A stretch of DNA of 64,000 bases. Source: Acholoe squamosa (lineage: Eukaryota; Annelida; Polychaeta; Phyllodocida; Polynoidae). Position 1 is the stretch's first letter. Each line of letters starts with the position of its first letter. Location of the stretch: contig OX439048.1 of NCBI GenBank assembly GCA_949317995.1, positions 24,371,495 to 24,435,494 on the forward strand, written 5' to 3'. Under the pieces are notes generated by a model, which did not search any database, was not told the DNA's origin, and worked only from the letters and a program-made list of their open reading frames with translations. Below are positions 1 to 64,000 of the stretch, in pieces. The position numbers and the translations under genes were made by a program.

Positions 1-508
1 ATGTGAAATTTTAAAATTTTGTGCCCAGCAAGTACTAGATTTACATCGAAATAGGTTGGGGCAAAGTTACCCTTACTCCGGGGCAACATTGGCCCACAAG
101 GGATTCCCTATGGTAGTATATTTCTTATTTTTTCACAACCAAATATTGGGTCAAAGTTACCCCTAAAAACTTTGTCAATATAAAAAGCATTCTTAGAAAG
201 TATCCAATTCAGGTATTTTTCATCATAGGTATTAAACAAAACTCATGGATACAGTCTAAAATACGGCATGTAACAAAAATTGTGAAAAATATGACTATTT
301 TGACTAAGATGACAGGCATATAGTATTGGCAGGCCAAAGATACCCCCAAGGGCCAAAGTAACCCCAATTTTCTTAGAGAAATTATAATTTTACAGAAAAT
401 GCGAAATAATAAAATCCTTCTTGGGCTAAATGAATATAGTACACTTGATTTGAGATGCCTTTGGGTTCATTAATTGTTGCTTAAAACCAACAGACTCAGA
501 AGCCAATT
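1..508. other. AT-rich non-coding flank
   Basis: No credible coding sequence is seen. The stretch carries several loose copies of a CAAAGTTACCCC-like word (near 63, 152, 307 and 350), so it may be an old repeat. The gag gene that follows has no recognisable LTR in front of it here, so the 5' end of Gypsy-A is missing, lies outside the window, or is too diverged to see. Confidence 0.5.
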
Positions 509-511
509 GTG

Positions 512-1261
512 ATGCCGGGCAAGTATGACGGGTCGAGCGATCTGGAGGAGTTTTTGTCGCACTTTGACCTCTGCGTCATGGCTAACGGATGGACAGAAAG
601 GGAGTCGGGGACGTTTCTGGGAATAAGCCTGTCGGGGGTCGCCCGGCGGCTGTTGGCGTCAGAGCGGCCGGCGGCTCCTGGGGGATATAAGAAGTTGCGG
701 GACGCGCTAGTAAATAGATTCCAGACGAAGAGTCAGGTGGAATTGTATAAGGCTCTGCTCCGCACCCGGGTGCGGAAGACGGGGGAGGAGTTACAAACCC
801 TCTCTGAGGAGATCCTGCGACTGGTGCGGCTGTCCTACCCTAATGCGGACGCCCAGATGGTAGATGGCATGGCTAAGGATAGGTTTGTCGAATGTCTGGA
901 GGATACGGAGCTCCGACAGTGGATATACCAGGGCGAGATCCCGACCCTCCTACGGGCGGTGGAAAGGGGTATACGGGCGGAAACTTACCTTAAGGAGGAA
1001 CGGGCGAAGGCGGTGAAGGTCAGGTCCGCCACGAAGTCGATGGCGGAAGAGATGGGGGAGCTGCGGGTGGCGGTCACCCAGATGAAGGAGTCCCTTGCCC
1101 GATCGGCCCCTGTAACCGCAGAGGGGGAGGGGGCAAGTCGGGGACGGGGCTGCTTTGAGTGCGGGGCGCCAGATCACTTCAAGCGCGACTGCCCTGCCTG
1201 GAGGAAGCGGGTCGAGGCCGCTCGGAAGAGAGAGGCGACGAAGAAGGCTTCGGAAAACTAG
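512..1261 (+). CDS. gag: Gag polyprotein of Gypsy-A retrotransposon
   Basis: This is the structural Gag of a Ty3/Gypsy element, which coats and packages the element RNA. The first ATG is at 512, just after an in-frame GTG. The N-terminal part has the retrotransposon-Gag capsid-like pattern (LEEFLSHFD, then a W-x-E helix region). Near the C-terminus, around residues 214-230, is one CCHC zinc knuckle (C-F-E-C-x4-H-x4-C). The end overlaps the next reading frame by about 100 bases, so Pol is probably made by a -1 frameshift. The GC content is far above that of the neighbouring Polinton, and the frame is fully open, which suggests a fairly young insertion. The short N-terminus may be truncated. 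Confidence 0.85.
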   Translation: MPGKYDGSSDLEEFLSHFDLCVMANGWTERESGTFLGISLSGVARRLLASERPAAPGGYKKLRDALVNRFQTKSQVELYKALLRTRVRKTGEELQTLSEEILRLVRLSYPNADAQMVDGMAKDRFVECLEDTELRQWIYQGEIPTLLRAVERGIRAETYLKEERAKAVKVRSATKSMAEEMGELRVAVTQMKESLARSAPVTAEGEGASRGRGCFECGAPDHFKRDCPAWRKRVEAARKREATKKASEN

Positions 1262-2066
1262 ACGGGGTCCCCTCTTCCAGCCGGGAGGAGACCCATGGAG
1301 AGAAAAGGAGGAGAGAATGGCTGGGTCGGAAGGAAAAGAAGGGGAACGGCCTGGAGGTCGGAGGGAAGTTATGGGGTAAGGACATCCACTTAGTGGTGGA
1401 CACGGGGGCCACCAGCAACCTGCTCTCCACAGCATGGTGGAAGGCGGAGGGGTCCCCTGGGGATCTGAGACCGGTGATAACGGCATTCCATACGGCAGAT
1501 GGGAAGCCGCTGCCGGTGGAGGGTCGGGTGACGGCGGAGCTGCAGTGCGCGGGCCGCGCGGAAACTACATCGTTCGTCGTGGCCGATATATCCACCCCTG
1601 GCCTGCTGGGTGCAGATTTCTTGAGGCAGACGCGGGCGACAATTGACATGGCCGGGGAGAGGCTGGTGTGGCCGGAAGAGGAGCAAGGGACTCAGCCCTG
1701 CCGACTGGTGAGCTCGCGGACGGAATGGGTGAGGGGCCGCACGGAGAGGGTCATACAGGCGCGTATGCCGGAATCGGCCGGGCAGACGGACATGCTGGTG
1801 GAAGGAGTGGAGAAGGTGGAGATGGCGAGGGGGATTCGGATAGGCAGGTCATTGGTGACGCCCGAGAGGGGGGAGGTGCCGGTCCTGGTCTGTAATCCGG
1901 GCCCTAATCCGGTGGTCCTTTACAAGGGGATGCACGTGGCTGTGGCCGAGGCTGTGGGGGAGGAGGAGCTCCGGGGGGAGGAGTGCCGTATGGTGACCGA
2001 GGAGGGGCCGCGCGAGGGGTTCCGGACGCTTGTAGAGCAGCTGTTGGGGGGAACCCAGGTCGAGAA
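1159..2066 (+). pseudogene. pol: Gypsy-A Pol, protease part, cut by Gypsy-B
   Basis: This frame lies -1 relative to gag and overlaps its end. It encodes a retropepsin: the active-site motif VDTGATSNLLS lies around 1395-1428, and the later GLLGADFL resembles the second conserved protease segment. In an intact element it would run on into reverse transcriptase. Here it is interrupted at 2067 by the LTR of Gypsy-B and then stops after 25 codons of foreign sequence (at 2142). The matching downstream half resumes at 7202. The break is a clean insertion with a 5-bp duplication, not decay. Confidence 0.85.
2062..2066 (+). repeat. Target-site duplication of Gypsy-B, left copy
   Basis: GAGAA directly precedes the left LTR and is repeated at 7202-7206 directly after the right LTR. 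A 5-bp duplication is normal for Ty3/Gypsy integrases. Confidence 0.85.
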
Positions 2067-2249
2067 TGTTTTAAGATGGGTTTATCTGCTCAGTGAGAAA
2101 CTCATGTGGACGACGACATGGCCGGAACAACAGTTGTTTTAATAACGGAAATGCGGAAGTACAGTGACAACGTTAGTTACAGTAGTATCTACTTTTAACA
2201 CCATGCGGCAGCACTGCGCGTAGTCGCGAGTGACGCGGATCTCGCAACA
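2067..2249 (-). repeat. 3' LTR of Gypsy-B
   Basis: It is nearly identical to 7018-7201, with a handful of substitutions and a small indel. It begins TGTT and ends AACA on the plus strand. In element orientation this is the downstream LTR. Confidence 0.93.
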
Positions 2250-2263
2250 TCTCCCCCTTTAAG
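2250..2263 (-). promoter_or_regulatory. Polypurine tract of Gypsy-B
   Basis: The minus strand reads CTTAAAGGGGGAGA directly before the TG of the 3' LTR. This is the expected place and composition for the plus-strand DNA primer of an LTR retrotransposon. Confidence 0.8.
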
Positions 2264-2578
2264 ATAATAATGTTATTGTCTGGATACACTGTCCTTGAAT
2301 CTCTTCAAGAAAGATATACTTTGATAGCACCAGTATAGTCTATGATAAACATGAAAATGACTGTTCAATGTTCAATGACTGTAAGTCTCTGTAATAAATG
2401 TTTATGAATACTGGCAATGTTATGACTGTTTAATAATAACTCATATGACTTGGCAAGTGTTCTTGGTAACAGTCTATATCAGGATGTATAAAAATATCAA
2501 TATGAATAAGCTAAACTAAACTCGAGGGGAGCGGTCTCCAGTACGTCACCCTCTAACCTATCTTTACCATAGGTTCCC
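2264..2578. other. 3' untranslated part of Gypsy-B
   Basis: This is AT-rich sequence between the end of pol and the polypurine tract. No coding sequence or further structure was seen. Confidence 0.6.
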
Positions 2579-5500
2579 CTAGACTGACTCAATTAGACGA
2601 GTAGGCTTTTTGGTAGCCCGGTTTGAGCGACGAGGCTCATCGGGTGTCTTAGGTGGTGAAGACACAGGGCTGTTTGCGACTGGCGGTCGCTCAGTCATGA
2701 TAGCAGGTGGTGGTATGGCACTGCCTGACGGTAGGACTGTGGCAGTGGCAATAGGAGGCATCTCCATTAGGTGTCGGCGGTTTCTCCGTTGGGCACCTGA
2801 CTTGGTCTCGATGGTATACGACCTTGGAGTGTCGGCTTCTCCTTGAACGATGCCCTTTTCTGTCCAGCCCTTCTGGGAGTCTGTCTTGACCAGGACAGGT
2901 TGACCTGGGACAAGCGGCTGGAGTGGCTTAGCACCATGATGCTGGTTGTATGACCTAGAGGTGGAGGATTTGTACCTCTGGTCCCTAGCGAGGATCGTTT
3001 CACGGCTAGGCCATACGGGCTCCAGAGTAGCTGATGGTACTGGAAGGGTCGTACGTAGGTGTCTACCCATCATAAGCTGGGACGGGCTGGCACCTGTAGC
3101 TGCTATAGGGGTGTCTCTGTATACTAACAAAGCGAGCCATGGGTCTTTCTGACTCAGCATTTGTTTAGCTGTGTAGACAGCTCTTTCTGCCTCTCCGTTG
3201 GAATTCGGCAGGTATGGACTAGAGGTAATGTGGTTAAACACATACTTTGCCGAAAATTCGGCGAATTCGGCTGACGAAAACTGCGGACCGTTGTCGGATA
3301 CTATTTCTAGTGGCACACCGAAACGGGCGACAGCGTCCTTCATACGTCCAGTGACGGCTGTGGTGGTGGTAGACGTTAAGGCGAGGACCTCTATCCACCT
3401 GGAGTAGTAGTCACACATGACTAGATAGTCCTTCCCTTTGAAGACAAATAGATCTACTCCGACTCGCAACCAAGGCCCTTGTGGCAATGGTGTAGACATG
3501 AGCGGCTCGCGCTTCTGTGTCGGCTTGTGCTCAGTGCAGTGGCTGCACATGCTAACTATTCTCTTGATGTCATTAGTGATTCCAGGCCACCAAACACCGA
3601 GACGTGCTCTCTCGAGGCATTTGGTGATTCCTTGGTGACCGTCGTGGACTCGAGCAAGTATTTCCGGCCTCATGGAAGTTGGAATGACGATCCTTGAGGC
3701 GAACACAAGTAGTCCATCTGTGACTGACAGTGATGCACGATGTGCATACAGGCTCTTGAGGTTGTCTGGGACATTCTTCTCGTATTTCGGCCACCCAGTC
3801 AGCGTGTAGACGATAGCTGACTGGAGGACCGGGTCATTGGTTGTTGCAGTGCGAAGCTCCTCCTTCTTGGCGTCTGATGCAGGAAGGGTTGACTCGACTG
3901 ACTGGACGTGCATTTCTATATCCTCGACTGTTGAGGACAGGGTCGAGACAAGTGGACTCCGCGAGAGTGCGTCTGAGATTAGCATCTCTTTACCCGGGAC
4001 ATGCTTGGCATTGATGTTGTACCTCATCAACCTCATGAGTAGTCTCTGACATCTCAGAGGCACTTCGTCCAGGTCTTTGGTGTTGATGAGTGGCACAAGC
4101 GGCTTATGATCCGTGAGGACCGTGACGTTTCCATGTCCGCGGATGTATCGATCGAATTTCTCGCATGCCCAGACGCTGGCCAGACACTCCTTCTCGATCT
4201 GGGCGTATCTCTTCTCGCTGGTGGTCAGTGTCCGAGAGCAGTAGGCAATTGGTTTCACCGCTCTGCCATGCTCTTGTAGGAGGACTCCTCCTAGGCCATA
4301 AGAGCTGGCATCGGCACTGACGATGACTGGTTTGGTGACGTCATAGTACGACAGAACAGGCGTTGAAGCGATCAGCTGTTTTGTCGCACGGAAGGCTTCT
4401 TCCTGCGCTGCATCCCAGGTCCACTCTCGGTCTGACTTCAGTAAATCATTCAGTGGACCGGTGACTGAGTTCAGGTGGGGCAGGTATGATCCGAGGTAGT
4501 GCACCATTCCCATGAACTGACGTAGCAGGGTGCCAGATGTAGGCGGCGGCATCTGGTTTATGGCTTGGACTTTATCGGGGTCTGCCCGAATGCCATCTTG
4601 ACTGAAGACGTGCCCAAGGAACTTGAGCTCCTTCTTCTTATATGAGCATTTGTCATGGTTTAACTTAAGACCGACACGATCGAGTGTCTTGACGACTTTG
4701 GACAGGCGATCGTCATGCTCAGCGTCGTCCTTCCCATATACAAGGATGTCATCCATGTAAATGAAGACTCCATCTAACCCCTCCAGGGCTTCGAGCATCT
4801 TCCGCATGAAGATCTCGGGGGCTGAAGTGATGCCAAATGGCAGGCGTCGGAAGCAGTAGCGACCGAACGGAGTGATGAAAGTAGTCAGCTCTTGACTCCG
4901 TCCGTCTAGCGGGATCTGGTAGAATCCACTTGCTGCGTCAAGGCATGAAAACCTTGCAGCGCCTGTGAGTCTAGAGGTTAGATCATCCAAGGTCGGCAGG
5001 ACGAATCGTTCTCGTTGGACGTTGACATTCAGCTTCTTCAGGTCTACGCAGAGGCGGACCTTGCCGGACTTCTTCAGGACTGGTACCATGGGAGCACACC
5101 ATGGTGTTGGCTTGGTGATCTTCCTTACTATGCCTAGAGACGTTAGGCGCTTTATCTCCTCCCTCACCTTCTCGACCAAGGGAAAGGGGATACGTCTGGC
5201 GACGTTGACGGCGACTGGCTGGGCATCGTCCCGAAGTACGATCTTGACTGGATCTGTTTCGAGGCATCCGATGTCCCGACTGACGGCTTGGATGCGCATG
5301 ACTAAGTTCATGCGATGGGCGACTCCTCGTCCTAGGAGACTCTCGCCGGATCCGTCCACGACCAGGACACGGAAGTTGTACTTCTGGCCCTTGTAGACGG
5401 TGTTTGCGATGAACTGTCCTCGACAACTGAGTGGACCCCCCGGGCTTGACAATTTGACTTTGACGTCTTTTAGGGGTGGTCGCGGCTTCACTTTGAGGTA

Positions 5501-6505
5501 GTTCAAATAGGACATTATGGAGACGTCTGCACCCGTGTCTATCTTGAACGTCTCGGATGACGTTCCGAGGTCTAGTGTGACTTTCCAGGCTGAGCCACTG
5601 TCGTCGCAGTCTATGGCACCGATGAAGTTGTCAAAGTTCACCGCACCACAAAACTGGGCTTCTCCCTCGGTATCGTCGTAGACTTCTCTGACGCTCTTAT
5701 TACGACACATTGAGGCAAAGTGTCCGACTTTCTGGCAGGACTTGCACGTTTTCCCGATCGCAGGGCAGGCATTGGGCCCTGGCGACCTGTGCACGTATCC
5801 ACAATTTGGGCACTTCTGCTTCGACTGACCTCCTGACCTTGACCTTGACTGACCTTGATTTGACTGTCCTTGATTTGACTGTGGCTGACGCGTTGACTTT
5901 TTGTATCCCTGGCTTCTATTGTGGACGGCATTGACTGACGTGTCTTCCTTCTGGGTCGACTCCACGAGCTCCTTGTGTCGCGCTTTATCGGTAGCTGTTG
6001 CAAGCGTCAAGGTGTCTTGCTCCATCTGCAATTCGCGAGATAGCTCCTTGTCTAACATTCCGGCGATTAAACGATCGCGGATGTGTTCGTCTTCCTTCTC
6101 CTAGAAGTTGCAGTGCTCTGCAAGCTCATGCAGATTTCTTACGAAGCATTCGACTGACTCACCTTGTTTCTGCGAGCGCTGGTAGAATTTTGTTCGCTCG
6201 TGGATGGTGTTCTTCCGCGGGACAAAATAGTCGTCAAATTTCTTCAAAACTGTTTCGAAATCGTCTTTCGGGCCGACCGGATCGGGCTCGTCGTCTGTGG
6301 GCTCGGGGCGTGCGGCAAACTTAAAAGACTTGTAGATGTGTTCAGCCTGGCGGCCCATAGTATATACCAGGGCTGAAACTTGCACGTCCGGCTCCTCATC
6401 ACGGATCTTCTCGAGAATAAAATAACGAGAAAACCTGGTTTTCCAATCCGGCCATGATGCCGGTTTAGTGAAGTCGAATGGCTCTGGCGGCTGATATTTA
6501 GGCAT
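2579..6505 (-). pseudogene. gag-pol: Gypsy-B Gag-Pol polyprotein with one in-frame stop
   Basis: The frame starts at the ATG at 6505 and stays open to 2579 except for one TAG at 6101-6103 inside the capsid-like Gag region. The next in-frame ATG is at 6058. Downstream come two CCHC-type knuckles (near 5700-5830), a protease with KIDTGADVS (about 5540), reverse transcriptase with LDAASGFYQIPLD and the catalytic YMDDILVYG (about 4730), RNase H with SADASSYGLGG and TDHKPLV, and integrase with an H-H-C-C zinc site plus the D-D-E residues (GVDLF, SDNGPQF, GEAERA). The single-frame gag-pol fits the Mag/SURL group. The stop is most likely a nonsense change. Programmed readthrough is possible but unsupported. 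Confidence 0.9.
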
Positions 6506-6998
6506 TTTGACGAGGTGGGTAGGCCTACTAGTACTTTGTATATATTAAGAAAAATTTTCACTGATTCTCTTGACTGACTTGACTGTTACACACTAGCGCG
6601 TACCACCGTAGACAGGCACCTACTAGACTTGGCGGCTTATTTGAGGGGCTTAGGTATAGAGTGGCAAGGTTTGGTGAAATGGGGTGACTACATCAATTGT
6701 CTTTACATGGACTTGACAATGTCAAATACGGCACAATTTGTATCTGACAATAACCACAGGTTGACAGTGACTTGACTTTGACTGAATATGTTGACTTGAC
6801 TGACTTGTAGACTTGACTTGACTGACTAGGAATAAAATATTCAGCCTTACCGGTGGTCCAGTGTTGTTGTCTCAATTGTTGAAATTCACCCACAAATATC
6901 TCCTTACCAACCTGCCATCCACCCTCAAAAATACTCTCACATTATTGACTAAAGTCTAGTTGTTCATTGTTGTTGTTTCCACTGGCAGATGGTCAAAA
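6506..6998. other. Leader region of Gypsy-B
   Basis: This is non-coding sequence between the primer-binding site and the gag ATG on the minus strand. It includes a run of degenerate TTGACTGACT-type short repeats around 6740-6835. Confidence 0.5.
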
Positions 6999-7017
6999 AT
7001 CCTCACTTCTGACATCA
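6999..7017 (-). promoter_or_regulatory. Primer-binding site of Gypsy-B, tRNA-Leu-like
   Basis: Directly inside the 5' LTR the minus strand reads TGATGTCAGAAGTGAGGAT. This resembles the complement of the 3' end of a leucine tRNA (TGGTGTCAG...), with a changed third base. The position fits a primer-binding site. The tRNA assignment comes from memory of the consensus. Confidence 0.55.
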
Positions 7018-7201
7018 TGTTTCAAGATGGGTTTATCTGCTCAGTGAGAAACTCATGTGGACGACGACATGGCCGGAACAACAGTTGTTTTAATAACAGA
7101 AATGCGGAAGTACGGTTACAACGTTAGTTACAGTAGTATCTACTTTTAACACCATGCGGCAGCACTGCGTGTTAGTCGCGAGTGACGCGGATCTCGCAAC
7201 A
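7018..7201 (-). repeat. 5' LTR of Gypsy-B
   Basis: It is nearly identical to 2067-2249 and is followed by the second GAGAA copy at 7202-7206. In element orientation it is the upstream LTR and should hold the element promoter. Confidence 0.93.
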
Positions 7202-8636
7202 GAGAATGATCAGGAGTGGATCCAGCTCATTGCCCGGAATAAGGCGGCATTCCAGGAGGGTGATGAGGACCTGGGACATACTGACTTGGTCTCACACACC
7301 ATAGAGACGGGGGTGGCGGCCCCTCTTAAAATGGCTCCCCGACGACTGGCGCCGCATCGACGGGAGGTCGTGGACAAGGAAGTGGAGGAGATGTTGAGCA
7401 GGGGCGTCATAGAGCTGGCGACGGGTCCGTGGGCAAGCCCCCTGGTCCTGGTAAAGAAAAAGGATGGGAGGGTGCGGTTTTGCGTGGACTACCGCCGTCT
7501 AAACGCGGTGACGGTTAAGGACGCCTACCCACTGCCACGGATAGACGATTCGCTGGACTCGATGGCGGGGGCGTGTTGGTTCAGCACGTTGGACTTGGCG
7601 TCGGGATACTGGCAGGTGGCCATGGAGGGGGCGGATAAGCCGAAGACGGCGTTTGTGACGCACCGGGGCTTGTTCCAATTCAAGGTGATGCCTTTCGGGC
7701 TCTGCAACGCGCCAGGGACATTCGAACGCCTGATGGAAGTGGTGATGCGAGGGTTGCAGTGGTCCACTTGCCTCGTGTACCTGGATGACATTATCGTGTT
7801 TTCGGCCACCCTCGCCGAACACGCCACCCGGCTGGAGACGGTACTAAAGCGGCTACAGGAGGCCGGTCTCAAGGTCAAGGCCAGTAAGTGCCAGTTCGTG
7901 AGGGAGCAGGTCAACTTCCTGGGCCACCGCATCGATAAGACGGGGATCGGGACCGATCCCGAGAAGGTGGCAGCTGTCCGGGAATGGCCCACCCTGGTCT
8001 CGGTAACGGATGTCCGGTCCTTCCTGGGGTTGTGTGGCTACTACCGCAGCTTTGTGCCCGGGTTCGCAGCCATCGTACGGCCCCTGTCAGAATTAACCGA
8101 AAAGAACAAAAGATTCCGCTGGGACAGATCCTGTGCAGAGGCCTTCCATTGTCTGAAGGAGAAACTGAGTGAGGCTCCGGTGTTGGCATATCCGAGGGCG
8201 GAGGGGCACCTTCTGCTGGACACGGACGCCAGCGATATGGGGCTAGGCGCCGTCCTCTCGCAGATGCAGGAGGGGCAGGAACGACCGTTGGCCTATGCCA
8301 GTAGGACGCTTAGCCGTTGCGAACGCAACTACTGTGTGATGAGGCGGGAATTGCTGGCGGTGGTGTTCGCAGTGAAAAAGTTTCGGCACTACCTGATTGG
8401 GCGGCCGGTCCGGATACGCACAGACCATGCAGCCCTTAAATGGCTAGCGAGTTTCCGGGAACCAGAAGGGCAGGTGGCCCGGTGGTTGCAACTCCTGGAG
8501 ACGTTCGATCACGTGATCGAACACCGCCCCGGCCAGGATCATGGTAACGCGGATGGGTTGTCCAGGCGGCCATGCACTCAGTGCGGTATGGAGGGGGAGG
8601 GGGGCTCTCCCCTGTTCGACCAACCGGGGGAATGTA
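7202..8636 (+). pseudogene. pol: Gypsy-A Pol, reverse transcriptase and RNase H part
   Basis: This is the direct continuation of the Gypsy-A pol gene after Gypsy-B. Reverse transcriptase runs from about 7400 to 7950, with WASPLVLVKKKDG, LASGYWQV and the catalytic YLDDIIVF box. RNase H follows, with DTDASDMGLGAVL, the ELLAVV helix and RTDHAALKWL. The frame is open throughout. It stops at 8639-8641 only because the Polinton terminus supplies a TAG. An apparent start at 7154 lies in the Gypsy-B LTR and is not a real start. The integrase part is displaced to 45151 onward. Confidence 0.9.
8631..8636 (+). repeat. Target-site duplication of the Polinton, left copy
   Basis: AATGTA lies directly before the left terminal repeat and again at 45151-45156 directly after the right one. 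Six bases is the usual duplication for Polinton/Maverick integrases. Confidence 0.92.
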
Positions 8637-8646
8637 AGTAGTATAT

Positions 8647-8698
8647 ATATAGGTCTTCTTTGGATATTTCTAAAAAAATATCCAAAGAAGACCTATAT
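8647..8698. repeat. Hairpin near the left element tip
   Basis: A perfect inverted repeat has 23-base arms (8647-8669 and 8676-8698) around a 6-base loop, ten bases inside the element end. The arms contain AGGTCTTCTTTGGATATTT. The same hairpin exists in the right terminus near 45086-45138. Confidence 0.9.
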
Positions 8699-8861
8699 TT
8701 TTTGAATATCCAGAAAATACCTATTATTTTGGATATTAGGATTATTTTTGGAAATAGTAATCATATCATAAATTTTAAATACAAAAGAGAGGTCAAGTGG
8801 TTCTCATGTCACACGGTTCTTAGCTGAGCTTTCGGTACAGAGGAATGAACTAAGTGCACCA

Positions 8862-8952
8862 AGGATTGAAGGAGGATTGAAGGATTGAAGGAGGATTGAA
8901 GGATTGAAGGAGGATTGAAGGAGGATTGAAGGAGGATTGAAGGAGGATTGTG
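8862..8952. repeat. Minisatellite inside the left terminal repeat
   Basis: There are several copies of AGGATTGAAGG and AGGATTGAAGGAGGATTGAA. The right terminal repeat has fewer copies (about 44872-44925), which accounts for much of the length difference between the termini. Confidence 0.85.
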
Positions 8953-9470
8953 GAACACGTTCAATTCCAGATCAGTGCTCTAAGGAACGGTGAGCGTTAC
9001 TGAAACAGGAGGACCATTATGTATGGTTGCTTTCACCAACTGATGGGAGCATCACCCGTTCATGCTTCAACCAACAATGGGAGCATCACCCGTTCATGCA
9101 TCATCCGCTCTAAGTGGACAAGGTCGCAAGAATAGTCCAGATCTTTTACGCACTGAAGCTACACCTGGAGCTACAGACAAGGAGGTTCGTGACATGAGGG
9201 CCGGACCTCTCCAATTAACCCCAGACATTGCGTTCCTTATATACTCCACCTCAGCAGTGAAATCATAAATGTGGTGTTACACCTTTAAGTCTATGAACAA
9301 ATAGACATTCAGTTTAAGAGGATATAGATTTTTTTCATCAGTTTGAGTGATTTAGGGACAGAGTTTTTTCTCCTCTATTTTTTGATATGTTTCATTGATA
9401 TCAGCAAAGAATATTTGCTGAGTTATTAGAGGAATTTACAGCGTTAGTTTACAATTGAAGCGATAGATTT

Positions 9471-9870
9471 ACATTCAAAACGCGGATTTTTTGTCCCCCT
9501 CTACCGAGAATAATATGAACTACATTCAAAACGCGGATTTTTTGTCCCCCTCTACCGAGAATAATATGAACTATCTCTGGCATGATATATGTAGCGCGCG
9601 GATCACCAATCTGCACAATTCTCAAATAGCGCAGCGTAATTTTCTTGAACAGTTTGAATGATTCATGTATAGAGCTCTTTCTTTTCATTGTTTGATATAT
9701 TTTATTGATATCAATAAAGAATACTTGCTCATAGCTTACAATTGAGACGATAGATTTCATCATATTCAGTTCGTAGAACGCATTCTTGGGTTTCCCTCTA
9801 CCGAGAATAATATGAACTATCTTTGTCCTGTTCTAGGTTATGTGGAACTAAATAATTTATGTACATAGCT
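9471..9870. repeat. Decayed copies of the inner terminal repeat
   Basis: A 52-bp unit containing CAAAACGCGGATTTTTTGTC is present twice in a row (about 9471-9574), with a third diverged copy near 9770-9815. The segment 9640-9760 is a diverged copy of the terminal-repeat interior at 9330-9470, including a GATATCAATAAAGAATACTTG word. This suggests that the inner border of the terminal repeat was duplicated. No gene is seen. Confidence 0.7.
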
Positions 9871-9879
9871 TTTCCCATC

Positions 9880-12415
9880 TTTTTGACACTAATCTGCGTG
9901 TCACATGACGAATTTAGGATAAGATCATGTCTCATGTCATTTTTCTCCATGTCCTTGACACTAGGTTCCATGTCACATGTTGTTAAATTACTATTATCCC
10001 ATGTCTTTGACACTGATCTGCGTGTCACACGGCGAATTTAGGATATGATCATGTCTCATGTCACTAGGTTCCATGTCACATGTCAAATTACTATTATCCC
10101 ATGTCTTTGTCACTGATCTGAGTGTCACACGGCGAATTTAGGATATGATCATGTCTCATGTCCTTTTTCTCCATGTCCTTGACACTAGGTTCCATGTCAC
10201 ATGACAAATTACTATTATCCCATGTCTTTGTCACTGATCTGAGTGTCACATGGCGAATTTAGGATATGATCATGTCTCATGTCATTTTTCTCCATGTCCT
10301 TGACACTAGGTTCCATGTCACATGTCAAATTACTATTATCCCATGTCTTTGACACTGATCTGAGTGTCACACGGCGAATTTAGGATATGATCATGTCTCA
10401 TGTCATTTTTCTCCATGTCCTTGACACTAGGTTCCATGTCACATGTCAAATTACTATTATCCCATGTCTTTGTCACTGATCTGAGTGTCAGTTAGCGAAT
10501 TTAGGATATGATCATGTCTCATGTCATTTTTCTCCATGACCTTGACACTAGGTTCCATGTCACTTGTCAAATTACTATTATCCCATGTCTTTGTCACTGA
10601 TCTGAGTGTCACACGGCGAATTTAGGATATGATCATGTTTCATGTCACTAGGATCCATGTCACATGTCAAATTACTATTATCCCATGTCTTTGACACTGA
10701 TCTGAGTGTCACATGACGAATTTAGGATATGATTATGTCTCATGTCATTTTTCTCCATGACCTTGACACTAGGTTCCATGTCACATGTCAAATTACTATT
10801 ATCCCATGTCTTTGTCACTGATCTGAGTGTCACACGGCGAATTTAGGATATGATCATGTCTCATGTCACTAGGTTCCATGTCACATGTCAAATTACTATT
10901 ATCCCATGTCTTTGACACTGATCTGAGTGTCAGTTAGCGAATTTAGGATATGATCATGTCTCATGTCATTTTTCTCCATGACCTTGACACTAGGTTCCAT
11001 GTCACTTGTCAAATTACTATTATCCCATGTCTTTGTCACTGATCTGAGTGTCACATGGCGAATTTAGGATATGATCATGTTTTATGTCACTAGGATCCAT
11101 GTCACATGTCAAATTACTGTTATCCCATGTCTTTGACACTAATCTGAGTGTCACATGACGAATTTAGGATATGATCATGTCTCATGTCATTTTTCTCCAT
11201 GACCTTGACACTAGGTTCCATGTCACATGTCAAATTACTATTATCCCATGTCTTTGTCACTGATCTGAGTGTCACATGGAGAATTTAGGATATGATCATG
11301 TTTTATGTCACTAGGATCCATGTCACATGTCAAATTACTGTTATCCCATGTCTTTGACACTGATCTGAGTGTCACATGACGAATTTAGGATATGATCATG
11401 TCTCATGTCATTTTTCTCCATGACCTTGACACTAGGTTCCATGTCACATGTCAAATTACTATTATCCCATGTCTTTGTCACTGATCTGAGTGTCACATGG
11501 CGAATTTAGGATATGATCATGTCTCATGTCATTTTTCTCCATGTCCTTGTCACTAGGTTCCATGTCACATGTCAAATTACTATTATCCCATGTCTTTGTC
11601 ACTGATCTGAGTGTCACATGGCAAATTTAGGATATGATCATGTCTCATGTCATTTTTCTCCATGACCTTGACACTAGGTTCCATGTCACATGTCAAATTA
11701 CTATTATCCCATGTCTTTGTCACTGATCTGAGTGTCACATGGCGAATTTAGGATATGATCATGTCTCATGTCATTTTTCTCCATGTCCTTGTCACTAGGT
11801 TCCATGTCACATGTCAAATTACTATTATCCCATGTCTTTGTCACTGATCTGAGTGTCACATGGCGAATTTAGGATATGATCATGTCTCATGTCATTTTTC
11901 TCCATGACCTTGACACTAGGTTCCATGTCACATGTCAAATTACTATTATCCCATGTCTTTGTCACTGATCTGAGTGTCACATGGCGAATTTAGGATATGA
12001 TCATGTCTCATGTCATTTTTCTCCATGTCCTTGTCACTAGGTTCCATGTCACATGTCAAATTACTATTATCCCATGTCTTTGTCACTGATCTGAGTGTCA
12101 CATGGCGAATTTAGGATATGATCATGTCTCATGTCATTTTTCTCCATGTCCTTGACACTAGGTTCCATGTCACATGTCAAATTACTATTATCCCATGTCT
12201 TTGTCACTGATCTGAGTGTCACATGGCGAATTTAGGATATGATCATGTCTCATGTTATTTTTCTCCATGTCCTTGACACTAGGTTCCATGTCACATGTCA
12301 AATTACTATTATCCCATGTCTTTGTCACTGATCTGAGTGTCACATGGCGAATTTAGGATATGATCATGTCTCATGTCATTTTTCCATGTCCTTGTCATCA
12401 GGTTGTATGTTGTTA
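9880..12415. repeat. 121-bp satellite array inside the Polinton
   Basis: About 22 head-to-tail copies of a unit contain ATGTCTTTGTCACTGATCTG and GCGAATTTAGGATATGATCA. The period is about 121 bp. Some units are about 20 bp shorter because the segment with the CTCCATGTCCTTGACA word is missing. Long and short units alternate in parts of the array, as expected from unequal exchange. No reading frame of interest is present. Broken copies recur at 14600-14640 and 14811-14955, so the array once extended further or spread. Confidence 0.92.
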
Positions 12416-14599
12416 AATTACTGTAGTAAATTTTGTTATAACAAAGTGTGTAATTTTAGTTATAAAAGAATTTCGTTTTAACCAAATTATACAATATGAG
12501 AGCATTAGGGATCAATTACACACACCCCCCACCTTCCTTACCCTGAGTTTCGTTATGCTGTAAACTCTCAAATAGTATATAATCCTGCCACCTGTTGATA
12601 TAGTAGAGTATTATATACGGCGCTGATGAATATCATTTTATTGATAAATCGAGACTGTTTGATGACGTTTAATGAAGTATTATGTAGACCTCTCAGGATT
12701 TTTTGGGATTATACCAGTAAGTTGGATTGAAGAAGTATAATGCAGATCTCAGGAGAATGTTTTTGGATTAAATATTGGTCTGGAGAGACCAGACCTTCAA
12801 AAATTCCAAATAGAAGATCTACGAACTCTTAAGCTAATGTTAGCCTAGACTTGAGTTATATTAGTATGATACATGCATGAATTTATTTCTATATGTTCAT
12901 GTACGAGTGTTATGATTATGGGTGTGCTACATTGATAAATGTTTTGAGAGATGACGTGTTATAAATAAATATTACCTAATGTTTTATTGGTATAGGCTAT
13001 AGTTTATTGTATAAAAGATTTATATTGTATCGATATATTTCTTTATATAACATCATATTTTTATAGGACAGTGGTGTTCTAATACGTAGCTTTATGTAAA
13101 AAGAGAATAGTGCTGCCACCTGTTGATTTAGTATCGTATTACGTGGTTATTAACTCTTAATGAAGTAAAATGTTGACCTCATAGGATTTTTTTTGATCAT
13201 ATTATAACATCTCACGTATAGTTGAGTTTTGAGATGCGTCTTATACGTAAGGTATTATGGTAGACTAGCTGAGCTGGTGTTTATTCTCTGTTATAGGAAA
13301 AATCTTTTCTTAGGACAAAGCAATATATTTTTCTTCACCCTTTAAATACTGTAAATGGATTATTGTATTTCTTGCTGTAGATTATGATATTACATTGATA
13401 AAGTCTTATTTATTTTTTATTTCACTTTTTTATTTATTTTTTAAGAGAGAATATTATCATAGTATTTTTTTATGTACTGCGTATCATAATTGAAAATAAA
13501 ACATTTCGTATGAATATTGAGTATGATGCACTCTTATGTTGGTTACAGACGTGTTTGTCTCCTATGTGGTAGGAAATCCTTTAAGGTTCGCTTATGTTTT
13601 GTACTTGTTGAATGTTACGATACTATCATAATTAATAAAGTGCTAGAGAGAAATTTTAATGAAATTTTATCGAAGTTTTTAATTAAACATTTTATGACAG
13701 ATGGTATGTCAGCTTTTTATTTCTATTTTTGCTATTTATTTTTATTTTCCACTGTTTTCTTATGAATTGCGCATTAAACACAGTTTTATATTGCTAGTCT
13801 TAAAGGGTGAAGACTGGAAGCTTTCCCACCCTTAACCACTTTAGGTCTTATCCTATATATATTAAGATAAATGTTATTATTGTAATCATTATCTCAAGAT
13901 AATTTTCTTACTTCATATATTTTTTATAAGTTTTTTAAAGTTGACGATGCTTGAAGTTAAAAAAAAGTGATTTTTGAACAGAAAAAAAATTATGAGTCTT
14001 GTATTTAGAAGATTAAAGATGGATTTTTCACTATATTACTTCTTATAGAGCTAAAGACCCAGGGTCAAAATGTCACAACTTTCCCAGAGAATACTGCGTT
14101 CAGATAATGTCTTGAGCAAAACAAGGATATTAATCATGTCTTCCAGATAACGTTCTGAACAAAACAAGGACATAAATTATGCATCAGTACATACGTACTT
14201 AGTTCTTTAGTTTGATTATTCCAATAATTAAAAGATTTTCAATAATAGAGTAATTGTTTATTGTTTTCTCATACAGATTTCAATAGAATAGCGTATTGCA
14301 TAATGAATAGTGTTCTTTTAAAAGCCACACGGAAGGCTAGTATATACCTTATAGCCAAGATACATATGTCAGGTTATATAACCGTACATGATGAAATATA
14401 TGAATTTTGGTTAAGTGATTCATAATTATTAACAAGCGTAGCTATAAAATATGAATGTTTTCTTGGATAAACAGAATTACTACCTTAATCTCCAGTGTAT
14501 AAAAGTCAGCGCGTATATAAGAAGCATTTATAATTTTAATGCTGTTTTTTCAGTAAATATACCCTTTAACTTGAGGAAATATTATAAGACGCAGTGGTC
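12416..14599. other. AT-rich region without recognised genes
   Basis: No supported gene was found. A partly repeated phrase about a CTGCCACCTGTTGATATAGTA word occurs near 12586 and 13115, and a small palindrome with GGTCTGGAGAGACC lies near 12777. A short open frame at 13517-13765 has hydrophobic low-complexity content and no recognisable features. Confidence 0.5.
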
Positions 14600-14955
14600 T
14601 TTAACATTTATCTGAGTGTCATATGACGAACTTAGGATTAGGGATGTAAGTCAGGCATGGGCAAAAATCAGGAAGCCATACATTTACTTGATATAAAAGC
14701 CATCTATTTTTCCAAAAGTCTCTCTTTACCACTTGTATAAGGAAAGTAGATGGCATTCAAAATTTTCAGAAATCAGGAAATCCTGATAAATCCTGAAGAC
14801 TTACATCCCTGTAGGATAAGATCATGTCTCATGTTATTTTTCCATGTTATATGTCGTTAAATTACTATTATTTCATGTCTTTGACACTAATCTAAGTGTC
14901 ATATGACGAATTTAGGATATTATCATGTCTCATGTCATTTTTCCATCTCACATAC
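14600..14955. repeat. Satellite fragments split by a MITE
   Basis: Sequence at 14600-14640 and 14811-14955 matches the 121-bp satellite (GAGTGTCATATGACGAA, then GGATAAGATCATGTCTCATG). The two parts join logically if the 171-bp insert between them is left out. Confidence 0.8.
14640..14810. mobile_element. Small inverted-repeat element (MITE)
   Basis: The ends are AGGGATGTAAGTC and GACTTACATCCCT, inverted repeats about 171 bp apart. Inner parts are also loosely complementary (CATCTA and TAGATG words). It interrupts a satellite copy. The flanks TTAGGATT and GTAGGATA match at six of eight bases, which would fit a hAT-type duplication. No coding capacity is present. Confidence 0.75.
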
Positions 14956-15094
14956 AGATCTCAGGAGAATGTTTTTGGATTAAAGCGAGTATATAAGAAG
15001 CACCTATAATCTTTATGCTGTTTTTTTAGTAAATATACCCTTCAACTTGAGGAAACATAAGACGCAGTAGGGAATGTCTTTAATATGCAAGACA

Positions 15095-17420
15095 TTATGG
15101 TATGTTTGAACGTAGAGGTATTAACTCAAAAATTTCTCTGCTTGTGCTAGCTTGGCCTGAAGTTGGTCTATATATAGGAGATCTGTTTCTTTTTTTTCGA
15201 GCCTTTAATATTATGACAATGCTTGTTATCATAAGTAAAGGAATGATTACACCAAATGATACAGACACAATAAAAGATGAAGATGCCGTTGAAGAGTTAA
15301 CAGAATCGTTTGGAAGAGACTCTCTTGTGCTATTCATCAAGGAGGGGCTTGAAGTTGACATTTTCTGATCTGTTACTGTATGTGAGAGGGAAGAGCTGCT
15401 CCTTAAGGCGTGGCTTAAAGTCGTCAGTTTGTGCTCTCTTGGTACAGCTGAAAGGGGAGAGCTGCTCTTCAAGGCGGGGCTTAAGGTTGACAGCTCCTCA
15501 TGGTTTGGTATATAAGAAGCAGGAGTGTTGGGCTGATCTTCCAGATGAAATCCTTCTCCAGACAGTGAAGACGTTGTCATAGTATCCTCATATTGATAGT
15601 CTCTTTCTTGAGGAGCAGTTGTGGTTTGCTGTTCAGACGTCTTAATCAAGGTAAGTTTTTCTCTGAAAAGAAAGGTTATATTATATTAATGTATGTTAGG
15701 TAATTTTTGTTAAGATATTTCTGAAAATATAAGGTTATTATGTCTTTTCAAAAACTAGAACAGAGTTAAAGAAAATATAACAACGTTTATATGGTTTTGG
15801 ATTCAGGATTTCTTAAGACATTTTTAAGGTTATAAAGTCTCTTCAGTGACTTAAAAAGATATATAGAAAATATTTTGACGTCGTTGGCATTTTCGTACAA
15901 GTCGTAGTTTATATAAAACAAATTAAAGTGTTATAATAATTAGTAAAAATATAGAAATACCTTGAAGTAGCCTCTTTTTCAATGACAGTAGATGTATAGG
16001 CAGCAGGAGTGGAAGCAGGGATATAGATGGTGCGTCTATACATGATCGAAGTAGGGATATAGGTACTAGGCTTGAAGGTGGAAGTAGGCTTGTAGACAGT
16101 AGGTTTGTAGGTGGTAGTAGACTTATAGATTATAGTAGACAGAGTAGAAGTTTTTGTTGTGGTTGATTTTGCTTTCATCAGATGATATTCTGTGAGACGG
16201 ATATATTTTCCTTCTGTTGGAAGGTAGACATGAGTTTTCCTGTTAAAATAGGACGTTAACTTTATCAGTGTTATAACAGAATTATTTTTGAAACATTTGA
16301 CAGTATAGACAATGTGTTATAACAGATTTGAACTACGATCTCTTTTATTGTATCAGATTTGGCACGGTGCCAGGACACTGCAGGGCTTTTGACAGGATTT
16401 TTTGCAATGCGCCAATTGCACACTTTTTAGCAAATACAATGCGCCATTCTGTAAATGAATGGCCATTCTAGCCATTTAAATGCGACATTTAGGCATTAAA
16501 TGCGTGTATTGCGCACTGCGCAGCCCTGTCAAAAGCCCTGGGACAGCGTCGAATTAAAGATTCTAGTCTATGATCTCATATTTTCAATAGCACTACTTTT
16601 AGCATGGTCTAAAGCTGAATACATATTTATTTTTTTAGCTAGCAGAGAAAAAAATTAGGAATTTACATGTGAGCACTAATAAGGCCATAGGAACTCAGGT
16701 TACAGTTTACTGTCCGAGCCGTTTTGAAAATTGATGAGGCATTTTTTCATTATTCATTATATAGGTAGCACTGCCTTGAAATCTTCAGGTTGTATATGCC
16801 ACCATGTTATTGACATTCCTGGCATTGTAAGCTTTAATTTGATACCAAATATGCCCTCCTTTGCTCATTCCTACCATGTCTAAATACATTTTTGAAAAAT
16901 TCTACAATATATTTTTAGATAATGAATAATGAAATTTTCTCATCCGGCCCTTTAAATGTATGCGGGCGGTGGACGGTAAACTATAATATGAGTTCTATTG
17001 GCCTAACAGAAAATTGCTCTGAGATTAGTATTTTTGGTTAAGAAATATTATTTTAGAGTGTAAGAGTAAAAATTTCGACGAATTACTATTCAGTAAAATA
17101 GGATAATAAATCCTTTTAAATTACCTGCATGTCCCTGCTTCACAAGAATAGAGAGCAACTTTCGAGGAAACTTGCTCTAAGAAAGGGAATCGGTTTCTTC
17201 CATACTGTATTTCCTGCGTTTGGTCGTTACTTTGTGTCCTGATTTCTGAAGTGATTAAAGTTTTGTGTGTCAGTTCCATTTGAATCCAACATGTTAGATT
17301 AGGACTCTGGCAGGAAATAATGCTATCCTCTAAGAAAGAGCATGAACAATTTTCTTTTGTTCCCACTCCTAGACAAGCAGGGACAAGAACGAATATTAGG
17401 AAATAAGTCCACATCTTCAC
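15095..17420 (-). CDS. Three-exon mucin-like type I membrane glycoprotein
   Basis: Exons on the minus strand are 17420-17125, 16239-15961 and 15662-15095. Both introns have GT-AG borders and phase 2 junctions that keep the frame, giving 380 residues. Residues 1-18 are a signal peptide. The mature N-terminal domain (to about 99) has six cysteines and two N-glycosylation sites. Exon 2 encodes a Thr/Pro-rich stretch with YKPT-type repeats. Exon 3 encodes a Ser/Thr-rich stalk with three imperfect repeats of about 28 residues, one membrane span (about 322-345) and a basic tail. This is the layout of a mucin-stalked surface protein. The first domain is not recognised. The opposite strand and the introns suggest acquisition from a host, or expression in the nucleus. 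It could be an envelope or host-interaction protein. Confidence 0.75.
16381..16540. mobile_element. hAT-like MITE in intron 1 of the mucin-like gene
   Basis: Terminal inverted repeats CAGGGCTTTTGACAGG and CCTGTCAAAAGCCCTG bound 160 bp. The flanks GGACACTG and GGACAGCG match at six of eight bases, as expected for an aged 8-bp hAT duplication. The CAGGG start also fits hAT ends. It carries no gene. Confidence 0.85.
16683..17003. mobile_element. Second palindromic MITE in intron 1
   Basis: Imperfect inverted repeats run from GGCCATAGGAACTCA at the left to TGAGTTCTATTGGCC at the right. They continue inward with CAGTTTACTGTCC against GGACGGTAAACT and CATTATTCATTAT against ATAATGAATAATG. The centre is non-coding. 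It is a fold-back, non-autonomous element of about 320 bp. Confidence 0.75.
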
Positions 17421-18100
17421 TGTGAGCTAGATGACGAAGAACTAGAGAATAACCTAGATCTTTCTTTAACCTAACTAGTTTAGCTGTAGAAAAAGGTATT
17501 AATACGAGTGAATGAGAAAAGACTGACAATGAGCCTTTAACTAAAAGTAGGGTGAGTCATAGTCTTCTTAGATAAAATAGATAAGTACCCGTTTCGAGTT
17601 TCCATGACTAGATAACAGCGAAGTAGTTCAGCTTGTCGATGGTATGAGAGGATTTCGCTGAAACTTAGGCATCTTTTAGGTCCTAAAAGAAAATAATCCT
17701 TGCTTCTTGACATGATTTTCCGCTTTTGAAGCTGTAAATCCTACGTTAGGTCTTAGAATATTATATTTTGCAGAAGAAGCTTCTGGCGAAATTAACCCGG
17801 AAGTTCAAGTTAATCATTTTGGTTCCTGTATGATCTAGTAGTTTTCAAATTTTTTACCTAGCCGTAAAGTCTCGGACCACCAAAATATTTCTCACTATAA
17901 TTTATTGTAGCTTAACCACCTTAAAAACCAGCATATAATCATTCTAATCGTGCATTATAATTATAAATTTTTATTTTCATCTTTTATGTATGAAATATAG
18001 GTTTGACCAATTCAGTTTTTTTCTGTTGGTTTGCGTGTGTATCTACCTATATTTCGGTCTGAACTGTGCCTAATGATTCAATAGTGCTCATAAGTTTTTT
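17421..18100. other. Non-coding region upstream of the mucin-like gene
   Basis: It should contain the promoter of the minus-strand gene that starts at 17420, but no clear TATA box or other motif could be assigned. The word TCTCGGACCACCA near 17872 is the reverse complement of part of the direct repeats at 18170 and 18330. Confidence 0.4.
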
Positions 18101-18108
18101 AATGTTGC

Positions 18109-18414
18109 CTATCAGCACTTAACCAAAGGGCTTGTGTGTCATATTTATATTCTATGGATCATTATATGGTGGTCCGAGATCAGGAGGGGGACGGACGTTA
18201 TACCACCTTATAAATATTTCATTTCCCTGAGATTCTCTTCTCGGCTTTCACTGGCTTATCAGCGCTTAACCAAAGGGTCTGTGTGTCACATTTATATTCT
18301 ATGATTGTTTTTTACTGCGGATCACTATATGGTGGTCCGAGATCAGGAGGGGGACGGACGTTATACCACCTTATAAATATTTCATTTTCCTGAGATTCTC
18401 TTCTCGGCTTTCAC
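18109..18414. repeat. Direct repeat of about 145-160 bp, two copies
   Basis: Copies at about 18109-18251 and 18253-18414 share TATATGGTGGTCCGAGATCA and GGGGGACGGACGTTATACCA. The second copy has an extra block of about 17 bases. No coding sequence is seen. The region to 18985 is otherwise featureless. Confidence 0.85.
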
Positions 18415-18984
18415 TAGAGTTTTCATTTGAAATAAATTTTCCTTAAATTCAGATGATTTCTTTTAAATGTCTTTCAAATTTATGTGCAATTTAACCCTCA
18501 TCCTTGATAAAGCGGTACTGCCCTTGAACCCTCATCGGGTAGAAAGAAACACATAGCGGAACCATAAACATTTGATGAGACACGACAGGAGTAGAGGAAC
18601 CAAAAGTATTTCATTAGACACGGTAGAAACAGAAAGAGACATCTAACGGATTAACTAAGAAACATAAGGCTAGGTAAATTTTTGTAAGAAGTATTTTGTT
18701 TTCGATTGCGGAATATGCGTTCGGAAAATACATTTTTCTCTAGAACTATGGCATATTTTTGATATACAAAAGTATGGTATTCTTTATGTTTTTCATAGAA
18801 TAAGACAATAAATCAGAAAGGTCTAGATAGGGCTTAAAAGTATGATTTCTCGGAGAAAACACTGCTGCTAAAGATGGTTTTACCTAAAGCGGAAGGTATA
18901 GTCAGCCATTTTGTTATAACAGAGTGACGCATGCGTAATGACTTATTGTGTTCGAGGAAAAAACTAACATACTAAGTAATTTTA

Positions 18985-19620
18985 TGTTTCGCGTTCAAGT
19001 GAAAAATAAGGTTATGAGCTGGAAGGTTGTTGCGTTCGAATAGAGATTGAAATAATATCTTATTGCTTTTGTTGAAGGTGTGTTAGATCATTTAAGTAAA
19101 AGCATTCGAGTGGAAATTGCCTGATGCGTTCGAGTGGAAATTGTCTGATGCGTTCGAGTGAAAACTGTAGTAATAAACTGAACTGATGCGTTCGAGTGAA
19201 AACTGTAGTAATAAACTGAACTGATGCGTTCAAGTGAAAACTGTAGCAATAAACTGAATATTGAAATTAGTTGTGTTCGAGTGGATATTTAATAATGAAT
19301 TAAATTTTTCTTTTCAGATAAAAGCAGAACAGGAGAGGAGCATGTAAAACGCTACAGCTTATAACGAACCTAGGAAAAGGAAAACTGTAAGGTAGGTGAT
19401 TTATATAGTTAGACCTTTTTTAACTTAACGCTTTCGAGTAAAAACTAAAATGTCAAACTTTAAATTTTATGCGTTGAAGAAGAAACTATAGTTTCAAGTT
19501 TTTTTATGCGTTAGAGTAAAAATAAATTATTTTATAGTGTTCGAGTAAAAACTACAGTCACAAACTAAATATAGTTATTTGGTGTGTTTGTGCGAAAACT
19601 GTAGTGAAAAACTGAATGCT
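18985..19620. repeat. Degenerate GCGTTCGAGTGAAAAC repeats
   Basis: A word close to GCGTTCGAGTGAAAACTGTA recurs at least ten times, most regularly at 19110-19260, where the unit of about 46 bp also includes AATAAACTGAACTGA. It flanks and partly fills the first intron of the small spliced gene, so it may be regulatory or simply a minisatellite. Confidence 0.75.
19318..19391 (+). other. Probable 5' untranslated exon of the small spliced gene
   Basis: It is preceded by a strong polypyrimidine-AG acceptor (TTTTTCTTTTCAG) and ends at a GT donor, either at 19387 (GTAAGG) or 19392 (GTAGGT). It contains an ATG directly followed by TAA (19342-19347), a minimal start-stop upstream frame that could restrain translation of the downstream protein. 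A further upstream exon is implied but was not located. Confidence 0.5.
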
Positions 19621-19807
19621 TTTACTTACTGCTTTTAAAAAAATAGACCCTGTTCAATTAACGATGTTGATGTTTGAAACGTCAATAAATATCACATCAC
19701 AATGGCGCTCTTCCTATAAATCAGCCATAGTAAATATACTTAGTAAATGAACTTTAATGAGCTTAGTTTACTTTAAAGAATTCCTATTTTTTTTGTTTTA
19801 GTGTATC

Positions 19808-20641
19808 ATGAGTGGAGGAAACTCTGTGTCTAACTACGAGGAACATAGAGGAGGACAACTAGCAAGGCAAAATATACAGGCGTGTCAGAGATTATTGACC
19901 CGTACGAGATTGATAATTAATTATCTGTTCCGTGATATTTTCTACGTACACAGAGGTAAATTTATTAACCTATTCTTTGTTACTAAATAAAAAAGAAAAA
20001 TACTTTTTTATTTGAATATAAAACCAAGTTCTAATAATAATGTTTTAAGTTTAAGAAGATTTAGTTTTAATCTTCTCAATAAAAATTTATTTTTTCAGGT
20101 TAATACTTTACTCAATAATTTAAGAATGACCTTGCTGAACTCGAGTTATATATTAAAGATTTTATGAAATGTTATTTTTCAGATCAATACTTAATCCAAA
20201 CTCAATCCGAGAGTGATCTTACTGAACTTGAGTCAGAAAGTTTTACTGTAAAAAGCAAAGGTAAATTTCTTTTGTTTTGGATTTTAGTCATAGATAAGAC
20301 GAATTGTTATTTATATTTTACATTAAAATTTAATCTAAATGAGTTTATAATGTAAAATTTAATCTAAATGAGATTATTATTAAAAGATTATATTGAAAAA
20401 ACATTATAATTACTATTTATGTTTTATAATAACAAGATGAAGATATGAAACTGATTAAAATAATAACAAGATGAAGATATGAAACTGATTAATTTATATA
20501 TATCATATTGAAAAAATAACGATAATTAGATGATGACATGAAACTGATTATATATGAAATGATAAAATGCTGATAATTTAAAGAAATTAAGTGTCTTTTT
20601 TCTTTTCAGATAGACGTCTTGTGCTGTCTTCTTATTTTTGA
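19808..20641 (+). CDS. Small spliced protein of unknown function
   Basis: The coding parts are 19808-19955, 20183-20260 and 20610-20641, giving 85 residues. Each junction has a py-tract-AG acceptor and a GTAAAT donor, and all introns are phase 1, so the frame is kept exactly. The start ATG lies six bases after an acceptor at 19801. Exon 1 is basic and amphipathic (ARQNIQACQRLLTRTRLI), exon 2 is acidic (SESDLTELESESF), and the last exon adds ten residues. No domain is recognised. Symmetrical phase 1 exons can be skipped or duplicated, and a decayed duplicate of exon 2 lies at about 20100. The function is unknown. Confidence 0.55.
20099..20165 (+). pseudogene. Decayed duplicate of exon 2 of the small spliced gene
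   Basis: After an acceptor (TTTTTTCAG) comes GTTAATACTTTACTCAATAA, followed by a TTGCTGAACTCGAGT word. It aligns with ATCAATACTTAATCCAAACT and CTTACTGAACTTGAGT in the real exon at 20183. In the phase used by the gene it hits a stop at once, so it is a dead or poison exon. Confidence 0.6.
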
Positions 20642-20644
20642 TTA

Positions 20645-20800
20645 AGGACTCAGCAGCATCAAGGTCGTTTAGTCTGTGTAACATCAAGGTCGTCTGCAGT
20701 TTGCTCTAACATCGAGGTCGTTTACAGTTTACTGTATCAACAAGGTTATTCACAGTTCATTTAGGACGAGGATCTATCTGCTAGCAACATCAAGATTGCT
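20645..20800. repeat. Imperfect ACATCAAGGTCGTTTACAGT repeats
   Basis: Four to five loose copies with a period of about 38 bp follow the last exon of the small spliced gene. The rest, up to 21016, is AT-rich and non-coding. Confidence 0.6.
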
Positions 20801-21016
20801 GATTAAATTTGGATAAGGTTATTATTTTATTTTATTTATTTGCTTACTTGCTTTTATTTAGTTAGCTTGTATCAGTCATTCAGTTAACGTGCTTCAGTTG
20901 TCTTGTTTATTTAGTTATTCAATAAATTATATAGCTGGCTTGCTTCTATTATGGTATAATATATCATTCTTTCGGTGTTATCTAATTGGTTTGCATATTT
21001 TTTGGTTTTAATTCTT

Positions 21017-21670
21017 ATGTCAATTCAGTATTACACTAATAATATTGTTTTAATAGCTAGAACGTACCCTTGTGCTAAGTTAGACATAGAGAATTTATAT
21101 CAGCTGCAGGGGAAAATTTCTAAATATAGAGGTTCTATTGTTATTTTAAAAAAAGATTTTTCTTTAAAATTTACCAAAAATGGGTGTTGTTATATATTTT
21201 TAAGAAATGATTTTAACTTTATTGTAAGCAACATTAAAAAGTTTATTTCCTTTTTTTGTTCAAACTTTTGGAATCATTTTTCTTTAATAAATTACAATAA
21301 AATTAAAGTATCATTATTAAATATCCAAATAAGTGTAGAAATTGACATAAAAAATAACAATATTAAAGTCATAGAATTTCTTTTAAAAATACGATTTCAT
21401 TTTAAAGACAAATATTCATATAAATTAAAGGAGTCTAACACATATGAATCTGTTTGGGTAAATTATGAAGGATTAAAAGATTATAATGTGAACAATGTTT
21501 CTGTCATAAGAATTTCAAATAAAGATATTACTTTTACTTTAGGTTATAATTTCAAAGGGAATTGTATAACTAAAGATTGTAATATTTTTTTATTTTTATG
21601 TTCTGAGATAAAACTTGTGTTAGACGAAATAATAAAGGAAAAGTCAGATAATAAAAATGAAAGAAATTAA
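21017..21670 (+). CDS. Unknown protein, possibly TBP-like
   Basis: The frame opens at a GTG at 20975, but the first ATG, at 21017, is the likely start (217 residues). The protein is rich in Phe, Ile, Asn and Lys. Two segments, NNIVLIARTYPCAKLDIENL with the following strands and a C-terminal region ending KLVLDEIIK, are loosely arranged like the two halves of a TATA-binding protein. This is by-eye pattern matching only. A viral TBP-like factor would make sense for an element with its own late transcription, but an unrelated fold is as likely. It overlaps the next gene by 14 bases. Confidence 0.5.
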   Translation: MSIQYYTNNIVLIARTYPCAKLDIENLYQLQGKISKYRGSIVILKKDFSLKFTKNGCCYIFLRNDFNFIVSNIKKFISFFCSNFWNHFSLINYNKIKVSLLNIQISVEIDIKNNNIKVIEFLLKIRFHFKDKYSYKLKESNTYESVWVNYEGLKDYNVNNVSVIRISNKDITFTLGYNFKGNCITKDCNIFLFLCSEIKLVLDEIIKEKSDNKNERN

Positions 21671-22727
21671 ATTGATTTCAGAAATTCTTTTAACAATATT
21701 TTTTATTTTAAGTCAAAATAATGAATTTAACAGAGTTTACTGGAATGAAATTAAGCTTAAAGAGAAACATTGTTTGTATTACATTTTAAAATATATTAAA
21801 AGGAAGAAGCAAGAGTCTTTTATATCAAAAGAGAAAATATTTGATCTAATGAAAGATGAGACTTGGTTTTTTCTTTTGTCTCTGTTAAAAAAAGAAGAAG
21901 CCTACAAAAAAGAGTATGAATTTTGTATAAATCAAGAGAAAGAAAAAATTCTTTTAGACCTTATTTCTTCTCATAGTGTATTGTTAGAATGTATTTCAGA
22001 AGTTTTGAATCTTAATATAACTTTTCACACAAAAAATCAAAGTGTAGATTTTTTTCCTTCTGAAAATATGAGAAGCAAACCTGTTTCTATTTTTTTTGAT
22101 TCTGAGAACGAGGAAGTGAAAGAATATGTAGAGACTAAGAAAAGAAAAAAGAATAAAAAAATATTACCAGCTTCTGATAATGTTTTCAGTGAAGAGAATT
22201 TGTCAGATTCTAGTGAAAATGAGGATAATGATTCGAAATCTTTAGATATAGAAAGAAAAAAGAGAAAATCTAAATCTGTTAAACCTAAACGAAGCGTTTC
22301 TCAAGATACTTCTTCTGATCCTGAATTTAATTTTTTAAAAGAAGATTTAGAATTGTCTGAGAGCGATTCAGATAGTGAAGAGCAGGGTTTAACGAATAAA
22401 AAATTTAAAAAAAATGAAGAAATGAAGCATGAGAAAAAAATAGATATAGATGTAGATGATAAAGTAAATTCGTTACGAGAGTTTTCACCTTTTGCTAACT
22501 TATTTAAAGAACAGCTAGAACAGTGTAGGGCTAACTTAGAATCTTCTATTAAAGTATGTGATAGAATATATAAGCATTTAATTGTCTTACAAACTAATAT
22601 GTTACCTGAAAATATAGAGAAATGTGCCAAATGTCCGCAACATTGTTCTGCAGCTATTCTCAGGTGTACTAAAGACAGAAGAGGTCCTAAAAATTGTAAA
22701 CCAAAAAAATTAAAAATAATGAAATAA
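21657..22727 (+). CDS. Charged protein with C-terminal cysteine cluster, unknown
   Basis: This 356-residue protein begins inside the end of the previous gene. The N-terminal 140 residues look globular and mostly helical. The middle (about 150-270) is low-complexity, with alternating acidic Ser/Glu and Lys/Arg runs that resemble nuclear localisation signals. The C-terminus has a Cys-rich motif (CAKCPQHC, then C at about 340 and 350) that may bind zinc. No family is recognised. The composition suggests a nuclear, nucleic-acid-associated protein. Confidence 0.7.
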   Translation: MKEIKLISEILLTIFFILSQNNEFNRVYWNEIKLKEKHCLYYILKYIKRKKQESFISKEKIFDLMKDETWFFLLSLLKKEEAYKKEYEFCINQEKEKILLDLISSHSVLLECISEVLNLNITFHTKNQSVDFFPSENMRSKPVSIFFDSENEEVKEYVETKKRKKNKKILPASDNVFSEENLSDSSENEDNDSKSLDIERKKRKSKSVKPKRSVSQDTSSDPEFNFLKEDLELSESDSDSEEQGLTNKKFKKNEEMKHEKKIDIDVDDKVNSLREFSPFANLFKEQLEQCRANLESSIKVCDRIYKHLIVLQTNMLPENIEKCAKCPQHCSAAILRCTKDRRGPKNCKPKKLKIMK

Positions 22728-22839
22728 ATATTATATAAAAGTTGCTTAGCATAATGTTTGAGTGACATTTTATTTTTTTATACTTAACTTTTTGACTTAA
22801 AATTTTAGTTATGAATTTTATTTTATTTATTACCTACAG

Positions 22840-23796
22840 ATGGAACGTGAAAACCAAGAGCCAGAACCTATTTTGTCCAAGTTAAACAACCAATTTTTTC
22901 AAGGAACAAAATTTGCTAAAAATGTTCATGATGTACAAGAAACATCTTCTCTTCAGAAGCCTGAAGAGGAAATGCCTCTTCTTGTAAGACCGAGTCGAGC
23001 TTATCCTACTAAAAGAATGATATCAAAAGAAGAAGATCTGGAGGTTATGCCTCCATTAGTAAAGAAAAAAAAACTTTCTGAGCTTTGCAAAAGCGACTAT
23101 GGTCCAGCTTCTTCAGATTTACTAGACGAAGCTATTCAGATTTCTGGACTTGAGTTGTCAAAAGATGACTATCAAGTTGTGAATGAAGTTGTCTCCTTAG
23201 AAGATAACAATGAACTTCACGTTGACTATGAGGAAATTGGTGGTATTGAAGACAACAATGACCACTACAGTCATCGTGAAGTTGAAGTTATTCTCGAAGG
23301 GGACAAGGACGAAATCATTGACAGTAACGAAGTTAATGTTGCTGGTGAAGAAGTAGCTGTTCTCCAAGACAGTGACTTAGTTCCTAGTGAAGTTGTCGTG
23401 AAAGACGACAACAACATCACTCTTCCTGATAAAAGTTCAGCCAAAGTTGTCAATGTCACTGAGCCTTTTTCTGATTCTATACAACAGGCTAATACGAGAG
23501 ACTACCTTCAACGTTTAATTCTGTCTCGCTTGCCTGTTTCTGTCGTCTTCCCTCAAAAGAAAGACACAGAGACAGGATCTCTTTTCTTGAAGCTGATGAC
23601 GAAAGTTCCTACAAAAACAAGAACAAAAATATGTAAAAAAATCACTTGTGAAACATGCACTGACGAGCTGTTCTTTGGAGGGGGAGTATATTTCACTGCA
23701 CAGAAAAAGAGCATGATGTCATGCCGTTATTGCTTGAAACTTTTTGGCTCCCCTCTCCTTTTGATTCAGCATATTTCGTCAACACATTTGGATTAA
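22840..23796 (+). CDS. Acidic protein with C-terminal C2H2 zinc finger
   Basis: The ATG directly follows a splice-acceptor-like TTTATTACCTACAG, so the transcript may have a spliced leader exon. Residues 1-250 are acidic and probably disordered, with repeated Val-rich acidic segments. The C-terminal 60 residues hold C-x2-C pairs (CETC) and a C2H2 finger (CRYCLKLFG, then H-x4-H). Codon use is less AT-biased than in the neighbours, with many GAC, GTC and ACT codons. This suggests a different origin. It could be a DNA-binding regulator with an acidic activation region. The family is not recognised. Confidence 0.7.
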   Translation: MERENQEPEPILSKLNNQFFQGTKFAKNVHDVQETSSLQKPEEEMPLLVRPSRAYPTKRMISKEEDLEVMPPLVKKKKLSELCKSDYGPASSDLLDEAIQISGLELSKDDYQVVNEVVSLEDNNELHVDYEEIGGIEDNNDHYSHREVEVILEGDKDEIIDSNEVNVAGEEVAVLQDSDLVPSEVVVKDDNNITLPDKSSAKVVNVTEPFSDSIQQANTRDYLQRLILSRLPVSVVFPQKKDTETGSLFLKLMTKVPTKTRTKICKKITCETCTDELFFGGGVYFTAQKKSMMSCRYCLKLFGSPLLLIQHISSTHLD

Positions 23797-23974
23797 AAAA
23801 TTCACAAGAAATAAAACATAAGCTTCAAGAAAAGTTACTTTAATGTTTATATGATGTTATATTTGAACATGTGTGCAGCCTATATCATAAATATGTAGTA
23901 TGAAAATGTCATACAAGAATTTCAATGTTTGTTTTATATCTTAAAATAATCCGTCTTGTTTTTATAGGTTCAAG

Positions 23975-24820
23975 ATGGAAAAGCAACTCTACTTGAACTT
24001 TTTTTTACTTTCATTAAGAAGTTTATACTTTAAAAACTATTTCAATTTTTATCGTGAACCTTTGATGGAAAAATTAAACATTGAAATACCTGCACATTCA
24101 TTATTATCTGTATCGAAATGTTTTTTATACATTTCCTTCTTAAATATTTCATCAAAAAAAGCTTGTTATGAACGTTTTAATGAAATCAAAAACATAGAGT
24201 CCTTAGCATTTTTTGCTTCTTTTTTTCAGTCAGATTTTTTGTTTAATTATATATATCAAAGGACTACGAAAAAAATCAAAGAAATAGGGAAAGCATTGAA
24301 AGTTTATGTTTATTGCGGAACTATGTTTCATGTAAGCAGTAGAAAATTATTTTGGTTTGCTTCAGATCTTCTAAAAGTTAATCGTTCTGACATATTAGAC
24401 GATTTGCTTTGTACAAAACACAGCATATTTGCTTATTGTGATTATCTTTGTTATTCGGATAATGAACTACAAAATAAAATAACTGATATGTTACAAGATT
24501 TAGACCTTAATGCAGAAATTGTTAAGTTTCGCTGCGGAGGGTGTGGGAAATACCATACTTTTGATAAAAATAAAAAAATTAGAACATTAAAAGTAACATA
24601 TATGCTGTGTTGTGCTTGTCCAGTTAATTATAAATGTTACAGTAGTTTTAAGTTTGCTTCATACAGTACTCATTATCGGAAAGGTATAGCATGTTATGAT
24701 TGTGGCATGAAATGGAAAAAAGCAAAGCCAATATGTAGTCCTGAATTTTGTTCATGGCTAAGAAAAAAATTCAGAAGCTTAAGAAAAAAAACTATAAAAA
24801 ATGCATTACATTATTATTAA
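23975..24820 (+). CDS. RING-like zinc-binding protein, paralogue 1
   Basis: This 281-residue protein has a helical N-terminal two thirds and a C-terminal Cys-rich domain: CGGCGKYH, then CCAC, an NYKC, and a final CYDCGMKW. It shares this order and the KW-x5-P-I-C/Y ending with the gene at 25158, so the two are duplicated. The pattern C-x2-C ... C-C-x2 ... C ... C-x2-C is RING-like, but the canonical spacing is not fully kept. A ubiquitin-ligase or transcriptional role is possible but not shown. The ATG follows TTTTTATAGGTTCAAG, again reminiscent of a splice acceptor. Confidence 0.65.
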   Translation: MEKQLYLNFFLLSLRSLYFKNYFNFYREPLMEKLNIEIPAHSLLSVSKCFLYISFLNISSKKACYERFNEIKNIESLAFFASFFQSDFLFNYIYQRTTKKIKEIGKALKVYVYCGTMFHVSSRKLFWFASDLLKVNRSDILDDLLCTKHSIFAYCDYLCYSDNELQNKITDMLQDLDLNAEIVKFRCGGCGKYHTFDKNKKIRTLKVTYMLCCACPVNYKCYSSFKFASYSTHYRKGIACYDCGMKWKKAKPICSPEFCSWLRKKFRSLRKKTIKNALHYY

Positions 24821-25157
24821 AGTTTAAGAAAAATAAGGATGTAAAAAAACTACTATGTGATAACTTCTAACAGGTATCCTTTATCACATAAGAGTATATA
24901 ACCTGTAAGTTCGGTGTTTAGTTAGGCACTGTGACATTTCAGGTTAAGAACCTTAAAACAGAACATTCTGTACCATATTTATCAAACAAGTTTTGATATA
25001 TAAAGTCTATTGAAGATAATATGCCTTTACCATATTTGTTGTTGGATTGAAATAAAGAGGATTTATTGTAAGTTATTGAGTAGATATAATAAAGTGTCAA
25101 GTTTTGAGAAGAGATTTCACAGTAAGTTATATCAGAAAAAAAATTGCTGATATAAAG
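24821..25157. promoter_or_regulatory. Intergenic region with a TATGTGATAA hairpin
   Basis: The gap between the two RING-like genes has inverted words TATGTGATAA (about 24853) and TTATCACATA (about 24881). It also has a TATATAACC box and several AT tracts. The GTGATAA word recurs in other intergenic gaps of the element, so this may be a promoter. That is inference from recurrence. Confidence 0.35.
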
Positions 25158-26012
25158 ATGATAATGAAAGTTAATGTTGGTTTGCTTTTAAGTCGTGTTT
25201 ATTACTTAGAAGCTATGTTGACTTTCACTGATGGTAAAATAGATGATTTAATAGATGTCAGTTTCCCTGTTCAGAATTATATGAGTGTAAGAGAAGCTAA
25301 ACATATATTTACAGCGCTTTGTTTGATTCAGCCATTTTCATCTTTAAAAGAAATAAGAGTAGAAGCTTTATGCTTTTTCTCTGATTTCTTTCAGTCTTCA
25401 TATCTTTTAGAAGAAATAATGAAGATTGTTTTATCTGATGTCATGTTATTGCCTAGAATTATTAAAATGTGCTGTATTTTTTTAAAATATACAGATTTTT
25501 ATTATAGAATAAAGGATTTTTCATGTTTTATTTTAGAAATTTCATATTTTGAAGATGTAATAGAATTGATGAAACCTGCTCACAAAAAACATTACTTGAA
25601 TGTTAATCCTAATGATTATGTTTTAAGTCCTTTAAAGAAAAAAATAAGAGATCAAATAAGAAAAAAAGAACATAAAATGTCTATTCTTTATATGTTTTGT
25701 AAACTTTGTTCTTCAGAGCTGATAATTTCTTCTAACAGCACAAATGTTACTTACATTCATTGTTGTATGCAACCTGTTCATATAAAATGTTTAGAATTTT
25801 TCTTTATGAAAACGAATCATAAAATAAAAAAGTGTAAATATTGTGATGTTAAATGGTTTGAAAAGAAGCCAATATATAGGTATGAAAAAGATATATTATT
25901 ATGGTTATCAAAAAAATCAGAATCATGCTCTTCTTTGAAGAAAGACAAGTTACCTAAAATGGCTTTACTTGAAAATAAAAATGTTGAAAAATATAACAGT
26001 GTTATGTTATGA
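25158..26012 (+). CDS. RING-like zinc-binding protein, paralogue 2
   Basis: The frame opens at a TTG at 25104, but the first ATG is at 25158. The protein has about 284 residues. The C-terminal domain reads C-K-L-C ... H-C-C-M-Q-P-V-H-I-K-C ... C-K-Y-C-D-V-K-W. This is close to a RING/treble-clef arrangement with the His-Cys pair kept better than in paralogue 1. The helical N-terminal parts also align (an FFSDFFQSSYLLEE segment matches FFASFFQSDFLFN). The tandem duplicates probably diverged in role. The function is unknown. Confidence 0.68.
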   Translation: MIMKVNVGLLLSRVYYLEAMLTFTDGKIDDLIDVSFPVQNYMSVREAKHIFTALCLIQPFSSLKEIRVEALCFFSDFFQSSYLLEEIMKIVLSDVMLLPRIIKMCCIFLKYTDFYYRIKDFSCFILEISYFEDVIELMKPAHKKHYLNVNPNDYVLSPLKKKIRDQIRKKEHKMSILYMFCKLCSSELIISSNSTNVTYIHCCMQPVHIKCLEFFFMKTNHKIKKCKYCDVKWFEKKPIYRYEKDILLWLSKKSESCSSLKKDKLPKMALLENKNVEKYNSVML

Positions 26013-26112
26013 TGTTATATAATGTTTTCAATTATGAAATTAATAAATATTTTTCAAGTTTAATTTCTTTGAGAAAATCAAAAAAGTATATATCATATAA
26101 GTAAAAAAAGAA

Positions 26113-27042
26113 ATGTCAATTTCCTCTCCTTTTTACGTGAATTTACCTTCTAATACTATTCACCCTTCTAGGGAAAACAAAACAAGTTCTTATTATGTTA
26201 ATTTACCTTCAACTATTACATTGAAAGGGGAATGGGAGGTTGGAGTGGTGGAAGTTAATATACCTATTTCTTGGTATAATTTTCCTGAAAGACCAGAACG
26301 AAATAGAACTATAATAGTGGAAAGAAATTTTTTTAAATTTAAAAAAAATGTGTTCATAGCAAATTCTGCAAGTGATGTTACCTTGGAGAAAAGGTTTATA
26401 GTAGAAAGAATTCCTTATGGAAATTATAATTCTATTAATAACCTTATTGGAACTATAAATTCTGTTTTAGAAAAAATTGATATTTATCCTGATGATGTTT
26501 TCTTTAAAAAAGAGCGAAAACCTTTTATGAAAATAGAACCACAAAATTTAAAACCTATTCTTAAAGTAGGAAAAGGAGACGTAGTAACTTTTTCTTCTGA
26601 TTTGTCTTCTTTGTTAAGATTAGATTTACATGAAAAAGCTGAGAAAAAAGAAGGAAATACTGTGTCTTTCATGGGACCTCCTTTAGAAAATTTTGAAGAA
26701 TATAAAAAAATAGCATCAAATTTAGGACCAAATGAATATGAAAATTTCATAGCGGGTGGGGTTCCTAATTTGCATTACATAGCATCTAATATTTATATTT
26801 ATAACAACATAGTTTGTAATGAAGTAGTAGGAAACAAACAAGTTCCACTTTTAAGAACAATAAGATGCACAGGAAGCTTTGGTGATGACATAACAGAAGT
26901 TTTTGTTACTCCATATTACAAAAAACTTAAAAGAAATGAAATACAAGAAATTCAAATAACTGTCTGTGATGACTTAGGAGATCTTGTTAAATTTGAATAC
27001 GGAACAGTGTTTTTGGTTTTACATTTCAGACCGATAGTCTAA
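26113..27042 (+). CDS. Conserved Polinton WEVG-type protein, possible minor capsid
   Basis: This 309-residue protein has an N-terminus of the form FYVNLPSN-x-STITLKGEWEVGVVEV. That pattern recurs in Polinton-linked proteins of invertebrates. The protein appears rich in beta-strands, with aromatic-proline segments such as ISWYNFPE. A virion role (penton or minor capsid-like) is plausible from its conservation, but this is inference and no catalytic motif is present. It directly precedes the polymerase gene, and the two overlap by one base (TAATG). An AT-rich run with GTATATATCATATAAG lies upstream. Confidence 0.65.
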   Translation: MSISSPFYVNLPSNTIHPSRENKTSSYYVNLPSTITLKGEWEVGVVEVNIPISWYNFPERPERNRTIIVERNFFKFKKNVFIANSASDVTLEKRFIVERIPYGNYNSINNLIGTINSVLEKIDIYPDDVFFKKERKPFMKIEPQNLKPILKVGKGDVVTFSSDLSSLLRLDLHEKAEKKEGNTVSFMGPPLENFEEYKKIASNLGPNEYENFIAGGVPNLHYIASNIYIYNNIVCNEVVGNKQVPLLRTIRCTGSFGDDITEVFVTPYYKKLKRNEIQEIQITVCDDLGDLVKFEYGTVFLVLHFRPIV

Positions 27043-30000
27043 TGATTTATCGTCGTAGAGCATTAAAAAATCTTATCACAGAATATGATATCATTCCTAA
27101 TTCTTTAAAATATGATCCTGATTTATTTTTGTTCAAAAATTTAAAAAAAGTGAAGAAAAAAATATTAAAAGTAAAGAAAGAAGAAGGTGGAGTTAAATTT
27201 CAGATAGGACTTTGCGTTATTTTAGGAAAATATAACTTAGAAACTAATGAATATTTTCAAATAGAACCATGGTTTTTAAGTCCAGTTCAATTTGGGTTTG
27301 ATTCTTTGAATTTAGAAGAAACAATTAGGTCTAGTTTTTCTATTATATTAGGATTTTTTGATTCTTTCCTTCACATGGGATCAGGATGGTTTCTTAAAAA
27401 AATCAAAGTTCTTAGAATTTCAATTTTTAAATATAACCCTTTAGGAGGAAAAGAAAGACAAAAGACTAAAGACTTAATAGACAAAAAAAAATCAATTTTA
27501 AATATAAAAGGAACTGGTAATAAATGCTTTCTTTATTCTGTTTTAGCTGGTCTACATAAAGTAACAAATAATTCAAATTTAGCAAAATCTTATGATATTT
27601 TTTTAAATGAATTGAATCTTTCTTTTATTACTTTTCCTGTGAAATTAAATGAAATATCACAATTTGAAAAAAAGAACAATCTAACAATAAATGTATTTGG
27701 TATGTTAGAAACAGAGCAAAAGATTATTCAACCTTTCCCTATGTATATTTCTACTAATTCGACTACTGTTTCTGAAGGAAGACATGTTGATTTATTATTA
27801 TATGATGATCACTACTATTTGATTAGGAATTTACATAAGTTTATAAGACCTTTTTTCTGGAAAAAAACTAGATATTTTTGTTACAAATGCTTGATATCTT
27901 TTTGCTCAGAAAAAAAATATAAGTCCCACATAACTCAGAATTGCAATAAAAATCCTTACGTAGGACAAGGATACTATATGCCACCTATAGGTTCACATCT
28001 TAATTTTTCAGATTTCAAAAATAAAGTAAAAAGTCCTTTTATCATTTATGCAGATTTTGAATGTTATAATTATAAAATGAAAGAACCAATTTATAAAGGT
28101 AAATCTTTATGTGAACGCGAACATAAATTAAATGCTTTCGGTGCTATAATGGTGTCAAAATATAAAGAATACAATCAAGATCCATTCATATATGTAGGAA
28201 AAAATGTCATATCAAATTTTGTCTCTTATTTATATCAAAAAAGAGCTGAAATATCTTATATTTTACACCATAAAAGAGAACCTATGAAATTAACTCCTCA
28301 GGATATTTCTCATATAGCTAAGCAGAGAAAATGTTACGTTTGTGGGGTTTCATTGACTCGTAAAGGTATACGTAAAGTTTTAGATCATTCTCATATAGGG
28401 CGAGAAGGTAAAGGGAGAGACATAAATTATGCTTGTAACAGATGTAATCTTACTTATACGTCTTTAAGGATGGATAAATTAAAAATACCTATTGTTATTC
28501 ATAATAGCATGAACTATGACACTCATTTTCTTATTCAAAAATTATATAAATATGTGGACGAGAAAAATATATCTGTTATAGCAAAATCGTCAGAAAAATT
28601 TTTGACTTTAAGTTTTGAAAATTTTCGTTTCATAGATTCTTTTCAATTTCTTCCTACTTCTTTAGCTAAATTAGCAAATCTTATGAATGAAAAAGGAACT
28701 GATGACTTCTATGAAACAAAGAAGCATTTAAAAGATAAAAAATTATTACCTTATGTTATCCGTAAAGGAGTTATGTGTTATGATTATATAAATTCATGGA
28801 GTGTTTTGAAAGAAAAAAAATTGCCTGCAAGAAAATATTTTTATTCTTCTTTAACAAAAGAAAACATTTCTGACGAAGATTACCAGCATGCTCTTTTTAT
28901 GTTTAAAGCTTTCAAATGCAAGAACCTAAAAGATTATTTGAAAGAATATTTAAAAATAGACGTTTTGCTTTTATGTGATGTTTTCGAATCTTTTAGAGAA
29001 AAGGCTTTAGATTATTATGGATTAGATCCATCACATTTTCTTACTTCACCAAGCTTAAGTTATCAAGCCATGTTGAAATATACTGGGGTTAAATTAGATT
29101 TATTTTCGGACATAGAAATGTACAATTTCATAGAAACAGGTGTAAGAGGAGGGATAACTAATGTTTCGCACAGGTATGCCATAGCAGAAGAGCCTGATGA
29201 ACATATTTTTTATATTGATTGCAATAATTTATATGGAAAATGTTTAGCAGATTTTTTACCTATTTCTGATTTCAAATGGTTAGAAAAAAAAGAAATAAAT
29301 AAATTAGAAATATGTAACATTCCAGACGATAATGAAACAGGCTATATTATGGAAGTAACTCTATCTTATCCTGCAAACCTTCATGATAGACATAATTCTT
29401 TTCCTTTAGCACCAGAAAAATTAGAAATAAAAAAGGAAGATTTATCCACTTATGCTGAACAAGTACTCAAAATCATAGGAATTTCATATAAAAAAGGAGG
29501 AAAAAAATTAATATGTAATTTAAATCAAAAGGAAAATTATGTTATACATTACCGTAACTTAAAGCTATATCTAAACCTAGGAATGAAAATTAAAAAAATA
29601 CATAGAGTTCTTTCATTTAAACAAAAAGATTGGATGAAACCATACATCGATTTTAATACAACAAAAAGAACCTTAGCTACTTCTTCTTTTGACAAAGAAT
29701 TTTTTAAACTTTTAATTAACAGCACTTTTGGGAAAACGTTAGAAAATGTTAAGAAAAGATCAACTATGAAATTAACTTCTAATCCTTTAGTAAGTGAAAA
29801 ACTTATAAGAAAACCAAATTTTAAATCACTACATATCTTTCAAAAAGACTTCGTAGGTATACAATATAACAAAGAACGAATTCTTTTAAATAAACCTATA
29901 TACATAGGATTTACAGTATTAGAACTATCAAAATTATGGATGTTTAATTTTCATTATAATATCATGTTACCTGCTTTTTCAGAAAGCATTATTCAATTGT

Positions 30001-30545
30001 TATACACGGATACAGACTCATTCATTTATTATATTAAAGATGAACATTTCTTAAAAAAGATAAAAAATATTGAAAATTATTTTGATTTTTCTAATCTTAA
30101 AGAAAGTCATCCTTTATTTTCCTCTAAAAATATGAAAGTTTTAGGAAAATTCAAAGATGAAACAGGAGGGAAAAAAATAAAAGAATTTATAGCATTAAGA
30201 CCTAAAATGTATTCTATTCTTTATGAAACTGGAGAAGAAGAGAAAAAAGTGAAAGGCATAAAAAAAAGTTGTATACAAGAAATAAAACATAGTAACTTTA
30301 AAAAAGTCTTATTTAAAAATAAAATAAGAGAAGATCAATTCTGTAATATAGTAAGTCTTAAACATAAAGTGTATACCATTTCCCTACATAAGATTTCTCT
30401 TTCTCCTTTTGAAGATAAAAGATATTTATGTGATAGTGGGATAAAATCTCTTGCTTATGGACACTATAGTATACCTAAAAGAAAGAAAAAAAGAAAAAAA
30501 AACGAAATACCTTTTCCAGAAATAAAAAAGAAAAAAAGATCATGA
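27042..30545 (+). CDS. pPolB: Protein-primed DNA polymerase B
   Basis: This 1167-residue polymerase would replicate the element DNA from a terminal protein. The N-terminal part (about 160-300) has the extension common in Polintons, with a GNKCFLYSVLAGLHK motif and a C-x2-C ... H-x4-C finger. Exonuclease motif I is YADFEC at about 336-341. Polymerase motif A region: FYIDCNNLYGK (about 722). Motif B: LINSTFGKTLEN (about 890). Motif C: LYTDTDSFIYYI (about 985-996), with both aspartates present. A basic tail (KRKKKRKKN) ends the protein. All key residues are intact and the length is normal for the family. Confidence 0.95.
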   Translation: MIYRRRALKNLITEYDIIPNSLKYDPDLFLFKNLKKVKKKILKVKKEEGGVKFQIGLCVILGKYNLETNEYFQIEPWFLSPVQFGFDSLNLEETIRSSFSIILGFFDSFLHMGSGWFLKKIKVLRISIFKYNPLGGKERQKTKDLIDKKKSILNIKGTGNKCFLYSVLAGLHKVTNNSNLAKSYDIFLNELNLSFITFPVKLNEISQFEKKNNLTINVFGMLETEQKIIQPFPMYISTNSTTVSEGRHVDLLLYDDHYYLIRNLHKFIRPFFWKKTRYFCYKCLISFCSEKKYKSHITQNCNKNPYVGQGYYMPPIGSHLNFSDFKNKVKSPFIIYADFECYNYKMKEPIYKGKSLCEREHKLNAFGAIMVSKYKEYNQDPFIYVGKNVISNFVSYLYQKRAEISYILHHKREPMKLTPQDISHIAKQRKCYVCGVSLTRKGIRKVLDHSHIGREGKGRDINYACNRCNLTYTSLRMDKLKIPIVIHNSMNYDTHFLIQKLYKYVDEKNISVIAKSSEKFLTLSFENFRFIDSFQFLPTSLAKLANLMNEKGTDDFYETKKHLKDKKLLPYVIRKGVMCYDYINSWSVLKEKKLPARKYFYSSLTKENISDEDYQHALFMFKAFKCKNLKDYLKEYLKIDVLLLCDVFESFREKALDYYGLDPSHFLTSPSLSYQAMLKYTGVKLDLFSDIEMYNFIETGVRGGITNVSHRYAIAEEPDEHIFYIDCNNLYGKCLADFLPISDFKWLEKKEINKLEICNIPDDNETGYIMEVTLSYPANLHDRHNSFPLAPEKLEIKKEDLSTYAEQVLKIIGISYKKGGKKLICNLNQKENYVIHYRNLKLYLNLGMKIKKIHRVLSFKQKDWMKPYIDFNTTKRTLATSSFDKEFFKLLINSTFGKTLENVKKRSTMKLTSNPLVSEKLIRKPNFKSLHIFQKDFVGIQYNKERILLNKPIYIGFTVLELSKLWMFNFHYNIMLPAFSESIIQLLYTDTDSFIYYIKDEHFLKKIKNIENYFDFSNLKESHPLFSSKNMKVLGKFKDETGGKKIKEFIALRPKMYSILYETGEEEKKVKGIKKSCIQEIKHSNFKKVLFKNKIREDQFCNIVSLKHKVYTISLHKISLSPFEDKRYLCDSGIKSLAYGHYSIPKRKKKRKKNEIPFPEIKKKKRS

Positions 30546-30612
30546 GATAGCTTGAAAAAACTTTAACCTTATTAACATTAGAAAGAAAGCCTAAGGCATA
30601 ATAAAAGAAAAA

Positions 30613-30930
30613 ATGAACAAATCAGGAAAATACCCTACTTTGGCTTTTGGTCGGAGGAAAAGAATAGATATAAATAAATTTAAAGGAAATATATATTTAC
30701 ATTTTCATGACTTGACTAAAGATAAAAGTATATCTCTTCAAAAAGAAGAGTTTGACCTTCTTCTTCGAATGAAAAATAAAATATATAAAAAAATTGAAAA
30801 AGTTAAGAAATTGAAGAAAGAAAACAAGCAAGAAAAAATAAAAAAAAAGAAAGAAAAAGAACAAAATTTAAGTAGTGATAGCAACAGTGAAAGTGAAATG
30901 GAATTAAGTGAAAATGATAGCAGTGAATAA
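30613..30930 (+). CDS. Small PC4-like protein
   Basis: Of 105 residues, positions 18-60 resemble the PC4/p15 coactivator DNA-binding fold: KFKGNIYLHFHDL, followed by KSISLQKEEFDLLLRMKNKI, which is a strand plus the closing helix. A Lys-rich linker and a Ser/Glu acidic tail follow. PC4 proteins bind single-stranded DNA and act in transcription or replication. A single-stranded-DNA-binding role beside the polymerase would fit. The match is by eye and moderate. Confidence 0.6.
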   Translation: MNKSGKYPTLAFGRRKRIDINKFKGNIYLHFHDLTKDKSISLQKEEFDLLLRMKNKIYKKIEKVKKLKKENKQEKIKKKKEKEQNLSSDSNSESEMELSENDSSE

Positions 30931-31071
30931 TATTATGAAAATATTAATGAGATAAATGAATGACTTACCTTATTACCTTTAAAATAATATTATAAAAATA
31001 TTATTGAGATAAATGAATAACTTAGCTAATTAGCTTTATATATTTTCGTTTTCAATTTTTTATGATAAAAA
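30931..31071. promoter_or_regulatory. Intergenic duplication with GAGATAAATGAAT motif
   Basis: A segment of about 55 bp is present twice, each copy holding a GAGATAAATGAAT word (30949 and 31006) and a TATTAT-A-AAATATTA run. The same GAGATAAA word lies at 35286 and 35783 before other virion genes, so it is a candidate late promoter element. Confidence 0.45.
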
Positions 31072-31797
31072 ATGGTTTCTAAATGTGAATTTTGTGGTAA
31101 AAATGCTGATTTAGTAAAAAATAAAAAATATTGTTTAAAATGTGCAGAGTCAATGGTACAAGAATGTATAAGGTGTCATAGACCTTTTCAATCTTATCAT
31201 TTTTTTACGTCTGATGAAAATCACCTGAGATGTAATGCTTGTTACAATAAATACATGAAAGAAAAGCTAAGAAGCAAAGCTAAATCCGCACAAAATTTCA
31301 GTATAAAAGTCATGGAAGATATGAGCGAAAATGAAGACTCGAACAGCATATCTTCAGAAGAAGAAAAAAATGACTCCACCAAAAATATTGAATCAAACAT
31401 TGTTCGTCCTATCAAGAAAGAAGAAAACTTGAAAAGAAGAAAAGAAGAGAGTGATGATAATGTAAGTCATAACGAAAATGAATATGAAGAAAAAAAAGTA
31501 AAAATACAAGTCAAGAAAAAGAAAAAGATGAATAAGACTTCTAGCAGGGTGGAAAATAATACAAGTGATGATGACTTAAGTCAAGATGAAAATGAAAAAG
31601 CAGGAAGAAAGGAAAAGGTGCAGGTTAAAAGAAAGAGAAATGTGAACAAGCAGCAATCTAATACCTCACGAAATAAAACTAAAATTAATTCTAGTTCAAG
31701 GAAAACAAAAACAGGAAACAAAAGTCTGATATTTAACGTAGATGGAAACATGAAACCGAGTGGCTTCATCCCAATTTACATGCCTGTTAATCAGTAA
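31072..31797 (+). CDS. Zinc-ribbon protein with charged tail
   Basis: This 241-residue protein has an N-terminus with four C-x2-C pairs (CEFC, CLKC, CIRC, CNAC) in the first 62 residues, which could hold two zinc ions. The middle is a long acidic/basic low-complexity region. The last 25 residues (IFNVDGNMKPSGFIPIYMP) look ordered again. Proteins of this type occur in Polintons, but I cannot name a function. A nucleic-acid or transcription role is plausible. Confidence 0.7.
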   Translation: MVSKCEFCGKNADLVKNKKYCLKCAESMVQECIRCHRPFQSYHFFTSDENHLRCNACYNKYMKEKLRSKAKSAQNFSIKVMEDMSENEDSNSISSEEEKNDSTKNIESNIVRPIKKEENLKRRKEESDDNVSHNENEYEEKKVKIQVKKKKKMNKTSSRVENNTSDDDLSQDENEKAGRKEKVQVKRKRNVNKQQSNTSRNKTKINSSSRKTKTGNKSLIFNVDGNMKPSGFIPIYMPVNQ

Positions 31798-32024
31798 ACA
31801 TTTTTTTATTGGATGAATAAAATTAAAAAAATTTCATGGATAACCGTGAAATCTGACAGTATAATATATCGACACACTTTCTATTACATTGAGATGGTTT
31901 AAAATCACGTGATTATATGTATCGTTCTATTCATGTATAAAAATTATTTGATATATTAGAACGAAACCATGCATATCGGATTTCCGTCTCTGTAATGTAA
32001 TACAGGAAATATGTGTCAAAAAAT
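31798..32024. other. Intergenic gap before the integrase
   Basis: It is non-coding. It contains a palindrome AAATCACGTGATT (about 31900) and the AT-rich word TTTGATATATTAGAACGA. It probably holds the integrase promoter. Confidence 0.3.
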
Positions 32025-32984
32025 ATGAACCAACAAACTAAAAACAAAGAAAATATTTTAAAAGAAATATTTTTCAATCCGTCTGATCCTGCCTCTTTCA
32101 GTTCTGCAAATAAATTATATGAAAGTGCAAAGAAAAAAAATAAAAATATAACTCATACGGATGTATCAGCTTTTCTTCATAACACTAGAACCTATACTTC
32201 TCACAAAAAAATAAAACATAGGTTTTTACGAAGAAAAACTATAGTGAAAGGTATAAATGATCAATGGCAAATAGATTTAATTAGTATATTTAATTTAAAA
32301 AATGAAAATGATGATATCAAATATTTACTTGCTTGTATAGATTGTTTTTCTCGTTATGCTTATATTTTTCCATTAAGAAACAAAACAGCTTCCGTCACTT
32401 TAGATGGCTTTAAAAATATATTAATGAAAAGCAAAGTTAAGCCTAGAATTATACAATTTGATGACGGAAGTGAATTTAAAGGTGTATTCAGAAAATATTT
32501 AAAAGAAAATAACATTAAATTTTTCAGTACATCACAAGACACTAAAAGTGCAATAGTAGAAAGATTCAATCGTACTATACAAGATAAAATATATAAATAT
32601 CTTACTTTCAAAAAGACTTTGAGATATATAGATGTACTTCAAAATTTAGTATATAGTTATAATCACAGTAAGCATAGAACTTTAGGTATAAGTCCTTCAG
32701 AAGTAACTAAAGCAAACGAAAAAAAAATATGGATAAAACAATACGGGAAATATTTATTCTCTAAAAAACATCATTTACCCTTTAAAGTTGGAGATAAAGT
32801 TAGAATTACTAAATATAAAACTACTTTTAGAAAAGGATATTCTTCTCATTGGAAAAAAGAAATTTTTCAAGTAGCTTATGTTCTTAGAACTTGGCCTGCA
32901 ACATATGTATTAATTGATAAAAACAATGAAATATTAAGTGGTAATTTTTATAAAGAAGAACTAGTTAAAATTGAAGGAATTTAA
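32025..32984 (+). CDS. INT: Retroviral-type integrase
   Basis: This 319-residue DDE integrase would insert the element DNA, producing the 6-bp duplication seen here. The frame opens at GTG 32013, and the first ATG is at 32025. The rve core has QWQIDLIS (catalytic Asp), QFDDGSEF (second Asp) and AIVERFNRT (Glu). The C-terminus has the SH3-like FKVGDKVRI segment ending at EELVKIE. The N-terminal helical part resembles other Polinton integrases. All catalytic residues are intact. Confidence 0.95.
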   Translation: MNQQTKNKENILKEIFFNPSDPASFSSANKLYESAKKKNKNITHTDVSAFLHNTRTYTSHKKIKHRFLRRKTIVKGINDQWQIDLISIFNLKNENDDIKYLLACIDCFSRYAYIFPLRNKTASVTLDGFKNILMKSKVKPRIIQFDDGSEFKGVFRKYLKENNIKFFSTSQDTKSAIVERFNRTIQDKIYKYLTFKKTLRYIDVLQNLVYSYNHSKHRTLGISPSEVTKANEKKIWIKQYGKYLFSKKHHLPFKVGDKVRITKYKTTFRKGYSSHWKKEIFQVAYVLRTWPATYVLIDKNNEILSGNFYKEELVKIEGI

Positions 32985-32991
32985 AAAAAAA

Positions 32992-33654
32992 ATGGAGCAC
33001 ATAGAATTTCCTATTTTCAATGCATGTATTAGAATACCTTTTTCTATGATAGTAGCAGGTCCTAGTAACAGTGGTAAAACTACTTTTGTTCATAATTTAA
33101 TAGAAAACAGTGATCGCATATTAGACAAAAACATAGATTATTTTATTTGGTGTTATGGTCAAACACCTCCTAAAAAACCTTCTATAATGCAAGATAAAGA
33201 CGTTATTTTCATTAATGGTATTCCTTCTTCTTTTGATAAATACATAAAACCGAACTTAAATGGACTTATTATATTAGATGACTTAATGAAAGAAAGCAGT
33301 AATAATGCAGAAATAGGAAAATTATTTACTCAAACTTGTCATCATGAAGGTTTAAATGTGATATATATATCTCAAAATTTTTTTTCTGAAGGGAAAGAAA
33401 GACAAACTGTGAACAGAAATGCTACTTACCTTGTTATATTTAATTCTCCTTTAGATCAAACAGTGCCTCAAATATTAGGAAGAAAATTATTACCAAAAAA
33501 TCATAAAACTTTTATCAATATTTTTAATGAAGCAACTAGAAAACCACATTCTTATCTCTTAATAGACGGACATCAAAAAACTCCACAAGAATACAGATTA
33601 AGAGGAAATATTTTTGATGTAGGCCAAGATGTTTATATTCCAAATAAAACTTAA
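32992..33654 (+). CDS. ATP: FtsK/HerA-type DNA-packaging ATPase
   Basis: This 220-residue ATPase pumps the genome into the capsid. The start is at ATG 32992 (an in-frame TTG at 32971 overlaps the integrase end). Walker A is GPSNSGKTT (23-31) and Walker B is LIILDD (92-97). A downstream sensor-like IYISQN segment follows the usual order of the A32/HerA packaging family. The size fits Polinton ATPases. Confidence 0.95.
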   Translation: MEHIEFPIFNACIRIPFSMIVAGPSNSGKTTFVHNLIENSDRILDKNIDYFIWCYGQTPPKKPSIMQDKDVIFINGIPSSFDKYIKPNLNGLIILDDLMKESSNNAEIGKLFTQTCHHEGLNVIYISQNFFSEGKERQTVNRNATYLVIFNSPLDQTVPQILGRKLLPKNHKTFINIFNEATRKPHSYLLIDGHQKTPQEYRLRGNIFDVGQDVYIPNKT

Positions 33655-33731
33655 AAAAATGTACGTGTGATAAATGAAATAAAGAATGATATAAAAGACA
33701 AGAAATAGTTTTGTTTATTACGTTTTAAAAA

Positions 33732-34163
33732 ATGCCTAAGAAAAGGAAATCTTTGTTATTAAAAAAAAGACCTATATTAAAAAGGAAAGGGAAAAAAAGA
33801 ATTTTAAAGAAAAAGACTAAAAGAAACAAAAGGCCTAATTTGTCTAGGCAATTAGCTTTCCTTACGGTCTTAAGTAACACTAAAAATAAAAAAAGAAGAA
33901 ATCTTCTGATAGAATATGCAGGAAAAGAAGACATAGATGCTATATGTCAATGCATTTATAACGTACTGAAAGGAAACATTAAATTAAGTCCTTTTTCTTA
34001 TGCTAAACTTAAAAAGCATAAAAAAATTTTAAGATTTTTAGTAAATAGACGTGTGAATAACAAAAAAAGGAAAGCAGTATTGAAACAAAAAGGTGGTTTT
34101 TTGTCTATGCTTATTCCTTTAGCCGTAACTTTACTAGGAGGTTTAGCAGGAAGTAGACAATAA
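33732..34163 (+). CDS. Basic Polinton protein with hydrophobic C-terminus
   Basis: Of 143 residues, the first 35 are almost all Lys/Arg. A helical domain follows (LAFLTVLSNT to LKKHKK), then KQKGGFLSMLIPLAVTLLGG at the end. This combination is found again and again in Polinton and adintovirus gene blocks near the ATPase and capsid genes. It may bind packaged DNA and touch membrane or capsid, like adenovirus core proteins. That role is inference from composition. A GTGATAAATG word lies upstream at about 33666. Confidence 0.75.
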   Translation: MPKKRKSLLLKKRPILKRKGKKRILKKKTKRNKRPNLSRQLAFLTVLSNTKNKKRRNLLIEYAGKEDIDAICQCIYNVLKGNIKLSPFSYAKLKKHKKILRFLVNRRVNNKKRKAVLKQKGGFLSMLIPLAVTLLGGLAGSRQ

Positions 34164-34164
34164 T

Positions 34165-35262
34165 ATGACTGCTTCTTTCAAAAAAAGTATTGTCATTCCT
34201 TTAGTTACATATAAAAAACTTAGAGCTATAGAAGAAATTAAGACGAAAGAAACTAAAAATGAAAAAAATCCTATTCTTGAAAGACAAAAAGAAATATTAG
34301 CAGAAAAAATGTATAATATTCAACCATATAAAGTTTTAAGTACTAATCAAGATATATCTAAACAAAATCCTACTTTTTTTTCTTATTTTCAAGAAAATCA
34401 ATCTGAAAAATCTTTTCATACAGGTATATCTATAGAAGAAATATTATCACATATAAGACAAGCACAAATACCTTACATAAAAGAAATTTTAAAAAAAATG
34501 TTAGCTTTACAATTTTTTTGGAATGATCAGGGTGAAATAATAATGAACGGAAAACTGCTAAAAAATTCTAATGTGATAGACATAATGAAATTTTTTTCTA
34601 ATACTAGCATAAAAAAAGAACCTCTTGGCATTAATGAACTTTGGTATAATTTATCTCCACATATACCTAAATCTTGGTTTCTCAATAAACCAGGAAAAAG
34701 CAAGCAAGATGCTGACGCTTATAAAATAAAAAAATATCCTATAGAAGATCAAAATATAGACATTATAAAAAAACGACAACGACAAATACATAAAAAAATT
34801 GAAAAAGGAAAGATAGAATCCATAGAAGCAACAGATGATGAATATTCAGAAAATGATTACGATGATCCAATTGAAAAATCATTATTTAAAGATTCTGACA
34901 GCGTGGACGACGATAATTTAAATTATCCTCCAGAATATGGTAAACAAAAATTATTTATTCCTTCAGGAGAAGAAAAAACCTTCACAGAATCTGAAGAAAA
35001 TAAAAAAGATGAAGCAAGTGGAGGAATAGGAGAAGAAATAAAAATTAAGAAAATAAAACCAACTTCTTTTGAACAAAAATTCGATGAAGAAAGTGAAATA
35101 GAACCTATGTCCTCTACCCCTCCTTCTGAAGATATTTTTGGAGAAATAAAAAAGAAAAAAAGCTCGTCTAAAGCATCACCACGTAAAACACGTTATGGGA
35201 GATCAAAAAAAACCAACCCTAAATATTATGGGAAAGATTGGGACACGAAATGGAAAAAATAG
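34165..35262 (+). CDS. Conserved Polinton protein of unknown function
   Basis: This 365-residue protein starts two bases after the previous stop. The N-terminal 180 residues are ordered and include FWNDQGEIIMNGKLLKNSNV and a PLGINELW segment, a pattern seen in proteins from the same place in other Polintons. The C-terminal half is acidic and low-complexity and ends in a basic patch (KASPRKTRYGRSKK). No enzyme motif is visible. A virion scaffold or core role is possible. Confidence 0.7.
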   Translation: MTASFKKSIVIPLVTYKKLRAIEEIKTKETKNEKNPILERQKEILAEKMYNIQPYKVLSTNQDISKQNPTFFSYFQENQSEKSFHTGISIEEILSHIRQAQIPYIKEILKKMLALQFFWNDQGEIIMNGKLLKNSNVIDIMKFFSNTSIKKEPLGINELWYNLSPHIPKSWFLNKPGKSKQDADAYKIKKYPIEDQNIDIIKKRQRQIHKKIEKGKIESIEATDDEYSENDYDDPIEKSLFKDSDSVDDDNLNYPPEYGKQKLFIPSGEEKTFTESEENKKDEASGGIGEEIKIKKIKPTSFEQKFDEESEIEPMSSTPPSEDIFGEIKKKKSSSKASPRKTRYGRSKKTNPKYYGKDWDTKWKK

Positions 35263-35323
35263 TAATAAATAAAGAAAAAGCATTTGAGATAAAGAAGAAA
35301 AAATCCTAGGAAAATAAATAAAA

Positions 35324-35770
35324 ATGTATTCGAATTGTGCTCATAAAAAACTTCTTTACAGGCAATTTTTACGAGAAAATAAAAATCCATTATTTTACAA
35401 TCAATATGGAAGTGGATATAATACACTAACTCCTTTCATAGGAAGCAGAAATCAAAGAGGATATGGTATAGGTGGCATACTAAAAGGTTTATTTAAAACA
35501 GTCGTACCTCTCATTACTCCTGCGGTGAAAAGTGCAGGTAAAGCAATAGGAAAACGAGCTCTTAAAGGAGGAATAAAAATTGCAAAAAATGTTTTAAAAG
35601 GTGAAAATATAAAAAAGGCTATAAAAAGAGAAGCTGAAGAAAGTTTGTCTGATTTAGGTTCTCAAGTTATTTCAAACTTTTCAAATCGAAAGAAATTATC
35701 TCCTCAGCCAAAAATTATAAAAAAGAGAAACAGAAAAAAGAAAGGAAGGCATGGTGATATTTTCGGATAG
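35324..35770 (+). CDS. pVI-like minor virion protein with amphipathic helix
   Basis: This 148-residue protein has a GYGIGGILKGLFKTVVPLIT segment (about 46-65) followed by SAGKAIGKRALKGG, which forms a glycine-rich amphipathic region, and a basic C-terminus (KKRNRKKKGRHG). Adenovirus pVI and its Polinton counterparts have this layout and help the particle cross membranes. It sits just before the capsid gene, as expected. The assignment rests on composition and position rather than close similarity. Confidence 0.65.
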   Translation: MYSNCAHKKLLYRQFLRENKNPLFYNQYGSGYNTLTPFIGSRNQRGYGIGGILKGLFKTVVPLITPAVKSAGKAIGKRALKGGIKIAKNVLKGENIKKAIKREAEESLSDLGSQVISNFSNRKKLSPQPKIIKKRNRKKKGRHGDIFG

Positions 35771-35853
35771 AATAAATAGCTTGAGATAAACCGATAACTT
35801 GATCTTTTTATGTTGTCAAAGTAAAAATAAGAAGATACACCTGAACAAAAAAT
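35771..35853. promoter_or_regulatory. Candidate promoter of the capsid gene
   Basis: The gap contains TTGAGATAAACCGATAACTT (35781-35800), a close match to the GAGATAAA words found before other genes of the element. Confidence 0.4.
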
Positions 35854-37221
35854 ATGTCTTTTTTAAATGAAAATTTACATCATTGTATAAGCTCAGAATT
35901 GGATTATAAATATATACCTCCTACTGATACTACAAGAATAAAAACATACTATGAAAAAATAGATCCTACAGCTTCACCAAACAGCAACACTGTTCAATTT
36001 ACATTAAAATCTAACAAAAAAGATTATGTTTCTTTACATAACAGTTACCTTTACATAAAAGCAAAAATATTGAAAGCAGATAAAACAGCACCTGACGCTC
36101 CAGCTAACGATGGAACTATAAATGATAATGCTAAAGTTTTTCCTGTTAATTATTTTGGTGCTACTATGTTTAAGAATGTAAAAGTTTTCGTAGGAGGAAT
36201 AAGAATATCAGACAGCAATGATTTATATGGTTACAAATCAATAATAGAATTTACTTTAAGTTATGATCCTCTTACAGCTAAATGTTTAGGACCATTAGGT
36301 TTTTACATAAAAGACAATAAAGATTTCAATGAAGTTAACACTTTAACAGGTACAGCTCACAATGCAGGAGCTAAAAAAAGATATGAAAAAACAAAAAACG
36401 GAACATTGTTTGAAGTGCATGTAAGAATACATGACAGTCTTTTTTCACAGTCTAAATTATTACCTGGGGACTTGCCTCTTTCTATTGAATTAGATAGAGC
36501 AGATGAAACTTTTTGTTTAATGTCAAAAGTAGAAGCTCAAAAATATATTATAGATGTACAAGAAATAAACTTGTACGTGAAAAGAGTTAGATTAACAGAT
36601 GATTTTCATCAAGAATTAGAAGAAGCAAGAGCTACTAATTTACCTATATGGGATATTCCTATCCATAAAATAGACATGAAATATGTCACTTTCGGTCCTC
36701 AAAAAGCTATTCTTCAAGCTTCACATGTTGTGAATAACACACCTTTACCTAAAAGAGTCATAATTGGTCTCGTGCATTTAGATGGCTTCACAGGCACTCA
36801 TAATCGTAATCCATTTAAATTTGAAAACTTTAAAGTTAAAGAAATAGAACTTAAAGTAAACGATGGAGGAACTCCTTTTTATCATTATGAATTAGATTTT
36901 CCAAATAATATGTATAACATGGCTTATCTTGCTCTCCTTAAATCTACAGGAGATATATTCAGAAATGAAGCACAAAATGTAACCATAGACGAATTTAAAG
37001 AGGGAACAACATTATTTTGCTTTGATATTTCTAAAGACGGAGCAACATCAGAAACTTTTGAATTAACTGAAACTGGTACTTTAGGTTTTGTAATAAAATT
37101 AGAAGAAGAATTAGATCATGGAGTAGCAGCCATTGTATATTTAGAATATGATGAGATCATGAGATTAGACTCAAGTAATATGCTAAAATTTAAGTCTGAA
37201 TTGACTAACCTAACAAAATGA
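35854..37221 (+). CDS. MCP: Major capsid protein, double jelly-roll
   Basis: This 455-residue hexon-like protein would form the icosahedral shell. The N-terminal YKYIPPTDTTRIKTYYEKID, the VFVGGIRISDSNDLYGY segment and the LPLSIELDR-x-D region match the Polinton major capsid family, often annotated as F54H12.2-like in animal genomes. The length is typical, and the protein appears rich in beta-strands throughout. The stop overlaps the start of the protease gene by four bases (ATGA), indicating tight packing of the virion genes. Confidence 0.9.
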   Translation: MSFLNENLHHCISSELDYKYIPPTDTTRIKTYYEKIDPTASPNSNTVQFTLKSNKKDYVSLHNSYLYIKAKILKADKTAPDAPANDGTINDNAKVFPVNYFGATMFKNVKVFVGGIRISDSNDLYGYKSIIEFTLSYDPLTAKCLGPLGFYIKDNKDFNEVNTLTGTAHNAGAKKRYEKTKNGTLFEVHVRIHDSLFSQSKLLPGDLPLSIELDRADETFCLMSKVEAQKYIIDVQEINLYVKRVRLTDDFHQELEEARATNLPIWDIPIHKIDMKYVTFGPQKAILQASHVVNNTPLPKRVIIGLVHLDGFTGTHNRNPFKFENFKVKEIELKVNDGGTPFYHYELDFPNNMYNMAYLALLKSTGDIFRNEAQNVTIDEFKEGTTLFCFDISKDGATSETFELTETGTLGFVIKLEEELDHGVAAIVYLEYDEIMRLDSSNMLKFKSELTNLTK

Positions 37222-37766
37222 ATGGAAAAGAAATAAATTTTTATCTAAATCTCATAAAAGAAGAAAAAAAAGGAGAATATGGAGTGTTTTCAGCAGATAC
37301 CATACCTGAAGTGACGTATTACCCTACTAGTTACATAGTTAACACTGACAACAGTGATTCTCCTGGTGAGCATTGGGTAGCTTTATATTATGAAAAACCT
37401 AATAACTTAGCTGAATATTTTGATTCATATGGATTTCTACCTCTTCGTGAAAGTTTTCTTAAAGCATTACCTGAAAAATATAAATATTCAACTCATGCTA
37501 TACAAGGTTTATTTTCTACAACTTGCGGACAATATTGTTTATATTATCTTGAGAAAAGAGCTAACAACATGTCCATGCAAGATATAATATCTAGTTTCAC
37601 GACTGATACAGACTGGAACGATAATAAAGTAATAAATCATTTCAAAAAGAAAAAAATACCTGTGATAAAAGAAGCTTATTTCCCATATCAAATTTGTCAA
37701 AGCTGCTTACCTAAAAACGATTTCTTAAATAACAATTACACTTTAAAATCTAAAAAATTGAAATGA
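37218..37766 (+). CDS. PRO: Adenain-type maturation cysteine protease
   Basis: This 182-residue Ulp1/adenain-fold protease cleaves virion precursors during maturation. The catalytic residues are in order: His52 in GEHWVALYY, Asp69 in YFDSYG, Gln96 in AIQGLFS and Cys103 in TTCGQYCLYY. It overlaps the capsid gene by ATGA at its start and the next gene by ATGA at its end. The active site is intact. Confidence 0.94.
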   Translation: MNGKEINFYLNLIKEEKKGEYGVFSADTIPEVTYYPTSYIVNTDNSDSPGEHWVALYYEKPNNLAEYFDSYGFLPLRESFLKALPEKYKYSTHAIQGLFSTTCGQYCLYYLEKRANNMSMQDIISSFTTDTDWNDNKVINHFKKKKIPVIKEAYFPYQICQSCLPKNDFLNNNYTLKSKKLK

Positions 37767-38215
37767 CGGAATCAAACCTTTTAAGTAAAATCAATAATGC
37801 AACTAAAAAGAAACTACCAGCTATACAAGCAAGTAGTATTTTAGTTATGTTTGTCTTAGCTATAACAGGTATCATATATAATGAAACACAAAAAAAATAT
37901 TCTTCTCCTTTACAAAAAGGAGATGAAATATTCCTATGTTGTACAGAAACTGGCAACATTTTTCGCAATGGAGAAAAAACACAAAGTTTTTTAACTTGTT
38001 ACATAACAAACATAAATGAGAGAAAAAGCTGGTCCTATCCTTACTTAGGACAGACTGTTTCAAATAATTCTCAAACAAACCAAAGCTCAAGAGTAAATCA
38101 GTTTACTGATATAATAACCATAAATTCCTCTCTTAAAAATAGATATGTTGTAATACATATACCTAAACAAAGAAAAATCGCTGAGATAAATACCACATCT
38201 CCAACTTACAACTGA
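37763..38215 (+). CDS. Single-span membrane protein
   Basis: Of 150 residues, about 20-38 (AIQASSILVMFVLAITGII) form a membrane helix. The following domain has three Cys (CCTE, and a later C) and N-x-S/T sites near NNS and NQSS. It overlaps the protease stop, so it belongs to the virion gene block. It could be a small virion or entry-related membrane protein. The family is not recognised. Confidence 0.65.
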   Translation: MTESNLLSKINNATKKKLPAIQASSILVMFVLAITGIIYNETQKKYSSPLQKGDEIFLCCTETGNIFRNGEKTQSFLTCYITNINERKSWSYPYLGQTVSNNSQTNQSSRVNQFTDIITINSSLKNRYVVIHIPKQRKIAEINTTSPTYN

Positions 38216-38263
38216 TCAAAAAATATCACGCTGATCCTATAAACAATAACTTATATTTTAAAT

Positions 38264-38686
38264 ATGGATTATTTAAAGATTCAATTAAACTATGAAAAAG
38301 AACGTAATGAAATCCTAGAAAAAATTTGTCACCATCAACACTCATACATTTGCTCGTTAGAAAAAGAGAAAACTGAATATCAAAACAAAATAAAAGAAGA
38401 AGAAGAAAAAAATTCTTCTCTCTCTTATAAAATAAAAGAGACAGAAAAAGAAGTCATGAGTATGTTAGCACATAGAAAAGCCTATGGCATAGCTAAAATG
38501 GAGAGGGAATACAGGAAAAGAAAAGGTCCGATTTACATAAACACTATAGTATCAGACAGTAATGATAAGGATGAAGAAGCTGCTGAAGATATAGATATAG
38601 TAGATCTCCCTCGTGAGAGTTTATTAAACATATATAGAAGTATACCTGATGAAGTGTTTTATGAAGAAAAACATGAATGTGATTAG
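38264..38686 (+). CDS. Coiled-coil protein of unknown function
   Basis: Of 140 residues, about 1-75 are a heptad-like Glu/Lys-rich coiled coil. The C-terminal half has an acidic patch (DKDEEAAEDIDIVDLPRES). No catalytic motif was seen. It may be a structural or scaffold protein. Confidence 0.6.
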   Translation: MDYLKIQLNYEKERNEILEKICHHQHSYICSLEKEKTEYQNKIKEEEEKNSSLSYKIKETEKEVMSMLAHRKAYGIAKMEREYRKRKGPIYINTIVSDSNDKDEEAAEDIDIVDLPRESLLNIYRSIPDEVFYEEKHECD

Positions 38687-38716
38687 GTATACTTAATCAC
38701 TGCTATATAATTCAAA

Positions 38717-39358
38717 ATGAGTTTTCAAACATACAGCATAAGAAATCTTTTAAAAAATAAGAACATCAGTGACGAAATAGCAATCAAATATGTTAATGCT
38801 AAAAAAGAAAAAATTATATGCAATTCTGCTTTCATAAACATACTCCTTGAACACTATAAACAGGTATTCAAGCATAGGCAAATAATATCTGCAGCCTTTT
38901 TCGTTATAGGAGAAACAGTATTTAATTATGCAGAAAAAATATGTCTTATAAAACGATTAAATATGCATGATTTATCAAAATTATCAGTAAAAGAAGCTAT
39001 AGGTTATACCTTAAAATTCTTTTCTACTGAAGGTCTTAAAGATGAAAAAGACAAAAAAATTTGGGAAAATGCATTAGATCATCATTATAAAAATAATGAT
39101 CATCACCCTGAATACTATTCAGGTAAAAACATGGAAAAATATGCTTTAATTGAAAGTGTATTTGATATGATAGCCTGTCATATAGAAAAAGATTTGAAAA
39201 TTAAAAATATAACTGTGAATGATATTTTAAACGGAGAAATTACCTTTCATGAAATGTTAAACATTAATCCAAATTTCTTTAGTAGATACACTATCGAAGA
39301 CAGAGAAAAAGTAAATTTTTATCTTGCTTCGTGGAAAAGTATTCTAAGTCAGCAATAA
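38717..39358 (+). CDS. DUF5662 family, HD-like protein
   Basis: The 213-residue protein has the His/Asp set of DUF5662: LNMHDLSKLSVKEAIGY (His84-Asp85) and DHHYKNNDHHPEYY (about 121-133), followed by FDMIACHIE (Asp150, His154). This is an HD-like metal site. The family is known mainly from phages, bacteria and large viruses, with no settled function. Phosphohydrolase activity on nucleotides is the natural guess. A nucleotide-directed enzyme would fit beside the dUTPases further on. All metal-binding residues seem intact. Confidence 0.75.
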   Translation: MSFQTYSIRNLLKNKNISDEIAIKYVNAKKEKIICNSAFINILLEHYKQVFKHRQIISAAFFVIGETVFNYAEKICLIKRLNMHDLSKLSVKEAIGYTLKFFSTEGLKDEKDKKIWENALDHHYKNNDHHPEYYSGKNMEKYALIESVFDMIACHIEKDLKIKNITVNDILNGEITFHEMLNINPNFFSRYTIEDREKVNFYLASWKSILSQQ

Positions 39359-39361
39359 AAA

Positions 39362-39616
39362 ATGCTTAAAATAAAAAAATATATTATTACAAATTCTGTA
39401 AATAAAAAAACAAAAACACAAATCACAAACATTAAATATACAAGTTTTACGATATCTTTACTGGCTATATATTTGTTTTTTACTTACTGTATCATATATG
39501 AACTTATGCATATTGTAATATTATGTCCTTTTTTATATATCATATATAACCTTATACATATTATATTATTTCTGTTTTTGCATCATAGTATACTTGTTTC
39601 CGATACTACTTTGTGA
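39362..39616 (+). CDS. Possible small hydrophobic protein
   Basis: This 84-residue frame begins three bases after the previous stop. Residues about 28-75 form two hydrophobic segments (ISLLAIYLFFTYCII and LHIILFLFLHHS-like). It ends inside the first copy of a 38-bp tandem repeat. It could be a small membrane protein, but the AT-rich composition makes chance frames of this sort possible. Confidence 0.35.
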   Translation: MLKIKKYIITNSVNKKTKTQITNIKYTSFTISLLAIYLFFTYCIIYELMHIVILCPFLYIIYNLIHIILFLFLHHSILVSDTTL

Positions 39617-39709
39617 TACAGCTAACATAACCAGTTTCCGATACTACTTTGTGATACAGCTAACATAACCAGTTTCCGATACTACTTTGTGATAGAGCTA
39701 ACATAACCA
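39597..39709. repeat. Three copies of a 38-bp repeat
   Basis: TTTCCGATACTACTTTGTGA plus TACAGCTAACATAACCAG is repeated three times head to tail, nearly without change, before the Death-domain gene. It holds the GTGATA word shared with other intergenic gaps and may be regulatory. Confidence 0.85.
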
Positions 39710-39745
39710 ATCTTAACTTTACATCTGATTACATATAACTTCAAA

Positions 39746-40366
39746 ATGCCTTTGCCATCCTATTATTTCAATCAAGACTTAGGTTATTCTGATCAAGTCT
39801 TACAACAAATATCTGTACTGTTAGGTACAGACTGGATGAAACTAGGTATTTATCTAGGCATACCTGATCACCGTTTAGAAAATATTTTTAAGTCTAAAAA
39901 ACCATGCGAAATGGCATTAGAAATGTTAAAAAAATGGTGGAGAAATGTTCCTCCATACAAGAGATGGGAGGAACTAGAAACAAGTTTTCTGGAAACTAGC
40001 AGAAGAGACTTAATAGAATTCACTCAAAAATATTTTGGCGAAAAATTATTGGAAAATTACCATACTGATTCCACTGCTATATATCTTTTCTTGAGCAAAT
40101 TGAGCGAAAAAATACCATCAGACTGGAAATATATCGCTATTTATTTAAACATATCATATAAAGATATAAAAAATATTTCTTATGAACCTGAACGTGACTT
40201 AACTCAATATGCCTTCCAAGTGCTAAAAATGTGGCAAACATCTAAATACAGTGCAACTCACCATCTCATAAAAGCTCTGTCTGACATGAACAGAAAAGAT
40301 GGTTTGAAAATTATCTTCGATGAATTCGATAAAAGAACAGGAAGTGAACAAGCAGGCTTTAATTAA
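39746..40366 (+). CDS. Protein with two tandem Death-fold domains
   Basis: In this 206-residue protein, the first repeat (about 10-92) reads LLGTDWMKLGIYLGIPDHRL ... ALEMLKKWW ... WEELETSF-LETSRRDLIEF. This is the classic Death-domain pattern of six helices with D-W and the closing R-x-D-L. The second (about 108-198) repeats it: IPSDWKYIAIYLNIS ... YAFQVLKMWQ ... HHLIKALSDMNRKDGLKIIF. Death domains assemble apoptosis and innate-immune complexes in animals by self-association. A virus-borne protein with two such domains and nothing else would act as a decoy or adaptor. The domain call is strong; the role is inference. Confidence 0.8.
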   Translation: MPLPSYYFNQDLGYSDQVLQQISVLLGTDWMKLGIYLGIPDHRLENIFKSKKPCEMALEMLKKWWRNVPPYKRWEELETSFLETSRRDLIEFTQKYFGEKLLENYHTDSTAIYLFLSKLSEKIPSDWKYIAIYLNISYKDIKNISYEPERDLTQYAFQVLKMWQTSKYSATHHLIKALSDMNRKDGLKIIFDEFDKRTGSEQAGFN

Positions 40367-41366
40367 AATGTTAAAATATCTTTGTGATAAGCTTTAATAA
40401 CTACAATACAGTTAGTCATAACAATTTATTAGTTATAATATATTATCATGTTATCTGATTATAAGATTGCTTTAAATATCTTGTGATAAGCTTAAATAAC
40501 TAAATATTATAATAAATAATACAGCAACAATAGTAACAACTGTCATAGTTATAATTTTTTATCATATTGTCATCTAATCATAAGATTGCTTAAAATATCT
40601 TTATGATAACCTTAGATAACTGTATATCATAACTAGTGATATAACAGTTGTAACAACTTACTATTATCATAATATAATATTGTTATCTGTTTATAACTGC
40701 TTTTAATATAGTTGTGATAAGCTAAGATTGTAATAACTTGATATAGTTATAATTTTTTATCACATTGTCATCTAATCATAAGATTGCTTATGATGATCTT
40801 AAATAACTATATATCATAACTAGTGATATAACAATTGTAACAACTTACTATTATCATAACATAATATTGTTATCTGTTTTGTTATCTGTTTATAACTGCT
40901 TTTAATATAGTTGTGATAAGCTAAGATTGTAATAACTTGATATAGTTATAATTTTTTATCACATTGTCATCTAATCATAAGATTGCTTATGATGATCTTA
41001 AATAACTATATATCATAACTAGTGATATAACAATTGTAACAACTTACTATTATCATAACATAATATTGTTATCTGTTTATAACTGCTTTTAATATAGTTG
41101 TGATAAGCTGAGAACTAAATAACTATATATCATATAACAAGTAGTATAGCAATAATCATAAGTACTTAGTATTATACATACTATAGTTATAACATTATAT
41201 TGTATTATCGCTTTAAATATCGCTGAAATAAGCTTAGATAACTATATCATAACAAGTCATTAAACAAGTCATAAGTACTTAGTATAGTTATAACTTCATA
41301 TTATTACTGATATTAGTTATAACTTCATATTATTACTGATATCTTTATATATCAATATCAACAAAA
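40367..41366. repeat. AT-rich intergenic array with repeated GTGATAAGCT motifs
   Basis: This is one kilobase without genes, made of imperfect repeats of about 170-180 bp. Shared words include TTGTGATAAGCTAAGATTGT, AATAACTTGATATAGTTATA and AACTAGTGATATAACAATTG. Each unit has a GTGATAAGCT word and short inverted repeats of the TTATAACT kind. It could be an enhancer-like or origin-like region, or simply a minisatellite. It lies between the Death-domain gene and the dUTPase. Confidence 0.8.
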
Positions 41367-42047
41367 ATGGCATATTCACACGAGTCTTATTATGTAACAC
41401 TTACGGATAACAGAAATACAGCATTAATAACACCATGCAATACTCCTGTTACCACGCCTGATATAAATCCTATAAGTAAACCTGTGATATATTATATAAA
41501 AAATACAGAAAGAGCGATTGAACCAACAAGATCAACTAAAGAATCTGCAGGATTTGATTTATACAGTGCTTATGATTATATTATTCCTGCTAAAGAAAGA
41601 ATGTTGGTGAAAACTGATTTAACGCTTGCTATACCTCCAGGATGCTATGGTCGCATAGCACCTAAATCAGGTCTTGCAGTTCATCATTTTATTGATGTTG
41701 GTGCAGGAGTAATAGATGGAGACTATAGAGGCACTGTTGCCGTCCTACTGTTCAATTTTGGTAATAAAAACTTTGAAATAAAACATGGAGATCAAATAGC
41801 TCAAATCATCATAGAAAGAATTTGCATCCCTCACCTTGAAGAAGTATCTGTTCTTAATGTAACTGAAAGAAACAAAAGAGGATTCGGATCAGGGAAAGAA
41901 AAAACAACTAATGAAACTGAAGAAAAACCAGTTGAAAAAATGGATGAAGAACCATCAAGAGAAAACCCTGTCAATGAAGAGGCTGCAGATGAAGAACAAT
42001 TCTTTGATGCAGTTGAAGAACAAGCCTATGAAGAAAAATCAAATTAA
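41367..42047 (+). CDS. dut: dUTPase with acidic C-terminal extension
   Basis: This homotrimeric dUTPase converts dUTP to dUMP and pyrophosphate, keeping uracil out of the viral DNA. All five motifs are present: AGFDLYSA (61-68), PKSG (99-102), GAGVIDGDYRG (112-122), GDQIAQ (141-146) and RGFGS (171-175). The N-terminal 45 residues are an unusual Thr/Pro-rich extension. The C-terminal 45 are acidic. Just after the stop, a 67-bp tandem duplication repeats the end of the gene out of frame. Confidence 0.95.
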   Translation: MAYSHESYYVTLTDNRNTALITPCNTPVTTPDINPISKPVIYYIKNTERAIEPTRSTKESAGFDLYSAYDYIIPAKERMLVKTDLTLAIPPGCYGRIAPKSGLAVHHFIDVGAGVIDGDYRGTVAVLLFNFGNKNFEIKHGDQIAQIIIERICIPHLEEVSVLNVTERNKRGFGSGKEKTTNETEEKPVEKMDEEPSRENPVNEEAADEEQFFDAVEEQAYEEKSN

Positions 42048-42139
42048 GAATCAGCAAAAGAAAAAACGAGTCGATGCAGTTAAAGAACAAGCCTATGATG
42101 AAAAAGCATTAAAAATAAAAAAAATCAACATCATATAAA
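42006..42139. repeat. 67-bp tandem duplication at the dUTPase end
   Basis: GATGCAGTTGAAGAACAAGC at 42006 is repeated as GATGCAGTTAAAGAACAAGC at 42073. Because 67 is not a multiple of three, the second copy lies in a different frame and is not part of the protein. It shows recent slippage. Confidence 0.85.
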
Positions 42140-42326
42140 CCATTAATAAAATCAATGAAATGCCCTCCATCTCTCGATGTGAAATTATCCCTAATAAAAA
42201 AATTAAATAAAATCGAGTTATGTTTTTTATGCATACAATATAACAAACAAAATATCCTTGGGATAAACTAAAAAATCACACAATCTCTATGATAAACTAA
42301 AAAATCATACAACCAAAAAAAACATA

Positions 42327-42923
42327 ATGGGCAACAAAGCAAAAGTAGATGAATGCTTGCTTTATATTTTACAAGATTCTGATTACAATGATCATTCACC
42401 TCGAAATAATATTTTTCCATATGAAAACACTAAAATAATTACTTTTATTTTAAAAAATGAAATAGCAGAACTTTTTTTAAATAAATGGAAAAACGATGAA
42501 GTTCAAACTTCTTCACTTTTAAATGAAGTAATAAAAAACTTTAAAAAATTAATCAATGTCATGTATTACACAGATCACTTTGGAGTTAAATGGCAAACCC
42601 GAGATAATTCAAGATACAGCAAAATTTCAATAATATTCCATGGAAATAGTCGTATCAATAAAACTACTACAGTACTTAAGTCTAAAGAATATAAAAATTT
42701 TATCCAGTCATTGAAATCTGCGAATATACTATTTTTAGATCAAACAATCACTTTCAGAAGTCAATTTCAAAGTATACTAGAACACATATGTAACTCATTC
42801 TCTGCCACTCTGTTCATAAATGATGACTTAATTCTTTATTTTCCCGGCTGGAGACATATAAATGAATCAATACCAGCAGAAATTTATGATTTAGATCGTC
42901 TTTGGTATCCACTCTCTGTGTAA
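42327..42923 (+). CDS. Unknown 198-residue protein
   Basis: This open frame has normal AT-rich Polinton codon use and a good ATG context (AACATAATGG). It appears globular and mixed alpha/beta, with no membrane span, no signal peptide and no motif I can name. GGGATAAACTAAAAAATCA and a near copy ATGATAAACTAAAAAATCA precede it at about 42257 and 42291, likely promoter elements. Confidence 0.6.
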   Translation: MGNKAKVDECLLYILQDSDYNDHSPRNNIFPYENTKIITFILKNEIAELFLNKWKNDEVQTSSLLNEVIKNFKKLINVMYYTDHFGVKWQTRDNSRYSKISIIFHGNSRINKTTTVLKSKEYKNFIQSLKSANILFLDQTITFRSQFQSILEHICNSFSATLFINDDLILYFPGWRHINESIPAEIYDLDRLWYPLSV

Positions 42924-43022
42924 CACGGTTGCTAAGGTATGCGCTACAAATCGAGTAAACACTCGTTACTAAGTGTAGCTATGACAACATAACGTAGCAA
43001 CATAATTCATTGCGTCAAAAAA

Positions 43023-43562
43023 ATGGCTGACAACGAAACTATAATGAATAACATTGAATCATCAACCTCAGAAGATGAAACAAGTTCAGAAGAAAGTCAT
43101 CATCGGTATGAAACCAATTTCACAGTGCGAGCACATAGTTACACGGATCAAGGTGAAGTGAAAACGTGTTTGCGAGGATGTTATAACATTTCCTACAATC
43201 TCGATTTAGTTGTTATGTAAGATGACGTGCCGCACGAAGACAACACACTCGTATACTTGGATGTAAAAGAAGAACAAAAGATCGAAATTTTCGAAGAAGA
43301 ATGGACCGAACTCTCATCTAAAATGGATCAAATAAAACATCTGTTTAGTTCGAACGTTAACATGAACTCTAAAATTGAAATAGAAGGTTTCACCGTCACC
43401 AAATTAAACTGGGATACGTTACTGTTCGCATCAAAGAACATTGAAAGCCACTTCATGTTAAAACTAAATCAGTTAGATAAACTGAATACTGCGATGGAAG
43501 ACATTCAAGACAAAGAACTTTTTGACTATCTTGATATACTGTACATTTTAGAAGAAGAATAA
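43023..43562 (+). pseudogene. Gene split by an in-frame TAA, possibly PC4-like
   Basis: Two open segments (43023-43220 and 43221-43562) lie in the same frame and are separated only by the TAA at 43218-43220. No ATG follows the stop closely. The N-terminus has a Ser/Glu-rich region (SSTSEDETSSEES), as PC4 coactivators do. After the stop comes IEIFEEEWTELSSKMDQIKHLF, which resembles the PC4 closing strand and helix. Codon use is less AT-biased than in adjacent genes. It is either a freshly broken gene, a readthrough gene, or two genes. The family match is weak. Confidence 0.5.
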
Positions 43563-43672
43563 GAAAAACAGAATCCTAAAGGTAAAACACACTTCTTAAT
43601 GTCTCTGAATGATATAAATGTCTCTGTGAATGCACGCTTCTTAATAGTCTTAAAGTACAGTCAATAAAAAAA

Positions 43673-44143
43673 ATGGGAAACAAACCTGTTTTAGGATATA
43701 CTAGATATGATTCCAATACATTTCCTCTAAGCAAAGAAAAAACTAACGCTGTAGGATTTAATTTATATAGTGCTTTCAGTTATATAATTCCAGCCAAAGA
43801 AAAATGTTTAATTGAAACAGGCATCAAAGTTGCTGTCCCTACTGGGTATTATGCACGTATAGCACCATTAAGTGGGCATAGGTTTAAGTATACAAATGTT
43901 AAGGCAGGAATCATAGACAATGATTACAGAGGACAAATTCATATCCTTTTTTTAAATTTTGGTGAAAAAGAATATAAAATAAATTGTGGAGATCCGATTG
44001 CACAACTTGTATTGGAAAAAATATATAATATTGCATTAAAAGAATCTAACAAACTCAAAGATACTCCTTATTCGAAAATATGTTTCCAATTAAGACACAG
44101 CAAAATATATGAACAGTGGCGTAAAGAAACACATATGTTCTAA
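43673..44143 (+). CDS. Second dUTPase-like protein, active site degraded
   Basis: This 156-residue protein is a paralogue of the dUTPase at 41367. The motif counterparts are GFNLYSA (28-34, Asp to Asn), PLSG (65-68, Lys to Leu), AGIIDNDYRG (78-87, catalytic Asp and Tyr kept) and GDPIAQ (106-111). The glycine-rich motif V is absent and replaced by an unrelated basic tail. Loss of motif V and changes in I and II make normal dUTP hydrolysis unlikely. In other viruses, inactive dUTPase relatives have taken on signalling roles, so a host-directed function is possible. Confidence 0.85.
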   Translation: MGNKPVLGYTRYDSNTFPLSKEKTNAVGFNLYSAFSYIIPAKEKCLIETGIKVAVPTGYYARIAPLSGHRFKYTNVKAGIIDNDYRGQIHILFLNFGEKEYKINCGDPIAQLVLEKIYNIALKESNKLKDTPYSKICFQLRHSKIYEQWRKETHMF

Positions 44144-44347
44144 TGATATGATTTTATAATAATACTTAACTCTGTTCTATTACATTATTATAATAAAATG
44201 TATTATATCCAAACAACTTGTTTCACTTCATTTTTATTTTCACTTATAGACAGCATAATACTTCAATCAAAGTGTCAAATGATCTGTACATCACATATTT
44301 TATTTATCATCGTAATACAAGAATTGCTTTAAATCCAATGAAAATGA

Positions 44348-45150
44348 AAATCTATCGTTTCAATTGTAAACTAACGCTGTAAATTCCTCTAATAACTCAG
44401 GAAATGTTCTTTGCTGATATCAATGAAACATAACAAAAAAATAAAGGAGAAAAAACTCTGTCCCTAAATCACTCAAACTGTTGAAAAAAATCTATATCCT
44501 CTTAAACTGAATGTCTATTTGTTCATAGACTTAAAGGTGTAACACCACATTTATGATTTCACTGCTGAGGTGGAGTATAAAAGGAACGCAATGTCTGGGG
44601 TTAATTGGAGAGGTCCGGCCCTCATGTCACAAACCTCCACGCCTGTAGCTCCAAGTACTAGCTTCAGTGTGAACAAAATCACGACTATTCGTGCGACCTT
44701 ATCAACTTAGAACGGCTGATACTCTCATTGTTAGGTGATGCTCCCACTGTTGGTTGAAGCGTGTATGCTCCCATCAGTTGGTAGAAGCAACCATACATAA
44801 TGGTCCTCCTGTTTCAGTAACGCTCACCGTTCCTTAGAGCACTGATCTGGAATTGAACGTGTTCCACAATCCTCCTTCAATTCTTCAATCCTCCTTCAAT
44901 CCTTCAATCCTCCTTCAATCCTTGGTGCACTTAGTTCATTCCTCTGTACCGAAAGCTCAGCTAAGAACCGTGTGACATGAGAACCACTTGACCTCTCTTT
45001 TGTATTTAAAATTTATGATATGATTACTATTTCCAAAAATAATCCTAATATCCAAAATAATAGGTATTTTCTGGATATTCAAAAAATATAGGTCTTCTTT
45101 GGATATTTTTTTTAAAAATATCCAAAGAAGACCTATATATATATACTACT
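44348..45150 (-). repeat. Right terminal inverted repeat of the Polinton
   Basis: It is the reverse complement of 8637-9470 with minor changes and fewer minisatellite units. It ends ACTACT at 45150, followed by the AATGTA duplication. The tip hairpin lies at about 45086-45138. Between the last gene and this repeat (44144-44347) only AT-rich sequence is seen. Confidence 0.93.
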
Positions 45151-45398
45151 AATGTAGGGCAGTAACGCGGAGGGAGGCGGCCGCGGACGCGGAGGCTGAT
45201 GAGGCCAGTGGGAGGCCCCGGACGGCGGAGGGGGACGAGGAGGAGGAGGGTCCCACCTTGTCCTCCGCGGAACACTGGGCGGCAGTACAGAACCAGGACA
45301 CCATCCTGGGGAGGGTCCGGCGGTGGGTAGCGGAGAACGCGAGCCCCGCATCGGACGAATTGGCCGGGGAACCCTATGCAGTGCGGGCGCTGGCAGGA
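45151..45398 (+). pseudogene. pol: Gypsy-A Pol fragment after RNase H
   Basis: Starting with the second AATGTA copy, high-GC coding sequence resumes in the frame that matches the left side. It encodes an acidic linker, then HWAAVQNQDTILGRVRRWV and ELAGEPYAVRALAGHR, the segment that usually lies between RNase H and integrase in this Gypsy group. It is cut off at about 45398 by a palindromic repeat, and the integrase core itself is not found. Gypsy-A is therefore incomplete as well as interrupted. Confidence 0.8.
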
Positions 45399-45600
45399 CA
45401 TCGGCAAATGGTCGGCCCCTGGCCGACCATTTGCCGATGCTGATGTTTGCCAACCAAAAGCCAACGTTGGGCCTACGTTGGCATTTGGTCGGCACCGTCG
45501 GGCCTACGTAGGCAGGATGGGCAGCCTATGTAAAGCCGATGGTTGGGCCAACGTAGCCTCGTAGGCCCAACGTTATGCCAACGTCTCTGTGCTACCTGGG
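45399..45600. repeat. Palindromic MITE-like repeat
   Basis: A perfect inverted repeat has 19-base arms (45399-45417 and 45421-45439, arm CATCGGCAAATGGTCGGCC). It is followed by many permutations of GGCCTACGTTGGC and its complement up to about 45600. This looks like a fold-back element that truncated Gypsy-A. Confidence 0.7.
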
Positions 45601-45898
45601 ATACTGCTGTCTAAGTTTGGCGGCAGGCGGCGGTAGTAGTGGTGGCGTGGTAGAGGCCGTTAACTGCAACACGCCACCGGAGGAAATGACCCCGTATAAC
45701 CCCACGGAGAGAGGCATGATGGGAAAGGCTCTGCCAGGCGCGCGTCGAGCCGAAGCAGTCTAAACACACACTTTGACAGCACCCTTTTTACATTATTCTT
45801 CACATTTCATCAATTGTGGACATTGAAATTCTTGTTGTTGTATATTTGTTCTTGTTCCTAGCTGTTTTAAGTGACAGTTTTACTCCCTATTTTTGCAG
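45601..45898. other. GC-rich non-coding stretch and intron end
   Basis: 45601-45765 is GC-rich and of unknown origin, perhaps more Gypsy-A or a 5' exon of the KDZ gene. From about 45770 the sequence is intron-like and ends in a polypyrimidine acceptor (CCTATTTTTGCAG) at 45898. Confidence 0.45.
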
Positions 45899-46043
45899 AA
45901 ATTCAGGAATGGATGGGAACCAAGTGACAGTGCCACCATCAGTGGACCCTGGGGGTCAGGCAGGAGCTTCACATGATCGGCCAGCAGATGAGAATGGGAC
46001 AAACAGATTACAGAATAACGTTTTGGGAGATCACAATTACCAG
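45899..46043 (+). CDS. KDZ transposase gene, first coding exon
   Basis: An acceptor TTTTTGCAG precedes and a donor CAG/GTAATT follows. The ATG is at 45909, giving 45 codons and a phase 0 end. The peptide is Pro/Gly/Asn-rich and probably disordered. An acceptor at its 5' side implies an upstream non-coding exon, perhaps lost in the retroelement insertions. The next exon is 8.4 kb away and continues in phase. Confidence 0.6.
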
Positions 46044-46063
46044 GTAATTCTTGTAATGACATT

Positions 46064-47573
46064 CTGCTGTATGTGTGCTGTAACTGCTGGACATGTGATG
46101 TATATGTGCTTTAACTGCTGTATATGTGCTGTATCTGCTGTTCTCTTGCTGTTTCTGCTGTACATGTGTTGTTTCTGCTGTACATGTGCTGTTTCTGCTG
46201 TACATGTGCTGTTACTGCTGTACATGTGTTGTTACTGCTGTACATGTGTTGTTACTGCTGCACATGTGCTGTTACTGCTGTGCATCTGCTGTAACTGCTG
46301 TACATGTGTTGTTACTGCTGTACATGTGCTGTTTCTGCTGTACATGTGCTGTTACTGCTGTACATGTGTTGTTACTGCTGTACATGTGTTGTTACTGCTG
46401 TACATGTGCTGCTACTGCTGTGCATCTGCTGTAACTGCTGTACATGTGCTGTTACTGCTGTATGTGTGCTGTATCTGCTGTATATGTGCTGTTACCGTTG
46501 TACATGTACTGTAACTGCTCTACATGTGCTGTTACTACTGTATATATGCTGTTACTGCTGTGGATCTGCTGTTACTGCTGTACATGTGCTGTTACTGCTG
46601 TATGTGTGCTGTATCTGCTGTATATGTGCTGTTACTGCTGTACATGTACTGTAACTGCTCTTCATGTGCTGTTACTGCTGTATATATGTTGTTACTGCTG
46701 TACATATGCTGTTTCTGCTGTACATGTGTTGTTACTGCTGTACATGTGCTGTTTCTGCTGTGCATCTGCTGTTACTGCTGTACATGAGTTGTTACTGCTG
46801 TATACATGCTGTATCTGCTGTACCTGTGCTGTTACTGCTGTATATATGCTCTTACTGCTGTGGATATGCTATATCTGCTGTGCATCTGCTGTTACTGCTG
46901 TACATGAGTTGTTACTGCTGTATACATGCTGTATCTGCTGTACCTGTGCTGTTACTGCTGTATATATGCTCTTACTGCTGTGGATATGCTATATCTGCTG
47001 TACATGTGCTGCTACTGCTGTGCATCTGCTGTAACTGCTGTACATCTGCTGCTACTGCTGTGCATCTGCTGTAACTGCTGTACATGTGCTGCTACTGCTG
47101 TATGTGTGCTGTATCTGCTGTATATGCGCTGTTACCGCTGTACATGTACTGTAACTACTCTATGTGTGCTGTTACTGCTGTATATATGTTGTTACTGCTG
47201 TACATATGCTGTTTCTGCTGTACATGTGTTGTTACTGCTGTACATGTGCTGTTTCTGCTGTACATGTGTTGTTACTGCTGTACATGCGCTGTTTCTGTGG
47301 TGCATCTTCTGTAACTGCTGTACATGTGCTGTTACTGCTGTATGTTTACTGTATTTGCTGTATATGTGCTGTTATTGCTGTATATATGTTGTTTCTGCTG
47401 TATACATGCTGTATCTGATGTACCTGTGCTGTTACTGCTGTATATATGCTGTTACTTCTGTGGATATGCTGTACATGTGCTGTTTCTGCTGTGCATCTGC
47501 TGTAACTGCTCTACATGTGCTGTTACTACTGTACATGTGCTGTAACTGCTGTATATATGCTGCAACTGATATG
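46064..47573. repeat. 20-bp minisatellite, left block
   Basis: There are about 75 head-to-tail copies of a unit close to CTGTACATGTGCTGTTACTG, with variants such as CTGTGCATCTGCTGTAACTG. The period is exactly 20 bp over long stretches. Copies here are more diverged than in the right block. Confidence 0.95.
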
Positions 47574-47575
47574 TA

Positions 47576-49098
47576 CCCAGCAAATTGGCGTGACTCCTCG
47601 TCAACCTGTGTGAAGTGGCTCACACATGTCGCTAGATGGAACACGACGTCGCTATAGCACAAGATCACCAGGAATAGCAATGGTGGTGATCACATGGCCT
47701 CACCTCAGATGGCGAGGATGGTGATCACTCAGACTCACCAGGGATGGCGATGCGGGTGATCACTCACCTCGCTAGATGAAACACGCACCTCGTCATAGCA
47801 CATGTTCACCAGGGATGGTGAGGATCGTGATCACTCATCCTCACCAGGGATGGCGACATGAGTGATCACTCATCCTCACCAGGGATGGCGACATGAGTGA
47901 TCACTCACTTCGCTAGATGAGACGCACACCACGTCATAATGCACATTCACCACAGATGGCAAGGATTGTGTTCAGTCACCTTGCTAGATAAAACGCATAC
48001 CTCGTGATAGCATAGGTTCACCACAGATGGTGAGGATCTTGATCACCCACACTCACCAGGGATGGCGACACGAGTGATCACTCACCTCGCTAGATGAAAC
48101 GCACACCATGCCATAGCGCATGTTCACCATGGTTGGCGAGGATCGTGATGACTCACACTCACCAGGGATGGCAAGGCGGTTGATCACTCACCTCGCTAGA
48201 TGAAACGCGCACCATGTCATAGCGCAGGTTCACCATGGATGGTGAGAGTGGTGATCACTCAGACTCACCAGTGATGGCGATCACTCACCTTGTTAGATGA
48301 AAAGCTCATGATCATCGACATTGGTAATCATGCATCCTCACATCTGCCAGATCAAAGTATGTTTTGCCAGAGAAGGTATTGCCATATGTATCTTCCCTCT
48401 AACCACAGACAAGGTGTTCATGTTGATATTTCCCTATGTATTTTTCCTGTAACCAGAGAAAAGGTGTTTATGGATAGTTGCTTTCATTTTAGAGATACCT
48501 CTATCTGAATTCAATTGATATTCTCTCTATATAATCTTGTTTGATTCAACTCTGAAGTATTACATGGAAATCAGTGTGAAACAAAGCACATTTGATACAT
48601 ATGAGACTTATACTTCATGCCCACACTTCCTAGATAGGCTACATGTTGAACAGTGGTGCTGTCTCACCAACTTTGGCAATGGTGGTGATAAGTTGCCACT
48701 GTGAGTGAGAGTGACTGACAGATGATGCAATCCTCAGAGAGCATTGAGTTGGAGTGACACAAATTCACGCATTGAGTGAGACAAAGGCTGGCAATGGTGG
48801 CGATGCTTGTGATAAGCCGCCATTCTGAGTGAGAGTTAACAGGCAGTGGCACATACTCACGCAGTGAGTTAGATCCATGTTGGCGATGGTGGTGATAAGT
48901 CACCATGCTTTGTGAGGGATGACAAGGGGTGGCACATACTCACGCAGTGAGTGAGATCATGTTGGTGACTGTTGTGATAAATTGCCATGCCATGTCAGAC
49001 TGACACACAGTGGCGAAAGATGACGCAGTGAGTTATCACTCAGAAAGGAGTCACCATTGATGACCAATCATGGCGACAGATAACGACAATTTGCTGGG
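47576..49098. mobile_element. Non-autonomous DNA transposon with TA duplication
   Basis: Its ends are CCCAGCAAATTG and CAATTTGCTGGG, flanked by TA on both sides. Left of it the minisatellite reads GATATG and right of it TCTGTTGTTATTGCTG. Joining across one TA gives the same order as an uninterrupted copy near 51010 (GTTATGTATCAGTTATTATT), proving insertion. The inside has no transposase. It holds several imperfect repeats around TCACCAGGGATGGCGA and GTGATCACTCACCTCGCTAG. A TA duplication fits Tc1/mariner-like and some other superfamilies. Confidence 0.88.
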
Positions 49099-52000
49099 TA
49101 TCTGTTGTTATTGCTGCAAATGTATTGTATCTGCTGTGTGTGTGCTGTATCTGCTGTACCTGTGCTGTTACTGCTGCACATGTGCTGTATTTGCCATACA
49201 TGTAGTATATCTGCTGTACATGTGCTGTTACTGCTGTACATGAGTTGTTACTGCTATATCTGCTGTACCTGTGCTGTTACTGCTGTATATATGCTGTTAC
49301 TTCTGTGGATATGCTGTGTCTGCTGTACATGTGCTGTTACTGCTGTATGTGTGCTTTTTCTGCTGTATATGTGCTGTTACTGCTGTACATGTGCTGTAAC
49401 TGCTGTATCTGCTGTACCTGTGCTGTTACTGCTGTACATGTGCTGTAACTGCTGTATCTGCAGTACCTGTGCTATTACTGCTGTGTATATGCTGTTACTT
49501 CTGTGGATATACTGTGTCTGCTGTACATGTGCTGTTACTGCTGTATGTGTGCTTTTTCTGCTGTATATGTGCTGTTACTGCTGTACATGTACTGTAACTG
49601 CTCTACATGTGCTGTTACTGCTGTATATATGTTGTTACTGCTGTACATATGCTGTTTCTGCTGTGTATCTGCTGTTACTGCTGTACATGAGTTGTTACTG
49701 CTGTATACATGCTGTATCTGCTGTACCTGTGCTGTTACTGCTGTATATATGCTCTTACTGCTGTGGATATGCTGTATCTGTTGTACATGTGCTGCTACTA
49801 CTGTGCATCTGCTGTAACTGCTGTATGTGTGCTGTTACTGCTGTATGTGTGCTGTATCTGCTGTATATGTACTGTAACTGCTCTACATGTGCTGTTACTG
49901 CTGTATATATGTTGTTACTGCTGTACATATGCTGTTTCTGCTGTACATGTGTTGTTACTGCTGTACATCTGCTGTTTCTGCTGTACATGTGTTGTTACTG
50001 CTGTACATGTGCTGTTTCTGCTGTACATGTGTTGTTACTGCTGTGCATCTGCTGTAACTGCTGTACATGTGCTGCTACTGCTGTATGTGTGCTGTATCTG
50101 CTGTATATGTGCTGTTACCGCTGTACATGTACTGTTTCTGCTCTACATGTGCTGTTACTGCTGTATATATGTTGTTACTGCTGTACATATGCTGTTTCTG
50201 CTGTACATGTGTTGTTACTGCTGTACTTGTGCTGTTTCTGCTTTGTATCTGCTGTTACTGCTGTACATGAGTTGTTACTGCTGAATACATGCATTATCTG
50301 CTGTACATGTGCTGTTACTGCTGTGCATCTGCTGTAACTGCTGTACATGTGTTGTTACTGCTGTGCATCTGCTGTATCTGCTTTACATGTGCTGTTACTG
50401 CTGTGCAACTGCTGTACATGTGCTGTGTGTGCTGTATTTGCCTTACATGTAGTGTATCTGCTGTACATGTGCTGTTACTACTGTGTATCTGCTGTTACTG
50501 CTGTACATGAGTTGTTACTGCTGTAAACATGCTGTACCTGTGCTGTTACTGCTGTATATATGCTCTTTCTGCTGTACATGTACTGTAACTCCTCTACCTG
50601 TGCTATTACTGCTGTATATATGCTGTTACTGCTGTACATGTGCTTTTTCTGCTGTGCATCTGCTGTTACTGCTGTACATGTGTTGTTTCTGCTGTACATG
50701 TGTTGTTACTACTGTACATGTGTTGTTACTGCTTTACATATGTTGTTACTGCTGTATATGTGCTGTATTTGCAGTACATGAGCTGTATCTGCTGTACAGG
50801 TCCTGTAACTGCTGTACATGTGCTGTTACTGCTGTACATGTGTTGTTACTGCTGTACATGTGTTGTTACTGCTGTTCATGTGTTGTTACTGCTGTACATG
50901 TGCTGTTACTGCTGTATATGTGTTGTTACTGCTGTATATGTGCTGTATTTGCAGTACATGAGCTGTATCTGCTGTACATGTGCTGTAACTGCTGTATATA
51001 TTCTGTAACTGTTATGTATCAGTTATTATTGCTGCAAACGTATTGTACCTGCTGTATATGTGCTGTTACTACTGTACATGTGCTGTTACTGCTGTACATG
51101 TGCTGTTACTGCTGTATATTTGCTGCAACTGGTGTGCATGTGTTGTTACTGCTGCAGATGTGCTGTATTTGCCATACATGTAGTGTATCTGCTGTACATG
51201 TGCTGTTACTACTGTACATGTGCTGTAACTGCTGTATCTGCTGTACCTGTGCTGTTACTGCTGTAGATGTGCTGTATTTGCCATACATGTAGTATGTCTG
51301 CTGTACATGTGCTGTTACTACTGTACATGTGCTCTAACTGCTGTATCTGCTGTACCTGTGCTGTTACTGCTGTGTATATGCTGTTACTTCTGTGGATATA
51401 CTGTGTCTGCTGTACATGTGCTGTTACTGCTGTATGTGTGCTTTTTCTGCTGTATATGTGCTGTTACTGCTGTACATGTACTGTAACTGCTCTACATGTG
51501 CTGTTACTGCTGTATATATGTTGTTACTGCTGTACATGTGCTGTTACTGCTGTACATGAGTTGTTACTGCTGTATACATGCTGTACCTGTGCTGTTACTG
51601 CTGTATATATGCTCTTACTGCTGTGGATATGCTGTATCAGCTGTACATGTGCTGTTACTGCTGTGCATCTGCTGTAACTGCTGTACATGTGCTGTATCAG
51701 CTGTACATGTGCTGTGTCAGCTGTACATGTGCTGTTACTGCTGTACATGTGCTGTTACTGCTGTATATGTGTTGTTACTGCTGTATATGTGTTGTTACTG
51801 CTGTACATGTGCTGTTACTACTGTACATGTGCTGTTACTGCTGTGCATCTGCTGTTACTGCTGTACATGTGCTGTTACTGCTGTGCATCTGCTGTAACTG
51901 CTGTACATGTGCTGTTACTGCTGTACATGTGCTGTATCAGCTGTACATGTGCTGTATCAGCTGTACATGTGCTGTTACTGCTGTACATGTGTTGTATCAG

Positions 52001-54440
52001 CTGTACATGTGCTGTTACTGCTGTACATGTGCTGTTACTGCTGTACATGTGCTGTATCAGCTGTACATGTGCTGTATCAGCTGTACATGTGCTGTTACTG
52101 CTGTACATGTGCTGTTACTGCTGTACATGTGCTGTATCAGCTGTACATGTGCTGTATCAGCTGTACATGTGCTGTTACTGCTGTACATGTGCTGTTACTG
52201 CTGTACATGTGCTGTATCAGCTGTACATGTGCTGTATCAGCTGTACATGTGCTGTATCAGCTGTACATGTGCTGTATCAGCTGTACATGTGCTGTATCAG
52301 CTGTACATGTGCTTTTACTGCTGTACATGTGCTGTTACTGCTGTACATGTGCTGTATCAGCTGTACATGTGCTGTATCAGCTGTACATGTGCTGTATCAG
52401 CTGTACATGTGCTGTATCAGCTGTACATGTGCTGTATCTGCTGTACATGTGCTGTATCAGCTGTACATGTGCTGTTACTGCTGTACATGTGCTGTTACTG
52501 CTGTACATGTGCTGTATCAGCTGTACATGTGCTGTATCAGCTGTACATGTGCTGTTACTGCTGTACATGTGCTGTTACTGCTGTATATGTGCTGTATCTG
52601 CTGTACATGTGCTGTTACTGCTGTATATGTGTTGTTACTGCTGTATATGTGTTGTTACTGCTGTACATGTGCTGTTACTACTGTACATGTGCTGTTACTG
52701 CTGTGCATCTGCTGTTACTGCTGTACATGTGCTGTTACTGCTGTGCATCTGCTGTAACTGCTGTACATGTGCTGTTACTGCTGTACATGTGCTGTATCAG
52801 CTGTACATGTGCTGTATCAGCTGTACATGTGCTGTATCAGCTGTACATGTGCTGTTACTGCTGTACATGTGTTGTATCAGCTGTACATGTGCTGTTACTG
52901 CTGTACATGTGCTGTTACTGCTGTACATGTGCTATATCAGCTGTACATGTGCTGTATCAGCTGTACATGTGCTGTTACTGCTGTACATGTACTGTTACTG
53001 CTGTACATGTGCTGTATCAGCTGTACATGTGCTGTATCAGCTGTACATGTGCTGTATCAGCTGTACATGTGCTGTATCAGCTGTACATGTGCTGTTACTG
53101 CTGTACATGTGCTGTATCAGCTGTACATGTGCTGTATCAGCTGTACATGTGCTGTTACTGCTGTACATGTGCTGTATCAGCTGTACATGTGCTGTATCAG
53201 CTGTACATGTGCTGTATCAGCTGTACATGTGCTGTATCTGCTGTACATGTGCTGTATCAGCTGTACATGTGCTGTTACTGCTGTACATGTGCTGTTACTG
53301 CTGTACATGTGCTGTATCAGCTGTACATGTGCTGTATCAGCTGTACATGTGCTGTTACTGCTGTACATGTGCTGTTACTGCTGTATATGTGCTGTATCTG
53401 CTGTACATGTGCTGTTACTGCTGTACATGTGCTGTATCAGCTGTACATGTGCTGTATCAGCTGTACATGTGCTGTTACTGCTGTACATGTGCTGTTACTG
53501 CTGTATATGTGTTGTTACTGCTGTACATGTGCTGTTACTGCTGTACATGGGCTGTATCAGCTGTACATGTGTTGTTTCTGCTGTACATGTGCTGTTACTG
53601 CTGTACATGTGCTGTTACTGCTGTGCATCTGCTGTTACTGCTGTACATGTGCTGTTACTGCTCTACATGGGCTGTATCATCTGTACATGGTCCGTATCAG
53701 CTGTACATGTGTTGTTTCTGCTGTACATGTGCTGTTACTGCTGTGCATCTGCTGTTACTGCTGTACATGTGCTGTTACTGCTGTACATGGGCTGTATCAG
53801 CTGTACATGTGTTCTTTCTGCTGTACATGTGCTGTTACTGCTGTGCATCTGCTGTTACTGCTGTACATGTGCTGTTACTGCTGTACATGTGCTGTATCTG
53901 CTGTACATGTGTTGTTACTGCTGTACATTTGCTGTTACTGCTGTACATGGCCTGTATCCGCTGTACATGTGCTGTTACTGCTGCACATGTGCTGTATCTG
54001 CTGTACATGTGCTGTTACTGCTGTACATGTGTTGTATCAGCTGTACATGTGCTGTTACTGCTCTACATGGGCTGTATCAGCTGTACATGTGTTCTTTCTG
54101 CTGTACATGTGCTGTTACTGCTGTACATGGCCTGTATCTGCTGTACATGTACTGTATCAGCTATACATGTGTTGTTACTGCTGTACATGTGTTGTATCAG
54201 CTGTACATGTGCTGTATCAGCTGTACATCTGCTGTTACTGCTGTACATGTGTTGTATCAGCTGTACATGTGCTGTATCAGCTATACATGTGTTGTTACTG
54301 CTGTACATGTGCTGTATCAGCTGTACATGTGCTGTATCAGCTGTACATATGCTGTTACTGCTGTACATATGCTGTATCTGCATATCTGTAATGATGTAGG
54401 TGTGGTAACTGCTGTATATGGGCTGTTACTGCTGTACATG
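49099..54440. repeat. 20-bp minisatellite, right block
   Basis: There are more than 260 copies of the 20-bp unit. Two main variants, one ending GTTACTG and one ending GTATCAG, alternate in blocks. From about 51900 to 53500 larger segments of several hundred bases are themselves repeated almost unchanged (for example around 52180-52600 and 52970-53400), showing recent segmental expansion. Confidence 0.95.
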
Positions 54441-54491
54441 TTCAATGTACATGTATGTTTTATCCTACCCCTATCTTTACTCCCATGACAG

Positions 54492-54955
54492 GCTTACCCT
54501 GCACCAAAGCGCTTAAGACTGGATGTGACATCAACCTCCAATGTTGCACCTGCTGTAGCTCAAGAAGATCAGACTCCTCAGTCTACATCCTTGAGTACTT
54601 TGAAGCATAACATTGATGTATGTGCTCGCTTCGTAGGCCTTGAGCATAACCTGATCAAAGCTCTGTGTTCAGGAGAAATACACTTCAAGTCTATTGTAGC
54701 TCTAGAAGAAGCTGTTCTTGAAATGGCATCCTACCCAAAATGCTGTGATGGTACATTTTACCTCTCAGCATTCCAAGTAGAAGGTCAAGTGTACCTCCGC
54801 TACATTGAGTCAGGTAGCTATAGTGGAGCATTTGCTGCAGTGCATACTTTAATATCAAACAAACTTCCAAGTTCAGCTGAAGAGGCAGTGTGGTCAAAGG
54901 TGTATAATGAGGAAGATATACACAACCAGCTGCAACAGAAACAGAAACACAACCA
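54492..54955 (+). CDS. KDZ transposase gene, second coding exon
   Basis: It is preceded by CCCATGACAG and ends at a GTATGA donor, leaving a split codon (phase 2). It encodes about 155 residues. The first 30 are low-complexity with a basic KRLRL patch. The rest is ordered, with conserved-looking hydrophobic and Cys residues (VCARFVGLEHN, ASYPKCCDGTFYLS). It is probably an N-terminal DNA- or protein-binding part of the transposase. The frame joins correctly to the exons on both sides. Confidence 0.65.
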
Positions 54956-55490
54956 GTATGATTGAATTATCATCAGCTGTTACACAGTGTTTTCAACTTT
55001 TGTTGAGTTACTGCTTTCAATTTCTAAATTCTCTTTCCAGTTTTTGTTATTGCCTGGTGAATACACCTTATATGTCTCAGAAGCCATATGGCAAATACTC
55101 ATCAAGTTTAATACAATATTAATTACAAGCTAATAACACTCATCTCTGTGATCACTGTTCTTTTGTTGATGTTCAAATCTTGTCAGATAAGCAGAAACTG
55201 TTGGTGTATCAACTGTTGTTTATGCCACACATGTCACATGATTAGAAGCAAGATGCCGATTGGTCAATAGAGAAAAGGGGGTTTCCTACTTAGAAACTGG
55301 CTAAACTCTGATTGGTGGCTTACACTCCCCTATGATATTTGTTTTGTATTACTTACTACATTGCCATAAATGATATGTTCAAGTGTATAAGGATTTATGT
55401 GCATGTTGTAAGTAAAATGATCCCCTTTTTTTGTGCAAATTTCTACATCCACCACAATCAATAATAGTTTTTTCTTATTGCATTGCATAG
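54956..55490 (+). other. Intron of the KDZ gene
   Basis: It has a GTATGA donor and a TTGCATAG acceptor. It is AT-rich and no other feature was seen. Confidence 0.55.
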
Positions 55491-55695
55491 GGGAAAAGGA
55501 CAGAAATTTCGTCCTGATATGGCCTACAAACGCCAACTATCAACCAGGCAAGGTTGTATTAAGAACCGCATCACTGAACTGGTAAATGTCATGACCTGTG
55601 CAGAAGAGGAATGTCAGCTACTAGGGATGATTGTCCACACAAAGTATTCAGGCCACCAACAGATTGGAGACAACAATGTCAATGACAGATGGTGG
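55491..55695 (+). CDS. KDZ transposase gene, third coding exon
   Basis: It starts after CATTGCATAG, completes the split codon of the previous exon, and ends at a TGG/GTAAAT donor in phase 0. It encodes about 68 residues including MAYKRQLSTRQGCIKN and a Cys pair. Sequence of this sort precedes the KDZ core in HMGXB3-like invertebrate proteins. Confidence 0.6.
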
Positions 55696-56312
55696 GTAAA
55701 TTCTTTCATGAGTTTAGTCGCTATAAGAACTTGATAAGCCTCCTACATCACCTTTGTAGTATGTTGAATCAAATCTATTTTCCTTTACATTTTAACATTT
55801 TCATCAATAATATTTGATGACTACATCATGAGGTTTGTCAATACAATTCCAATGAAGTTATTAGACAATATGACCAATGTTGAAACATATACAGACATTT
55901 CTGGTTCTTCATGCTGTGAATTATTAGGTAATGCCTGGTGGAAGTGACAGGAAGTATCACATTTATTTTGTAATGCTGCCTGCTATGTCATTCAGATAAT
56001 TTGAATTTCCCCAGTTAGGGGTGTGATAGTGGCATCTTGTGTGTAAAAGCTGCACTGATCCTTTTCATGCCAGAATGTGCATTTTATTGAAAATATACAC
56101 CTCCACTTAGCAATCTAGACCACTGATATCACGTTTTACAGTAAGTAATCATAAAATAGAAACAATTCAGCCTTGATTCCATTAAACTTCAAACCAAGTC
56201 ATGGCAGTGCACGCTGCAACTTTGAATACCAGCAATCATCTTTGAAACAAAACGTATCGTTTATCTCTTCTCAAGGTATATCCATTCTTCTGGATCACTG
56301 CATCCCTGCAAG
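55696..56312 (+). other. Intron of the KDZ gene, 3' border uncertain
   Basis: The most consistent acceptor is CCCTGCAAG at 56304-56312, which keeps phase 0. Another AG at about 56276 would need a different phase. An open segment at 56173-56490 in another frame is probably chance. Confidence 0.4.
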
Positions 56313-59300
56313 GCACGTCTGGAGGACCTGTTCAAGAATTATCCTGCACATAGTGCACCATGTGAGAAGAAGAACGTATCTTATCTCCTGCAACATCGTC
56401 TTCCTGGGTATGCATCTCTACAGGAACAGTGTGAAGCAGTATCCCTCATCCCAAACTATCCAAAGTCAAAGCCCAAGTCATTTGATTTAGAGCGAAAATT
56501 GCCAGTATCAAACAGGTGCCCATGGTCTATCAGGGGTACAATAATATGGGCAAAGTGTGATCCTAAGCGCCTCTCACATCTCAGAGCTACGTGCGATGAG
56601 CTGTGCAACCCAGTTCAACTGACGAATGTTAATCTCGGACAGCCTCCTGACGATGGGAATGCAGATGAGGCACATCATCCACTCAATGTAGATGAAAGGC
56701 CAGCACCACTCCAGAAAACTAGAAAGCTGACCCCTGATGTAGTCCGTAAAGCATTAGCAGATCAACGTCCAGCTGCAAATATGAGTTCAGGCAACGCATC
56801 TTTGTATGACAACTATTGTGCCCAACTCGTCCAGAATGGAAAACTGTGTTGGCGTTATTCTACTGTGACACAAGATATTTTCTTGATGAATGACATCGAT
56901 GACACCACTGGTCTCTTCAAACCAACAGATTACATCCACTGTCAGAGGATTGCAGTAGAAACGGGTCACCACTATATATGTGAGTGTTCTATCTACAGAG
57001 AGCTTGTGACACAGTCTGAAATTACAGGATTTAGCATAGAAGATGCTGAGATAAGTTGCATTCATTGCCGGCTTCTTAAACAGGAGCTCAACAATGCAGA
57101 TGATCCTGTAACACAGCTTCAGCAGCTATTCTCTTTGGGAAAGGACTACATTGGCAAACCTTGTGTACAGTGCCCATCCAACAAAACCACAAAATTTAGT
57201 GTTCTTGTCAATGACATGTGTGCCTTTGTACACCTTACACACATGGAGCGGACAAAGAAGAATATCATTTCATGTCAACTGAAGAGGTGCGTAATCGGGA
57301 AAGGGTCCAAGAGGAGGGTTACTGCACTCCATGAAGGCGGAGACTCGTGTCCGCACTTAATAACAATGAATGAACATTATGATGAGTGGAAAGAGTTACT
57401 GATCCCGGAGGACCCAGCAAACAATGGCCCAAATTATGATGATGAAGAAAATGAAGACAACAACAATCCAGATGAACCACAAGCTGAAGTAATTCCTGGA
57501 GCACAGGTAATTGATGCCGACATGTCTTTCGATGTGCAAAGTGGTCTTTACACCTACAAGTGTCGCAGCACACATTCTGCAGTTCCACATGGCTCCTCAA
57601 AATTGAGATCAGCCGTTGCAGACCGAATAATGATGAATGATAAAAATGAGAAATGTGTTCCCCGAGTGAATGGTTGTTTACAAGGACCAAAGAAGATTCC
57701 CCCAATACCAGAAGGCACATGTCAGTGCGGGGCTGGCTGGTCAGAGCCAAACTCACCAGATGGAGTAGTTGAATTCATGCGTACTATGAAGCTGTACACT
57801 CTGCATGCACCTGTAGAGATTTATGTGTACAGGCGGTGGTGTTTGTCTCGAAGGTGTGAGGAACTTTGGGATGAAGGTGAGAGTGAGTGCATCCATGTTT
57901 CAACAACCGAAACTTGTGCTGGTGATGAGATAGGCTGGTATTTCATCCAGACAGTGACAAATGGCCGCCAATCCTTCACAGGATTCTGCTCAACAATGAC
58001 TATGTTATACACAACACTGGCAGAGAGCAGGGGATTTATGTCACCCAGCGTATTCATCAATTGGTGGTTCAGTTGGGCCGCAAACCAAAAACTGGATTTC
58101 CGAAAGCCATGCAGTGTCTGTCAGACCCAACCTAAAGTTCTTGCTTGTGATGGTACAAAAATTGGCATCGCATTCCGACACCAGCAAGTTATACCCATAG
58201 AAAATTCAGACAACACTAACGCTCTACACACTCCGCATCGTAGATATGATCGTTGCTTCATGTTCTACCGCGATGACATTAGTGACACTGACGTTCGTGA
58301 AGCAAGAGTTGCAGTATGTAGGATTGCAGATTACTACATCCATGGAAGTGAGCGTTTAAGTGAGCAAGCCATTCAGGACATGACTAGGGACGCTGAGAAG
58401 GGATTACCAGCAATCGCCCATCCTGCTCTCCAGAGGATCAACAGCAATGATGTATCAGCAAATGAAAGGATTGCACTCTGTAATTTTTTCAAGATGCTAG
58501 CTTCTGATGCCCCGGTCTCAGCCATCTTGCCTTATAAGTACACACAAGAGTTGAGGACACTGATACAGCATGTTACTCAAGTCAACATAGTAGAGAATGG
58601 TGATCACCTCTTCAACTCTGTACTTCATAAGATGAGGCAGTACTCACCAGAAATGAGAGAGTTATTTGCAGCTTCAGCATATGCTGCTGATAATGGAGTC
58701 GGAGCTCCACACTCAGATGTAAGTAAGCTACTGCTGTTCCTCATTCAACGCGTAGTGCAACTTCATGGAACATCCATTGCCCCAGAACAGCCTCTACCTC
58801 AGCCGGGAACATATAATCCTCCAAAATATGGCAGGGCATATTACTTCTCTGCATCAGGAGAAAAACTTAGGTCAGTAAGAAAATTCTCTGTTGACAGTGA
58901 AAACCAGAAAAACCATGATGATCCACCCAGCAGCAACGAACATTGCAGCAAAGTCTATCCACAGGTTGGAAAGAAAGGTACGTCGTACCTATTCCTCTGG
59001 TTCTGCCCGTTGCATGGACATTGTTATGGGTTCCATATCATACCAGGATCGGAAGGCAGAAAGGATCCAGCTGTCTCCCTGTATACACATCTTCAAACCC
59101 CACCCGAGAAGATATGCTATGATTTCGCCTGTGGTCTACAAGAATACTGCTTGAACCGAGAATCTGGGTTCTACAAAGATGTCCAATTTTCTCATGACAT
59201 TTTTCATGGATATTCCCACAAGTGCAGCAAAGTATTTCAAGGCTCACGACTTCTTGGTTCTGAACAAATCAATTCAGAGATAGCAGAACAATTCAACAGT

Positions 59301-59447
59301 TTTATCCAATGCATCAAATACCCAGCACGACAGATGACACAGGACCACTTTGTATTCTTTGTACAGTATTTCATTAATATTTGGAACACCAGGAAAGAAG
59401 AAAAGCATAGGCAAAAGCTGAGAATTGCACTTTTATGTCATCAGTAA
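56313..59447 (+). CDS. KDZ (Kyakuja-Dileera-Zisupton) transposase core exon
   Basis: This large exon of about 1,044 codons ends in TAA at 59447. The N-terminal part contains LLQHRLPGY and LPVSNRCPW. Several Cys clusters follow (CECSIY, CIHC, CQCGAGW, CSVC), typical of the cysteine domains attached to KDZ transposases. The DDE-like core shows LACDGTKIG, CYDFACGLQEYC, FSHDIFHGYSHKCSKVF and INSEIAEQFNSF. The frame is open throughout, so the protein may be functional or domesticated. Similar multi-exon copies are abundant in some fish and marine invertebrates. The exon start is inferred from the phase of the exon before it. Confidence 0.85.
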   Translation, partial: ARLEDLFKNYPAHSAPCEKKNVSYLLQHRLPGYASLQEQCEAVSLIPNYPKSKPKSFDLERKLPVSNRCPWSIRGTIIWAKCDPKRLSHLRATCDELCNPVQLTNVNLGQPPDDGNADEAHHPLNVDERPAPLQKTRKLTPDVVRKALADQRPAANMSSGNASLYDNYCAQLVQNGKLCWRYSTVTQDIFLMNDIDDTTGLFKPTDYIHCQRIAVETGHHYICECSIYRELVTQSEITGFSIEDAEISCIHCRLLKQELNNADDPVTQLQQLFSLGKDYIGKPCVQCPSNKTTKFSVLVNDMCAFVHLTHMERTKKNIISCQLKRCVIGKGSKRRVTALHEGGDSCPHLITMNEHYDEWKELLIPEDPANNGPNYDDEENEDNNNPDEPQAEVIPGAQVIDADMSFDVQSGLYTYKCRSTHSAVPHGSSKLRSAVADRIMMNDKNEKCVPRVNGCLQGPKKIPPIPEGTCQCGAGWSEPNSPDGVVEFMRTMKLYTLHAPVEIYVYRRWCLSRRCEELWDEGESECIHVSTTETCAGDEIGWYFIQTVTNGRQSFTGFCSTMTMLYTTLAESRGFMSPSVFINWWFSWAANQKLDFRKPCSVCQTQPKVLACDGTKIGIAFRHQQVIPIENSDNTNALHTPHRRYDRCFMFYRDDISDTDVREARVAVCRIADYYIHGSERLSEQAIQDMTRDAEKGLPAIAHPALQRINSNDVSANERIALCNFFKMLASDAPVSAILPYKYTQELRTLIQHVTQVNIVENGDHLFNSVLHKMRQYSPEMRELFAASAYAADNGVGAPHSDVSKLLLFLIQRVVQLHGTSIAPEQPLPQPGTYNPPKYGRAYYFSASGEKLRSVRKFSVDSENQKNHDDPPSSNEHCSKVYPQVGKKGTSYLFLWFCPLHGHCYGFHIIPGSEGRKDPAVSLYTHLQTPPEKICYDFACGLQEYCLNRESGFYKDVQFSHDIFHGYSHKCSKVFQGSRLLGSEQINSEIAEQFNSFIQCIKYPARQMTQDHFVFFVQYFINIWNTRKEEKHRQKLRIALLCHQ

Positions 59448-62300
59448 AGCGTTTGTACAGCACATTTACTGCAAGTATACCATAGACTGCAAGGACACTA
59501 TTATAATATGCATTTGTATCTTGTTTCAGTGATTGTGAAGTATCCCGTCTAACTGTTGTCATAGTCAGGTACTATTGTTCATATAGTTTGCTCAGCTTAT
59601 GTGTCAGTCCCATGAGGATGTTAAACTAATCAATCAATCAAGCTTATGTCTGAGTTCATGTAGTATGGAACTTGAAAGTCAGTTATGATTCTGGTATTTT
59701 TATTTCAATGCTAGATGAATAACAACATGTCCTGTCATTTTTGGAATAGAATCAATGTTCATAGAGCCAGTTCACTGAATGTGCATCATGAACATTATGA
59801 ATATTATCATTAGTCATACAGTTAGTTGCCGGGTACTATTCAATCTATGTGGTTTCGACCATGAAAGTCAATACTTTGTAGTTATGATTCTGGTATTTTT
59901 ACTTCAATGCTAGATGAATAACTGCATGTTATCATTTAATTTTGGCATTGGAATTAGTGTGAGGGCATATTGTTCATGGAGCCAGTTCATTGAATGTGCA
60001 CCATGAACATTATGCATAGTAATAGTAGAGTTAGTCATTGTGCATACAGTTTGTTCAATATGAGTTGATTGTTATTCTTTTGAACCGATTGTCACTGTCA
60101 GATACCATTGAGTTAGTCTCTTCAGTATTGAACATGAAAGTCAAAACTTTGTTGTAATGATTCTGGTATTTTTACTTCAATGCTAGATCAATATTGTTTA
60201 TTGAGCCAGTTTACTGAATGTGCACCAGCATTGAAACCTTGGAGTTTTGATTCTGTAATCTTTACTACAGTGGAAGAGGAATGAATTTATGCTTATGAGT
60301 CATTTTAAAAACAGAATCTATGTGGTGGCAAACTGTTTATGGAGCCAGTTAACTGGATGTCCACCATTAACAGTATGGATGTGATCATTAGGCAAAGTAC
60401 ATACTGTTTCTTCGGTAGTAGGTAACTCTCGGAATTTTCTACCTATTGTCACTGTCGGTTACAATTGAGTAACTTAGTCGTCTATTGTCTCATTCTATGT
60501 AGTATTGAACATGAAGATCAATACTTAGTACCGGGTAGTTATGATTCTGGTATTTTTACTTCAATGCCAGATGAATAACTGCATGTTGTCATCTCATTGT
60601 GCATGTAGTTGGTTGTCAGGTGTCATTCAGTCTATGTACTATTGAACATTAAAGTAGACTTTGTAGTTATGATTTGGTATTTTTAGTTCAATGCTAGAAG
60701 AATAACTACATGTTGTCATGTCCTTTTGTGAATAGAATCAAGGTAAAGACATATTGTTCATGGAGCCAGTTCACTGAATGTGCGCCATGAACAGTATATG
60801 TACTATCGTTAGGCATTGTATAATCTTAGTTCAGTAGTAGGTAAAAGTCTGGGTACTTGATATTTGAGTCTGCAGCATCTGATATGAAATCTCATCCATT
60901 GTAGTTATTATTTCTGTCTCATTGATTCTGGAGTAGAGGAATAACTATGCTGTTGTGTCACTTTAGAAATTGAATATATGTGGGGGCATATTGTTTATGG
61001 AGCAAATTCATTGAATGTTTACCATTATAACTATGGTTATTGTTAATTCTCAATATTGTTTACCTGTTGTCGCTGTCAGGTGCCATTGTGTACCTTACTT
61101 GGTCTCCTGTTGCCTGAGTCTATGTAGTATTGAACATGAAACTCAACACTTTGTAGTTATGATTTTGGTATTTTTACTTCAATGCTAGATGAATAACTAC
61201 ATGTTGTCATGTCCTTTTGTAAATAGATCAGTATGAAGACGTACTGGTCATGGAGCCAGTTCACTGAATGTGCACCATGGACAGTATGTGTTCTGTCGTT
61301 AGGCATTGTATACTCTTGGTTTGGTAGTAGGTCATTGTTAAACATTAACACTATGGTTATTGTTAATTCTGAGTATTGTCTAGCTGTTGTTGCTCTCAGG
61401 TGTCATTGGGTACCTTACTTGGTCTCCTGTTGCCTGAGTCTATGTAGTATTGAACATGAAAGTCAACACTTTGTAGTTATGATTTTGGTATTTTCACTTT
61501 AATGCTAGATGAATAACTACATGTTGTCATGTCCTTTTGTAAATAGAATCAGTATGAAGACATACTGTTCATGGAGCCAGTTCACTGAATGTGCACCATG
61601 GACAGTATGTGTTCTGTCGTTAGGCATTGTATACTCTTGGTTCGGTAGTAGGTCATTGTTAAACATTAACACTATGGTTATTGTTAATTCTGAGTATTGT
61701 CTAGCTGTTGTTGCTCTCAGGTGCCATTGTGTACCTTACTTGGTTTCCTGTTGCCTGAGTCTATGTAGTATTGAACATGAAAGTCAACGCTTTGTAGTTA
61801 TGATTTTGGTATTTTTACTTCAATGCCAGATGAATTTACTACATGTTGTCATGTCCTTTTGTAAATAGAATCAGTATGAAGACGTACTGTTCATGGAGCC
61901 AGTTCACTGAATGTGCACCATGGACAGTATTCATATCATCATGAGTCATTCCACTTGCACTAGGTTCAGTAGTAGTTCTTAGGGTTTTTTATACCTGTTG
62001 TCACTGTCACCCACTATCCTTTACGTAACTTGCTTAAATGTGTATTTACTAGTACTCAAGGTAGTTATGGAGTTGTTTTTCTATTCTCAAGTCTAGATGA
62101 AAACATTCATGTTTGATGGCTCTCGCATGAATAGCTGGGCTGTTCTCACATATCAGATGCACTGTTCCTTCATATGAGAGAAAGAGCCATGAGCAGTAAT
62201 CATAGGTGTAAATCAGACATAAAGAGGAGCATGAATACTGCTCAAGGAATGTCTTCTGGGTTGAACATATAAAAGCTTTCAAATTAGCCTTTCTTTAACT
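59448..62300. repeat. Diverged tandem repeat family, unit about 320 bp
   Basis: Words such as GTAGTTATGATTCTGGTATT, CAATGCTAGATGAATAACT and GGAGCCAGTTCACTGAATGT recur about eight times. The last copies (from about 61130, 61451 and 61772) are nearly identical with a spacing of about 320 bp. Earlier copies are old and rearranged. Short open frames within the array are by-products of the repeats. It may be the 3' end of the KDZ element or host satellite. Confidence 0.8.
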
Positions 62301-62695
62301 GTGTCATGTGAGATGCAATAATCCACATCTACTGTAGTACCTCAAGTATTGAATTGTTTACACGACACACCCAAAATTTAATACTTTTATGAAATATCAT
62401 CCTACCTATAAGGTCCCACCCAGTCTTTTGGAATCTCTAGAGGCACAATCAGGCTCACATTTATATTAAATCAATGGCTTACACATGAGGTACATAGGTA
62501 AATGAAAATGAATACATCAGCAACCCAGAGTACTTTCCGCTAGGGCCCGATTATCTGAAAAGATGATTGAATCTTCCAATAAAAGGGGAAGACATGCTTT
62601 GTACTAAAAGTAATAAACATTTTGGGACTTCTGCATGCAGGTAAGCACATGAAGTTTCGATGAGTGATAGGTGTCATAAATCTAAGTATTTAAAG
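62301..62695. other. Unremarkable non-coding sequence
   Basis: No gene, clear repeat or motif was recognised here. Confidence 0.4.
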
Positions 62696-63400
62696 TGAAG
62701 GTGAGTGGTAGTTCTCCTATGTCAAGTACAGTATCTGTAGATTAGTGGGATGTGCCATACTGTTAGGTGCAAGTGAGTAGTAGTAGTCCTGAGTGGTGTA
62801 TGTGGGTGGTAGGAGACCTACAGGTAAGTAGGGGTGGTGTAGGCAGGTGGTAGGTGTCCTAGAGGAAGGTAGAGGGTGTAAGTGAGTGGTAGGTGTCCTA
62901 CAGGTAAGTAGGGTTGGTGTAGGTGAGTGGTAGGTATTCTACAGGTAAGTAGGCATGGTGTAGTTGAGTGATAGGTATCCTACAGGTAAGTAGGGGTGGT
63001 GTAGGTGAGTGGTGTAAGTGAGTGGTAGGAGACCTACAGGTAAGTAGGGGTGGTGTAGGCGGGTGGTAGGTGTCCTAGAGGAAGGTAGAGGGTGTAAGTG
63101 AGTGGTAGGTGTCCTACAGGTAAGTAGGGTTGGTGTAGGTGAGTGGTAGGTATTCTACAGGTAAGTAGGCATGGTGTAGTTGAGTGATAGGTATCCTACA
63201 GGTAAGTAGGGGTGGTGTAGGTGAGTGGTAGGTGTCCTACAGGTAAGTAGGGTTGGTGTAGGTGAGTGGTAGGTATCGTACAGGTAACTAGGTTTAGTGT
63301 AGGTGAGTGGTAGGTATCCTAAAGGTATGTAGGTTTAAGGTAGGTGAGTGGTAGGTGTCCTCCAGGGTAGTAAGCCTGGTGATTGGTGGGTGTCTTATAA
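62696..63400. repeat. 41-bp minisatellite with splice-donor-like words
   Basis: The unit contains GTGAGTGGTAGGTGTCCTAC and AGGTAAGTAGGGGTGGTGTAG. A larger block of about 215 bp (about 62810 and 63027) is duplicated within it. Nearly every unit carries ACAGGTAAGTA, which matches the consensus 5' splice site. Loosely related units continue to about 63590. Confidence 0.88.
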
Positions 63401-63595
63401 GTGAGTAAAGGAAGCCCAAGTGATTGATAGGTACAAGTGAGTGAAGGATTGTTGGGTTACTAGAGGTGAGGACAGGAGGCCCAGGTGATGGGTAGGTGTC
63501 CTATAGATGAGTAGAGAGCAAGCCTAGTTGATGGATAGGTGTCATATGGGTTAGTAAAGGAAACCTAGGTGATTGACAGGTGTCCCAGGTATCTA

Positions 63596-63770
63596 GGTGT
63601 TTGGTATCCAGGTTCGATTCCTGGCATGGCCTATTTGAATTTATGCTGGTGCAAAGTGGACAGACTGGCCATTGGTCCCGCCAAACACACAGATACTTGG
63701 TATGATGACCAACAAACATAAATATATAGGAAAGCTGCAATCTATGCAGATTTGAACGTGCTCTCAGGAA
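63596..63770 (+). repeat. Possible tRNA-derived SINE fragment
   Basis: A T-arm-like CCAGGTTCGATTCCTGG with a perfect B-box (GGTTCGATTCC) lies at about 63608-63624. No clear A-box or cloverleaf was found upstream, so a functional tRNA is unlikely. The downstream body is unique in the window. Confidence 0.4.
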
Positions 63771-64000
63771 AATTTGTAACATCCTGCTGGCTCTATTATC
63801 TGCCAAATATTATTATAGGAAAAAGGGAATCTATAGGGCAGATGGACATGCATATTGGGATTTATCCATAATTTGGCTGTGTATACTTCTAATTCGCAGT
63901 ACTTATTCGTTATGTGTATGATTTTGATTATGGATATTGTAATAAACATGTAGTTATGGGGGACTGTGGTCTACTGTTTAGTTGTCTAGGTACACAGAAC
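63771..64000. other. Non-coding end of window
   Basis: No supported feature was found in this AT-rich stretch. Confidence 0.4.

What the first reader, a model, noticed from the sequence alone, without database searches (positions are those of the whole stretch)
39746..40366. Virus-borne protein made of two tandem Death domains
Both halves carry the Death-fold pattern (D-W near helix 2, W/Y-rich helix 4-5, R-x-D-L near the end), with no enzyme or membrane part. A pure double Death-domain protein would be well suited to jam or rewire apoptosis or innate-immune assemblies. I know of no standard Polinton gene of this type.
Basis: partly seen in the sequence, partly recalled or inferred. Interest (0 to 1): 0.87.

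Follow-up and report, generated by a model that had tools for sequence, protein, structure and literature searches.

The report
Polinton virus gene with twin Death domains
A virus-like mobile element in what appears to be an animal genome carries a small gene made of two Death domains, related to a host gene with the same two domains, so it is probably a captured signalling part that disturbs the host's cell-death or immune machinery.

Summary
Confirmed. ORF 39746-40366 (206 aa) is two Death domains (Pfam, two stretches; each half passes alone, the first only just; a model of the first half alone matches ankyrin-G and FADD Death domains). It lies inside a 36.5-kb Polinton (8637-45150; ~840-bp terminal inverted repeats, 6-bp target duplication AATGTA). 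It is not a one-off: two further Polinton families in the same genome carry it in the same place (capsid, protease ... DUF5662, DD-DD, dUTPase), at 56-59% identity and dN/dS 0.08-0.15 (dS near saturation). The host genome also holds an intron-containing gene (contig C17) whose exons 2 and 3 each encode one Death domain and which aligns with the viral protein over both (58/186 identical). The viral version has no introns and lacks the host's 234-residue tail. Best reading: a captured, tail-less relative of a host tandem-DD adaptor, acting as a decoy or cap on Death-domain assemblies, as vFLIPs do with tandem DEDs. Common origin is well supported; direction of transfer and of effect (block rather than activate) are inference. 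No paper in one open-access library holds both 'Polinton' and 'death domain'. New variant of a known kind (viral death-fold-only mimics).

The parts
39746..40366 (+). tandem Death-domain gene, 206 aa, no intron
   Evidence: Pfam Death two stretches
39785..40045 (+). first Death domain (residues about 14-100)
40067..40330 (+). second Death domain (residues about 108-195)
   Evidence: Pfam 42.3 bits alone; PIDD, ankyrin-3, FADD DD by sequence; 23/81 to host exon 3
39596..39709 (+). three 38-bp direct repeats just upstream of the gene, possible control region
   Evidence: function not tested
40371..41130 (+). array of about 199-bp repeats (two copies identical at 40680-41078) between the Death-domain gene and the first dUTPase gene
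   Evidence: in the B and C loci compared this gap is only 238 and 140 bp
38717..39358 (+). upstream neighbour, DUF5662 protein, 213 aa; homologue upstream in families B and C
   Evidence: Pfam PF18907 E 4e-23; (in the C locus only its last 51 residues are in the stretch held)
41367..42047 (+). downstream neighbour, dUTPase, 226 aa; a dUTPase-type gene also follows in families B and C
   Evidence: Pfam E 5e-41
43673..44143 (+). second dUTPase-type gene, 156 aa
   Evidence: Pfam E 4e-27
37218..37766 (+). adenovirus-type protease
   Evidence: Pfam Peptidase_C5 24.0 bits, cut-off 21.3
35854..37221 (+). major capsid protein candidate, 455 aa
   Evidence: Pfam DJR-like weak, under cut-off; homologues in families B and C; identity inferred from size and place
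32992..33654 (+). packaging ATPase (A32 type)
   Evidence: Pfam Pox_A32 27.4 bits, cut-off 22.8
32025..32984 (+). retrovirus-type integrase
   Evidence: Pfam rve E 2e-12
27042..30545 (+). protein-primed DNA polymerase B candidate, 1167 aa
   Evidence: size, place and polymerase motifs by reading (recalled); Pfam gives only a sub-cut-off endonuclease VII stretch
8637..45150 (+). whole Polinton, 36,514 bp, both ends
   Evidence: TIRs 8637-9475 and 44343-45150, 848 aligned, 90% identical; TSD AATGTA at 8631-8636 and 45151-45156

Best explanation
The gene is a captured, intronless, tail-less relative of a host gene that encodes a tandem Death-domain adaptor. Polintons took up a spliced copy long ago (before families A, B and C parted) and have kept it under purifying selection between their structural genes and their dUTPase genes. 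The protein most likely works as a soluble Death-domain-only decoy: its two domains dock onto the partners of the host adaptor (or on the adaptor itself) through the usual homotypic Death-domain surfaces and, having no tail or effector, cap or poison the growing assembly, so that cell-death or immune signalling in the infected cell is blunted. Shown: fold of both halves, place in the element, conservation in three families, selection, homology to the host tandem gene. Inferred: direction host to virus, loss of the tail as the functional point, inhibition rather than activation, and the identity of the pathway.
For: Both halves are Death domains. Host gene on C17 (locus L053): four exons read from the sequence with GT-AG ends and all three introns in phase 1, one open protein of 451 aa; exon 2 = first DD, exon 3 = second DD, exon 4 = 234-aa Gln/Pro-rich tail. 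Viral A aligns over both domains: 58/186 identical, 104 bits; P0002 61/196; B 50/185; C 52/186. N half of A matches exon 2 best (31/84, 64 bits) and its C half exon 3 best (23/81, 44 bits), above the 7 other host Death-domain exons compared. Tree of 18 domains: viral N halves with host exon 2 and P0003, 96/99; the 11 tandem rows apart from the 7 other host DDs, 93/90. Scanning the genome with the host protein, of 150 scored rows (1971 candidates) 2 are the two exons of the C17 gene and the other 148 run across the exon 2/3 junction in one stretch, 8 of them with one internal stop. Families B and C: same gene order, with capsid, protease and the next gene upstream in the one locus of each that was read. 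dN/dS 0.13, 0.15, 0.08. Within family A, 47 of 48 fetched copies align over the full gene, none of the 47 with an indel.
Against: No function was tested and the function of the host gene is unknown. dS between families is 1.7-2.3, near saturation, so the ratios are rough. The family A copies were picked by their match to this protein, so their intactness is biased; some fetched copies do carry early stops (L009, L042). The host exon 2 alone is just under Pfam's Death cut-off (21.0 against 22.6). The C halves do not form a supported group with host exon 3: that part of the tree is an unresolved fork. P0002, the closest protein outside this genome (75/187 to A), sits on a 1034-base contig, so its carrier is unknown. 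Direction of transfer rests on introns and extra exons of the host gene (no RNA evidence), not on a rooted tree of many species.
Confidence: 0.6

Rival explanations
1. Same captured adaptor, but it activates: the tail-less tandem DD nucleates Death-domain filaments and switches on a survival pathway (NF-kB-like), as KSHV vFLIP does (recalled), helping the element's cell to survive.
For: Death domains assemble by seeding (recalled), and the helix 2, 4 and 6 hallmarks of both domains are kept; selection keeps both domains.
Against: Nothing separates it from the decoy reading; the lack of the host tail fits a cap more simply, but does not exclude a seed.
Confidence: 0.2
2. Reverse direction: the host gene on C17 is a domesticated Polinton gene that later gained introns and a tail, and the Polinton protein is the original.
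For: At least 150 scored Polinton copies against one intron-split place among the 150 rows scored.
Against: Host gene has three phase-1 introns and extra exons; P0003, from another source, is 72/96 identical to its exon 2 and its match also ends at the exon end; Death domains are an animal adaptor domain (recalled).
Confidence: 0.08
3. The protein has been turned to a job inside the virus, for instance virion assembly or DNA packaging, and no longer touches host signalling.
For: It is encoded downstream of the capsid and protease genes on the same strand.
Against: It sits in its own interval, with 387-608 bp of non-coding sequence upstream in the A, B and C loci compared, next to dUTPases, which are accessory enzymes; the Death-domain hallmark residues are kept (surface residues were not examined).
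Confidence: 0.1
4. Chance resemblance of helical repeats, or a host gene read into the element by mis-assembly.
For: N half is near the Pfam cut-off alone.
Against: Profile and structure matches, 150 scored places at 98-100% identity, three families with one gene order.
Confidence: 0.02

Closest known systems
Host tandem Death-domain gene, contig C17, locus L053 (unnamed; exon-2 relative P0003)
   Same: Two Death domains in the same order, homology over both (58/186 identical)
   Different: Host gene has introns, a short Cys-containing N-terminal exon and a 234-aa tail; the viral gene has none of these
vFLIPs such as MC159 of molluscum contagiosum virus (recalled; search listing only)
   Same: Virus-borne protein made of two tandem death-fold domains, derived from a host regulator (recalled)
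   Different: vFLIPs carry DEDs, not Death domains; here the DD profile and fold rank first, and the carrier is a Polinton
Death domains of ankyrin-G, FADD, PIDD, RIPK1
   Same: Same fold; among the best solved-structure matches by sequence and structure
   Different: DDs in proteins of other architecture; weaker by sequence than the C17 gene
bDLD3, bacterial Death-like domain (PMC8195603, passages read)
   Same: Profile match 29.0 bits for A and 33.5 for C, over the cut-off of 27.1; B 25.8, under it
   Different: Weaker than PF00531 (60.8 bits for A), and found in bacterial conflict systems
Polinton/Maverick elements
   Same: TSD of 6 bp, long TIRs, integrase, protease, A32-type ATPase, capsid and polymerase candidates
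   Different: 36.5 kb and with this Death-domain gene; no paper of the library holds both 'Polinton' and 'death domain' ('Maverick' with 'death domain' was not searched)

Membership tests
Death domain (PF00531) | profile match above the curated cut-off in each half | tested here: met
   N 23.0 and C 42.3 bits against 22.6; whole 60.8; families B 56.5 and C 58.4, two stretches each
Death domain (PF00531) | six-helix Death fold | tested here: met
Death domain (PF00531) | Trp in helices 2 and 4 and RxD at helix 6 (PMC8195603, passages) | tested here: met
   invariant columns of A2, 4 sequences
Death domain (PF00531) | homotypic binding to other Death domains | not testable with these tools
   needs protein work
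Polinton/Maverick | TIRs and 6-bp target duplication | tested here: met
   TIR 848 aligned bases at 90%; AATGTA both sides
Polinton/Maverick | integrase, protease, packaging ATPase | tested here: met
   rve 47.6 bits, A32 27.4; Peptidase_C5 24.0; each over its cut-off
Polinton/Maverick | protein-primed PolB and double-jelly-roll capsid protein | tested here: inconclusive
   right size and place; no Pfam match above cut-off
vFLIP / tandem DED proteins | two DEDs | tested here: not met
vFLIP / tandem DED proteins | blocks or rewires death-receptor signalling | not testable with these tools
   working analogy only
Relative of the host tandem-DD gene (C17) | homology of both domains in order, N with exon 2 and C with exon 3 | tested here: met
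   tree support for N halves 96/99, C halves unresolved

The most novel reading that the evidence does not exclude
A whole branch of animal Polintons lives with a captured tandem Death-domain adaptor as a core accessory gene; the host gene on C17 is the hub of an undescribed Death-domain antiviral pathway, and the Polinton protein is its dedicated antagonist, so the virus gene points to the pathway.
Probability: 0.35. Interest if true: 0.87.

Novelty: new variant of a known kind. Interest (0 to 1): 0.72.

Why it matters
Whether Polintons are real infecting viruses of animals or only transposons is an open question (general knowledge, not from a call). A signalling-adaptor mimic kept under strong selection in at least three Polinton families argues that they face host cell-death or immune defences, as viruses do. 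The find also names a concrete host gene (tandem DD plus tail) as the probable target or partner, which makes the idea directly testable.

Full report

Where it lies. The gene is inside a Polinton. Terminal inverted repeats at 8637-9475 and 44343-45150 are 90% identical and are flanked by the 6-bp duplication AATGTA, so the element is 36,514 bp; by reading, it sits in a Ty3-type retroelement. It has an integrase (rve), an A32-type ATPase and an adenovirus-type protease above Pfam cut-offs; the polymerase and capsid genes are assigned by size, place and homology only. The order around the gene is capsid candidate, protease, two small unknown proteins, DUF5662, tandem DD, dUTPase, unknown, dUTPase. 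In another 40 scored places (142 candidates) the genome holds the left-arm exon 17121-17426, so the long left arm belongs to the element elsewhere too.

Not a one-off. In the whole genome (1.48 Gb, 63 contigs, unnamed) the protein was found in 150 scored places, the number that the tool scored out of 2068 candidates; 3 of the 150 rows show an internal stop. A scan with the Death profile (150 scored of 1880 candidates) brought out two more multicopy families. Family B (for example L063) has a protein with 118/200 residues identical to A and family C (L079, one copy read) one with 113/201; B and C share 150/200. Both have two Pfam Death stretches, both lie between a DUF5662 homologue and a dUTPase-type gene, and one 2-kb stretch upstream of one copy of each encodes the capsid homologue (67 and 69% identical), the protease (65 and 63%) and the next gene (53 and 49%). 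dN/dS (Nei-Gojobori, own script) is 0.13, 0.15 and 0.08, with dS 1.7-2.3, so nearly saturated. Within family A I fetched 48 copies (8 top-scoring, 40 from the lower-scoring end of the 150): 47 align over the whole gene, none with an indel, against 11 with indels of 46 for the DUF5662 gene and 2 of 12 for the first dUTPase gene (most stretches were too short for it); 28 amino-acid-changing, 21 silent and 2 stop variants, pN/pS 0.31, against 0.41 and 0.68 for those two genes. These copies were chosen by this protein's score, so the comparison favours it. Copies with a broken frame exist (L009, L042 in A, L073 in B).

The host relative. Among the host-like Death-domain exons brought in, one, L053 on contig C17, matched both viral halves best. 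Reading that locus showed a second Death domain on the preceding exon. With GT-AG ends and phase-1 introns, four exons give one open protein of 451 aa: 26 residues with several Cys, DD1 (exon 2), DD2 (exon 3), and a 234-aa Gln/Pro-rich tail (no RNA evidence). Viral protein A aligns with it over both domains, 58 of 186 identical, 104 bits; first half with exon 2 (31/84), second with exon 3 (23/81), both ahead of the seven other host exons compared. A tree of 18 domains groups the viral first domains with host exon 2 at 96/99 and sets the tandem rows apart from the other host domains at 93/90, but leaves the second domains as an open fork. Searching the genome with the host protein (150 scored of 1971 candidates), two rows are the two exons of C17; the other 148 run through the exon junction, 8 of them with one internal stop: family A, a further family with 200-residue frames, and some 25 rows that differ from both by score and frame length. 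Whether these others are Polintons was not tested. The last protein search, with the host row in the profile, found two proteins of 1168 candidates: P0002 (234 aa, unsplit, 75/187 identical to A) and P0003 (137 aa, 72/96 identical to host exon 2). P0003 suggests that the host gene exists in another organism too; P0002 comes from a contig of 1034 bases, so its carrier is unknown.

How it probably works. Established (recalled): Death domains act by homotypic, helical assembly, and proteins made of the death fold alone (vFLIPs with two DEDs, PYD-only proteins) serve viruses and hosts as caps and decoys. Inference: the Polinton protein keeps both docking domains of a host adaptor and lacks its tail, so it should bind the same partners and leave the assembly without its output. 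A seed that activates survival signalling is the main rival. The lack of introns fits capture of a spliced transcript. Presence in three families with saturated silent sites says that the capture is old, and the selection says that the protein did something in each line.

Check against print. No paper of the library holds both 'Polinton' and 'death domain', none holds 'viral death domain' or three like phrases; the other listings and passages are named under Tried and rejected. One open-access library was searched, and 'Maverick' together with 'death domain' was not.

Noticed in passing
window 15095-17426, minus strand: A spliced-looking secreted or membrane protein gene in the left arm of the Polinton, by reading: signal-peptide-like exon (17121-17426), Thr/Pro-rich stretches and a transmembrane end (15095-15685); no Pfam match for the two pieces tried. 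The first exon recurs at about 100% identity in the 40 places scored of 142 candidates, in the one that I compared (C1:23265990) at the window's distance from the Death-domain gene. Possible attachment glycoprotein.
   Followed up: partly
window 41367-42047 and 43673-44143; L063 1991-2563: Two dUTPase-type genes in the window's element and in L063 of family B; one of the latter (L063 1991-2563) seems by reading to have lost the usual catalytic motif, so it may be a dUTPase-derived binder rather than an enzyme.
   Followed up: no
window 38717-39358: A DUF5662 protein is the neighbour of the tandem Death-domain gene in the A, B and C loci read; Pfam names no function for the family.
   Followed up: partly
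window 9870-12422: Long array of about 121-bp repeats inside the left arm of the Polinton.
   Followed up: no
window 45909-54500: Large repetitive stretch right of the element that gives long mechanical ORFs rich in Cys, Leu and Tyr in several frames; probably not genes.
   Followed up: no
window 42327-42923: Unknown 198-aa gene between the two dUTPases, faint sub-threshold PCNA_N match (14.8 bits, cut-off 20.3).
   Followed up: no
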